64,000 bases of DNA from Lycium barbarum. Lineage: Eukaryota; Streptophyta; Magnoliopsida; Solanales; Solanaceae. The stretch lies in assembly GCF_019175385.1 (NCBI RefSeq), contig NC_083346.1, positions 56,139,821-56,203,820 on the forward strand, given 5' to 3'. Positions 1 through 64,000 of this stretch are shown one piece after another. The notes under the pieces are model-generated. The model was not told the origin of the DNA. It ran no database searches and saw nothing but the letters and a program-made list of their open reading frames with translations. Each line of letters opens with the position of its first letter. Within the stretch, counting starts at the first letter, position 1. Made by a program: the position numbers and the translations under genes.

Positions 1-228
1 ACTTGCTTTCTAGGTTAGTTTACATTTTTGCATTAGTTATAATTCTCTCAAACAAAACCAAAACATTATCTATCGTTTGACTTTAGCGTAGTTGGTGAAA
101 ATTCCTACTTTTCCTAATCGCCTACATATTGTTCTCTGTGGGATTCGACCCCGACTCATAGTTGGGTAAATTATATTTGCATACGACCGTGCTCATTCTA
201 ATTAATAGGGTGGATTTGGACGTTATCA
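1..228 (+). mobile_element. 3' end of an LTR (retrotransposon), cut by window edge
   Basis: The stretch reads as the terminal part of a long terminal repeat. It contains the phrase ctctgtgggattcgacccc, followed by a tract rich in acgaccg and attaataggg, and it ends in ...cgttatca at 228 (the expected CA end). The phrase is one I associate with LTR ends of plant retrotransposons, which is recognition from memory rather than a search result. No primer-binding site follows, so this is either the 3' LTR of an element lying to the left or a remnant. Superfamily not determined. Confidence 0.5.
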
Positions 229-870
229 GGTACCTCTCAAGTCTTGAATTAAAAAAAATAAATATCATGATTAAGTGAATATGAGACCTAAATAAAATTA
301 TTAAAATTTGGAGGCAAATATCAAATATTTAATCTTTTAAAAGACCCATATACCAACCTTTTCATATTTAGATTTTAGATTTTTGATTCCCTCCTTCTCT
401 TTTCCTCCTCCTCCTCCTTTCTGAAAGGTTAAATTTATCAAGCACTGCATAAATGACTTCGTAGGGCCACCTCCTCTCTGCTCTCATGGTTGTAGGTCAT
501 CGCTCCAGTAGTAATGCTTTTTTTAACTCTTGGCATCCGAGCTTACCATTTGAATGACGAAGGACTTTTTTTTTTTTTTTTGGGCTATCTATTCAATAAT
601 AATGTTATGTGAATAATAATACCTCACAAGGAAGGTAGATGGATTTTTAGCCTAAACTATCTCGACCCTCCCTTGTACCCCCCTCCCCGGCTCCTCCTCC
701 TAAACGAGATTTTTGAACCAGTTAAAAAGATTCTGCAGTAAATCCAATACAACGATATTACAGTTGTTGCAACAACTTACCGAAGTCATAAGATTTACAG
801 CATAAGGTACGAGGTGAAAAAAAGAAATGGAGGAGGTGGTGGCGAAAGAGGTGGAATGGCAGAGGAAGAG
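229..870. other. Intergenic, no gene seen
   Basis: AT-rich sequence with a T run near 565-581 and a C/T-rich stretch near 660-700. No reading frame with recognisable protein content and no RNA gene were seen. It lies between the LTR tail on the left and a hAT-like element on the right. Confidence 0.6.
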
Positions 871-878
871 GTGGCTGG

Positions 879-1815
879 TAGGGCTGCGTATCGGGTGGTT
901 CGGTTCGGGTTTGAAAGTTATCGGTCGGTTATCGGTTTGTCGACATGTTAAACTGTTAAAGAAATATCGGTTAATGGGTTATTGGTTAATCGGTTTTTGA
1001 TCGTTATCGGTTCGGTTATCGGTTTAACCGTTACGATATCACACGAAATTTTTTCAAGAACAAAGAACCCAACTTCAAAGCAGAATCAGAAACGAATTAA
1101 TGAGATGCAAAATGAATAAAGTAGCTACAAAAGAAAGTGCCTGCAACAGTTAGCTATAAATGAAGTTTGAAACTAGAAGCTGGCTGGCATCTCCAAGACG
1201 TTAAAAACTTGAAACATTTTCTTCATATTTACATGAATCCTAGTTCCCAGACCACTGTTGACAGCTTTCCAATTTGACAATGTTGTCTTTTTTATGCTTC
1301 TTCATCCGAGTCCTCAACAACTCTCCTCATTTTTGCTCTCTTTACCCGTTGCATCAGTGGCACAAAATTGTAGAGAGGAGCTGTTAGCTGCCTGAGTTAT
1401 TTCCACAAGCATTTAGTACTTGATGCTTGGTAAAGTTTGTTTCACACCTTTGGAAGCAATTAGAAGCTTTGACATTCGGGCTAAGTTCTTGTAAAACCTT
1501 GCAGCTAACTTCACCAGTGAGAAATAAATTGACTTAGGATTTACTATATAATTATATATGGAAGGGTAACAATGGAATAAATTCACTGGGCTGGACTCCA
1601 CAAATTATATATGAAAGATTCTATATGGAAGGGTATAATTGCAATTAAATAAATGATTATCTGTTCACCCGTTAACAAAAGTGGTGAACCCAAGACCCAA
1701 CCGATACCCCAATAACTATAGAACACCACCCGAAACCCGTTAACCCACTAACCCGAACCATTAACCCAATTATCAGTTCGGGTTATTGGTCTAACCGTTA
1801 ACATGCACAGTCCTA
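879..1815. mobile_element. hAT-like non-autonomous TIR element with 8-bp target duplication
   Basis: A 937-bp element is bounded by a perfect 8-bp direct repeat GTGGCTGG (871-878 and 1816-1823), as expected for hAT-superfamily insertion. Its ends are imperfect inverted repeats: TAGGGCTGCGTAT on the left and, read in reverse, TAGGACTGTGCAT on the right. The subterminal regions are rich in variants of atcggtt/aaccgat (885-1045 and 1675-1800), facing each other. No transposase is visible. The interior carries a fragment that looks like a host-gene exon (separate entry), so the element may be a gene-capturing (Pack-type) TIR element. It lies about 1.1 kb beyond the stop codon of the TBC gene. Confidence 0.75.
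1292..1520 (-). pseudogene. FANCI-like C-terminal fragment inside the hAT-like element
   Basis: On the minus strand a frame beginning [20 protein letters not shown] runs to a stop at about 1413. After a 1- or 2-base shift it resumes with RQLTAPLYNFVPLMQ and ends in an acidic tail VEDSDEEA before a TAA at 1292-1294. The pattern (K..LV, then LT.PLY.F...Q) resembles the C-terminal helical region of the Fanconi-anaemia I protein, a DNA crosslink-repair factor. That identification comes from memory and needs a search. One premature stop plus one frameshift mean it is not functional. It lies wholly inside the hAT-like element, so it was probably captured. Confidence 0.45.
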
Positions 1816-1823
1816 GTGGCTGG

Positions 1824-2895
1824 GGGTGGAAAGGGGTTGAGGTAGGAGTTTTGTGTAAATAAGAAAACTTGAGCTTTTAAAATTAATGCCATTAAAACTA
1901 ATCTCAAAAGAGCCACTCTACACAACTAAAAAAAACCTAGGTCACCTTTCCTCGAATAAAAAACTCCAAGGTCACCATTAATTAAATAACTTTTGATTTC
2001 CAAATAGTATTTCTTACCACTCTAAATTAATGATCCAAATGCTTAATATGAGTAAACTTTCCAAAAGTTCATTTTATTCTCAAATGATACAATAGACTAC
2101 AGTACTTCAAAACATGATACTGATAAACTTGATTATAGTAAAGATGATAAGCCCTGCAAAATCAAGTAAAATTAATGATTTTCTATTAGTAGAAAAAAGA
2201 GTATGGTAGGTGTACATGGATGACTTTACATAACGTCCTTACTTTACCCATACTTGCAGCGAGTACACAAACTTCCACACAGTACATTCTTCTACAAATT
2301 CGTCATCCCCACCCCCAAAAAAATAATCACATGCTATACTAAATAGGAGAATGTAAACTACCCAAACACCCAACTGCTGGTCGGATTTGCTCTATATCCA
2401 CCAGTGTGATTTCAAATTACTACTTAACAGCAAGTGGAGAAACAAATTTTATATAGATTCCCCAAAAGTTACCCTTCAAGGGGTGGGGTTGGGGTTGGGG
2501 TTGGGGTTTGGATGGTAGTGCTGAGGAGTTGAAAGGAATTTAAACGAAAAGCAGAAAACTAAGAATAAGAAAGCAACCACTGCTGTCATCTTCCATACTT
2601 GCATAAATTTCATTATGAATTTCCCATTTTACAGTTTGGAGGACAATACATAGGAAACAACAACTTTACTAACAAAGTATTAAAAGACCATCTCTTTTCT
2701 CTCTCTTTTTCCTTTCTCTACACTATCATCTTGCAGCTAACTATTATTGTCATTTGATGAATAAACAAACCCACTATATATGCTCTTAAGGGGATATAAT
2801 GAAGAAAAGAATACAAAAATATCCCTTCAATTCTTTTTGATACTAATATTAAGGTCATATCTAGCTATTGATATCCAGGCCCCAGAAAAAATCTC
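1824..2895. other. 3' flank of the TBC gene, including probable 3' UTR
   Basis: There is no protein-coding content here. The part next to 2896 must contain the 3' UTR of the minus-strand TBC gene, but I could not fix its end from sequence. A G-rich array ggggtt (about four to five units, 2479-2509) could form a G-quadruplex on the plus strand. It is not the plant telomere repeat TTTAGGG. Confidence 0.5.
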
Positions 2896-4515
2896 TTACA
2901 CCTCTTGCAGTTTCCCCTCCATCTGATGGCCGTTCATTTCCTTCTGCTGAGTTTTGGGACTCGTTTCCTCATTCACCGGCTTGCTGTCATTAACTTCCTC
3001 GGCTGGCTTCCCCTGTGTCTTTCAATTATTTTAATACTAGCAACTATAACCACGATTGGCTGGCAGTTCAAAGTATGTTCCATTAAAACAGAAAGAATGA
3101 AAAATAGTAGGGCATCGGGGGCGGGGGAGGTCTATCTTCCTATAGAAGCCACACTATGAAAGCTTCAACCAGCAGTTAAGAGTCAGCTACTTGACACAAC
3201 ATCAACCAAATCTTTTATCCCAACTGCATTTTCTAGAAAGTGCTTATTGCCCCTACACTAGGAAACTTAATCTGCATGATTATAGATACGTACATATTGA
3301 TAGGCATGTCCATGAAAATGCTTATGAGAAGTTATCATAACTCTCTTTCGTATAGCTGTTAAATACAGCAAAATGCTGGAGCACATAACGCTTGATTCAT
3401 ACATTAATATGGGTATAGGTTAGAAATAGGCTTATGGATGATGAAACACCAGTGGAGATAACCTCCACAGCTTAAACCGTATGGTCTTTACCAATGCAGT
3501 AAACTAGGCGAGTCTTCTTCGCTAGTAAATCTTAAAGGCTGGTCGGACAATTTGACAAGTGAAATTGTATTTTTTTTTTTTTTTTAAATGAAATTGTAAT
3601 TCTCATGGATCACAAGCTAATAGCAAGCCAGACTACAGAGTTAACAAGATGGTTTGATTAAAACCTAATTTAGTTATAACACCTCAAATTGGATAATAAC
3701 TTATGGACTCACCTTGTTCTTGTCACGCCATCCAAGTCCAAATGGTCTCGACAGTAAGCTGATCTTTCTAGCGGGTATCTCTGGTGATGACTCTTGGTTG
3801 ACCCGTACCGGATATGAATCTTTCTGTGTGGATCTATAAAAAAGCATAGCGATCCATTTTAGGATGAAACAAAAGATATGCATGAAGAAGTTATTGTATG
3901 TTGTTTGCATTACTAGTGACAAAGACATGTCAATGTCCTTTCCCAAATGGTAGCAGTAAATAACATAGGACATAATATCAGAAAACACTATGATGCCAAA
4001 TGGGAGGTATAAATGGTGCATTACTCAGTGCCTCACAAGGAAATCATATGTAAGGAAATTATTACCTGGGAGAAGGTAATACTTTATTTTGTCCAGACTG
4101 GTACTGCAAGGTAGCCTCCAGCATTGATTCAGCCATAACCAGTCTCTTTTCCATCTCAGCAAGGTTTCCCATGGCTTCTTCATACTTTTCCTGTATAGTA
4201 ATTATAAACCATGACACCAATATATTAGGCATTTCGTGCAATAATAAATAAAGCACTTGGAATTGACTTCTAAAATAAAACCTCAAAAAGATGGCGCTTA
4301 AGATATATTTCCTATGCTTGCGGCGAATAGAAGACTATACTTTAGCACGCCTCTCGTGTTTAACAACAGCTATGGTGCTCAAATGCCATTTAATAGATCC
4401 ACCAATAAAGATCCTCACCAAATCTAATGGGACCATACTATATTTATTAGGATTGAACAGATCAATAAAACAATCATGAATGTGTGTTCTGGATGAATGC
4501 GGGACTTGACTAAAG

Positions 4516-4553
<38 letters not shown>

Positions 4554-7500
4554 AAGATGTCTAAATTTGAATACACATCTTAATATTACAACGTTGTATT
4601 TAGATCAGAATACTAAATGAAAAATTGTTTGTTTCCTCAACATCTGAATGTTTATAATTTATAATTTATTTTTATTGAAAATTTATTAAATAATTTAATA
4701 TTTTATTCAGAAATTATTAGGTTGTAACGCAATGGTTGGTGGTGTGAATTTGGGGGTGGTTGTTGTGCGGTAGGAGCTTTGATGATGATGGTTGGTGGTA
4801 TCGGTTGGCAGTGGTGGTCTTGGTGGATGGTGGGAGTGGTTGACGATGGTGTTGGTGGTTGTTGCATGGAGGTGGTTGGTGGTAGTGGCTAGTGGCGGCA
4901 GCGGGGTGGTTAGTGGTAGTAGTTGGTAGTGGTGGTGATGATGGTTGACGATCTTGGTGGTTGTTTACAGTGGTGATAGATGTGATGGTGGAGGTGGTTA
5001 GTGTGGTAGTGACCAGTGTGGTTTTTAGAATGTAGAGGTTGTTATTAGTGGTAGTTGGCAGTGAGAGTTGTGATGGTGGCTGTGGACGACGGTAGTGGTT
5101 GTGCAGAGGTGGCTGGTGGTGGTTGCGGACAAAGTGGTGCTGAAAGGTCATCCTCGTTATCTTTTTGAGTACCTTCTTAATAATTTTAAGACATTGTTCA
5201 CCATCTGAATGATTCATATCTATTCAATCCTATTGAGTGTTTAAATCTTAAAAAGAATGAACACTCTTAATGATCTGACGTCTGAATTATTCAGATTTAG
5301 ACCTCCATTAAGTGCAAACAAATTCGGCCTAAGCATATAATGGACACCAACACATCAACTTGAATGAGGAGAAGAAAACAAGAAGAGATAGCAACAAAAT
5401 TTATTAGGATTGAACAGATCAACAAAACAATTATGAATGTATGTCTGGATGATTCTGGGACATGACTAAGGATAATCATGGACACCAATATGTTAACTTG
5501 AATGTTCAGGAGAAGAAAACACGAAGAGATGACAACAAAAAGCAGTTACTATAGAGCAAACAGATGATATATCTACTATGCACTGATCTGTACGTTGAAA
5601 CACGAAAAAATTTAGGAGAAATTCCATTGCATCAACAATGTTCACAAATAAGCACACCAAGTTTGACCTAGTTTACCAATTACTAAGAATGAAAATTGAA
5701 GAAAAGGAATTAGAAGTCGAAATGTTTCACCAAGAATTGCAAAGAGATGAAAACCTGTAGCATTTGAGAGGCATATCTTTGAGCTGCTGCCTCTTGTTCA
5801 GCGAATCTACGAGCATCTTCCGTTACCCTCTGCTCTTGCTCCACCCTCATGAGAACCTATAAAGCAAAATTCATTCACATAAATTGCCATAGCAAGCAAG
5901 GACAAACATATTAGATACTATACAGGTGTGTTGTTATCAAATATTTAATGAGAATTGTCACCTGAAGCATGGCATTCTCTTGCTCTTGCTTATCAGCAAG
6001 GGCCTGTCTAAGCTCAGCAACCTCTTGTTCTAATTGCTCAACCTGAACCATAAGTATATGCCAGTGTGCAAATGTCATTATGAGATTTAATCTTCAAATA
6101 TGGAAAGAAAAAGAAGAAACAACACAAAAGCAATTATCTCTGTGGTATAAGTAAGAAAACTAATCATGAAGGAAGGAAAGAAATCAACTAAGTCCCAATC
6201 CTAAATTAGTTGAGGTCAGCTGTATGAATCCTCTTTTGTTCATTCTGCTTTATTCAGGCCTAAATTTCTTTCATTCTAGTACCAAAATAATTGTTTCTTA
6301 GAGTAGTTAGGGGTTCTCTAGATATCCCATTTATCCCTACTCGGATTACTAGTAATCATACTACTGATGTCAGATTCTTTGCTTTCTTTGTGAAATGCAC
6401 TTAGCTAAGCACTATAAACCTAAGAGATTTTAAGATTCTTTCCACTTTCCCCCTTCGGTGATTCAGACTCCAAGCTTCTTGGTTGGAAGTAGGCAGGCTC
6501 TTACATTCAAGCAACTTCAGTATTACAAGTCTCATCAACTTCTCTATATGCCACGTGTACACTCTGTTGGATGTGATTCCAATCCTGTGCAATCTAGTAT
6601 TATCCATCTTCACATCCGCATTTCTGAAACATTCGCCATACTTCGAAACTTTAGTTGACTCAGTCACTGAATAAACATAACTTCAATGCTAGTCATTAAC
6701 CTACTATTCATTAACCTACCACAACCCTCCTCTTTTATCCGAACTTGAGAATGATTATGCTTAAGATATGTGGAATTCATCAATTGAGTTTTGGGAAAAA
6801 GAGTTGTGCCAACTATATAAAAGGCTTTGGAAGCCCTTTTCATCCACACTGAAAAAGATGTGAAGATGCACACATTAGGGAAACTTGTGGATCATATGGA
6901 AAATATGGTTGGACCAGAGAATTACAATCAAACAAATGCCAGAGAAGAAGAGAAAAGGGAAAGTTTAAATGCTCCCCCGGGATTTTGAGGCACTTCCTTA
7001 TGGTTGAGACTTAGTCTAATAGTGCTCCATCACCTCGAAAGCCCAGTCATCTTTACCCCCTACTATCCAAGAAAGCAAACTGGGTCCAGGATAATTAAAC
7101 AATTTTACCCCCTTATCAGAAAAGTCTACATGAAAACCAAAATTATTCAAGGCTGCACCTGTTTATTTCATTGAAGAATGTGTGGTTAGGTATGAATGGA
7201 AAGAATGCATTACAGATTTTCACAATGCGCAGGAGCAATATATGTGTAATGGAGAGTACAGAGAAGAAATATGCAAAAGCAACCAGATAAGTAGATGACT
7301 TCATTTTGACCAAATCCATTCACAGGCTTATAGAAAGAACAAAAATAACACAAAAACATGCTGGGAAAAATGCAGAGGATGCTGGGGGGGTTTCACTGTC
7401 TTTTGTCACCCAAGGATGCAAGTGATGGAAGTGGGGCTATGACTTCCTACTCAGACAAAAGTTATTTAATTCAAGCATAAAGAAGCCTCTTAAGTACCCT

Positions 7501-8448
7501 TGCGCTCAACTGCCGCCTGTTATCCTGCTTTACCATCTCCATCAGTGCTGTTTCTAACTCCTCCGCTCTGCACACAGAAAAAAATACATGAGAAGGACAT
7601 AACTACTCCCCTCCAAAATTGATAACTAATCCTCTTAGTTCCGACACCCATGAATAGGTATAGAATTTGGCAGAAGCGCTTATACAGAAATCTAGTGAAA
7701 ATGGAGAAATATCCATCCATTGAATTCCAAATTTGATAGATCACCCTCTAAAGGGAGAGTTGAACTTCCAAACTCTTAAGCGTCAAAGTTAATTTTTTAA
7801 AATTTTTTTTTTTTAAAAAATGACAGACTATACCGACTACTTTAATTTTGAATAGAAATTTTGCAATTCTGTTAGTGACTTTAGGCTGCCAGAGATGCTT
7901 GCTCTTTCAGATACTACCCTCATGCTCTGAGACAACAGAACAGACAGAAAATTGAAGCATCAAAACTTCTTCTTTTGTTACTACTTGGATAGTCTAAAGT
8001 TAGCAGCATACAAAAAGCGGCTGGTTTCGGCTGGGGAACCATGATCTCAAATTTGCTATTTACTTGACCTCCTAAAATTTACCCCAAAAAAAGGTGATTC
8101 GCATGCACTAAAAGGACAAAATCTGATTTCTCACACCTTCTAGTAGTATAAGGCCTCATTTGTTTTCATTAAGATTAAGACGTTTGAATCTGAATACACA
8201 TCTGAATGATTAAGATGTTGTCTCTAGATCTGAACACTGAATGATTTAGACTGTTTGTTTTCTCAACATCTGAATGTGCATAATGCATTTATTTAAACAC
8301 AATAAATATACAATTCAAATAAAATCGGAACTAAAAATTAGAAAATAAATACAAATTTAATAAAATAAAAATAGTATTTGATAAAAACATGAAACATTTA
8401 TGTTTGCTAGTAATGATGGAGATGTTTGCAGTGATGGTGGGTGGGTTT

Positions 8449-8479
<31 letters not shown>

Positions 8480-11400
8480 GAGGGGTTGCTAGGTGGGGTG
8501 GGCTAGGGTGGTGGTGGTGGGGTGGGTCTGGGGTAGGGTGGGTGGTGGTGAGGGGGTGGTTGGGGTAAGGTAGGTGGGTAGTGAATGTTGTGGGGTGGTG
8601 GTGGTGGGTGGGTTTGTGGAGTAGGGGTAGAGGTTAGGGTGGTGTTGGTGGTGAGTTGGGGTGGGTGGGTTGTGGGGCGGGGTGGTGGGAGTGAGGGGAT
8701 GGGGGAAGATGGAGCCGGTGGTAAAAATTATCCATACAAAATACCTCTTAATGATATTAAGACTTTGTTCAAGATCTTAATGATTCAGACCAAATAAGTG
8801 CTTAGATCTTAATGTAAACAAATGCATGTAAACAAATGCACTTAATGGTCTAAGGTCTGGACCATTCAGATTCAGACCTCCATTAAGTGCAAACAAATGA
8901 AGCCTAGTTCCAGATACTACACAAAAATATCAATTAACTGTTAGAATCATTACATTCATAAGGACAACAATGTATGAAAGAAGCTACAATTTACTGTGAG
9001 CAACTATGACAAAAGTCAAAATGCACAGAATGGCATTGACCAGTCACCAGAACTCAAAAGTAAAACATTAACACCCAATGTACGCACCTAAGTTCAGCAG
9101 ATCGTTTCTCCTCCAACAACTTGCACAACTCAACCTTCAGCCAAACCACCTGCATTAAAGTCGTAATTTAAAATATGCAAAGTGAAGGTACACCAATAAT
9201 GAATGACCATTAAGGCATTCACGGACTATGTGAAGCTATCTGAAAATTACTTTGATGATATCCAAACCAACAATTAATTTCAAAACAATGAAATCAAACA
9301 AGAAAGGAGTTTAATGATTGAAGGTAGGAACTTAAGGAAAACAGAGGAAAATGAAAAGATGGAGGGGAAACAAAGAGGAATAAAATGAAAAACATAAGAG
9401 GAATCGTGCGAGTGAAATGAAACTAACATTTATTTATCTGAAGTTCCACTTATCAAATGCATACGTGTTCTCAAAAGTTTAGCGGCTAATCTAGAAAAAC
9501 AGGTTTTCCATGCTCATTAGTCCAACATAGCGCCAGCTAATGTCAAGAGAAGTCTCTTAACTCAGACCAGGCACGCAAGCAATACCGTATAACATATATG
9601 ATATAAAAGCCAGATTGGGAAGAAAGGCAGCTGTTTAGCATTATTTTTCAAAAGACTTCTCAAGTTCACTGTGCGGCACATTTCTGATCATTCTGGAAGC
9701 AGCTTCCAGATGGCTTATTTTGAAGTAGACAAAATTACTTAAAGAGTGTAGTATCTTTAGACCACAATGCTTAACTTGAGCAATGACTATTTCAAGCTTT
9801 CACTTCCAAAAGATTTCCATACAAATTACCACAAATTTCAGTAACTTTCATTAATTGCATGGATCAATTCTAAAGTGCTCGTTTAAAACGTTCGACCAAA
9901 CGATAGATGAGTGTAACACATGGTTATTAGAAGTTGATCAGGAAATGTATGCAAGTTCAAAGGACAGACTGAGATATTTAATAATTTAGGGGAAATACTA
10001 CAAAAAGCTACCTGCTCTTGAAGATCTGGAACAGAATCTATTGCCACATTCCCGTTCAGGCTCATGTAAAGTTCGTCCATATTAGCAGATGCAATGTCTG
10101 TCTGAGATGCATCACTATTTGTCTCTGTATCAGCCTTTTGATCTGTTTTAGTGGCTCCTAAAATTGCAGATCCGGAATCATGCTTAAAACTGTATAATTT
10201 AGATACTAGACCCTGAGAGTCCCTCAAAACTCGAAGCCCTTTAGACCTCTCTTCCAATGCAGCCTTCACGGCTGGTCGATGCTTATTTCTTAGTACTTCT
10301 AATCTAGCTTCATTGACATTTTGATAGCCCATGCAGGCAGTCAGAACAAGTTGACTGCTATCGAAAGTCGAGCCAGCAAGCGACTGCAGTAGGGTGACTG
10401 CATCCCCAGCATCTTTTGTGGTAACTAATGCAGGTCCTGGACAAGACCAAACAAATCAATTTTGTGCAACCAAAATAGGGATATAAATTAAAGCTGCAAT
10501 GAAGAAAAGAACAATTTTTCAATCCTTGTAAACTCAAAGATTACCGTATAGTTCCAACAAAGCAAGCGCTGAACGAAATAACATCACTCGATTTCCTTCA
10601 AACAGAAGCACATCCCATACTCTAAGGACTAAAACCAAGGAGGATTAATGAGAAAGGCGTCAACAAATGGTAAGATAATCAAGGCGCGAATAAGAAAATT
10701 CCGAGTGCAGTGACCTAAATTAAGCATCTGCATTCTCGGCCATTATACAGCTTAACATTTTTCATGAGAGAGAGAAACCAACCACTTTCCCATGGAAGCA
10801 TGTTCATAAATATTGAGAGGAACCATGGTCCTGTAACCCATGCTACCTGCACTCCCAGGTAATCCAGATGATTAACTGCAATAAAGCATTTGTGAAGTAA
10901 GAGACCAAAAGGTAAAATTCATAATGATAACTACCAACATAACTGACAGATAATCTGAAGAAAGACGCTTGACAAAAGGAAGTCCAAGCAAAAGACATAC
11001 CCAACTTTGGAAATTTCTCCCGCACCAACTCCTCAAGAACAAGTTGGTCAACCTGATAAGAGACGATCAAGCAAATAAAATCTTGAGTGATATGCTCATA
11101 CTTCTAATATGCAATTGAAACATACCAAAGTAATGAAGGGCGAATGAAGAGGTAGCACTAAGTTGTAGCAAGCAAAAACCAAAACTTGCTTTACCTGAGA
11201 CTCTATCATCTCTTCTGAGTAGTATCCATCAAAGTAATCATCTAAAATCCCCATCAAAGTCCTGTAAGTTTTATTATCAAAAAAATCCTGTAAGTTTCAC
11301 CAACGATTTGATTCCAATGAGCTAAAGTGACAAAAAATATACGGAAACTCATTTTACATCTCCATAACAAATAACTCTGCAAGTGTGACGTGCTAAAGAA

Positions 11401-14400
11401 TGCTAATGCTCTCTGAACTGTGAACTGAGAGTAGAAGCAACTTTTGTCTACATATATAAACGAAGACATATCCATTTGGAAAATAAGATGTAAACGAAGT
11501 TAAGAAAACATACCAAAACGCATTTTCCTCTGGCATTAGAAGCAATAATAGACCAGCAAAGAAATTCATGGCCTGCGTTGTTAGACCAAAGGTGCAGTTT
11601 GATCAATGCCAGAGGACTATTGATTCACTTAAGGAAAAGAAATGTTTGGATGATTCTTAGATAGGTAAAGAATCAAAATTTTCACAAGGTATAAACATAA
11701 CACATTGTCTACAATATTTTTTAGAAGAAAACTGAGTTTAATAATAAAGCCTAGAATGAGATGCTGGGTTTTTACACAGAAGAAGAGCAATAACACCATG
11801 TCTACAGCACCGCTTAGAACAGTCTGAGAACAATGTTGGACATACTTAAATAGATGATAAGATTCTACATTTCTCACTTATTTCAAGAATGCAACTATTC
11901 AAACAATAATTTGAATCCCAATCACAGTAATTCAACAACAATTATTCTAACATCTTTTCTTACCCTTATCATATTTATGCAAGTAAAATTACCCTTATTG
12001 ACCAGTGAGACAAAGGGAACATCGGAAAATAGTCAATGGGGATTGACACTTTAAAAGATCAAATTTGCAGCTCAACAACTCAGATACCCATGAAAGGAGA
12101 ACAAGAAGATATTTAAACATGCATGTGGTATTTATTTATTTTTCCTTTTGATGACCGGGAAATCCATCAAGGGCACCAAGCCTTAGGACCAACCGCAGCA
12201 TTCGGAACTCGGGGATAATGGACCTGCACCCTCTACCCTTTTCCACGTAAATACCAGGTTTAGATAGCGTTGCACAGGACTTGAACATGTGACCTAAGTC
12301 ACAGGTCCCTCAACCTTTCCGCTTGAACTAAGCCCAAGGGCTTAAAGATGTAAGTGGTAATAAGCACTTGCATATGATCACTTCCTTTTTCTGATTTACA
12401 ATTTTTCTAACTTCACAAAGTTTAGCTCTTTATATTGTTCATCCTTCCTTACTCATCCAGGAATTTCTCAAAAATCATCTCCACATTTTATTTTCTAATA
12501 TTTGGTTCCTCATTAAGAATGTTGTTCTGAATCAGGTTACACCTATGTCACTGCTAACTTTTGTAAACTCTAAGCTTGATCAAGTAACCCTATTGAAAAA
12601 CTAAACAGACGAGGATGAAATGGGTGCAATAACTTGATTAAAACTGCAGTTAATCCTCACTTAAATGATTCCACTTGACTTTCTTGCACAATGCAGAACT
12701 TAAAGTTTGCCACCTACTTCTTTTTAAAAGGGATACAACACAGTAATACCCACTTAATTTCAATTGAGAATAGCAATAGGAGAGCATTTGAAGGGTACAA
12801 GTGAGGAGTATCCTCATGCCTTTAGTTTCTTTTTGGTGCATCTATGAGGTTCCTAATTCTATAGATGATTGGGTGACTTCTTGCAAAAAAAGAAAAATAC
12901 TTTAGCCAGGTCTCTCTATCTTTTGGTATACTACTTGATACAGGAATTTTCTCTTTAATAAACTTATTTACCTTATCTAAAAAATTAATTTAAAAATAGC
13001 TGCAATATAGCAAGTAAAGACACAGGATCTCTGCAGTATTAGAAACTTCACCAGCTATAAAGTTGTCTCGTCTGGAAATAGATAGTTAAAGAGTAATTAT
13101 TACAAAATGCTGCAGGAAAACTGGTGTTATTGATATCTTTGGCCCTGGAAGATGCTTTGGAAGACCAAAGCACCACCTAAGGTGACATATTTTAGTTGGC
13201 TAACAGCACATGGTGCATGCTTAACTCAAGAAAGGCTTCAGAAAAGAGGTTTACACCTATGCAGCAGAAGCTTTCTTTGCGAGAATTCCTCTGAAACAGT
13301 AGGTCATTTACTCTTGCACTGCTATAAAAATTGGCAGATAGGGGGTTTGTTCTTGAATGCCTTTGGGGTCTCTTCGAAAATGTCACAAACTTCCACAGGT
13401 TAATTATGCAGTTGGCAGGCACAACATGAGAAGAAGAGGAAAGCAAGATGTCGAAGACTATCACTGTCTGTATCGCATGGACATTGTGGCTTGAAAGGAA
13501 CAAGAGGTGCTTATAAGGAAGAAAGGATCCTTCTCTATATGTCAAATTCACTTTTATCCAAAAATTAGTGTTTTGGTTGAAGGAAATTCTTTTAGCTGGT
13601 ACATTAGATACAGATCTGTTTGAGTCTCTGGCTACATAGGACCTTCAATTTGTCCTGCTTTTGTACTGTTTTTGGTACCTCCTTGGTACCCTTTTTTTAA
13701 TTTTTTTTAATTTTTGAAACTGGTACTATTGAAGTACCTCCTTGGTACTTATGTAATAAAATTACCTTACCTTATCAAAAAAGATAGTTAAAGAAGGAGC
13801 AATAGTATTAATTTTTTCTTCCTCCGAAAACGCAGTCTTGCTTATGGTAAAATAAAGGCCAAAATTGAATCAACAACAAACGTGTAGTGTTGGTAACCCA
13901 ATTTTCTTCTGGCCTCATGGTCCAATAGAACTTCAAAGATCTTAACAAACATGACTATCTTCCCTGCAATTTTCAAAACACCTAGGGAAGAAAATGAGGA
14001 GTAAATAGAACAGCACTATGCTAACAGAATACCTGACAATAGCCGACCAAGGGATTGTGTCGAGCATAGGCTGTAAGTAAACGCCTTAAAGCATTTCTTC
14101 CATCCTCGTCTAGAGCAGGATGTCCAGGAAATGTTCGTGGTAGATCCTGCATAAAACTGCAAGATAAGATTGGACCCAAAAGGGACAAACCAGCAGTAAC
14201 ATAGAATACAAAAGTTACTAAAAAAGAAAAGTTGACATATAGCACATTCAATGACCTTCTCAATCTGCCCTCTCCATTTCTCAGGTATACATGCAGAGTC
14301 TATGCTTGCATTAGCAGAACTTCCGTAGTCCTCTGATTCCACACTTTTAAGCTCTGTATTATTACCAGATTTAGTGCCTAACGCAAGCAAATCTTGATAA

Positions 14401-17400
14401 TAGGTCTCCACTCTGCGTGCCCTCACACCCACAAAGGCTTGCCAAAGCTGTTATTTAATTTTAAGCTTACGTGAATAAAGATAGTGAACTCATATTACTT
14501 TAAAGAACACAATAATAAGGAAATTTCAAAGAATTATATGTACCTCTCCCCTTAGAGCCATGGGTACTCCACCCTGAACAAGACACTCCAATTCTTCTTT
14601 CCAAGGAGGCAAAGCCTCTTGACTAGTATTAGCCAAATGGCTAACTGTATCATTTAAAGGGATGTCTTGCATGGAATCCAACTCAGATTTGTCCAAAGAT
14701 TCTGATCTTTCCATATCATAGAACTCATCTTCTGAGTCCTCTTCAGATATTCCTTTCATGGATTTACTAGACTCTTCAATTGCAGGAAGGTGCTTCCGAG
14801 AACCAGAATCTTGCTCCTGTTTGGCTAAGTTTACTTTCCTTTTTACACGAGTGCTCATCAAATCCTCAACGGCATGTAGAGATGGGCTAATTTCCGTCCA
14901 TATTTGAGCCTGACTATTTTTCCTCTCAACAGAGGTCAGTGTATCATCCTTCTCTGTTGTGCTTTCAAGTTGACTGTCTTCTCTATTCTGTGCATCACAA
15001 CTTACCTCCTGAGCAATTGGTTCAGCACCAAGATTAGTAGAACTTTCGTCTGCAGATATCCCATTTATGGGCAACTTAGCAGACTCTGCTTGACGCTCCA
15101 AGAAATCCTTCCACCTATCAGATCTCTCTTCCTCTTCTTCCTTAAAAAGAAATGCATACAGGGTGAGATAATATTTACTGTTTGATTGCTGAGAAATGTG
15201 GCAGATATAAAATAAAATGAAGATTCATCCCCCCCCCCCCCCCCCCCCCCAACCCCAGGTCTCCTGTCTAATTTTCAAAAAGAATAAATAGGATATTTAC
15301 TAGTGCAACAGCAATGATGACAAAAAAGTACCTTGTAGATATTAACATATTCACGGTATCTTTGTACATGCTGAGGTCGTACAGCAAATCCATAAGCATC
15401 CCTGTTAACACTGATACTTATTAGTGAAAAATTCAAGGAACAGTTTATGGAAACAAAAATCTTTACATGAAGAAGTTCCCAGGAAAACAAATTAAGGTAG
15501 TGATGTGACGATATGCTTTATATTGCTTATCCTCTTCGAATGGTTAGAAATAAAATAAAATATATCTTATTTTAGCCATAAAATTTTATTTAGTCTTAAA
15601 TCTTTTTTGTTAGGGAAAGAGTTCAGTAGTTTCAATAACTCTTATTTCTTCAAAGCATATATTTAGGACCTTCATATTCTTTTGTTTAAATTAGTTATAT
15701 GATATTTGTTGCATTGATTTACTACAATAATATTTCTCTGACTATTTAGAGAACCATATCTTTTTGTAGGTCTCCACTTTTTGGTATACCTCTTGTATAT
15801 GCGTTTTTATACCCAAACTGTTATTAAAGTTTATTATCTTATCAATAAATAAATAAATTCTCTCTATCCCTTCTCCCTCCCCCCTCTCTCCTTTCTCTCT
15901 TTCTTCCCGTACTATTCTTCTCTCTTCTCCTTATCTTTCTCGCTTAACAATGCTCAGTGCAACATCAATCTGGTACAGGAGCACAAGTTCCAATGCATCA
16001 CACTAATACACTCTTTGCATTCTTTAATACCATCTGTGTTATGTGGCCACTCAATTGCCTAAACTGTTCATCTGCTTCAGATGGCCGTTTGCACAAGTAA
16101 CTTATTCAATGAAAAGATCAACAACCACATTCTACTCATTCAGATCTATTGAGAGTCACAATAAGAACCTCACTCGTCATATCTCATTTTCTCCAATCAG
16201 AAGAGAATAAAGTAGATCATTAGGATATCGTCATCACTTGATATCACTTTTCTTTTTTCTGATTAGTATGTTATCGATGCAAACAACACCAAGCAGGTGC
16301 TAAGTTACAAATAACTTAAATTACAAACTCATCCTAGCTCTTTACGGATATGAAGCTTAAAGAGAGCCAAACTCATTTACATTTCACATTTTACACTAAA
16401 AATTAAAAAACTGTAAGTATCTGTACTTTATAAATTAGCCTCCTTTGTCAAAAAATAAATTGTCTTGTTTTCCCCCTCAAAACAAATCTTATTCCTTTCA
16501 CACCAAATGGTCCACAGAATGTAAGAAGGGACAGCATCCCATATACTGCTTTCATTCCCTTTCTCATCTTTTACTTTGCCTACACTCCGAAGCTTGTTTC
16601 ATAAAATTTGTAGTTACCCATTGTACACCAAACAGATCTAGAAACAAACCTTAAATCTGCCAGGTGGCAGAACAATGGAGAAGTTAATAATTTCCTGTTT
16701 CAGCATCTCCACTGCATAAAGCAGCTGCATAAGTTGAGTTCCCTTCTCTGCAAAAACTTGTGTGAGACGAGCTTCATTTGAGGCTATCCAAGTGAAGCAG
16801 GCCATCTTCGAAGGAGCATTACTTTTCCAGATAGTCTATCATCTGTGACTTATCAGTCTATCAAGTTCTGCAGTCACAAGTCAGCTCTTCAACCCCTTGT
16901 ATGTAACTTAAAACTGGGCTACTCTTTCAACTTTCTAGTATCGAAGATCCCTTCTACATTTGGATGTTCTAAACATCCAGTTTCCGCAGTCTGCAATGCA
17001 GTTGTGTTTATCCAATGTCGGTATATATAAATCCAGAAAAGTATTCTTCAGTAGGTCTATGCCAGCCAGTAATCCTCCCACAACTTATGTTCTTTCCATC
17101 CCCTACCTTTTAGCTCACAAATTTATAAATTCATTCCACAACCTTTTTATGTGCCATGTGAGATATTACCTAAGGGTGTACCAGTGTTATCAAAGGCGCG
17201 CTTTAAGCGCGCTTAAGCCCTGAAGCGAGGCTCAAAACATGTTGAGCGCTTCGCTTCGCTTTATGTGCACTTCAGTGTCGTCATCAAGGCTCTAAGACAT
17301 ACTTTTCCTTGCCAATAAGCCTCTCTTGAGGAGGTGACACTAGATGATTGATATTTCACTTTATCGTAATATTTTTACATTTTCTTTGTCATATATTGGT

Positions 17401-20400
17401 TATTCATGCTTATTATTATTATTAATCTTGGACTAAACATATATATATTTGTATTTTTGCACCATTGCGCTTTTTTTCATTAAAGCCCACACTTTATTTG
17501 CGCTTCGCGCTTAAAGCCCCAGCTGACCTTAGAGCTTTTTTGCGCTTTTCGCTTTTGATAACACTGGGGTGTACAACATTCATCTTTCATCCCATATTTT
17601 GCTCTAGTGACACACTTCCAAGGTTTGTCATCCTGTTCATAACCAAACCTACAAAACCATTTAAGCAAAGTCATTGTGATGCATTCCAGATTCATCACCC
17701 TAAGTCCACAATTTATTTTAGTTTCATTCGCTAATGACCATTTAATTAAGTGAAACTTCTTCACTGGACGACGATCTTTATATCTGGTTTACTTGTAAGT
17801 TTTACTGGGTACACTATATAGGTTGGTATACTATAAAGAGAACTGCTAATCCATGTTACCCTTCCCCAAAACAGAGATCCCATTTTTTTATATGATGCCA
17901 ACTTTCTATCAAACTTTTCTTTAACTCCCTGCCGTACTACTTTCCCTTTATGCTTTGCACCCAATGGAAATCCCCGATAGTCTTTAGGAACTCTTCCACT
18001 TGCATCACGAAATATAGAGCTCTTTGCAAGGCTTATGTGGGATTCAAAGACTAGCAGCAGCACATTCAAAATAAGAATATCCAATCCTCAGTATTGGCTC
18101 CCATTGATCAATACTGAAAACAAAGGTTGTTGAGATTCATGCATGAAACCAGTAAGTCCATCTATCCCCAAATCCCATCGTCTTCAAAGAATCTGTGCTG
18201 TCAAAGGCGAAAAGCATAGAAAGAGCCCAAAGACTATTGAGGCTTTAGGCACAAAGTGCATTAAAGCATGGCCTTTAGTGGAAAAAAAGGTTCAATAAAG
18301 AGAAAACTAAATTATATGTGTGTGATGCAAGGAAAAATAATTATAAACATAAATAACAATTACATGAACAACGTAACTAAAAACCTATATAAATAGCTGA
18401 AACATATGAAGAAAAAGCACATAAATTAAGTTTAAGAACCCATAGAAAATTTGATAAAGATGCAAAAATGCAGTTTTAAGTTTCTAATCCAGTTTAAGTG
18501 ACTATTTTTCTTATATTTTTTTTAATTTTTTTTTGAAGAGAAATTTCTGAGATTAAATGTTTGAATTCCTCTTTATAATAAGTACCTATAAATTCATTCA
18601 TAATGTCTTCTTAACAAGTAGTATATCTCTTTGTTAATTATATTTATTATTTAATGCCACTTTCCTTTGTCGGTTATATTTACTGGATATGAGGCATACA
18701 CTTTAGCATTTTGATACTGCACCGAAGTGCAACCTAAGCGAGGCAAGGTGCCTCGCCCTAAGTTTCACATAGCTTCAAGGTTTAAGAGCATATCAGATGA
18801 GCCTTTAGCAACATTACAAAGAATTAAGAACAAAAACACAATTCTCATGGTCAAAAGGGATTTTCTAAAAGCAACTTGCATATTAATCCCACAAACACCT
18901 TTGACCTTTTTTTTTTTTTTTTTGATTTAGGCATTTACAATCAAAACGACATCTATAATATGTCTCCCATGCACAAAGGTAATTTGTAATTTTGAAATTT
19001 GCTTCCTAATCAACTTTTTCTTTCTTGTGGTCATCACTTCATCCCTTCTTTGTTTCTTTTCTGATAAGTCAAAATTTTATAAAAAGAACACCAAGTCATT
19101 GTGAAAAGATGTATGTCAACACTTTGTCTATTAGTTAGAAATGAAATAGAGTTAATATTATCCTTATTGAAACAAATAGAATTGCAGTAGTTTCAAAAAT
19201 TCTACTAATTATTTAGAACTCCCTATCCTAAAAATAGAACCTTCGTGTAATTTGGTTGAAATTATCTGTTTAATATTCTATTAATTTATTTACTATTGCA
19301 ATTTCTCTTTCTATCCCTTCTCCTTTCTGACCGCTTTTTATTTCCTCCCTTGTTTTTGTTTCTCTCGGTTCTTCTCTCTTTTTACTCATTCCTCATTCTT
19401 TTTCCAATATCTCTCTCTTGTCCCTTTTAGGTACTATATCACAGAGTAATAAATGGGATACATTATCTTCATTTTCATCAAGACTGACCATATCAAGAAC
19501 TGAAATAAGACAGCAAAAGCCTGTTGAACATTAATTGCCCAAAGAACAAGCCCATCAAGACAAAAAAGTGAATGAAGAGGATTTTTAACACCTAATTTTT
19601 TTTGTCATGTAAGTTGAGTGGGCGTTTGGACATAAAAATGTGAAATTTGAAAAAAGAAAGTTAAAAAAAATGGTATTTGGAAATCGGAGTTGTGTTTGAA
19701 CATGAATACAACTTGAGAAAATGTTGAATAATTTGGAATGGAAAACGTGAAAACAGGTAGTTGGAGTTTTTTGAATTCCGGAATATTCCAGAATTCAACT
19801 TTAAGTTCAATTTCAGAAAATTGTAACAATTCTATGTCCAAACATGATTCCAGAATACAATTCCGGAAAAAGGTGAAAATTATCCACGGCATTATCCACG
19901 GCCAAACGGATCTACTACTAGGACTAGCAGTTCTCAGATGAGCTGTTTAAACCATAAGTCAAAATCTGATATTCTCACATAATTATCAAAACAATGTCAT
20001 GATAGACCAAACTGATTTATAAACAGCAAGAATTGTTTAATGTTCTTCTGTTTTCTTCCATTTTAAGTGACTACCATATTAGTTTCTTCATTAAAAGAAT
20101 TAAGTACTTCTTCACAGTTTTATTTTTACACATGCCATCACGTTCTAGAGATTGTTAACACAAATTAGAACATCAACATAAAGGTCAAATTTATTAATTT
20201 ATCCTCATAAGAATTTACATTTCACTCAGAGTCACCAATACAAAGTTTGAATTAATAATCAGAGCAAGATCAGAAAGAGAAACTTAATATTTGCAGTAAT
20301 CCAAAATTAAAGGAAGTTAATCAGGTTATAATCCAAACAGCATCGTTGATGGATCGAGCTAAAAGAGCCACCCAGTGCACTCTATGCGCGGGTCCAGTGA

Positions 20401-20576
20401 AGGGCCTGTTGTACGCAGCATCACATGACAGCAATTTTACCAGTTACGCCAAGGCATCGAGCCAAATCAAGAAAATGAAATACAAGGGTAAAAGTGGAAG
20501 GGGAAGAGAGATTTATTTACCTCTTGTTGTCAAAAGAGATGTGGGGTGGATTCAAAACCGCTGTTTCTGCCTTCAT
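2896..20576 (-). CDS. TBC-domain Rab GTPase-activating protein (18 coding exons, 828 aa)
   Basis: TBC proteins speed GTP hydrolysis on Rab GTPases in membrane traffic. Coding exons from the start: 20521-20576, 15332-15401, 14544-15140, 14256-14447, 14033-14146, 11514-11572, 11195-11261, 11001-11052, 10783-10875, 10545-10628, 10012-10436, 9088-9149, 7498-7567, 5962-6042, 5755-5856, 4066-4190, 3713-3833, 2896-3012. Every intron is GT-AG, all phases agree, and the sum is 2,487 bp including TAA. The N-terminus has [11 protein letters not shown] (about residue 27 on), then an acidic serine-rich linker (about 60-220). The TBC domain spans about 225-440 and carries both catalytic fingers: IxxDxxR as IEKDLPR (303-309, Arg309) and YxQ as YCQ (341-343). 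A coiled coil (about 590-745, [20 protein letters not shown] onward) follows, then a basic tail. It looks like the plant gyp1p-type Rab-GAP family (family name from memory). The ATG at 20574-20576 was chosen because it opens MKAETAV in frame with exon 2. The Rab partner cannot be told. Confidence 0.93.
4430..5540. repeat. Tandem duplication (about 140-bp unit) with a TIR element in one copy
   Basis: In intron 15 a unit beginning atttattaggattgaacag occurs at about 4432 and again at about 5398. The unit continues with atggacacca and gaagaaaac and ends near agagat...caacaaa. The right copy (5398-5540) is uninterrupted. The left copy is split after gactaa (4514) and resumes at about 5331 (gcatataatggacacc). 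The inserted DNA is the TIR element annotated separately, so the right copy acts as a ready-made empty site. Confidence 0.7.
4516..5329. mobile_element. Non-autonomous TIR element A, with G-rich interior
   Basis: The element runs from ggccattt (4516) to aattcggcc (5329). Its terminal regions match those of element B at 8151-8905: a left part with aagatg(t)...tgaatacacatct, and a right part with cagatttagacctccattaagtgcaaacaaa. A run of about 29 T (4520-4548) has replaced part of the left terminus. The interior (4730-5130) is a degenerate GGTGGT-type array; its minus-strand open frame (His/Thr/Pro-rich, 4717-5217) is a by-product of that array. The superfamily is probably hAT-like, but no clean target duplication was found beyond the shared ctaa(a)g at both ends. 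Confidence 0.6.
6043..7497. other. Intron 13 of the TBC gene, with a LINE/SINE-like remnant
   Basis: The part from about 6185 to 6240 (ctaagtcccaatcctaaat, then ttgaggtcagctgtatgaatcc) matches a phrase I recognise from widespread plant non-LTR repeats, probably the tail region of an RTE-type LINE or a derived SINE. The related-looking text continues to about 6660, with overlapping short open frames on both strands that have no known domain. From about 6750 to 7490 nothing identifiable is seen. The whole stretch lies between exons 13 and 14. Confidence 0.4.
8151..8905. mobile_element. Non-autonomous TIR element B, with G-rich interior
   Basis: The ends are inverted repeats: AGGCCTCATTTGTTT (8151 on) and, read in reverse from 8905, AGGCTTCATTTGTTT. 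Both are followed inward by related text (tctgaat). The same family is present as element A in intron 15. The interior (8430-8715) is almost pure GGGT/GGTGG text including 22 consecutive G (8459-8480). The open frame 8585-8797 is only this array read as Gly/Val. No transposase and no convincing target duplication. It lies in intron 12 of the TBC gene. Confidence 0.65.
12131..12345 (-). mobile_element. tRNA-derived SINE (antisense), in intron 5
   Basis: Read on the minus strand, the unit starts gcccttgggcttagttcaag and contains an A-box-like ttagttcaagcgg. About 35 nt later comes a B-box-like tgttcaagtcct, so a Pol III internal promoter is visible. A tRNA-unrelated body follows and it ends in an A/T-rich tail (aaataaataaat). 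Imperfect flanking repeats (atgcatgtggta at 12119-12130; atgtaagtggta at 12349-12360) look like the target duplication. It resembles the Solanaceae SINE families; the exact family is not determined. Confidence 0.65.
12905..12992 (+). mobile_element. LINE 3'-tail remnant
   Basis: The text tcttttggtatactacttga ... ataaacttatttaccttatc followed by an A-rich stretch resembles the 3' end of the LINE at 13093-13782 (gtaccTTGG...aattaccttaccttatcaaaaaa). A similar short tail occurs at about 15765-15860 (ttttggtatacctcttgtat ... tattatcttatcaataaat). No coding part is attached. Confidence 0.35.
13093..13782 (+). mobile_element. 5'-truncated LINE with target duplication (L1-type tail)
   Basis: A 690-bp insertion is flanked by the 12-bp direct repeat GATAGTTAAAGA (13081-13092 and 13783-13794). 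It ends in ...accttaccttatcaaaaaa, a typical target-primed insertion signature. The frame 13152-13403 reads [19 protein letters not shown], later [10 protein letters not shown]. That is the zinc-binding domain that follows the reverse transcriptase in plant L1-type ORF2 proteins. Everything 5' of it is missing, and the frame closes early. It lies in intron 5 of the TBC gene, opposite to gene direction. Confidence 0.85.
15229..15250. repeat. Run of 22 C in intron 2
   Basis: An uninterrupted poly-C of 22, followed by aacccc. It is one of three G/C homopolymers of exactly this length in the window (others 8459-8480 and 31158-31179). Confidence 0.9.
16245..18192 (-). mobile_element. Antisense LINE ORF2 remnant (RT C-terminal part to 3' tail)
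   Basis: Read on the minus strand from high to low coordinates: a piece like TMGFGDRW (about 18175) and [20 protein letters not shown] with [16 protein letters not shown] (17800-17990) match the reverse-transcriptase end of plant L1-type ORF2. [13 protein letters not shown] ... [20 protein letters not shown] (17560-17760) is the downstream conserved block. [19 protein letters not shown] (about 16775-16830) is the RT zinc-binding domain, and [17 protein letters not shown] (about 16450-16505) is the C-terminal motif. Stops and frameshifts occur throughout. The tail (T-rich on plus strand, 16245-16262) marks the 3' end. A hAT-type MITE (17182-17566) interrupts it. Confidence 0.8.
17182..17566. 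mobile_element. hAT-type MITE with perfect 8-bp target duplication
   Basis: A 385-bp element starts CAGTGTTATCAAAGGCG and ends, in reverse, CAGTGTTATCAAAAGCG. Those inverted repeats begin CAGTG, as in the hAT superfamily. It is flanked by the 8-bp duplication GGGTGTAC (17174-17181 and 17567-17574). The interior is rich in gcgctt/aagcgc near both ends. It has no coding capacity. It sits inside the antisense LINE, so it is younger than that insertion. Confidence 0.88.
18193..18790. mobile_element. Diverged second copy of the CAGTGTTATC-type MITE
   Basis: The left edge gtgctgtcaaaggcgaaaag matches the reverse complement of the right end of the MITE at 17182-17566. The similarity continues (gctttaggcac..aaagtgcattaaag versus gctttaagcgc...). 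The right part carries cctaagcgaggcaaggtgcc. The ends are too diverged to define a target duplication. It abuts the 5' side of the antisense LINE fragment. Confidence 0.45.
19618..19912. mobile_element. TIR element / MITE (gggcgtttggaca family)
   Basis: The left end is gtgggcgtttggacataaaa; the right end reads ccacggccaaacgg, the reverse complement of a similar terminus. The body alternates ttccggaat- and gaatt-rich text facing inward. I recognise the gggcgtttgga-type terminus as a very common MITE family in Solanaceae genomes (from memory). No clear target duplication is visible. Confidence 0.6.
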
Positions 20577-22407
20577 TTTCGGTAGAATTGGAAACAATCA
20601 ACCCGATAATTCTTCAACCTAGATCTTTTCTCTAAATCTAACTGATTTTTCGTAACAGAAGGTCTCTAGTATTTCCAGATTTGGTGTTCCATTATTATTA
20701 TTACATACACAAGTGCAGTTTCACAAAGACAAGACTGGTTGGTTTAGTCAGTAGGAATGTACTCAAACTTAATGGGGTGGGGTGGGGTCCAGAATAGAGG
20801 GCACGTTCCCATGGGAAATGCGAGATTACCGTCACGTTATGATGACATGTGAAAAGGTTATTGTTGCTTAACACACACAGTTCTAAAGCGTTTTTTTTTT
20901 CTTAGTCAAACTGGGTTGCTGTTTCAGAGATCTTACATTGGATCAAGCTGAATTAATTTTACTTCTACCCTCGTTTAAATGATACTCTAGTTGCATCTAT
21001 TTAATGTCATTTTCTATTTTACACAATTCATTTTTTCATATATTTTTTTAATTGACATATGTCTAAAACTAGTAATTAAAAAATGGGTTAAGGGATCTTA
21101 GGTCTAAATATGAATCCTAATTAGGCCATTGCCCATAAGATCTGGGAGCCTAATTTCATATTCTGATTTTAAATCATTGTTTGTTTATGAAATTTGCACA
21201 AAAATTTCAACTTCAACTTCATATCATGATTTCAAATCTCAAATTCTTCAAAAAGTAGGATTTGGGATTCCAAATTGTGATTTCAAAATTTTTTTTAATG
21301 TAAAACTTGACTCATAAATTTATATTTTGTAAAAAAAGATTCATAAGTTGGTAGATATTTTTTTTAAATGTAAAACTCGACTCATAAGTTTATATTTTGT
21401 AAAAAAAGATTCATAAGTTGGTAGATATTTTTTTTAAATGTAAAACTTGACTCAAAGTAACAATATTGGTTCGGCTTCTCGGTCATCTGACTAAGAAATG
21501 CATGCTCAATGTGAAGATATTGTCTGTAGTATGTGGGAGAATTATACTAAAGAGCAGTTACACTACAACTCGTATTCAATTTTCCTATTTATTGAACTAA
21601 AATTCGATCAATAGATGTTGTATTTCTTAGAAAGAGCTTCCGCTAGCTATTAATTTTGTTCTGAACTATGGTTTGCTCATTTGGTAGGATTGTATGAGAA
21701 TTGGGGAAGCTTTGATAGTTTTCACAACTAGTTTTCATGTTTATAAGATGTTGGAATATGAATATGAATAGGATTTGTATATATCCAACATTGAAAAGGA
21801 TTTGGATATTACTACTATATATAAGAGCAAACTTAGGGACTTTGTAGTCCTCACAAAAAATTTCAATTTTTTTAAAAACTTTTTAATTAATTACTTTTAG
21901 GTCCTAATCTTATTTATTTAAGTCAAATTAATTTCTTTTGTTTTTAAGGTCTACTTTTCAAAAGCTATCGAACCTCCTACCCCATTTTTCATGTTATTTG
22001 GTTTTCTGTTTGGTGCTCGATATCCGCATTTGAGCCCAATTAATCCAGATAATTCGCACTGTATCGCGCCCATTCGGGGGAAGCGCTCCCTCCAAAGAAT
22101 TTTTCCATATTCATGTTTGAACCCCTAATCCCTAATTAAGCGAGGAACAGCTCCATCCGCTGCACAAGTTAAATTATGTATTTGTCTTAAAAATTCATTA
22201 ACTATGTATAGATTATTTATTTAAAACTAAATAACTTCAGAAAATTAGGATACATAACTTATAAATGTCAAATTCTGGCTCCGCATTTGATTTGAAGTAA
22301 ATAATTTCATCAAAATGGAAGTTGAAATATTAAAGGAGTGGAATGAAAGTTTTGCTTTCATATATTGAAAATATACTTATATGAAATTTAATTATTACTA
22401 ACGTAAT
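20577..22407. other. Intergenic region upstream of the TBC gene (promoter side)
   Basis: This is the 5' flank of the minus-strand TBC gene. The first 100-200 bases must hold its 5' UTR and promoter, but I could not identify a TATA box or transcription start. A short upstream ATG (about 20685, minus strand) would open an 8-codon frame if transcribed. Beyond 20.8 kb the sequence is AT-rich with a 70-bp tandem repeat (21297-21453). No gene was recognised. Confidence 0.5.
21297..21453. repeat. 70-bp tandem repeat, about 2.2 copies
   Basis: The phrase aatgtaaaac(t/c)tgactca starts at 21297, 21367 and 21437, a period of exactly 70 bp. The intervening text (tttatattttgtaaaaaaag, then attcataagttggtagatat) is almost identical between the two full units. 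AT-rich and non-coding. Confidence 0.9.
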
Positions 22408-22408
22408 T

Positions 22409-22458
22409 ACCCACTTGTGGGACTACAATGAGTATATGGTTGTTGTTGTTGTTGTTGT
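22409..22458 (+). mobile_element. 3' tail of a TS-type SINE
   Basis: The sequence acccacttgtgggactacaa followed by tgagtatatgg and six TTG units matches the 3' end of the Solanaceae TS SINE, whose hallmark is a TTG-repeat tail. Only about 50 bp of 3' sequence is present. The call is from memory of the family consensus. Confidence 0.6.
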
Positions 22459-22499
22459 ACACTTGTACTAACACAAATTATATTTCTTTAATTAAAATA

Positions 22500-22640
22500 T
22501 CTACTTTTATATCTTGAGTAAGCACGGGCCTCACATAACTATAAGCCCGGGCCTCACATAACTAGTAGTGCCTATAAAAAGGAATCAATGAAATATTATA
22601 GATACATAATTCAATAATATTTTTCTCTCATAATTTATCA
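22500..22640 (+). mobile_element. 3' part of a Ty1/copia LTR
   Basis: The text just left of a primer-binding site must be the end of the 5' LTR. It includes a 22-bp-scale direct repeat (gggcctcacataacta twice, 22527-22563), a TATA-like cctataaaaagg (22570-22581) and an end at ...tttatca (22640). The 5' limit of the LTR could not be fixed. It may begin near the SINE tail or further left. Confidence 0.5.
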
Positions 22641-22642
22641 CT

Positions 22643-22654
22643 TGATATCAGAGC
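22643..22654 (+). other. Primer-binding site (initiator Met tRNA type), copia element
   Basis: TGATATCAGAGC differs at one base from TGGTATCAGAGC, which pairs with the 3' end of plant initiator methionine tRNA. It lies two bases after the LTR end, in the usual position. A leader of about 460 nt follows before the gag start. Confidence 0.75.
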
Positions 22655-23118
22655 CATCCTAGAATATTATCACCTTGCATTTTTTCCCGGTGACTGAAAA
22701 TTATTCTAGCATTGTCAGACGACCAGAATCTGGTTCTACAGGTGTTGTGCAAAATCCGATAACATCATCAGGTCCAGCATCTCCCCGTGACCAATCCCCA
22801 ACCAGCGTCGCCGAGAACCGACGACCCACACGCCTCCACATGCCGATCAGAAGGTTGTCAACTCTGGCGAGATCTGCCCACGCGCCGGCGCGTGAAGCTT
22901 GTTCCGACCAATTTTTCGAGCGGTTCTTTTTGCTGTTAGGTTTCCCCAATCTTTGCGAGCCCATCCATCAACTTTCTTTTAGATTTCGATCACTGAAACT
23001 CTATTCTGGCGCCGTCAGTAGGTTTTTTCCAACGAGACTGAAATTCTTGAGATTTCAGATTTGTCCTTTCAGATTTTAGATATTAGATTCCAGGCCACTT
23101 TTCAAATCAGATTTCACT

Positions 23119-23861
23119 ATGTCTCTTGATTTTGATATGTTTAACTCTAAAAATACGAGAATTGGAAGTTCAAGCCCTATCATCACTTCAGAACCATTAG
23201 TGAGAAGTTCAAACTATTTAGCTTGGGCTTCCTCAACTGAGTTGTGGTGCAAGGGTCAAGGTATTCAAGGTCACTTAATGCAAAAGGCTATTGTGGTTGA
23301 TGAAAAGGCAAAGGCTACTGAGACAGATGAAAAGGTCAAAGCACAGTGGGAGAAAGCTGATGCTCGATTATGTAGTCTTTTCTGGGGACCTATTGATCCC
23401 AAGTTGAGACCTTTGTTTTGTTGCTTCCAGACGTGTATGTTTGGGAAAAGGCTCGCACTCTATACACTAATGACATATCTCGATTTTATGATGTGATATC
23501 TCGGATAACCAACTTAAAGAAACAGGGAATCAGATATGTCTACTTACTTGGGAGTCATGGAGCCGCATGTAGGAATTTAAGCAATTGATGTCAGTCACGA
23601 CTAATGTTGAAAAATAGCAGGAGCAAAGACAGATGTTGTTTCTAGGTTTTACACTTACTAGACTTCCTACTGACCTTGATTCGGTGCTTGATCAAATTTT
23701 GGCTAGTCCCACAGTTTTTACAATTGATGAACCATTCTCTCGTTTACTTCGCCTTGTAGCACCTTCTAATCACACAGTGTAATATCACCAACCGTTGACT
23801 CCTCTGTTATCGCATCTCAAACCATAGTGCATCCAATATCTCAGTCTATGGATAATCAACG
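23119..23861 (+). pseudogene. Ty1/copia gag (UBN2-type), frameshifted and interrupted
   Basis: The frame opens MSLDFDMFNSK (23119) and contains SSNYLAWASSTELWCKGQGI, the start of the copia gag (UBN2-like) capsid domain. A frameshift near 23440 ends the first frame. The protein continues in other frames (YTNDISRFYDVISRITNLK at about 23465; TRLPTDLDSVLDQILASPT at about 23655-23710; DEPFSRLLRL). The gag text reaches ISQSMDNQR at about 23860, where the antisense gypsy element G1 begins. The remainder of the copia element was not found in the window. Non-functional. Confidence 0.8.
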
Positions 23862-26235
23862 TGTCACGATCCAATCCGCCATGACTAGCACCCAACTAAA
23901 TCATAGTGGGCGAACCAACACACAAGACATCTATCCGTTCAAATCCGGTTTTATATTAACCAAGCTTATCAGTTATTACTCATTCAAACATCAAATGAAC
24001 ATAATAAGTCATGCCATAAAATACTGAAATAAGTGCGGAAGTTCTAACTATTACAAAATCCCCAAAATCCGAAAGTCATCGTACAGGACTCTAATCTAAA
24101 ATATGTCTAAGGAATGAAATCTGACTAATAAATATCCATAATATCCAGAGTAAGAAAAGACATCATAAGAAGAAGATCTTCAGGCGGTCTAGCATGGGAA
24201 GAAGCTCACCTAAATCTATCAGCAAACGTCCTCCACGCTAGATGTGAGGGCGGGTAGCAGTCTCCGTATCACAATCTGCACTCAAAAGAATGCAGCAAGG
24301 TAGTATCAGTACAAACACTATGTACCGCTAGATATCATAGGCCGACTAAGATTAGTATCATGCATATTTCAAAAAATCAATAGAATAAACAAGCCAATCA
24401 ACAGACATAAATATCAAATAATCACAGCAAGTCAACCAAGGATAATCACAATCAAATCACCAAGATGTCAAGAATCACAATTACGTAAGCCACAACAAAA
24501 ATAAGTTTACCACAATGACCACACTCACTGTACACACATGCTAACTGATGTCATTACTCAGTAGCCATGACCTGCAGGGGACCCATGGTGTCCATGTACC
24601 ACTCGTTCCAGAATACTCCTCGGACCCGAGCACAAACTTCCGCTCCAAAATGAACCTCGGACGCGGGACATATCGACGTACCTCTCATTTTCGGAACAAA
24701 CCTCGGACCACGAGCCCATAATCTAGGTCACATATGTGTCTTTCCATACCTCTTTACAGAACAGTGTTTCTTACCTTCTCAATATCAATACTCAAATCAT
24801 TATTCCATGTCACAATACCGTCGAGAAGATTATATTAGCTTCTTATCACAATACATCCACTGCAGAATCAACACACAGGAATAGTGGCACGAAGCCTACT
24901 CAATCACAATCACATAGGAGTTCCGCCACACAATATCATGCATGAAAACTAGACATGCTTTCTCCTAAAGAATTCACAAACATACAATCAACTAATCAAA
25001 GTCTAACTCAAGTAGACCGTAACCTACCTCAATGTAGAGCTGGGACAATGCAAGTCATTCCGCTACAGCCTTTCCTTTCATTAAAGCCTCAGAACGCTCA
25101 AAGTCTAGAAATAAAAGGTTCAATGAGTCACAATTACTCAAATCACAAGTACTAATGCAAGAATACCCTTCCCTTGACCCCATTCCAAGGGTTGGATGAT
25201 TTTCTAGGTGTTAAGCAACCTATCAAGGGCCTTAGTAATCATAAATCATCAATTTATAACAATATTCTATCTACATTCCCACTACAAGCAGTTTTTATGG
25301 TCAAGACACCATGTTTATAGAACCCTAGGCCTCTATTCACTTAGTTTATGACTCTTAAGTGTTCAATTCATGATTAAGAGAAACTAACCCAAGCCTTTAG
25401 ATGATAACTAAATGACAATAACTATAACCCATCAAGTTTAGAAAGTTTATTAATATTCTAGGGTTTCTATTTCAATTTCACCAATAAATACCCATGAAGG
25501 GGATAACAATCATGAAGGAGAATGGAATAGATGGAACTTACCTCTCAAGGTTTCTTGCCCTAGCTTGGAATTTCACCCTAGGTGCTTGTGGGGAAGTGTG
25601 TTGGTGTTTTGTGAATAGAGAATATGAGGCTAGTATAAATATTTTGGGCCACTGTTCTCCGTCGACCGCTTTAGCAGTCATCACGCCGCTGCAGCGGTCC
25701 CGCTATAGCGGTCAAGTGACCGCTATAGCAGACCAAAGGGAAATCCGCTTAACCGCTATGGTGGTCTGTCCACCGCTATAGCGGTCTCGCCATAGCGGTC
25801 CACCGTCCACCACAATGTCCACCGAGAACATGGATGGCCGCTGGTAGCGATCAAAGCGCCACTATAGCGGTACCGCCGCAGCGGTACCCCCACACAGCAG
25901 CGGTCTATTTTGGGCAGTGAGCTCGACTTTTTGTCCAGTTTTTCCCCCAATCACCCAACATTTTATCTGAGGCCTCAAAAACACAAAACAAACATGTACA
26001 TATACATAAAGACGCCCTACGAATCCACCCGTGGCCTCGGAATTCCAAACAGAGTTCTAATTTTCTATGTCACCCCCCGACGGACTCAAGGAAATCAAGT
26101 AACAACCACAAACAAGTCAAGTTTCAGCTTACAAGCTTGCACGATTGAGTTTCTACTGGTTCGTTCTACCCTTGGAAAGTTTACATTTGGTGGGGTGATC
26201 TTATATTTCCCTTAACGACCGGAAGGGTTGTTACA
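23862..26235 (-). mobile_element. 3' LTR of antisense gypsy element G1
   Basis: On the minus strand the LTR starts TGTAACAACCCTTCCGGTCG (from 26235) and ends ...GGATCGTGACA (23862): TG...CA ends and 2,374 bp. The same family forms the LTRs of the sense element at 39299-45015, which share the start TGTAACGACCCTCC. It holds a cluster of short palindromes (25660-25910). It inserted into the copia gag; the left flanking bases are caacg, but the matching right duplication is not identifiable. Confidence 0.85.
25655..25905. repeat. Cluster of CCGCTATAGCGG-type palindromes in the G1 LTR
   Basis: At least eight variants of cCGCTATAGCGGt (or cgctgcagcgg, cgctatggtgg) occur within about 250 bp. They include a perfect inverted pair gctatagcggtca/tgaccgctatagc near 25700-25730. 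The same motif cluster recurs in the LTRs of the sense element (39635-39880 and 43795-44010). The role is unknown; it could be hairpins or binding sites in the U3 region. Confidence 0.8.
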
Positions 26236-26289
26236 CCAGATACTAATTAAAACTCCGTTCATCCTCGAACAGACAAAGATGAGAAATCT

Positions 26290-28110
26290 AGGGAGGAGTT
26301 ACCTATCTCGGCGAAAAGCTGAGGGATATTTGCTACGCATATCAGATTCTGTTTCCCAAGTAGCTTCTTCTACTGGACGATTCTTCCACTGAACCTTCAC
26401 AGAGGCTATTTCCTTGGACCTCAACTTGTGAACATCTCTGTTTAAGATAGTAACGGGCTCTTCCTCATACGACAAATTCTCAGCTAGCAAAATTGAATCC
26501 CAACGGATTATGTAGGAACCATCACTCTGGTACCTCTTCAACATCGGCACATGGAACACCGGATGAACGCTTGATAGACCCAGAGGTAAAGCTAACTTGT
26601 AAGTCACTTCTCCTACACGTTTGAGGATCTCAAATGGACCAATGTACCTCGAGCTAAGCTTGCCCGTCTTCCCAAACCTCATCACGCCCTTCATGGGTGA
26701 GACCTTCAACAACACTTGCTCTCCTTCCTCAAACTCAAGATCTCGGACTTTGCGGTCCACATACTCCTTCTACCTACTCTGCGCTGCCAGAAGCTTGGCT
26801 TGCATCACCTTCACCTTCTCTAGGGACTCCCTCAGAAGGTCGGTACCCCACGGCCTCACCTCGAACGCATCAAACCATCTAATATGAGACCTATACCTCA
26901 TTCCATACAACGCCTCAAATGGGGCCATATCAATACTCGAGTGATAGTTATTATTGTAGGCAAACTCGGCCAAAGACAAGAATTGATCCCAATGCCCACC
27001 AAAATCTATCACGCACGCATAAAACATATCCTCAAGAACCTGAATAGTTCGCTCAGACTGCCCGTCAGTCTGTGCTAAGATCTAACTTCGTACCCAACTC
27101 CTCGTGCAAACACTTCCAAAACCTGGATGTGAATATGGTGCCCCTATCGGACACGATGGAGATAGGAACCCCGTGAAGTCTAAGCACCTCACGAACGTAG
27201 ACTTTGGCTAATTTCTCCGAATCATAAGTTATCTTCACCGGAATAAAGTGGGCAGACTTAGTCAACTTGTCAACAGTAACTCAGATAGAGTCAAACTTCC
27301 CTAGTGTCTTCGAAAGACCCACCACGAAATCCATGGCTATCCTTTCCCACTTCCACTCAGGAATGGGCATCCTTTGCAGTGTACCCCCGGGTTTCTGATA
27401 TTCATACTTCACCTGTTGGCAATTCAGACACTGAGCAACGAACTCTACTATATCACACTTCATCCCAGTCCACCAATAATGTTGCCTCAAATCACGACAC
27501 ATCTTAGTGGTACCAGGATGAATAGTATATCTCGAACTGTGAGCCTCTGTCAGAATGGTCTTGATCACGTCGCCCACACGTGGCATACATACTCGCCCTT
27601 TGATTCGCAGCACACCCTCCTCATCAATCACGACTTCCTTAGCCTCACTACGCAACACCTTATCACGTATTTTGCATAACTTAGCATCCTCAAACTGCTT
27701 AGCCTTAATCTGCTCTAAAAATGACGACCGAGCATCAACAACAAGCCAACACCTTGCTGGTGTTAGAATTATCCAGCCTCATAAATCTGTTAGCCAGATT
27801 CTGAACCTCCCTAGCTAACGGACGCTCTGACGAAATCAAATGAGCCAAACTTCCCATACTAGTCGACTTCCTGCTCAATGCGTCAGCCACTATATTTTCC
27901 TTACTAGGATGATAAAGAATGGTGATGTCACAGTCTTTCAGCAGTTTCATCTATCTCCGCTGCCTAGAGTTCAGATTCCTCTGAGTGGACACATGCTGCA
28001 AACTGCGATGGTCTGTGTACACCTCACAATGGACATCATACAAGTAGCGCCTCCAGATTTTCAACACAAACACCACCGTTGCCAACTCTAGATCATGAGT
28101 AGGATAGTTC
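26290..28110 (-). pseudogene. G1 gypsy pol: RNase H, integrase, chromodomain (decayed)
   Basis: Reading on the minus strand from 28110: [13 protein letters not shown] is the end of the RNase H region. ITILYHPSKENIVADALSRK (27880-27935) is the linker; VKYEYQKPGG and MPIPEWKWERIAMDFVVG (27300-27410) belong to integrase. SDRGTIFTSRFW (27110-27150) and the MAPFEALYG block follow. The C-terminal frame 26760-26299 contains GPFEILKRVGEV and HPVFHVPMLK, then a chromodomain-like end (EEEPVTILNR...VKVQWKN...ATWE). That arrangement fits the Tekay/Del chromovirus lineage. Several stops and frameshifts separate the frames. The upstream RT continues at 39148-39298 and 45016-45240 because of later insertions. 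Confidence 0.85.
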
Positions 28111-30225
28111 TATTACACCTCAAAAAAAAAATTCGCATCGTTTGTGTCGTAAGTAAACTAAAGTAAGCTCGGAGAAGTCATGCAATCCTTATAAGGTTAA
28201 TGAATACTCTTATTAAGTGTCAAGCAAGTGCCTAAAGGTTCCGGGACCAAGAAAATCGAAGAAAATAAATTTGTCAAAAAATTTGGAAAAGAAAGGTTGG
28301 CAGAATTTTGGGCATATTTTTAGTCAACTTTGGAGGGGTATATCTCCTACTATATTAGGCGTTTTTAGGTGTTTCAAAAGCCTAAAATGAATTTCGTCGA
28401 GTCTAGTTTCCAACGCAATAAACCGCTCATCAATAGGACATCGGAGTAGAGAATTATGGACATTACAAGTTCGGCTGACAAAGCAGAAACGCGTGCTACA
28501 GTAACTGCTACAGTAACTGCTACAGTGACCCCGACCCGAATTTGAATCTTATATAAAGGGTAAAACCCCCTTTTTTCATCAGATTTGCCCAAGAAAATTA
28601 TAGAAAAACAGTTGAGGGGTGAGGATAGCATAAAATTGAGGGAATTTTAAGTGGTGGAGTGTAGTTAAGGTTCGGATAGCGCGCAACTCTGATTGTAGTG
28701 TCGTTTTGCGGCGGGTTTTGGTTTGGATTCTAGGAGAACGCCGAAGATATTGTTGTTTTAGTAAGAACAAGATTTACGAGCTCGGTTGGATAAACATAAC
28801 CAATAGGAGGTCGAGCTGGTATGTTAAGGCTCGTCCATTTCTTTCAAAGGCATGATTCCGATGTTATGGCTTCATAAATGTTTCCATATCTTCCTCGTTT
28901 TCAAAAGTTAGATGTTTATGACCCCAAGGCATAATTCCTTTCCTAATAATTCATGGTTGTTTTCCAAAATGTTCGTATTTTCTAAATCAGAGATTTATGG
29001 CTCTGTGAGCTCTTATGATAACAACGATGAACCTGTTTTCACAATCATAATGATGATGTCAAAGATGAGAATATTTTCCTACTTGATTATGATGATGATG
29101 ATTCCGGCTTTAAAGGTTCCAAGTTTACGATTTCAATGACGATATAAGAATGTTGAGCTATTTCTTGATTTCTCAATTTTATTCATGGATGATGACTATT
29201 TTTAAAGATTCCAAAGTATATGAATTGACGCCTTATGAGATTTATGATATTATTCTATGTTCTCTTAATGCTATTCTTCATTGATAGTCTCACCTTATAA
29301 TAATTGTTCCTTCAAGGTGAGACAAAGCCATGATGATTATTCCATAATATAATCGGAGGTTACCGACCTTACGTCACTCCGATAGAGACATAACTTTCCT
29401 TGGGCTCTCCTGCATGCTGCTTACATGATATATGTATATGATATATGATATATGTATATGGGGAATATGGGGAAAAAGGGAGTGGCGCTATAGACGCATT
29501 GCCACCTGATCAGTTGGTGTAACTTATCATCCCGGACGCGGGACACATGTGGTTAAATGGATCGGGCCGACGTTCCTCGGCATATTTTCTGTATATATAT
29601 GAACAAGAAATGTTTTTCAAAGAAAGCTAAGCATGCATGGCATCCGCCCTAAGAGGCACTTATATGTACAGGTCACTCTTTTATCTTACGATATGCTCTA
29701 CATTTCTACTCTGTTATTATTCATGCTTTGTACTCCTTACTATGTTATTGTTCATGCCTTATATACTCGGTACATTACTCGTAATGACGTCCCTTCTTGT
29801 GGACGCTGCGTTCATGCCCGCAAGTAAAAAGGTAGACGCATCTGATCCCTAGGAGCTCCACTAGCGGTACATTGAGAGCGCTCCAGTTATTCCGGAGCTT
29901 CAGTTTATCGGTACTACTTTTGTGTACATATTTGGGCACGGCGGAACCCGGCCCCTGATTGTGAATATATGTATCTTATTTAGAGGCTCGTAGACAGATG
30001 TGTACAGTCAGATGCTTCACAATCTTGTTCCTCCTTGTTGTTGTATAATATGTTGGTAAAGCTTATTGACATTTATTTACGAGTATGCTATTGATGACTG
30101 TGTTGAGTAAAATGTGACTGTATCGTCCGTATGGCCCACTCAGTAGTAAGAATAGAATGTGAGATAAGAGGTGTCCGGTATAGTAGTATCGGGTACCCGT
30201 CACGAACTCTAATGGGGTCGTGACA
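28111..30225 (+). mobile_element. 5' LTR of gypsy element E1
   Basis: The LTR starts tattacacctc (28111; TA instead of TG, probably a point mutation) and ends gggtcgtgaca at 30225, followed by a primer-binding site. Length is 2,115 bp. It contains tandem ctacagtaa units (28497-28525). Near its end it has the tcgtaatgacgtccc...tgttcatgccc-type text shared by all the gypsy LTRs here. It lies directly against the RNase H part of G1, which it interrupts. Confidence 0.8.
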
Positions 30226-30229
30226 AAAG

Positions 30230-30241
30230 TGGTATCAGAGC
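30230..30241 (+). other. Primer-binding site of E1
   Basis: TGGTATCAGAGC is a perfect complement to the 3' end of plant initiator Met tRNA, 4 bases after the LTR end. It begins the conserved leader (30230-30395) also found at 53750-53915 and 61874-62040. Confidence 0.9.
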
Positions 30242-30435
30242 AGTTAGTCCTAGGGATTGTCTACGAGCCGTGTCCGGTAGAGTCCTATTTATGGGTGTGA
30301 AGCGCGCCACATTCATAAGCAGGAGGTTGCAGGACATTTTAGGAATAATTGACCTTCTTTCCTATCTTAGATCGTGCGATAGAGCCATGTTATCAGGTTC
30401 TCCCCCTTTCCTAATCGTGTGTTATGATTTCAGCG

Positions 30436-31004
30436 ATGCCTGTGAAGAGGAAAGCTACAGTGGCCCAGAAGGGCAAGACGGTGGTAGCAAGAAGAATGGA
30501 ACGGGGGCCACCGGCGGAGGTAGAAGAAGGCGAGTCTCATAACGAAGCCCCTTCTCGGACTTCTCGTACTCCACCTGTGTCGGCAGAGTAGGAAAGAGTT
30601 TCAGCTCCAACCCCAGTACCTCCAGTTCCACCGCCGGCAGCTTCGGGCCAGCAGATAACAGAAGCTATTCAGAAATGATCGGTACAAGAGAATCGTGGAC
30701 AAGCATACTCGTGTGGAAAGGAAGTCATGACGAAGTGAGATTTTACCTTAGTCCTATACTTATGGGTTCAATTGCTTCCTCCTGCTGCAGCAGGGATTTC
30801 CCCCGCCGAGATCTGTCACCAGTCTCAGTTAGGTGTCTCTTCCTTTCCGGTTACATTGGCTTGGCCTTTTGGAAGAGGGAGCCTCAGCCCCAGCTCCAGC
30901 ACCTCCGGCTCCTCCACCGGATGCTTCAGGCCAAGATGTAAAAGAGGCTATTCATTTGCTTATTCAATTTTTTGCTGCCCAGACTCAGCGGCAAAGTACA
31001 GGGT
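30436..31004 (+). pseudogene. E1 gypsy gag N-terminal part (broken)
   Basis: The ATG at 30436 opens MPVKRKATVAQKGKTVV, matching the start MPKKRKDTAAQKGKTV of the element at 62080. A Pro/Ala-rich spacer follows with in-frame stops (around 30590 and 30675) and a partial duplication of the Pro-rich text (30600-30650 versus 30880-30935). The recognisable text stops after AAQTQRQSTG at about 31004. The adjoining DNA is a rearranged patchwork (31005-31895). Confidence 0.7.
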
Positions 31005-31895
31005 GATTTTGAAGTCATATGAATATGTGAAACTAAGTTCTTTGGAGGAAGTGAGATGTAAGTCATGTTTGGAAAGGTTTTCTCTATAATTGAGCTAATA
31101 TTTACTGTTCAAAACTAAGACAAATACACATAAAAGTCAACCGTCAAAATCAAAACCGGGGGGGGGGGGGGGGGGGGGGCGGCGGTCTCCTGGACATAGT
31201 CCTTTCAGGCAGCGCACCTCTGTCAGATATGATGGATGTCAGAATCTCATGCAATTTAACTATCTCCTTTAGATATAACTTGGCATACCCGACCGTAGTA
31301 TATGATGTTTTTACATGGAGAAAATAGGCAAACTTTGTGAGTTTATCCACAATCACCCATGCTTCAGCTGTTCGTGCCTGAACACTTCCGGCCACGAAAT
31401 TGTGGACCCTTTCCCCTGCGCAGTCAAGTGGGTCGCGCGCCCGGCACACATGTTTTGGACTTGCACTGATAGACCCCTATTGTATTGGAACCCCGAGATT
31501 CACTCACTTTCAGACAAACTCATATTTCTCTCGTTATTAGAGAGAAGCAGAAGCCTCGGAACTTAATAATTCTAATTAAGGTTCCAAAGACATTTGAGGC
31601 AAGGGAGGAAAGTTTGTCAAAATGAAACTTCACTACAGTTCTGCGAAAGGGAGGTTCGACGGATGGAGTGCTCCTGTAAGTCCACTGATAAGCTCCTACG
31701 GATCTGCACCATCTCCCTGTCTACCTGTGGGCATGAACACATCGTCCAAAAAGAAAGGACGTCAGTACGAACATTGTACTGAATATGTAAGGCTTGAATT
31801 TCGATGCTCCGCAAGTGTATTGGAGACCCAACGAGAATGGTTCCGGTTGATGATGTGCAAGTAACAGAGAAGCTAACATACGAGGAAATGCCCAT
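31005..31895. other. Rearranged patchwork: antisense integrase, poly-G, antisense LTR, sense integrase end
   Basis: The pieces in order are: unassigned text to about 31150; 22 G (31158-31179); and an antisense integrase fragment (minus strand, about 31440-31210, with VIVDKLTKFAYFLHVKTSYT and SIISDRG). Unassigned text follows, then an antisense LTR segment (about 31640-31800). That segment is the inverse of LTR text at 38690-38850. Last is a short sense piece of integrase C-terminus (MLRKCIGDPTR...DDVQVTEKLTYEE, 31801-31890). The last piece runs directly into gag text (from about 31900). The order cannot arise from simple insertion and implies rearrangement or misassembly. Confidence 0.65.
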
Positions 31896-31899
31896 TGAG

Positions 31900-32975
31900 C
31901 TACAGACACAGTTAGTTGCCGCCAGGCACAGCGGCAGAGCACAGGTTCTGGTGACAGGGCGACTAGTACTCGAGCCCGGGATTTTATGTGTTTAAACCTT
32001 CTAGAGTTTTTCAGGTCAAAGCCGAATGAAGACCTACAAGGTTTTATTGATGAGATGTTGAGAACACTGAAAATTATTCATGCCTCCGATACTTAATCTG
32101 TGGAGTTAGCATCTTATAGACTCCGGGATGTGGCGGTTGTTTGGTATAATAATTGGATATCCTCAAGAAAGGAAAATGCACCTTCCCCAGTTTGGCAAGA
32201 ATTTGTGGATGCTTTACTTCGTCACTATTTGCCACCCGAGGTCCGTCAAGCTAGAGCGGATAGATTCTTAGATTTGAAGCAGGGGAATATGAGTGCCCGG
32301 GAGTATAGCCTTCACTTTAATTCATTGGCTAGATATGCTCCGACTATGGTGGCCAATATGGGAGATAGAATGCATAGGTTTGTGAGTGGCTTAGGGCCAT
32401 ATTTTTTTAAAGAATTCTTGGAAGCTTCATTGCAAAAGGGGATGAACATTTCCCGTATTCGGGCCCATGCCAAAAATTTAGAAGAGCAGCAACATCCGCA
32501 AAGGGGTGAGCGCGATATTGATAGAGGGCAGAGTAAGATGGCCAGATCTATGGGTGCCGGTAGCGACTATAGAGGGGGATCGAGGCAGTTACATTCTAGA
32601 TCCTCAGGCTAGTCGGCAACTAGTGCACCTCCCCAGTTTGTAGGCAAGAGATTTGAGCACTCCATTTATTCAGGACAGGGTTAGAGCTCGAGAGCTTCAG
32701 GTTCCCAGTTTGGAGGCGATTATAGTCAGAGGAGGTCACCGGTCCCATGATGTAGTCAGTGCATAAAGTTACATTCGGGCCCATGTCATCAAGGCTCCGA
32801 TGCTTGCTATGTTTATGGACAGACTGGGCACGTGATGTGTGATTGTCCCTTGAGGTACGGTAGAGGTGGGGTTCAGCCCACAGGATCAGCAGCTGGTTCT
32901 TCTTCGTCTGTGCGCCCAGTAGAGTAGAGGCAGAGGAGGAGCGTCCAGTTCTGGTGGTACCCTGCCCCGTATCTA
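31900..32975 (+). pseudogene. E2 gypsy gag (decayed)
   Basis: The start is fused to integrase text, and the gag-like reading begins at a diverged AAQTQRQST-equivalent. The best stretch is 32100-32612: YRLRDVAVVWYNNW, VWQEFVDALLRHYLPPEVRQ, REYSLHFNSLARYAP and RFVSGLGPYF, the retrotransposon gag capsid core. It is preceded by an in-frame TAA (about 32096) and followed by a TAG. The zinc knuckle near 32805 reads CYVYGQTGHVMCDC, so the second Cys of CCHC has become Tyr. Compare the intact knuckle of the element at 63217. Confidence 0.8.
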
Positions 32976-33015
32976 TGCTTTAGCCGGACAACAAGATCTT
33001 GAGTCCTCCCCGGAT

Positions 33016-34291
33016 GTGGTTACAGGTATATTATCTATATTCTCTCATGAGGTTTATGCATTGATATATCCGGGTTCCACGTTGTCTTATATTACACCTT
33101 GTATTGCTGGTCGTATTGGGGTGAAACCTGAGCCAATTAAGCCTTTTGAGGTATCTACTCCGGTTTGTGATCCCGCAATAGCTAAACAAGTGTACAAAGA
33201 TTGTATGATTGTGGTATGTGATCGTCGGACTAAAGTAGATCTAGTTGATCTGGAAATGTTAGATTTTTATGTGATTGTGGGTATGGATTGGTTAGCTTCA
33301 CATTATGCCAATGTCGATTACCGAATGAAAGTGGTTCGATTCCAATTTCCGGGAGAACCCGTGCTTGAATGGAAAGGTAATACAGCGTCTCCCAGACGTA
33401 GGTTTATTTCATACCTTAAGGCAAGGAAGATGATAGCTAAAGGCTATATTTATCACTTAGTCCGAGTTCATGACACCGAAGCAAAGCCACCGACTTTTCA
33501 ATCCGTCTCGGTAGTGAATGAATTTCCGGATGTATTTCCAGATGAACTTCCTGGCCTTCCTCCGGAAAGAGAAATTGATTTCACCAATGATGTATTACCG
33601 GATACTAAACCAATCTCTATTCCACCCAACCGAATGGCTCCTGCAGAATTGAAAGAGCTAAAGGCACAACTGAAAGATTTGCTTGAGAAGGGATTTATTA
33701 GGCCCAGTTCATCACCACGGGGAGCGCCTGTCCTATTTGTGAAAAAGAAAGATGGTTCCTTACAGATGTGCATCGCCTATCGACAGCTGAACAAGGTGAC
33801 GATAACGAATAAATATCCTCTCCCAAGAATCGATGATTAGTTTGATCAATTACAGGGCGCCAAGTGGTTTTCCAAAATAGATCTGAGGTCAGGTTATCAT
33901 CAAGTGAGAGTTAGAGAAGAAGATATTTCTAAAGCAGCTTTCAGAACGAGATATGACCACTATGAATTTCGGGTAATGTCATTTGGGTTGACTAATGCTC
34001 CGGTGATATTTGTGAATTTGATGAATAATGTATTCAGGCCTCTCTTAGATCTGTTCGTGATTGTGTTCATTGATGATATTCTCGTATACTCTCGGACAGA
34101 ATCTGAGCATGCAGACCATTTACGCATTGTCCTTGGGATTCTTCGTACTCGTGAATTGTATGCAAAATTTTCAAAATGCGAGTTTTGGCTAAATTCTGTG
34201 ACATTTCTAGGGCATGTTATTTCAGCTGATGGCATTCAAGTCGATACTCAGAAAATCGAAGCTGTGAAGACTTGGCCAAGGCCCACAATAC
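33016..34291 (+). pseudogene. E2 gypsy protease and reverse transcriptase, 5' part
   Basis: One frame covers the retropepsin and the RT fingers and palm. The protease active site, normally D-S/T-G, reads [11 protein letters not shown] here (about 33058), so the catalytic Asp is lost. The RT part has [32 protein letters not shown], the block [13 protein letters not shown], and the catalytic FIDDILVYS (about 34066-34092; xxDD box intact). One in-frame TAG (33838-33840) breaks the frame. At 34291 the gene is cut by a solo LTR flanked by AATAC; the RT/RNase H continues at 36675 in the same frame. Confidence 0.88.
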
Positions 34292-36674
34292 TGTTACACT
34301 TCGGAAATTTTCCCGCACTTGTGTGATGAGTAGAACAATGAAGGGCTTGAGTGTATGATGTTTTACTAAGTCGGGAATGGCTAATTGTGAATTTTTGGAA
34401 ATAAGGAAGTGGCGGAGAATTTTCAGCTCAGTGGTCGTAAAGGGCACTATACGGCCCGTAAAGTGATTTACGGACCGTATAGTGCAATCGTCCTCCGGCC
34501 TTCCAAAATCTCAAAGTTTCTGCCAAGTGTTGAAATGGCTAAATACGACTTGGAGGACGGCCCGTAAACTGGTTTACGGACCATAAACCTCGGTCGTAAA
34601 TTGCCATGTCCCTCAGCCAAACTTTCTGTTTTTGAAATGCTTAAAAACGATCGCGGAGGACGGACCGTAAACCACAATACGGTCCGTAAACTGTGGTTTA
34701 CGACCACTGTTCATCCCGACGAGAATTCATTAAACATCAGTTTTGAGTTATTAAAAAGGGACTTAAGCCTCATTTCATTTCATTTTTCTTCCATACAACT
34801 CAAGAATGCTCTAGAACTCTCCAAATATTTCCTCCATAAGAATTCAAAAGAATCAAAGGGAACATCAAGATCAACACCACTAAATTCATGAAAACAAGTG
34901 TAAGAACACATCAAAGGATCCTCTAAGTCAAGAAATCCTTAAAAGGGTGGAACTAGGGTTTTTGCTAAGTGAAGTATTTCAACTCAAGGCCTGTTCAATC
35001 ATCATTTAAGGTATGTTTCAGGACTATACCACGTGATTCAAGGTATTGGAAGGCTTAGATACTTAAAATGTAGAAGAACATAGGAATGAGTCATTATTGA
35101 GTGAATAGTGACATAAATGAATGGTAGTGGAATTGAGTCATGAATGTCTAAGTGTTGTGAATACAAATACGATATAAATGATGTTTATAACGTGAAACAA
35201 GTAGTAAATGCACGAAAGCACTAAGGTGAGCTATAGGGAGAAATATGGGAAAATTGGAGGAAAATGGTGGATTTTGCTAATGGTGCATAAATGATGATTT
35301 TGATTGCGATATTGTGAATAGCATTGTAAATGTTGGGGGTAGAGATAGAACATGGGAAAAGTAGTATAAACGAAGGAAGTACTGCCCAAATTTTCCTAGA
35401 ACTAACGATGCGTTCTTATAGTCGATTAACTAATGTAATACGAATTATCTCATGAAGGTGACGACGTGGTATCGAAGGAGGATAAGTGGACAACAACTTA
35501 GCTAAATGGCAAGGTATGTGAGGCTAGTCCTTTCTTTCCAATGGCATGAATCTTATAGTCCGAATTACCATCTTTCCATGAGCTCCTACATTCCAAAAAG
35601 TTAAATGCCTATATGAGATAAGTTATATGATATGATGATGCTAGGATGATGATGATGTTAGTCCTTGCCTACACTCACCTTATGTACTAGTCCTTTCAAG
35701 GCGAGGCAGAATGCCCGTAATTGCTCCATAAAGTAATCGGGGGGTCACGACCTTACGTCACCCCGATAGAGTAAAGTTGTTCTCAAACCTTACGCATGTG
35801 CTATGATAAGATAAGTATTTTACAATGAGTACATTATTATGATTATTTTATGATAAGCATGGAATGAGCATTGCATACCGGGCCTAGTTGGCCGGGCAGA
35901 CACCGCTTCGGCGGGCGGCGATACGGATACACCACGACGTTCGGGCGTGGGCAGACACCACTAGTGGGCGGCATGAGATGGTACCCTGGACGCGGGAGGC
36001 CTGGACACGGGCTTATATTATTGATTATCACACCGTTCCGACATGGGCGGGCAGCTTGCATATGATGCATACATGTTACGATGATAAGTATGAGTAAGAC
36101 AACATGCGTTATTCCATTTATGATTATCGGTCAGATCCATATGCTTTATATTGATGCTCTCATTATATTATTGATGCCTTTCCTCATTGTTCATGCCTCT
36201 CATACTCAGTACAATATTCGTACTGACGTCCCTTCTTTGGACGCTGTGTTCATGCCCACAGGTAGACAGGGAGGCGAGCTTGATCCAGATACTTAAGAGT
36301 TGTAAGCGGTGGAGAGCACTCCATTGTTCGGAGGTGCTTATGATTTCTCTTTTGGTACATATGTATATATATATATTTTGGGCATGACGGAGTCTTGTTC
36401 CGTCCATTGCATAGTATGTCAGTAGAGGCTCGTAGATGCGTAGGGTGGGTAGTATGGTCTCACATCTTTCATGTATATGTGCATTCATTATTTTGAGGTG
36501 CTAAACCTTTCTATATACAAAAGTATTTATGTTTTCATATAAATTATTATCTTTTCCATGTTTTAAGTATAAATGTGATAACAAGGCATTAATCGAGTAA
36601 GGAAAGTGATAGAGCGAACGGTGCTCAGCGATTAGCCCTGGGTACCCGTCGCGGCCCCTAGTTGGGTCGTGACA
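34292..36674 (+). mobile_element. Solo gypsy LTR with 5-bp target duplication AATAC
   Basis: A complete LTR of 2,383 bp starts TGTTACACTTCGG and ends GGGTCGTGACA, with AATAC on both sides (34287-34291 and 36675-36679). No primer-binding site or internal DNA follows, so it is a solo LTR left by LTR-LTR recombination. It is the same family as the LTR starting at 49531. It contains long hairpins (34444-34485 and 34661-34706) and a motif-rich tail with agacaccgc/ggcgggc text (35895-35960). Confidence 0.93.
34444..34706. repeat. Hairpin cluster with ACGGNCCGTAA palindromes in the solo LTR
   Basis: 34444-34485 is an inverted repeat with 19-bp arms (gcactatacggcccgtaaa; one mismatch) around a 4-nt loop gtga. 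Further copies of tttacggaccgtaa-type text occur at 34555-34600 and 34655-34706, the last with arms gtaaaccaca/tgtggtttac. The related LTR at 49531 has the same cluster (49785-50055). Function unknown. Confidence 0.85.
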
Positions 36675-38670
36675 AATACCTACAGAAGTCCTTAGTTTTC
36701 TGGAATTGGCAGGTTATTATAGAAGATTTGTGGAAGGGTTTTCTTCTATTTCAGCACCATTGACGAAGCTAACTCAGAAGTCAGCAAGATTCCAATGGAC
36801 TGATGCTTGTGAACGCAGTTTCCAAGAATTAAAGGATAGATTAACTTCAGCCCCAGTCCTGGCACTCCCAGAAGGGCCAGATGGTTATGTTGTATATTGT
36901 GATGCCTCTGGTGTTGGGTTAGGCTGTGTGTTAATGCAACACGGAAGAGTCATTGCCTATGCTTCAAGGCAGTTGCGAAAACATGCAAAGAACTATCCAA
37001 CCCATGACCTTGAATTAGCTGCGGTCATTCATGCATCAAAGATGTGGATACACTATTTGTACGGCGTATATGCTGATATCTATACAGATCACTAGAGTCT
37101 CCAACATATTTTCAAGCAGAAGGAGTTAAATCTACGGTAGAGGCGGTGGTTAGAGCTACTGAAAGATTATGATGTGAGTATTTTATACCACCCCGGAAAG
37201 GTGAATGTAGTAGCTGATGCACTTAGCCGCTAGTCAATGGGTAGCTTATATGAGGTTCCTCCGGAGAAGAAAGAATTAATTCGTGAGCTCCACCAGCTAG
37301 CCAACCTCGGAATTCGTCTAATTGATTCAGGCAGTGCTGGAATTGATATTAATAATCCGAATGTTTCATCCTTGGACATAGAGGTGAAAGAGTATCAATA
37401 TGAAGATCTTCAGTTGAGCTACTATAGAGATACACTTCATTAGAAAGAAAAGTCTCCATTTGAAATCTCTACAGATAGAGTTCTTATATAACGAGACAGG
37501 CTATTTGTTCTAAATGTTGCAGAATTACATCGTCCGATTCTAGAAGAAGCTCATTACTCTCGGTATTCTATTCACCCAGGAGCAATAAAGATGTATCACG
37601 AACCTAAGCTAATGTATTGGTGGGATGGAAAGAAGAAAGACATATCTGAATTTGTAGCTCAGTGTCCAAATTGCCAATAAGTGAAAATTGAACATTAACA
37701 GCCAGGAGGATTATTGAAAGCAATGGAGATTCCAACTTTGAAATGGGAAGTGATTAACATGAATTTCATTGTAGGGTTACCTCATTCCCGAAGCAAGTAT
37801 GATTCCATATGGGTGATCGTGGACAGACTCACGAAATCAACTCATTTTCTTCCAAGCAGAACCACATACTCGGCAGAAGATTATGCAAGGTTGTATCTCA
37901 AAGAGATTGTGTGACTTCATGGTGTCCCGATATCTATTATCACAGATCGAGGAGCATAGTTCACAGCCAAATTCTGGAAGTCTTTCCAAGAAGGTTTGGG
38001 TACGCAGGTAAGGCTTAGCACAGTGTTTCATCCGCAAACTGATGGGCAAGCCGAACGCACTATTCAAACCTTAGAAGATATGTACGGGCATGTGTGTTAG
38101 ATTTTGGAGGTGGTTGGGATGACCACTTACCTCTTATTGAGTTTGCATACAACAATAGCTACCATTCAGTATTCAGATGGCACCGTATGAAGCTCTATAC
38201 GGAAGAAAGTGTAGATCTCCAATTGGGTGGTTCGAAGTAGGAGAGGTACAGCTAATAGGCCTTGATTTGATTCAACAAGCGGTGGAAAAGTTCAAGGTTA
38301 TCCGAGATTGATTAGCGACAGCCCAAAGCTGCCAGAAATCTTATGCGGAAAATCGTCGGCGAAACTTAGAATTCCAAGTTGACGATTGGATATTCTTAAA
38401 GGTATCACCGATGAAAGGTGTGATGAGATTTGGCAAGAAGGGAAAATTCAGTCCTCGATACATTGGACCTTATAAGATTGTCCGCAGGATAGGCCAAGTA
38501 GCATATGAATTGGACTTACCCTCAGAACTTGAGTCAGTCCACCCCGTCTTTCATGTGTCAATGCTCTGAAAATGTGTTGGAGATCTAACTAGAATTATGC
38601 CGATAGATGATGTTCAAGTGACGGAAAAGTTAGCTTATGAAGAGGTACCTATTGGAGATCTAACTAGAAT
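36675..38670 (+). pseudogene. E2 gypsy RT end, RNase H and integrase (decayed)
   Basis: The reading continues from the interrupted [22 protein letters not shown] (about 36710), then RNase [19 protein letters not shown] (36890-36945) and [13 protein letters not shown]. Linker [17 protein letters not shown] is at about 37175-37230. Integrase has a zinc-finger region (VAQCPNCQ, about 37655) and catalytic-core text (ISIITDRGA, about 37930; [15 protein letters not shown]). The C-terminal [14 protein letters not shown] block and HPVFHVSML follow. At least eight stops interrupt it, mostly TAG/TGA/TAA where CAG/CGA/CAA is expected. The end carries a duplicated 65-bp bit (gagatctaactagaat at 38580 and 38657). 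Confidence 0.85.
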
Positions 38671-38679
38671 CATACCTAT

Positions 38680-39147
38680 TTCTTTATTATGCAGTATTAT
38701 TCAAGCCTTACATATTCAGTACAATGTTTGTAATGACGTCCTTTATTTTTGGACGTTGTGTTCATGCCCACAGGTAGACAGGGAGACGGTGCAGATCCGT
38801 AGGAGCTTATCAGCGGACTTACAGGAGCACTCCATTATTCTGGAGGTGCTACTTATGATCATGTTCTTTTGTGTATATATATATTTTGGGCACGATGAGG
38901 TCCTATCCGTCCTTATGTCTAGTACTCTAGTAGAGGCTCGTAGATACGTACGTGTGTGTTGTTGGTGTCCCACGATGATCACATTGTACTTTTGTATATC
39001 ATTTTATTAGCTGTGAGGGCTTATGTATATAGATATGGGTTGCTTGGAGATTATATAAGTTCAGGTTGAGTATGATGATTAGCTTAATGAGAGGTGCTCG
39101 GTAATCAGCTTCAGGTACCCGTCATGGCCTCTAGTCGGGTCGTGACA
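38680..39147 (+). mobile_element. Truncated 3' LTR of E2
   Basis: About the last 465 bp of a gypsy LTR (catattcagtacaatg, gacgtcc, gttcatgcccacaggtagac, end gggtcgtgaca at 39147) follow the integrase end directly. The first three quarters of the LTR are missing. An inverted near-copy of its first 165 bp lies at 31640-31800. No target duplication matches the left edge at 28111, so the composite is not one clean insertion. Confidence 0.7.
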
Positions 39148-39298
39148 ACATATACACATATAATTGTCCTTATTCTTCACGAATAACAAAGTAGCATCAT
39201 CCTAAGGGGAGAAATTAGGTCTGTTGAACGTCTCACTTAATAAATCCTGTAATTGCTCATTCGACTCGTTCAGTTCTATATGTGCTGTCCTATATGAT
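39148..39298 (-). pseudogene. G1 gypsy reverse transcriptase fragment
   Basis: Minus strand: YRTAHIELNESNEQLQDLL (39290-39235 region) followed by a diverged RPNFSP block and FVKNKDN-like text. This is the start of the gypsy RT domain (compare [20 protein letters not shown] in E2). It is the continuation of the antisense element G1, trapped between the composite on the left and the N2 insertion on the right. The central RT that should lie between this piece and 28110 is absent. Confidence 0.75.
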
Positions 39299-39634
39299 TG
39301 TAACGACCCTCCCGGTCATTATGAAAAATCTAGGATCACCCTACCAAATAGAACCTTTCTAAGGGTTGAACGAGCTAATAAAAACTCAAATGTAGAAGTC
39401 TAATAATTGGAAACTTATCTTGTTTGTGATTATTATTTAGTTGTGTTAAGTCCATTTGTTGGGTGACGTAGGAAATTATACCTCCGTTGGGGATTCCGAG
39501 ATCAAATGGCGAATCCGTATGGTGCTTTTACATTAACGTGCATGTTTTGTTTGTGTTTATGAGGCCTCGGATGAAGTGTTATGTGGTAGAGTGAGAAACG
39601 GGTGAAATTAGCAAGCCACTGGTTCAGTGGCACC

Positions 39635-39880
39635 GCTGCAGTGGATGGTGTACCGCTATGGCGGGACTGCTGTAGCGGCGCGATCCTCGCCATCGCTAAC
39701 ATAAGGGAAAAGAGGGTATCCGCTATGACACACACTGGACCACTGTAGCGCTTGCGCTAACGGGGGGGGGGGGGGGGGTCCGCGCTTGCCACAACAAAAG
39801 TGGACGACAGTTAGTGTGCGCTACAGCGGGCCAGCGAGACCGCTACAGAGACAGAACGATCGCTGCAGCGATCGACGAAA
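39635..39880. repeat. CGCTATAGCGG-type palindrome cluster in the N2 left LTR
   Basis: Variants of ccgctgcagtgg, ccgctatggcgg, gctgtagcggcg, cgctacagcgg and atcgctgcagcgat are spaced over about 240 bp. This is the position equivalent to the cluster in the G1 LTR. A run of 17 G (39762-39778) interrupts it. Confidence 0.75.
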
Positions 39881-40789
39881 ACAGTAAATCGTGTTTTTAA
39901 ACATTTAGTACAAATTCTTCTTTCATAAAACTCCAATACAGTTTCCAAGGAGCACCTAGGGAAAAATTCTAAAGCTAGGGCCAGAATATTCTTAAGAGGT
40001 AAGTCTCAACCCTTCCTCTCTTCACTACACATTCATCTCTATGATTATCATCATTCTAATAGGTCTACAATGGTAAATTGAGACTAGTAACCCTAAAACT
40101 TAATAGACCTTTAATAGTTGGTGGGTTATGCATATTATTATGTGATTATCATCTAAAGGCTTGTGTTATCACTTTCTAAACAAGAATTGAACCGTTAGAA
40201 ACATGAACTAAGTGAATTGAGACTTAGGGTTTCATAAAGATTGTAGCTTGACCATAGAAATTGCTTGTAAGAGATAACTTGAATGAATAACCTTATGATT
40301 TGATAGTTGATGGTTGCTAAGGCCAATGCCAGGATGATTTATACGTAGAAAGCCTTCACCCATTAGAAAGGGGTAAAGTGGAAGGGTGTTCATTGAATTG
40401 ATATTGTTAACTAGAGTGATTGTGACTTATTTAGCATATTAATTGCTAGACTTTGAGCATTCCGAGGCATTACTAAAGGGAAAGGCTATCGCGGAGTGAT
40501 TCACATTGTTCCACCACTGCAGTTGAGGTACATTACGATTTACTTGAGTTAGACTTTGATTAGTTGATTGTATGTGTTATGAGATTGATAAGAGAAAGCA
40601 TGTCTAGTCTTCGGACATAATGTGTGGCTGAAATTCCTATATGCTATTGATTGAGTGATAATGTGGGATAAATGCCATTACTCAATGTGTGGTGATCTAT
40701 AATTTGATGACAATTGTGGTGAGAAGTTAATATGATCTTCTTGATGAAAATGATATACTACTTGATAATCGCTCATTAAGAGTGATGTG

Positions 40790-40794
<5 letters not shown>

Positions 40795-40883
<89 letters not shown>
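40795..40883. repeat. (TA)n(TG)n compound microsatellite
   Basis: About 17 TA units followed by about 26 TG units inside the left LTR of N2. The corresponding segment is deleted from the right LTR. Open frames across it are meaningless. Confidence 0.95.
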
Positions 40884-40884
<1 letters not shown>

Positions 40885-41660
40885 TATGGCATATTTGAAA
40901 GGAGGTGAGGATGTGAGCTAGATTTCGGGCACATTTGACAGGGGGTAAGGATGTGGCCTAAGTTAAAGGCTGGTGATCCAAGGTATGATTTTGGAGTGAG
41001 GTTAAATGGACACCATGGGTCACCTGCAGGTCATAACTATTGGGTGAAGACACCAATTAACATGTATGTACACGAGTGATCAGTGACTAAGTAAGTGAGA
41101 ATGTTGTGGTGAGGTTTATTCCATTGTTTGTTTCCGTTGAATTGATTTATAATATCATTAGTGGACTTGTTTAATTAATATCATTGATCGACTTATTGTT
41201 GGCTATCTGATTATGTGTTGTTGACTGGTCTGTCTATTGTATTGATTTTATGATTCATGCATAATACGAATCTTAGTCGGCCTATGATATCTACCGGTAC
41301 ATATTGTTTGTACTGATACTACCTTGCTGCATTCTTTTGAGTGCACATTGTGATCTAGAGACTGCTACTTGTCCTCATATTTAACTTGAGGCCATTTGTT
41401 AACAGATTGAGGGTGAGCTTCTATCCATGCCAGGCTGCCCAAAGATCTTCTTTTATCCAATGTCTATTTTCATTCCAGACATTGATGTTTATTTATTTCA
41501 GACAGTATGAACTCCTTAGACATGTTTTGGATTAGAGTCCTTGTACGGTGACTTTCAGATTTTGGGGTTGTAATAGTTAGGACTTCTGCATTTACATTAT
41601 TGTTTTATGGCATGACTACTTTTGATTAATCTCACTTTTAATTTATTGTGAGCTAAATGA

Positions 41661-43440
41661 ATTGACTATCGTCGGTTTGTGAAGGGGTTTGCCTCTATTG
41701 CCTCTCATTTGACCCGTTTGACTCAGAAAGAGGTACCGTTTCAGCGGTCCGATGAGTGTGAGGAGAGCTTTCAAAAGCTCAAGCTTGATGACACCTCCTA
41801 TTCTAGCATTGCCCATGGAAGGCAACAATTTTGTTGTTTATTGTATTGCTTCACACTCTAGTTTGGGTGCTATTTTGATGCAGGAAAAGAAGGTGATTGA
41901 TTACTCTTCTAGACAGTTGAAAGTGCATGAGAAGAACTATCCTACTCATGACTTAGAGTTGGCAGCAGTGGTGTTTGTGCTGAAAATCTAGAGGTACTAC
42001 TTGTATGGTGTCTGATGTGAGGTGTACACCAATCATCACAGCTTGCAGCATATGTTCACTCAGAGGGATCTGAACTTTAGGCAGCGGAGATGGATGGAGT
42101 TGCTGAAGTATTATGACATCACCATTATATATCGTCCTAGTAAGGCGAATGTGGTGGTCGATGAGTTGAGTAGCAAGTGAGCTAGTATGGGAAGTCTGGC
42201 TCGTTTGATCTCTTCGGAGCGTCCGTTAGCTAAAGAGGTTCATACTCTGGCTAATAGTTTTATGACGCTGGATATGTCTAGCAAGGGCAGAGAGTTGGCT
42301 TGTGTTGAGGCTAGATCATCATTTCTGGAACAGATTATGGCTAAATAGTTTGAGGATGCTAAGTTATGTAAAATCCATGACAAGGTGTTGCGTAGTAAGG
42401 CCAAAGAGGACGTGATAGATGAAGAGGGGGTGTTGCCACGTGTGGGTGATTTGATCAAGACTATTCTAGCAGAGCCTCACAGTTTGAGGTATTCCATTCA
42501 TGCTACTGCTACTAGGATGTATCGAGATCTGTGACAACATTACCGGTGGGCCAGGATGAAGCGTGACATAATGGAGTCTGCATTTGGAATTGGGTACTAG
42601 GTTAGACCTTAGCATAGCTTTTCACCTTCAGACTGACGGGCAGTCCAAGAGGACTATTCAGACTCTTGAGGATATGCTTCGGGCTTATGTGATATATTTT
42701 GTTGGTCACTGGGATCAGTTCTTACCATTGGCAGAGTTCGCATATAACAATAGCTACCGCTCGAACATCGACATGGCTCCATTTGAAGCTTTGTATGGGA
42801 GGAGGTGTAGGTCTCTTATTGGTTGGTTCGATGCATTTGAGGTGAGCCATTGGAGCACAGATCTTCTGAGAGAGTCATTAGAGAAGGTGAAGGTGATTCA
42901 AGCTAAGCTTTTGGCAGCACAGAGTAGGAAAAAGGAGTATGCGGACCGAAATGTCCGAGATCTTTAGTTTATGAAAGGAGAACGAGTTATGTTGAAAATT
43001 TCACCCATGAAAGGTGTGACAAGGTTTGGGAAGAGGGGCAAGGTTAGTCCGAGATTTATTGGGCCATTTGAGATTCTCAAGCATGTGAGGGAGGTAGCTT
43101 CTGAGTTGGCTTTACCTTCGGGCTTATCAGATGTTCATCCGGTATTTCAAGTTTCGATATCGAAGAAGTATCATGGCGATGGTTCATACATAATCTGTTG
43201 GGATTTGTCTTTACTAGATGAGAACTTGACTTATGAGGAAGAGCCTATTGCTATCTTAGATAGAGAAGTTCGCAAGTTGAGGTCGAAGGAAATAGCCTTC
43301 GTGAAAGTTCAGTGGAAGAACCGCCCAGTTTGAAAGCTACATGGGAAACATAATCGGATATAGATAGCAAGTATCCTTAGATTTTCGCCGAGACAGGTAC
43401 CTTTTCCCTAGAGTTCTCATCCTTGTCCGTTCGGGGATGA
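41661..43440 (+). pseudogene. N2 gypsy RNase H, integrase remnant and chromodomain end
   Basis: It begins YRRFVKGF (about 41668) and continues with RNase H text ([32 protein letters not shown], about 41835-41985). The linker IIYRPSKANVVVDELS is at 42120-42175. Integrase is internally deleted: the text passes from the zinc-finger region (RWARMKRDIMES, about 42545-42580) straight to ELGTRLDLS-like text and [15 protein letters not shown] (about 42640). The core with two catalytic Asp is therefore missing. The C-terminal half (42584-43333: MAPFEALYGRRCRS, VHPVFQVSISK, EEEPIAILDREV...VKVQWKNRPV) keeps long open frames and a chromodomain-like end. Confidence 0.85.
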
Positions 43441-45015
43441 ACGATGTTTTAATTGGTATCTGATGTAACGACCCTCCTGGTCCTTATGGAAAGTATAGGA
43501 TCACCCTACCAAATAGAACCCTTCTAAAGGTAGAACGAGCTAATAGAAACTCAAATGTAGAAGTCTAAGAACTGGAAACTTGGCTTCTTGTGATTATTAT
43601 TTAGTTGTGTTGAGACCATTTGGGGTGTGACGTATTAAATTAGACCTCCGTTGGGGATTTCGAGGCCACAGGTGAGTCCGTATGGTGTTTTTACATTAAC
43701 GTGCATGTTTGTTTGTGTTTGTGGGGCCTCGGACGAAGTGTTATGTGGCAGAGTGGAAAACTGGTGAAATTAGCGAGCCACTGGTTCAGTGGCATCGCTG
43801 CGGCGGACGGTGTACCGCTGTAGCGGCGCGATCATCGCCGTCGAGGACATAAAGGAAAAGAGGGCATCCACTATGGTGGACACCGGACCGCTATAGTGCT
43901 TGCGCTATGGCAGGTCCATGCTCGGCACAACGGAAGTGGACGAAAGTTGGTTTCCACTAGCGCCTGTAATAGCGAGACTTCTGCAGCAACTAAATGACCG
44001 CCGCAGCGGTCAACAGATATAGTAAATCGTGTTTTTAAACACTTAGTCCGAATTCTTTATTCATAAAACCCCAACACAGTTTCCAAGAAGCACCTAGGGC
44101 GAAATTCTAAGGCTAGGGCAAGAATATGTTTTAGAAGTAAGTCTCAACCCTTCCTCCACGCATTCATCTCTAAGATTATCATCATTCTAATGGGTCTACA
44201 ATGGTAAATTAAGACTAGCAACCCTAAAACATAATAGAACTTTAATAGTTGGTGGGTTATGAATATTATTATGTGATTATCATCTAAAGGCTTGTGTTAT
44301 CACTTTCTAAACAAGAATTGAACCGTTAGAAACATGAACTAAGTGAATTGAGACTTAGGGTTTCATAAAGATTGTAGCTTGACCATAGAAATTGCTTGTA
44401 AGAGATAACTTGAATGAATAACCTTATGATTTGATAGTTGATGGCTGCTAAGGCCAATGCCAGGATGATTTATACGTAGAAAGCCTTCACCCATTAGAAA
44501 GGGGTAAAGTGGAAGGGTGTTCATTGAATTGATATTGTTAACTAGAGTGATTGTGACTTATTTGGCATATTAATTGCTAGACTTTGAGCATTCCGAGACA
44601 TTACTAAAGGGAAAGGCTATCGCGGAGTGATTCGCATTGTTCCAGCACTGCAGTTGAGGTACATTACGATTCTATTCGTGCCAGGCCCCCCGAAGATCTT
44701 CCTTTATCTAATGTCTATTTCCATTCCAGATATTGATCTTTATTTATTTCAGACAGTACGAATTCCTTATACATGTTTTGGATTAGAGTCCTTGTACAGG
44801 ACTTTCGAATTTTTGAGTTGTAATAGTTAGGACTTCCGCATTTACATTATTGTTTTATGGCATGACTCCTTTTGATTAATCTAGCGTTTAATTTATTATG
44901 AATTGAATGAATTGACTAAGTAAAAATGGACTTTGAATGAGTAGATGGTTAAGCGTATTGGTTCGCCCACTAGGAGTTAGGGTGGTTGCCAGTCATGGTG
45001 GGTTGTGTCGTGACA

Positions 45016-45240
45016 ATGATGGAACAAAATGGGCTATGTTCTTGGCACCAAGTCAATCATGAAATCAATATCACAGTTGGGTGGAATACCTGGTGTATCT
45101 ATAAGGAACCTCTCTGAAAACTTCCTTACTACTAGTACAAACTCAAAAGTAGAAATCTCTACACTAGTATCTCGAATATATGCCAGATATACCAAAACCC
45201 TTTCTCTAACATCTACTGATCCTTAAGAAAATATATCACT
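45016..45240 (-). pseudogene. G1 gypsy protease-RT linker fragment
   Basis: Minus strand: IDTPGIPPNCDIDFMIDLVP (45120-45060 region), the conserved stretch just before the RT domain (compare [12 protein letters not shown] in E2), then text reaching the ATGAT site. It joins in sense with the RT piece at 39148-39298 across the N2 insertion, which confirms that both belong to one antisense element. Confidence 0.75.
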
Positions 45241-46411
45241 CTCTCCGGGGAGTGACTAAGAGTCCCTTTCCACTTCCAACTAGAAACTCCTGACATGGAT
45301 AATATAACTATCTTGGCGTGGCAATCCAATATCGTATAAGAGTAATTCTTCGAGGATTATCAACGGCGTGTCTCGGGGATTCCTCGAGTCCTCTCGAGTT
45401 TGTGTGTCAGATGGGGGTCCTCAAAGGTTTTCTGGAATACGCTTTGGCGGCCTTATTGTTGTAGTTGCTATAGTTTCTACTGAGCAAGGTTGTTTTCTAC
45501 AGCCACTGAGTAACATTCATGGGACACCCTCTTTTCTCCCCATATATCTATAGTTCCCACGGAGAGGGGAACTTGAGCCAAAGTCTTCCTATAATGATGT
45601 TGTACGCCATTGGCCCGAACATTACCTCGAAAGGAGTTTCCTTAGTAACACCTTGGGTGATGGTTGACAGGATGATCATTCCCGTAGTTGATTCACTTGA
45701 ATTATTGAACCCCAATAACATTATGGTCGTTGGAATGACCTTGTCGGATAGCCGCATTTCCTTTAGGACTTGTGAACAGACAAGGTTCATTGAAATGCCT
45801 GGATCAATCAAAGCACATTTAACATCTGTTATGGTTAACTTTTACGCGATGCATAAAAGCTACTTCGAATTTGTGGACTCTTTTTTGATTTACTGTTTTT
45901 TAGAGTCTCCACCTAATTTATAAAGGAAAATTAGGAATGAGATGAAAAGGTTTAGTCAAACAAGAGAAAAATTCTTTTAAACCAGAGTTCGAGGTAAGGG
46001 TTCTGGTGATTCCTCAAGGAAGGCGTTAAGACACCCCGATATTAAGAATCTGTAGAATACGGTTGACCATCGAGATTTAATGTGTGATTTGTAATTATTT
46101 GCTAAAAATAGTTTAAAATCTTGTATATCTTGTCATGGAATATCATTTGAAATATTTTGGATAAAGTCATTTATTTCTTTAAGAGAAGAATTGAGTCCTT
46201 TGGGAAAATGCGTATAAGATCAAAGTGGTCATTTCATTTTCGGACCAAAAACACACCCAAGATTTCTCTTGAGTAGAGTTCAACTTAATTTGGTCCAAAA
46301 GTTACGTCTTCTTTTGTCCTTATAAGTTTTCATGAAACAGTTCAAGTGTATCAAATTTATACAATTTTTAAAAAGTATCTATTTTCTATTACAAGTCATT
46401 AATCCATTTTA
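45241..46411 (-). pseudogene. Antisense retroelement remnant with a protease-like segment
   Basis: The minus-strand frame 45811-45548 reads MIDPGISMNLVCSQVLKEM and ends with MAYNIIIGRLWL. The D-P-G with following S.N and the final (A)..(G)R.W pattern resemble the retropepsin of a second gypsy lineage (DPGSS-type). The flanks (45241-45540 and 45860-46411) contain no domain I can name. Tctccacctaatttataaag near 45905 looks like old repeat text. Boundaries are uncertain. Confidence 0.45.
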
Positions 46412-48083
46412 TGTCACGACCTAAACCGATGAGCCATGAAGGGAGTCTGACCTCTAGTGACCAAACACCCTTAAACACTTGTCTGAAACATACTGAACAT
46501 CAAAAGCCTGTAAATGGCATAAACTAATATCATAAGAAGGAAACATCAGACCTCTGTACAATCAACATACACATACACAACATGCAGAAGAACAGTGCAA
46601 GCCAGCTAGGCTGCTACATAAACTGTACACAAAAGAATAGAAGTTGTCAAGGTTGCATCATCTGATTGCTACATACATCTGTCTACAGACCTCTACTGGA
46701 ATAAAAGTTGTAGAAAGGACGGGGCAGGCCCCCGTCATACCCATATGCATACACATCTCAAAAGGTGCATACCAAAACTAACTATAGCTTCGGATAGAAC
46801 GGAGCGTACTGACCACTGCTAGATCTAGAGGTACTACTGAGCTGGACCACCTATCTGTCTTCCTGTACCTGCGGGCATGAACGCAGCCCCCCGAGCAACG
46901 GGGAGCCAGTACGGATAATGTACCGAGTATGTAAGGCATAAGAACAACAACATATATATACATGAGAATCATGGATAAGATCTGAACTCATAAACTAAAA
47001 TGACTGACTGCATGTACTTATATGAACTAGTATCTGCCTAAATCTGCATGAATCGGCGTAACTGACAATGCCTCTGAGGGCACATAATATGCATCCTCAT
47101 ACCTATTAATGATGGTCGTGCATCTATATGTGTGTGTATATAACGCCTGATATGTGTGTGTATATAACGCGTGATGTATGTGCGTATATAACGCCTGATG
47201 TATGTGCATATATAACGCCTGATGTATGTGCGTATATAACGCATGTAAGCCTCTATGGCATCTCGTCATATCATATTGGCTCCTTTGTGGCCATCATCAA
47301 TATCATCATCATAGTAGTAATGCGTATATAACGCCTATTATACGTGCGTATATAACGCCTTCTAGTCACGGGTCAATAATATACATAAATATATGTGAAT
47401 GTATGCATGAATAAGCTGTATGAACAGAACTGGCTACATAAGACTGGACCCATGAAAAGAAGGATTACTCATAAATGAGGTACATGAACATCAAAGACTG
47501 AAGTACTCCTAATACTTCTAAGAGTAGAGTAATATGAAATCTTGCTTACTCGCTTGTTGGATCATATCATGGGATCATGCCAAAAGAAGGAAAGGTCAGC
47601 CTTATCATACCTTCAAGTATACGCAATCGCCCAACTTCTGCCTCTTGAACTTGCAAGTCTACAATTAAGATAACATAGGGCTTAATTAGGCTATCTACTT
47701 CGGTTACTAATCATTCTAAACACGACTAGAGCTTGACAACTTATGGGCAACATTTTCCATATAATCTTAACGACTCTTTAACTTCCCATTTGGTCCAACA
47801 TCAACCACAATACCCACAACACATTGACGACACATATATACATCAAAATATACTTAAATCCATCCCCAATCATCTCTTAGAATAACCCTAAGTCACTATC
47901 TTGTCTTTCATCCACTTACCACTTCCACAACTATCCCCTCTTTACTTAGAATCACTAAAACTCTTGATACTCAACTTAAATATAAAGGTAGAAATCATTT
48001 ACATACCTTAAGGGGTCAAGAATACAAAGAATCACTCCAATTTTAACTCCCCAAACTTTACAACCTTGAAGAAACCTTAGAAG
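46412..48083 (-). mobile_element. Antisense gypsy LTR (family 3)
   Basis: The plus-strand text tgtcacgacctaaaccgatg at 46412 is the reversed LTR end (...GGTCGTGACA). The conserved cctgcgggcatgaacgcag and gtacggataatgtaccgagt text, typical of these LTR 3' halves in reverse, follows at about 46865-46935. It includes a 24-bp minisatellite (47128-47245). The other end is not defined; another antisense LTR begins at 48084. Confidence 0.65.
47128..47365. repeat. 24-26 bp minisatellite, about five units plus two outliers
   Basis: The unit tgtgcgtatataacgcctga(tgta) is repeated from 47128 to about 47245. Two further gcgtatataacgcc copies occur at about 47320-47365. The core gcgtatataacgc is nearly self-complementary. 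It generates the repetitive open frames seen on both strands. Confidence 0.9.
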
Positions 48084-49530
48084 TGTCATGACCCGTCTCG
48101 AGGGCCGCGACGAGCACCCGGTGCTAGCCCACCTGGGTACCCCCTTAGCTTACTCTTACTCTTACATCTAGGTGAGCCACATAGTTAATCATACATTTCT
48201 ATTGAACAATCATACTAGTCCCATCGGACGACAATGCCTTTATATCATAATTGGCATCTATGCCACATCAACGTACATGAGCCGACAAGGCTATCAGAAT
48301 GATATACAAAATATAGGCCGACAAGGTCAAACATATCTAACCACATACACATGTCTACGAGCCTCTAAGAAGAGTATAACATATCACATAAGCGGGACAG
48401 GACCCCGCTATGCCCATAATTATGTAAACAAGAGAATAAGTACCCAAAAGCTATTGCTCCGAATGAAATGGAGCTCTGCTATGTAGTCTCTGAGAATACA
48501 GCTATGGATCGAGCCTGTCTCCCTGTGCACCTGCGGGCATGATGCAGCGTCCACAAACAAAAGGACGTCAGTACGAAGAATGTACTGAGTATGTAAAGCA
48601 TGATCAATATCAATATAGAAGCATAAGTAGCAACATAAGAAATATCATAGAATGAGAGATGGCATTATCATCGTCATATGCACTTACTTGTCTTTCATAG
48701 GAACTTTCCATTGCTAATACGTATTTGTGTACATACATCATTATCCGTATTCCATAATAGTACCCGTACCATATTTGTGCTCATATTCGTATACATGCTC
48801 TTATTCACATTCATATACATAGTCGTATCATATTCATATTCACGTCATATACATAATCATATCATATACATAGCATTTACATAGCATACCCGACCACGTA
48901 GGATCAGTGTTTCATACATACTTGGCCAACCAAGGCTCAAGGTTACTCATACCTGGCCCTACCAAGGCTTCAGGGTTACATCCACCTGGCCCTACCAAGG
49001 CGTCAGGGTTGTCTGTACCATCTGCAGAGGTGTGTGCGCGTCTCGTAATCGTATACATACTTATCTACATATCATACCCGACCTCATAAGCTCGGAGTTC
49101 CATAATAGTCATACATATACTAGCTCATAAACATCATTTCTATTAACATCATTATCATCATCGTCATCATTATCGTCATTCGTCACATTTGCATTAATGG
49201 GCCTACTCGTCATTCGAGGAATTTAGTAATCGTAGCATATCGAGGATCATAAGCTTAGTAGCTTTGAAGATAGAAGCATTTGGATAACATCATAAGCTTG
49301 TAAAAGATTTAGATGATTGGCCAAAGAACCATGCCTTATGAAAGAAGGGTTAGCCTTACATACCTTTCCGTTCAACTATTTACCACTTGCGCTTTCTCCT
49401 CCAATGCTAGCGTTTCTACCTTCATTAAAGTCATACTATCGTTAGAATCGACAGCTAGCACACATGGCTAAAGCTAGAGAAAATCGAACAGCGTCTCCTT
49501 TATTTATACGACATTCCTCCATAGCGTATA
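48084..49530 (-). mobile_element. Antisense gypsy LTR (family of the 49531 LTR), truncated
   Basis: It starts tgtcatgacccgtctcgagg (48084; reversed end GGGTCATGACA), with ggtacccccttagc, cacctgcgggcatgatgcag and acgtcagtacgaagaatgta, all reversed 3'-half LTR motifs. A direct repeat acctggccctaccaaggc occurs at 48951 and 48983. The distal part (49370-49500) is the inverse of 50700-50850 in the sense LTR that starts at 49531. It breaks at 49531, where the sense LTR begins, so the two form a head-to-head pair. Confidence 0.7.
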
Positions 49531-51084
49531 TGTCACACCTCGGAAAATCTCCCGTTGGTACGCAAGTGACTGAACTAGTGATGGGTGCGAGTGTATGATG
49601 TTTCACAAGTAAGAAATGACGTTTGATGGCCCTAAGCGAGATTTCGAAGGCATCCGATGTAAGGCGAGAAAGTTGGCTAAGATAAGGCGAGGTGTGAGAT
49701 GAGCAATGTATGTAAATGGATGTGAATGATTAGAATGTGAAGTCTAGAGATGTGAAAAGTTACAGGTTTGCAAACTGGCCAGTTGGTCGTAAAGTGAAAT
49801 ATGGACCGTAAAATGGTATACGGTCCGTAAACTGGCCAGTCGTATTTTGGCATTCAAAACTTCAACTTTCTGCCAATTGATCAAATGGTAAAATACGACC
49901 TGGAATACGGACCGTAAAGTGATTTACGGCCCGTAAACCATGGTCGTAAATCACCATGTTGCTGCCTGAGTTTCTGGTTCTGTTATGGTTAAAAACAACC
50001 ACGAAGGACGGTCCGTAAACTGCAATACTGACCGTAAACCACATTTACGACCACTGTGCACTTCAAAATCAGATTTTCAAGTCATTAAATAAGGGGACCA
50101 AGGCTTATTTCATTTCACTTCTATATCACACCCCTTCTCTCTAAACCATCTCTCTACATTTATTATACAAGGTTTCAAGGATTATAAGTCATCAACAACA
50201 CAAAACAAGTGAGTCAAGAGTAAGCAAGCCCATTAAATATCATCCAAGTCAAGGAATCCAAATAGAGAAAAACTAGGGTTTTTGCTCAAGTGGAGTATTA
50301 TCAACAAAGGCTTGTTCCTACAACATTTAAGGTAAGATTCATGGTACTTATATATTGTTTAAGGTATTTGAGAGTTGAAATGCTTGGCCATTAGAAGAGT
50401 ATAACAAAATGGGTTATGAATGATGAATAGTGACATTTTGAGACATAGTTTGAGTTGAATCATGATTGTTGTTGTGTTGTGACATGAATGTGTTATAAAT
50501 GACGTTAAGACCATGAAATAGACGTGTAAATGAACGGACGAAGTTGGGTGTTGTGACCATGAACATGGACAAATGAAAGTAAATTGAGAAACCTAGATAA
50601 TGTGGATGATTAATGGCTATTGTTATGATACTAAGAATGTATTGTTGACCCTTGGGAGGTGAATTACGATATGGACAAATGTTGCATAAATAAAGGAGAT
50701 GTTGTCCGATTTTCTCTAGCTTTAGTCATGTGTGTTAGTTATCGATTCTAATGATAGTATGACCTTAATAAAGGTAGAAACGTGAGCATCGGAGGAGTAC
50801 GTGCAAGTGTAGAATAGTTCGACGAAAAGGTATGTAAGGCTAACCCTTCTTTCATAAGGCATGGTTCTTTGGCCAAATTTTTAAATCCTCTATACGAGTA
50901 TGTTGTCTTCAAATGATTGATCTTCCGAGCTCGTAAACTCATAATCCTTGATATGTACTACGATTGTACTACGCTCCTCATGTGACGAGTAAGCCTATAA
51001 GATAGACGTAACGATAATAATGATGATAGAAATGTTAATGATAATAATAATGATGCTAATGGTGCCTATGGGCTATTATACTTA
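49531..51084 (+). mobile_element. 5' LTR of gypsy element E3, first part
   Basis: It begins TGTCACACCTCGG and shows the ACGGTCCGTAA palindrome cluster (49785-50055), as in the solo LTR at 34292. It is interrupted at 51085 by the non-coding element; the LTR continues at 60840-61869, and ACTTA flanks the break. It ends at a primer-binding site followed by the gag-pol of E3. Confidence 0.85.
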
Positions 51085-53746
51085 TGTTATACCCCGCATT
51101 TTCAGAGCATGAGCGTGACACGCGCTTCCTCAAAATTGACAATCATGTTGTTGCCACATAATTTAAAATCACGTTGATAATGTTGTATTCCGTACTTTTG
51201 TACGTCGGATTATTCATAAGCTGAGGTGGAGCCCACGCGTCGAGTTTTTTTTGAGGACACATGACAAGTTATATGAAGCACATATGTGAAGTTGAACACA
51301 ACTCAAGAAGGACCCTTGAGCCGAATCAAAGTGGAAGTCCCCCAAACAAATATTTTTAAGTAACGTTTTCGGGTGATCTGAATTTGAAGGGAAAAAACGG
51401 TATTATAAGTTTGGAATTTGGAAGCATACCAAGAAATAGAAGTTGTAGATAATTGAATTACCTTTCCAACCATAGGTCGTGGGTCCACAGATGATGTCGG
51501 AATATGGAGATATCGACGTTTTAAGGCAGAAAGGTCAGTGGGCTAGGCTCAATCCGAGCCCAACCGGGTTAGGCCCATTACCCATGTCTTTATAAGTGCA
51601 AATTTCGGCCTTCCTCCTCATTTTAAGACCAGGAACGCCCAGAAAATTCTGGGGAGAGAGAGAAAAAGAGTCTTGGAGAAGAAAAACCAATTTTGATCGA
51701 AATCTGGGCCTCGAATCCCAAAGCCCATGAAGGGAAAAGTGTTGTATGCTGCGTTGTCTTCAATTTGAGCTGAAAATCAACCAAGGAGAAGAGTGATAAC
51801 GTGGTGGCTGCATGCTTAAGGTATGAAAAAGGTTCCTCTTCATTGTTAACGAGTTTATTTAGAGTTTCGACGGATTAGCACGGAGAGAATAGCCTGATAA
51901 ATTCGTTTGTTGGGGTTGTGAATTATGGAATGAAACTTGAAGAAAATTTTGGATGGTAATAAATGTATTTAACTTGTAAAATGTGGAGGATGTTGTTATT
52001 AATGTCATTGATATTAATTTCAGCTTCATTACGGAAATAAAATTAATAAATAGTTATATCGCAAATTTGGTTGGTTGAGAAATTTAGAAAACAGTTTGCG
52101 GGCTGTTTTATGGCATACGTCGGTATTGGAAATGATGTTAATACTATTGGTATTGTTGTTGAAGTTGTTGGTTGTTGAATTGGAATTTCGGGCTAGGCAT
52201 ATAAACAGGGGAAATGCTGCCCGAATTTCGGCAGAATTTAAAGGGGTTTTAATTAAAGTTTCGAGACGAACGTACAACGATGATCCTAATGATATTATGA
52301 ATGATTCCATATGTAGAGTACGAGGCTACGAATAATTCTTACGCGAGTTGCAAGACGGGAAGTAAGTTGAAAGTCGAGAATCATCTTCCAGGTATGTAAG
52401 GCTTACCCTTTCCTTCTTTTGGCATGATCCTTGTGAAACAAATAGACAAAGTATATGTATGATTTCAAAGAAACTCCTATTCTTAGAGCCACTAGGATGG
52501 CTAATGTTCTTGACTTCCGAAAACTGTTTTGTTATGTCTTGATACATGTGTGTGGTTCCAAAAGTTCTATTTTGATTTGATCCATAGCGATATTCGAATG
52601 GTACTTGAAATGACTATTGCTTTGATTTTCCAAAGATAGCTTCTGAAACGTTCGTAGAGGTTTCTGTACTAAAATGTTCATAACTTTCTTATACTAACCC
52701 GGATTGACCCGAAACGTGTTTGTGATCTTTCAAGTGTCGTTTTGTGTACTCATCCATCGAGTCTTAAAAATTGATTTATGTGCATATAGTTTCTCACTAC
52801 TCTGCTCGTGCATGCCTCAATGCATCTTTCACTGAGTCCCGGGCCAGGATATGTTATCGTGCGTATTCCACTGCATTGTTCACCGAGTCCCTCATTAGAG
52901 GGCCGGGTACGGTATATGTATATGATGATACGATTATGACACCGAGTCCCATGATGGGCCGAGTACGGTATATGTATGTGATGACATGATTATGGCACCG
53001 AGTCCCAAGATGGGCCGGGTACGGTATGACTTCATTCACTGAGTCCCTCAATAGAGGGCCGGGTACGGTATATATGTATTTATATATATGCATGCATGAT
53101 GATATGATAATGTGATGACATGATTTTATCCACCGAGTCCCATAACGGGCCGGGTACGGTATATGATAATGATATGCATAATTTATGTTTTAAAGGCAAG
53201 AGTTCTGGTATTCTGAACATTGTACTTGTTTTTGTACTCCTTATATCAGTTATGATCCTTTTTACTGTATATCATGCCTTACATGCTCAGTACATATTCC
53301 GTACTGACCCCCTTTCTCCGGGGGTTGCGTTTCATGCCGCGCAGGTACACCCAGATGAGTAGAAGCCATTATAGAAGATGTTCCAGCGGAATTGGCAAGC
53401 TCCATTTGCTCCTGGAGTGTTGCCGAGTCAGATTATTCATGCTATGGTATCTTGGTCGATGTTAGAGACTTTGCAGACAGAGTTGTGGGTATAGAATGTC
53501 AGTCTTGTAAGCGGCTCCACCAGCCGATGTGTCATTATGTATTATGTTACAGAATCTTTATGATTACAGATTTACTTGCCTTGAGAACGATGGAAAAATG
53601 ATTCTGCAAGCCCTTATTATGTATTTTATTCTTATTTGATTTAAAGAGTCCAAAGCGGTTATGTGTGTAGTAAGAGTCAGCGAGTTCGCTCGGCCCTAGG
53701 TAAGGGTCGGGTGCCCATCACACCCTAGTAAGATTAGGGTGTGACA
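51085..53746 (+). repeat. Left LTR of the LARD-like element
   Basis: 2,662 bp, TG...CA. It contains the conserved LTR tail motifs (cagtacatattccgtactgac, ccgcgcaggtacacc) and a tandem hairpin array at 52829-53165. It is the same length as the right LTR. Confidence 0.95.
52829..53165. repeat. Tandem hairpin array in the left LARD LTR
   Basis: Six spaced units of caccgagtccc...gggccgggtacggtatatg, at about 52829, 52881, 52940, 52997, 53038 and 53131. Each holds a short foldback (for example ccctcattagaggg or cccatgatggg). They are separated by tatgatgatatga-like AT text. The right LTR has the same array at 59917-60253 with a few substitutions. Confidence 0.88.
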
Positions 53747-53749
53747 AAG

Positions 53750-53761
53750 TGGTATCAGAGT
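53750..53761 (+). other. Primer-binding site of the LARD-like element
   Basis: TGGTATCAGAGT matches the initiator Met tRNA complement (TGGTATCAGAGC) except for the last base, three bases after the LTR end. The following leader to about 53915 matches those of E1 and E3. Confidence 0.88.
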
Positions 53762-56700
53762 AGGTCGTCCTAGGGGTTGTCTGCAAAGTCGTGTCCAGTA
53801 GAGTCCTGTTTTGGGTGTGAAGCCGGCCACATTTATAAACAGGAGGCTGCAGGGCATCTAGAGATTGTTGACCTTCTTTTTGTCTTAGATCGTGCGATAG
53901 AGCCAAGTCATAGGAAATGAGATTCCTGGCACTAACCCTTGATTTTAGCAAATGCACAGTATCGACGGGAGAAGATGAATGAAGATATGGAAAGTCACAG
54001 GGGTAAGTTCTGATATTTTCATTCTTTTACCTGAAATTGGGAGGTCTGGGTGGCTGAAATGTGCCGTATACATATGTATGCCCTAAGTGGCATTTTTGGT
54101 ATTTGCTGCGTGCAGATTCTGAATAGTAAGAATTGTAAAGGAGATTCTGCTAGAATTGTTCAAAATCAGGTCATTTAGTTAGGTACGCCTAACAGAAGGA
54201 AGCGTGGAAAGGGAATATTGTAAATAGACAATAAGTGAGGTGCGTTGTTCTAGAGGAGTTATGGATTTGGCATGGCATGAAGAATAATTGCAAGAAAGAC
54301 GATTAGCAGCCGAAGGATTAAGATGGACAACATTCGAGGTTTAGTAGGAGCAAGGTCTGTTGGAGGATTTAGAGAAAGTCGGCAATCAGTTTTGCTGTAG
54401 ATTATTATATAAGGATGGTGAGTGGGAATCCGAACAGGCTGATACCCGAGTATTCATAAGTAACGGAGACGAAGGCGTGTTCACTACCATCGGGAATCTA
54501 GGAATCTAGGACGAAAGGTAGTCATACACATAAGTGAAAGGTGAATATTGAGGATTGAAAAGGGTAAAATAGTAATTGTAAAGGGAAGGACGTGTTACGA
54601 GAATGTCTTGGAATTTGTAAGACTTCGACTTGCTCCAGATCATGTAATGAAGGTCATGCAATGAGGTGGGTGCGATTATACCTGCACTAATGCACCGGAT
54701 TTCATCGGAGTTTTAAGGTTAAGCGTGCTGGGGTGAGAGAAATCATAGGATGGGTGACCCCCTGGGAAGTGCACTAAAAGTTCTGCAAAAGCAGACATAA
54801 AAGAAAAAATGAGAAGCTAGAGTAGCCTAAGGGAAATTAGAGTATACGGAATGGCTGGAAACCTTAAGAGGTCGCATAGAACGAGGTAGACTAGACCGGT
54901 GAAGAGAAAGAAGGTGCACCACGACTCTAGAACTAGGATGAGGTTGAATAGCATTTGGAAATATTTTGTAAGCGAGGTGGTAGTAAATATATATATATGT
55001 ATGCATATGGTATCCTATTTGTATCGATGGGCATGTGTATCCCAGCAACCGGTGTTACAGTATGGAAGGCATCAATAAAGTAAGGGTACCGAAGTTCAAG
55101 TGACAACAAAAATAAACGGAACAAGTGTTACAAGGTAAGCTGATGCTATTTTCACTACAGGTTAAGATTGGAAAGTTCTAATACAACGATATTTGGAAAA
55201 GAAAGAGAGTGAGTAAGTAGAAGGCAAGGGGATCAAAATGTCGGGAAAAGTGAAAAGCAAGAAACATGATTGAGCAAAGCCTCCAAAAGAAACGACGGGC
55301 AAAGCACGAGACTATTTGGGTAAAAATTCGAAGGAAGGCATATGAAAAGGATAGAGTATGGTAATATGGAACAAAAGAGAAATATGAAGTAAGAGAAGGA
55401 ATGATTAAGCCTTGCGTCGATGTTAGGAGATTTCGGCCCTTGAAAGGTATATAAAGGAATAAATGTGCGGCCATATTAATGTGGTTGCCTCAGACATGGA
55501 GGAGCTTTCCTGAAAGAATGACTTAAGAATAGGACGGATTTGCGGGTCTAAAGGAATATTTCACGAACTTTAGAGCCGATGTTACAAATAACAAGAGAAG
55601 AAAGGTACTCGAGGAGGAATAGACCCAAGGAAGGTTAAGGATGAAAGTAGGAAAGATATACTAATGGGTTGGTCGAAGAAAGAGGAGAGCATTTAGGAGT
55701 GGAGTAACTGGAAATCTCTAACCATGGGAGTAAGAAGGATACTTTAACTAAATGACGGTAGGAGACCGATTACTCATCAAGGAAAGAACGAGGATGGTGA
55801 GTTGACACAATTGATTAGAAAATTAGTGATATGAGGCAAGAACTTCTGTAAAGACCGAGAGGTTCGATTATAAAGGAAATAGAATGAAATGTAAGAAACG
55901 TGCGTGGAGGAGAAGACAAACTTGGCCGTGGCATCAAAAAGATAAATAAAGGATTGATTGGGATGGATAACTACAAGGGAAATGCGACGCGTCTATTAGT
56001 AAAACGAAGTAACAGCGTGACGGGGACAGGGGCATAGAATACTAAGGTTTGTAATGAATGTGAATAACTTTGTAAGACAACTTATTTGGTAAGTGTAATA
56101 GGGTCAATTAGAAACAGTTACCGGTTAAGTAAGCTTACTCCACGAGCTTTATTCTGTTTTATAAGCAGTGTTACGAATGAGATCAAGAAATGGTACTCTA
56201 TAGAGTTGATTATGATTAGGATATAATGAGAATGTAGCAAGAACTACAATACAAAGTAAGTAAAGTACAGCGAGGAAACGACTTAAGAGGTTTTGCAATG
56301 TCAGGACTGATAGCAAGCATGATGAAAGAGGAAGACAACTAAAAAAATAAATGAAATTGGACTAAATTCAGGTATATTACGAAACAGACATGGGAAAGGA
56401 GGCATGACAAGATAATAAAGGTTTAGAAGAATCAAGGAAATAAGTTTTGTCAAGCAATACGTTGTGTCCCGGGCTATGATTCGAATCGCTCGTACCGGAG
56501 AAATTTTGTTGCAAATAAATAAGTAGCAGGCATACTCCAAAAAGGTAACGGAGGAAGTGAGAAACGCCTACGAGTAACCAAGGATAAGTATCAGGACAGA
56601 CGGGATTACTAAAGAAAAATCGCGACGTTGGAAGGAATGAGAGTTTTAAAAGAGGAATATTTATAGGAATCTCAATGCTTGTTAAAAGGAAAAAAGGCAA

Positions 56701-58158
56701 TATGCCTATGGATAGCATGACAACAGTACTACCTGAGATTTGGAAAACACCTCCTGCATCATGAAATCATAGGTCACCGTTTATATATCAAATCGTGGGA
56801 GTATATGTCATAGGACCACATAAATGATCGTCCTGACGAAATGACTAGTAAAATAGTGTGGAAACGACATTAAATATTTGAAGAAGAATGGAATCTCGTT
56901 AAATCTCTATTAGCCTCCTACTTATGAGTTATTTTGTAATGACATTCAGATCAGAGGAGAAGAGGTTGGAGGAAAGATTCATACAAGGATTTGAAAATAT
57001 TTTGAATAGTAGAATAGTATGTTGTAAGTATACTCTTGTGTCCTGAGGGATAACAATGATGATCAGAAACTATTATATACAAGAGTATAAGAAATGGTGC
57101 TGAGGATCATTGTATGGGTCCAATTGAGTCTTATTTGACTATAAATCCCTTAGCTACGGTATTTTTGACGCATTGGATGAGTAACCTGTGGTAAGGTAGT
57201 TAATGAGAATGATCCGTCATTAGCAAGGAAGTGCTATTGCAAGCCATCTGGGCGCTACCATCGGCGGAATTATTATGACATTGTAAGGAATTAAGAAGTA
57301 CAACAAAAGTATTAAAAAGAAGATGAAATGATATGAATATAAAGTATCACTGGAGAAGCAATATGATGGATCTTATTGGAAAAGGGACAAATGGAGGATA
57401 CAGACAAAAGCAAGAATGAAAAGATCTGAATTCGCCGCATGATTCAAGAATCTTGGTTATTTTTCGACAAACTTCTGAATTCACCCCTAAGTTATTAGCC
57501 AAAATAAGGATTAGAAACTTTCAGAATAAACTGAAGGAAATAAATTATTAAAGAAGATGTTTGAAATGTTTTCGACATAAGTGCAAAAATTATCGTTAGC
57601 TAGCCAGGTGCCGGGAGTCTAATTGAAGGGAAGAGAAATTAAGCGGGACATTTCAGTGTTAAACTAGTTAAGCAGGGGATGCTAGATATGACTAGTCTTG
57701 AATTTATCTTTAAGGAAGTAAGAATAGGAATAAGTCAACTCCAAGGAGATAAAGGCTTGGGATATCTGTGAAACATAAGAAAGATACGTGGAGATTGAAG
57801 AGAACAAGAATTTATGAACAAAAAGAAAATGATATCGAATTAGATAAAAGTATGTGGTAAGCACGGCATGAAAGGGGCATACAAGAATGTAAACAACGAA
57901 GGCTGAAGAGACGATGAAAGCGATAAAGTGTAAAGAGTTAGTGGACAAACGAATAATAAGAAAAAGGGATGACCTTGAGTTCAGGCGTAAACTTTGGCCA
58001 CAAAGGAAGAAGAATAGATTGCATAATTCAGATAAGTTCAGTTTTAACGAGCAAGTAAGACTGCAAGTAAGTAAAGTAGATACAGACAAATACAGGTAAA
58101 AACATCGATCTATACCTCGGAGCGAACTCTACCTCAACATTCGAGGATGAATGTTTTT
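53762..58158. other. LARD internal domain, no coding domain recognised
   Basis: Apart from the shared leader (to 53915) and the 5S-like segment (54668-54770), the 4.4 kb is purine-rich on the plus strand, with many aag/gaa stretches. It shows no recognisable retroelement protein on either strand. The longest open frame (minus, 57682-58089) is low-complexity hydrophobic reading of the purine-rich strand's complement. The last 100 bases (cgagcgaactctacctc, attcgaggatgaatgttttt) match the end-of-internal text typical of these gypsy elements (compare gttcgaggatgaac next to the G1 LTR). Confidence 0.75.
54668..54770 (+). other. 5S rRNA-like sequence inside the LARD internal domain
   Basis: The text gggtgcgattatacctgcac, then taatgcaccggat, ttaagcgtgctggggtgaga and ataggatgggtgaccccctg followed by ggaagt follows plant 5S rRNA over its length in the correct order, with scattered substitutions. 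The segments corresponding to the internal Pol III promoter (A-box near aagcgtgct; IE/C-box within ggatgggtgacc..ctgggaag) are the best preserved. It reads in the same direction as the element. The 3' end (after gggaagt) diverges from 5S, so it is a derived copy, not a functional 5S gene. Confidence 0.88.
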
Positions 58159-58172
58159 AAAGGGGGGGAGGA
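58159..58172 (+). other. Polypurine tract of the LARD-like element
   Basis: aaagggggggaggat, a purine run directly before the right LTR, is the usual start point for plus-strand DNA synthesis. Confidence 0.85.
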
Positions 58173-60834
58173 TGTTATACCCCGCATTTTCAGAGCATGA
58201 GCGTGACACGCGCTTCCTCAAAATTGACAATCATGTTGTTGCCACATAATTTAAACTCACGTTGATAATGTTGTATTCCGTACTTTTGTACGTCGAATTA
58301 TTCATAAGCTGAGGTGGTGCCCACGCGTCGAGTTTTTTTTTAGGACACATGACAAGTTATATGAAGCACATATGTGAAGTTGAACACAACTCAAGAAGGA
58401 CCCTTGAGCCGAATCAAAGTGGAAGTCCTCCAAACAAATATTTTTAAGTAACGTTTTCGGGTGATCTGAATTCGAGGGGAAAAAACGGTATTATCAGTTT
58501 GGAATTTTGAAGCATACCAAGAAATAGAAGTTGTATATAATTGAATTACCTTTTCAACCATAGGTCGTGGGTCCACAGATGATGTCGGAATACGGAGATA
58601 TCGACGTTTTAAGGCAGAAAGGTCAGTGGGCTAGGCTCAATCCGAGCCCAACCGGGTTAGGCCCATTACCCATGTCTTTATAAGTGCAAATTTCGACCTT
58701 CCTCCTCATTTTCAGACCAGGAACGCCCAGAAAATTCTGGGGAGAGAGAGAAAAAGAGTCTTGGAGAAGAAAAACCAATTTTGATCGAAATCTGAGCCTC
58801 GAATCCCAAAGCCCATGAAGGGAAAAGTGTTGTATGTTGCGTTGTCTTCAATTTGAGCCAAAAATCAACCAAGGAGAAGAGTGATAACGTGGTGGTTGCA
58901 TGCTTAAGGTATGAAAAAGGTTCCTCTTCATTGTTAACGAGTTTATTTAGAGTTTCGACGGATTAGCACGGAGAGAATAGCCTGATAAATTCGTTTGTTG
59001 GGGTTGTGAATTATGGAATGAAACTTGAAGAAAATTTTGGATGGTAATAAATGTATTTAACTTGTAAAATGTGGAGGATGTTGTTATTAATGTCATTGGT
59101 ATTAATTTCAGCTTCTTTACGAAAATAAAATTATTAAATAGTTATATCGCAAATTTGGTTGGTTGAGAAATTTAGAAAATAGTGCGCGGGCTGTTTTATG
59201 GCATACGTCGGTATTGGAAATGATGTTAATACTATTGGTATTGTTGATGATGTTGTTGGTTGTTGAATTGAAATTTCGGGCTAGGCATATAAACAGGGGA
59301 AATGCTGCCCGAATTTCGGCAGAATTTAAAGGGGTTTTAATTAAAGTTTCGAGACGAACGTACGACGATGATCCTAATGATATTATAAATGATTCCATAT
59401 GTAGAGTACGAGGCTACAAATAATTCTTACGCGAGTTGCAAGACGGGAAGTAAGTTGAAAGTCGAGAATCATCTTCCAGGTATGTAAGGCTTACCCTTTC
59501 CTTCTTTTGGCATGATCCTTGTGAAACAAATAGACAAAGTATATGTATGATTTCAAAGAAACTCCTATTCTTAGAGCCACTAGGATGGCTAATGTTCTTG
59601 ACTTCCGAAAACTGTTTTGTTATGTCTTGATACATGTGTGTGGTTCTAAAAGTTCTATTTTGATTTGATCCATAGCGATATTCGAATGGTACTTGAAATG
59701 ACTATTGCTTTGATTTTCCAAAGATAACTTCTGAAACGTTCGTAGAGGTTTCTGTACTAAAATGTTCATAACTTTCTTATACTAACCCGGATTGACCCGA
59801 AACGTGTTTGTGATCTTTCAAGTGTCGTTTTGTGTACTCATCCATCGAGTCTTAAAAATTGATTTATGTGCATATAGTTTCTCACTACTCTGCTCGTGCA
59901 TGCCTCAATGCATCTTTCACTGAGTCCCGGGCCAGGATATGTTATCGTGCGTATTCCACTGCATTGTTCACCGAGTCCCTCATTAGAGGGCCGGGTACGG
60001 TATATGTATATGATGATACGATTATGGCATCGAGTCCCATGATGGGCCGGGTACGGTATATGTATGTGATGACATGATTATGGCACCGAGTCCCAAGATG
60101 GGCCGGGTACGGTATGACTTCATTCACCAAGTCCCTCACTAGAGGGCCGGGTACAGTATATATGTATTTATATATATGCATGCATGATGATATGGTAATG
60201 TGATGACATAATTTTATCCACCGAGTCCTATAACGGGCCGGGTACGGTATATGATAATGATATGCATAATTTATGTTTTAAAGGCAAGAGTTCTGGTATT
60301 CTGAACATTGTACTTGTTTCTGTACTCCTTATATCAGTTATGATCCTCTTTACTGTATATCATGCCTTACATGCTCAGTACATATTCCGTACTGACCCCC
60401 TTTCTCCGGGGGCTGCGTTTCATGCCGCGCAGGTACACCCAGATGAGTAGAAGCCATTATAGAAGATGTTCTAGCGAAATTGGCAAGCCCCATTTGCTCC
60501 TGGAGTGTTGCCGATTCAGAGTATTCATGCTATGGTATCTTGGTCGATGTTAGAGACTTTGCAGACAGAGTCGTGGGTATAGAATGTCAGTCTTGTAAGC
60601 GGCTCCACCAGCCGATGTGTCATTATGTATTATGTTACAAAATCTTTATGATTACAGATTTACTTGCATTGAGAACGATGGAAAAATGATTCTGCAAGCC
60701 CTTATTATGTATTATATTCTTATTTGATTTAAAGAGTCCAAAGCAATTTTGTGTGTAGTAAGAGTCAGCGGGTTCGCTCGGCCCTAGGTAAGGGTCGGGT
60801 GCCCATCACACCCTGGTAAGATTAGGGTGTGACA
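58173..60834 (+). repeat. Right LTR of the LARD-like element
   Basis: 2,662 bp, starting TGTTATACCCCGC and ending AGGGTGTGACA. It is collinear with the left LTR without net length change, with about 60 substitutions counted by eye. The hairpin array is at 59917-60253. Confidence 0.95.
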
Positions 60835-60839
60835 ACTTA

Positions 60840-61057
60840 TGTGTGCCTATGAAGGGCTATAATGAAACCCCGAGCTTATAACGCCGGGTAGAATATATGT
60901 ATATGTATGTATACGATTACGTAATGCGCGCACACATCTGCAGATGGTACGGATAACCCTGAAGCCTTGGTAGGGCCAGGTAGATATAACATTGAGCCTT
61001 GGTTGGCCAAGTATGTATGAAACATCGAGCCTCTATGGTCGGGTACGCTATGTATGC

Positions 61058-61131
<74 letters not shown>

Positions 61132-61869
61132 GCTATGTATATGACATCATTAAGAGTACGAATATGTTATGAATATGAGATGTAAATGATCATGAGGGTA
61201 ACCAAGTACGGATATGGGTATATGTATGCGGATACGCAGTAGAAACGGAATGTCTCTATGGAAAGTAAGTAAGTGCCATGATGATGATATTATTGTCTCC
61301 TCCCCTATGCAACTTCACACGTTATTCATTATGCTTCTATATCGATGTTGATCATGCTTTACATACTCAGTACATTCTTCGTACTGACGTCCTTTTGTTT
61401 GTGGACGCTGCGTCATGCCCGCAGGTGCACAGGGAGACAGACTTGATCCATAGCTGCTTTATCAGATATTTCATAGCAGAGCTCCATTTCATTCAGAGTC
61501 GTAGCTTTTGGGTACTTATTCTTTTGTGTATATAATTATGGGCATAGCGGGGTCCTGTCCCGCTTAGGTGATATGTTATACTCTTCTTAGAGGCTCACAG
61601 TCACGTGTATATGGGTAGACATGTCCGGCCTTGTCGGCCTATATTTTGTATATCTTTTGGTAGCCTTGCCGGCTTATGTACAATTGATGTGGCATAGATG
61701 TCAATGATGATTTAAAGATGTTTTCTTCCAGTGGGACTAATGCGATTGATGCATAGAAATGTATGTTAATTTATGTGGTTCACCTAGACGTAAGTATAAA
61801 GGAAGTCAAGGGGTGCCCGGGTGGGCTAGTACCAGGCGCTCGTCGCGGCCCTCTAGATGGGTCGTGAAA
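60840..61869 (+). mobile_element. 5' LTR of gypsy element E3, second part
   Basis: It continues the LTR begun at 49531 after the LARD insertion. It contains a (TA)n microsatellite (about 61062-61125), the conserved cattcttcgtactgacgtcc and gtcatgcccgcaggtgcac text, and the end gggtcgtgaaa (usual gtcgtgaca with one change). Confidence 0.85.
61062..61125. repeat. (TA)n microsatellite
   Basis: About 31 TA units within the E3 LTR. Confidence 0.95.
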
Positions 61870-61873
61870 AAAG

Positions 61874-61885
61874 TTGTATCAGAGC
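61874..61885 (+). other. Primer-binding site of E3
   Basis: TTGTATCAGAGC has one mismatch to TGGTATCAGAGC and lies four bases after the LTR end. It opens the conserved leader, which runs to about 62040. Confidence 0.85.
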
Positions 61886-62079
61886 TGTTCAGTCCTAGGG
61901 TGTGTCTACGAGCCGTGTCTGGTAGAATCTTGGTTATGGGTGTGTTGCGCGCCACACTTATAAACAAGAAGCTGCGGACATTTTAGGAATAAACGACCTT
62001 CTTTCTTCATAAGAATCGTGCGATAGAGATATGATGTAAGACATTCTTGTTCCTAAATCGTGTGTTGTGTATTTCAGAG

Positions 62080-64000
62080 ATGCCTAAAAAGAGAAAGGAT
62101 ACAGCAGCCCAAAAGGGCAAGACGGTGACAGAAAAGCGGGCTGAAAGAGCATTGCCACCGGTACTAGAGGCAGGTGAGTCCCAGAGTGCGGCTCAATCTC
62201 AGTCCTCCCAAATGGTGCCTATTACTGAGGAGCGTGAGAGAGCCTCAGCCCCAGCCCCAGCACCTCCAGCTCCTCCACCGGATGCTTCCGACCAAGATGT
62301 AAAAGAGGCCATTAATTTGTTGACTCAATTGGTTGCGGCCCAGACACAGAGGCAAAGTTCAGGGCATGGTGATAGGGCTGTTAGTGCAAGGGCCCGTGAT
62401 TTCATTACTTTGAACCCGCCAGAATTCTTTGGGTCAAAGCCAGAGGAGGATCCTCAAGATTTCATTGATGGTATGCTAAGGACGCTTCGGTTGATACATG
62501 CTTCGGACACCGAGTCGGTGGAGCTAGAGTCATATAGATTAAGAGATGTCTCGATCTAGTGGTATACGGTATGGATGGTTTCACTGGGGGCCACTACACC
62601 TCCCCCGGTATGGCAAGAGTTTGTTGATGCTTTTCTCCGTCATTACATGCCTCCAGAAGTTCGGCGGGCTAGGGCTGATAAATTTTTGAACTTGAGGCAA
62701 GGTAGCATGAGTGCCCTAGAGTATAGCCTCCACTTTAACTCCTTGGCTAGGTATGCTCCGGCCATGGTAGCGGACATGGGTGATCGAGTGCACCTATTTG
62801 TGAAATGACTAGGGCCACATTTGATGGATCGATGCTTGACTGCGTCCGTTCAGGACGGCATGGATATTGCACGCATTCAGGCTCATGCTCAGAACTTAGA
62901 AGAAAGCCTACAACAGCGGAGGAATGAGCGTGAGAAAGATCGGGGGTATAGTAAGAGGGCTTGATCTTCGAGTCCGACAAGCGAGTTTAGAGGTGGGCAC
63001 AGGCAGCAGTTTCCCAAGCATTCGGGCTATTCTATGACCAGTGGATCTCCACGGTTTTCAGGCTAGAGATTTGATAGATCCGCTCATTCGGGGCCGAGTC
63101 AGAGTTTTTCAGGGTCTCAGTTCAGAGATGATTCGGGTCAGGCAAGGCCACCCACACCACGATGTTCCTAGTGTGGGAAGCTGCATTGGGGTCAATGCCG
63201 ATCAGGTTCATATGTTTGCTACTCATGTGGCCAACCAGGCCATATCATGCGTGATTGCCCCTCAATACATAGTAGAGGTAGGGCCCAGCCATCAGGGTCG
63301 ATAGAGGGATCTTCAGCATCTGTACGCCCTACGGGGCCAGGTTCACATGCGCCAGTCGGCCATGGTAGAGGCAGAGGGAGAACTCCCAATTCTAGCGGTC
63401 CTCAGCACCGTATCTATGCTTTGGCTGGACGCCAAGATCTTGAGTCTTCTCCTGATGTGGTCACAGGTATATTATCGGTATTCTCTCATGATGTATATGC
63501 TTTAATTGATTCGGGCTCCACATTATCATATGTTACACCATATATTGCGGGTCGATTTATAGTCGAGCCGGAGTCGATCAAACCTTTTGAGGTGTCTACA
63601 CCCGTGGGTGAATCGGTAATAGCTAGCCGAGTATATAGAGATTGTGTAGTTATGATTTGTGATTATCGTACCATGATTGATTTGCATGAGCCAGAAATGG
63701 TATATTTTGATGTCATTATGGGCATGGATTGGTTGGCTTCTTGTTATGCCAATGTTGATTGCCGAATGAAAATGGTTCGTTTCCAATTTCCGGGAGAACC
63801 AGTCCTAGAATGGAAAGGGAATACGGCGTCACCAAAAGGTAGGTTTATTTCCTACCTAAAAGCAAGGAAAATGATCACAAAAGGTTGTATTTATCATCTA
63901 GTGCGAGTTCAAGATATAGAAGCTGACTCGCCGACTCTTCAGTCAGTTCCCGTAGTGAACGAATTTCCGAATGTGTTCCCGGAAGAGCTTCCAGGCTTTC
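62080..64000 (+). pseudogene. E3 gypsy gag and protease, running off the window
   Basis: The ATG at 62080 opens MPKKRKDTAAQKGKTV; a Pro/Ala/Gln-rich spacer precedes the gag capsid core (FFGSKPEEDPQDFIDGMLRT, YRLRDVSI, VWQEFVDAFLRHYMPPEVR, YSLHFNSLARYAP). A CCHC zinc knuckle is intact (CYSCGQPGHIMRDC, 63217-63258). Protease follows with an intact DSG (ALIDSGSTLSY, about 63500-63530) and the GMDWLASCYANVDC block. The start of the RT linker (FPEELPGF) lies at the right edge. In-frame stops at 62557 (TAG), 62806 (TGA) and near 62960 and 63065 break it. The remaining text is close to consensus, so decay is recent. The RT and beyond lie outside the window. Confidence 0.88.

Follow-up and report, generated by a model that had tools for sequence, protein, structure and literature searches.

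The closest described counterparts of the locus reported here are the Cassandra elements, non-coding LTR retrotransposons of 563-968 bp that carry the 5S rRNA sequence in their LTRs (PMC10853983). Their published features include a Met-type primer binding site (PBS), a polypurine tract (PPT) and a 5S sequence with an A-box, an intermediate element (IE) and a C-box (PMC10853983, PMC7215508), and they provide the precedent that LTR elements can use the 5S promoter (PMC10853983, PMC12786077). Ajax and Helenus (TRIMp3) likewise hold a small-RNA-derived, potentially Pol III-transcribed segment in the LTRs of non-autonomous elements, which are about 0.3-1.3 kb long; Ajax, reported from two nemerteans, follows the same plan as Cassandra, whereas the segment in Helenus derives from a tRNA and not from 5S rRNA (PMC10886601). 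A separate group of non-coding elements, the large retrotransposon derivatives (LARDs), is defined in PMC7215508, and none of the LARD titles and abstract openings that were listed mentions a 5S segment. In a literature represented mostly by titles and abstracts, we likewise noticed no description of a large LTR element that holds 5S sequence internally, between its LTRs. All the 5S-bearing LTR elements that we found described are miniature and carry the 5S sequence in their LTRs, and a case of 9.75 kb would extend such capture to large elements.

Here, we describe a large LTR element, located in a 64-kb stretch of DNA (hereafter, the window), whose internal domain contains a single segment derived from 5S rRNA. 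The element resembles Cassandra in having a PPT, a PBS that is presumably of the Met type and no coding regions. It also retains the counterpart of the ~70-bp Cassandra 5S core with its A-box, IE and C-box, as 28/31 box bases are conserved in a match to 5S nt 1-103. On the other hand, the 5S sequence lies in the internal domain instead of the LTRs, and the dimensions are quite different, with 9,750 bp for the element and 2,662 bp for each LTR, as compared to 563-968 bp and about 200-400 bp in Cassandra. We therefore reject membership in Cassandra, as two of its defining features, the 5S sequence in the LTRs and the miniature size, are lacking. The 2,662-bp LTRs, the 4,426-bp internal domain without coding capacity and the complete transposition signals (LTR ends, PBS, PPT and target-site duplication) instead fit the structural description of a LARD, as judged from one copy. 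The association between a 5S segment and an LTR element is real, and it is unusual.

Results

Our cmscan search of the 64-kb window yielded a sole Rfam family match at the gathering thresholds, that of the 5S rRNA family RF00001 at 54668-54786 on the + strand (model positions 1-120, E 9.6e-5), with a score of 39.8 bits that lies above the gathering score of 38. With permissive filters and E<=1, six Rfam matches of any family were obtained in the 64 kb, and one of these, at 54668, was 5S. The segment at 54668-54770 (+) aligns with plant 5S nt 1-103 in the sense orientation and without gaps, with 84/103 identical positions (blastn E 3.75e-24, 101 bits), while blastn at E<=10 gives just one further match of 5S rRNA in the window, with a length of 11 nt (E 2.9). 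The reference plant 5S sequence used for this alignment and for the substitution counts was not taken from a database entry. An independent check was provided by four universal plant 5S probes, as printed in PMC11901598. The best + strand placements of probes 1-3 in the window are at 54668, 54701 and 54733, which reproduce the 0/33/65 spacing of 5S rRNA with 26/30, 20/29 and 19/24 matching positions, and thereby support the presence of 5S nt 1-89 independently of this reference. Probe 4 (5S nt 94-119) found its best placement away from the segment, with 18/26 matches at 17662. The reference agrees with the four printed probes at 28/30, 28/29, 24/24 and 26/26 positions. It departs from probe 2 once, at nt 49, a position at which the window carries the base of the probe, and thus one of the 19 differences counted in the segment may be no true difference.

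The identity to 5S rRNA starts at nt 1 and ends after nt 103, and the last 16 nt of the RNA are absent. In the tail of the Rfam match (54771-54786, +), identity to 5S nt 104-119 is not significant, and a search for these nucleotides just 3' of the segment did not find them (P 0.82). No relatives of the segment were detected in bacterial, archaeal, plasmid, phage or other viral DNA, a result that is uninformative with regard to copies in plants. A protein-pattern search gave 5 matches in viral contigs and 24 in non-plant genome contigs, with none confirmed, and two antisense frames that run across the 5S borders had no candidate in a protein database composed of predicted frames only.

The element that contains the segment spans 51085-60834. 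Its 5' LTR (51085-53746, +) and 3' LTR (58173-60834, +), delimited by self-alignment and by MAFFT alignment to each other, both begin with TGTTATACCCCG and finish with TAGGGTGTGACA. The two LTRs differ by 61 substitutions and no gaps (97.7% identity), and the element is flanked by the 5-bp target-site duplication ACTTA, at 51080-51084 on the left and 60835-60839 on the right. The PBS TGGTATCAGAGT (53750-53761, +), which we take to be of the initiator-Met-tRNA type, has one mismatch to TGGTATCAGAGC; as such matches with one mismatch are common by chance, the argument for this site is its position, 3 nt past the 5' LTR. The PPT AAAGGGGGGGAGGA (58159-58172, +) directly precedes the 3' LTR. The purine-rich internal domain (53747-58172, +), in which the 5S segment begins 922 nt past the end of the 5' LTR, is non-coding according to the frame and ORF listing: it has no + strand stop-to-stop frame of at least 80 codons, and a single + strand ORF of at least 60 aa, with a length of 61 aa, is listed within 54000-58172. 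When the internal domain was compared with the protein frames of the window (tblastn, E<=0.01), the only similarity beyond its own frames was in the leader, and a decayed protein-coding domain around the segment is thus unsupported, as far as the window's own frames can serve for comparison.

These results bear out the structural claims of a preliminary description of this DNA. It had recognized plant 5S sequence, in order and in the orientation of the element, and had made this claim depend on a significant alignment over about 100 nt; the alignment is significant over 103 nt. It had further described the LTR element as large and non-coding, with the 5S sequence about 0.9 kb into its internal domain, as we also find. 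The precedent that it named, Cassandra, is the right comparison, from which the present element differs in the place of the 5S sequence and in size.

Among the other features of the element, the + strand of the internal domain consists of 54-68% purine in 300-bp steps, and its stop-to-stop frames of at least 80 codons are all on the opposite strand. In each LTR, a 56-bp unit is repeated in tandem, in 2.3 copies (52900-53027 and 59988-60115).

The internal domain opens with a leader (53747-53911, +) that also occurs in Ty3-type elements of the window, with 83% identity to 30215-30393 and 75% identity to 61870-62028. The window also contains gag and retroviral-protease domains, in frames at 32097-32609 and 32923-33837, downstream of the leader-like sequence at 30215-30393. 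The leader is thus shared with a gag- and protease-bearing Ty3-type stretch, which makes a coding Ty3-type relative a plausible helper for the element. Self-comparison revealed that 61851-64000 matches, in collinear order, the three stretches 30207-30669, 30875-31003 and 31905-33559. The element itself seems to sit inside an LTR that belongs to a coding Ty3 element.

A source name is given for 13 of the best 20 of the 7,991 protein matches of the frame at 32923-33837, and 11/13 are from Solanaceae (10 Nicotiana and 1 Solanum tuberosum), the remaining 2 being from Corynebacterium. The host most likely belongs to the Solanaceae. Plant contamination of the assemblies of Corynebacterium sp. MC-13 and MC-02 is the probable source of their proteins, which closely resemble retroelement proteins of the Solanaceae.

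In the surroundings of the element, the right flank at 60848-61867 matches 48086-49117, on the left of the element, in inverted orientation with 76% identity, and reaches a primer-site-like sequence at 61874; beyond this point, frames at 63172-63999 contain a zinc knuckle and a protease domain. The stretches at 24000-28100 and 39900-45000 are related retroelement sequences in mutually inverted orientation, and the former includes SH3_Tf2-1 and chromo domains at 26302-26769 (-). An (AT)n microsatellite at 61041-61135 produced sub-threshold matches to microRNA families, which are most likely artefacts.

The segment is more diverged than the LTRs, since 19/103 of its sites differ from 5S rRNA, while 2.3% of the sites differ in the LTR pair. 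At substitution rates of 1.3e-8 to 7e-9 for LTR dating, the LTR divergence (K2P 0.0233) corresponds to about 0.9-1.7 My, with the reservation that gene conversion between the LTRs could make the copy look too young and would weaken the argument from age. For a normal 5S sequence that entered at the time of integration or later, about 1 change per 103 nt would be expected, as compared to the 19 seen. The probability of at least 19 changes in 103 nt since insertion is 2e-17 with half of the LTR K and 4e-12 with the full K, and on these grounds we reject the insertion of a fresh, undiverged 5S sequence after integration. Therefore, the segment either predates the insertion of this copy as a part of the element, or had already decayed on arrival. 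Residence in the element lineage long before the insertion of the copy would be the simpler of the two options; this is an argument from divergence, drawn from one copy.

The shares of transitions are alike in the segment (13/19) and the LTRs (43/61), as expected of neutral drift. The substitutions are nevertheless clustered, with 8/19 falling within 11 nt at 54707-54717, which correspond to 5S positions 40-50 (P 0.0017, with nt 49 being debatable). This cluster is not predicted by plain drift, and we found no explanation for it.

Discussion

We propose, with a probability of about 0.58, that the segment is a relic of 5S rRNA, which was acquired through RNA and has drifted as a passenger between the LTRs of a non-autonomous, LARD-like Ty3-type retrotransposon of a Solanaceae plant. 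Acquisition through RNA is suggested by the borders of the match, which starts exactly where the RNA starts and leaves out its last 16 bases. In the first step, the 5S RNA, rather than a whole 5S gene repeat, would have been copied into the element lineage. This may have occurred by template switching of the reverse transcriptase onto 5S rRNA within the virus-like particle, in which minus-strand synthesis would jump onto the 5S rRNA, copy it from nt 103 back to nt 1 and run off. For LTR elements of plants, a switch of template between RNAs packaged together has been proposed (PMC1950507), and its extension to 5S rRNA is our own suggestion. Another route would be LINE-type retroposition, which would likewise provide the full 5' end, and with which the AATGAG repeats and the A-rich stretch described below would fit. 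The segment would then have been multiplied as a passenger in the LTR-driven genomic RNA while drifting, so that other copies of the element should also carry it, and the present copy would have inserted later, with the segment already diverged. Mobilisation may have been provided in trans by a coding Ty3 element.

Given the option that the segment had decayed before its arrival, we also considered whether a 5S retroposon that had diverged beforehand, either SINE3-like or a pseudogene copied by a LINE, later inserted into this one copy of the element alone. We regard this as unlikely. Such retroposons share with the segment a start at 5S nt 1, and possibly an A-rich end and a short flanking repeat: AATGAG at 54660-54665 (+), 2 nt before the segment, may be the left copy of a target duplication, and the + strand sequence at 54797-54813 consists of an A-rich stretch followed by AATGAG at 54808-54813, the possible right copy, identified post hoc. 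A repeat of at least 6 nt with an A-rich tail occurs at 0.26% of 3,401 overlapping placements in the internal domain; however, the tail criterion was also post hoc, and without it a repeat of at least 6 nt is found at 16% of the placements. Moreover, the 26-nt stretch between 5S nt 103 and the A-rich part is left without explanation, the donor would need a prior divergence of ~18%, and the window contains no second 5S match. In contrast to the SINE3-like and LINE-copied cases, the segment lies within an LTR element, and no 5S-derived SINE was identified. To our knowledge, there is no diverged 5S-derived retroposon family in the Solanaceae.

A further possibility would be that the segment acts as a Pol III promoter, or as a binding module for 5S-associated proteins (TFIIIA, L5), and is under selection in the RNA of the element, with Cassandra as the precedent for such use of the 5S promoter. 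We consider this quite unlikely, even though the promoter boxes are recognizable. On the 5S sequence, we take the A-box, IE and C-box to be nt 50-64, 67-72 and 80-89, respectively, and in the alignment to 5S rRNA their equivalents retain 13/15 bases (54717-54731, +), 5/6 bases (54734-54739, +) and 10/10 bases (AGGATGGGTG, 54747-54756, +). The C-box motif is that printed in PMC10853983. The preliminary description had considered the promoter region to be the best preserved part, which is true in number, as 28/31 box bases are identical, as compared to 56/72 elsewhere in nt 1-103, but not in significance (Fisher P 0.17). The 3 box substitutions compare with 4.36 expected in a base-matched permutation (P 0.30), and with 5.7 expected in a simulation without base matching, a test of low power (P 0.11). 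They would also fit a substitution rate that is two to four times lower in the boxes than elsewhere, while a ten-fold reduction is hardly compatible with them (P 0.05). With this low power, the counts agree with a moderate constraint on the boxes as well as with none.

The fold does not lend further weight to a functional module. In helices II-V, 18/21 pairs are still possible, as compared to 17.4 expected (P 0.47), and helix I keeps 5/9 pairs. The segment strand folds with a z of +1.27, with 180/200 shuffles being equally or more stable, and its minimum-energy fold is not 5S-like. Selection on the structure is thus unsupported, as the fold is no better than those of the shuffles and the pairs are kept at the level of chance.

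The arrangement of the transcription signals also argues against a functional module. A TTTT at 54711-54714 (+), a possible Pol III stop, lies within the segment and 5' of the A-box, and the next one is at 54964, while the terminating T-run of a functional Pol III unit is expected only downstream of its boxes, although four Ts may not suffice to stop plant Pol III. Plant 5S genes have upstream motifs, TATA at -28, GC at -12 and C at -1, and all three are absent upstream of the segment. In addition, an RNA made by Pol III from 54668 onwards would contain neither the 5' LTR nor the PBS. It would thus be unusable as the template in ordinary LTR transposition, and could not aid the element as a 5S promoter within an LTR can. 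The proposal that the segment gives the element its own Pol III transcript, or tethers its RNA to 5S-binding proteins, therefore gained no positive evidence, considering the early TTTT, the missing upstream motifs and the fold unlike that of 5S rRNA. We regard a Pol III role as unproven and rather unlikely, and a present function of the segment as possible, albeit unsupported.

A broader form of the functional explanation, a Solanaceae family of large non-coding LTR elements that share an internal 5S module with conserved boxes, as a Pol III promoter or a protein handle, appears improbable. If it were true, the module as a handle could serve the stability, export or packaging of the RNA, and the use of 5S sequences by LTR elements would have arisen independently of Cassandra.

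It is similarly improbable that the segment entered as DNA, by way of a 5S array or a Cassandra LTR that recombined in the vicinity of an ancestral element. DNA-level origins have been proposed for Cassandra in PMC10853983. The segment has changes beside its boxes, at positions 73-78, together with an intact C-box, which recalls the pattern that this paper describes for Cassandra. However, entry as DNA does not predict a left match border at 5S nt 1, and because of this border it appears less favoured than acquisition through RNA. The absence of the upstream motifs of plant 5S genes also speaks against it. Finally, chance similarity to 5S rRNA is rejected by the E value of 4e-24, the lack of any other 5S match in the window and the collinear placements of the printed probes.

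A 5S segment inside an element of 9.75 kb would offer a comparison case for how Cassandra-like elements gained their 5S promoter. Even a mere passenger of this kind has practical consequences, since repeat families that carry it risk annotation as 5S genes or as Cassandra. In potato, 9/688 unknown repeat consensuses were reported to match non-coding RNAs, with 5S rRNA among them (PMC4524691).
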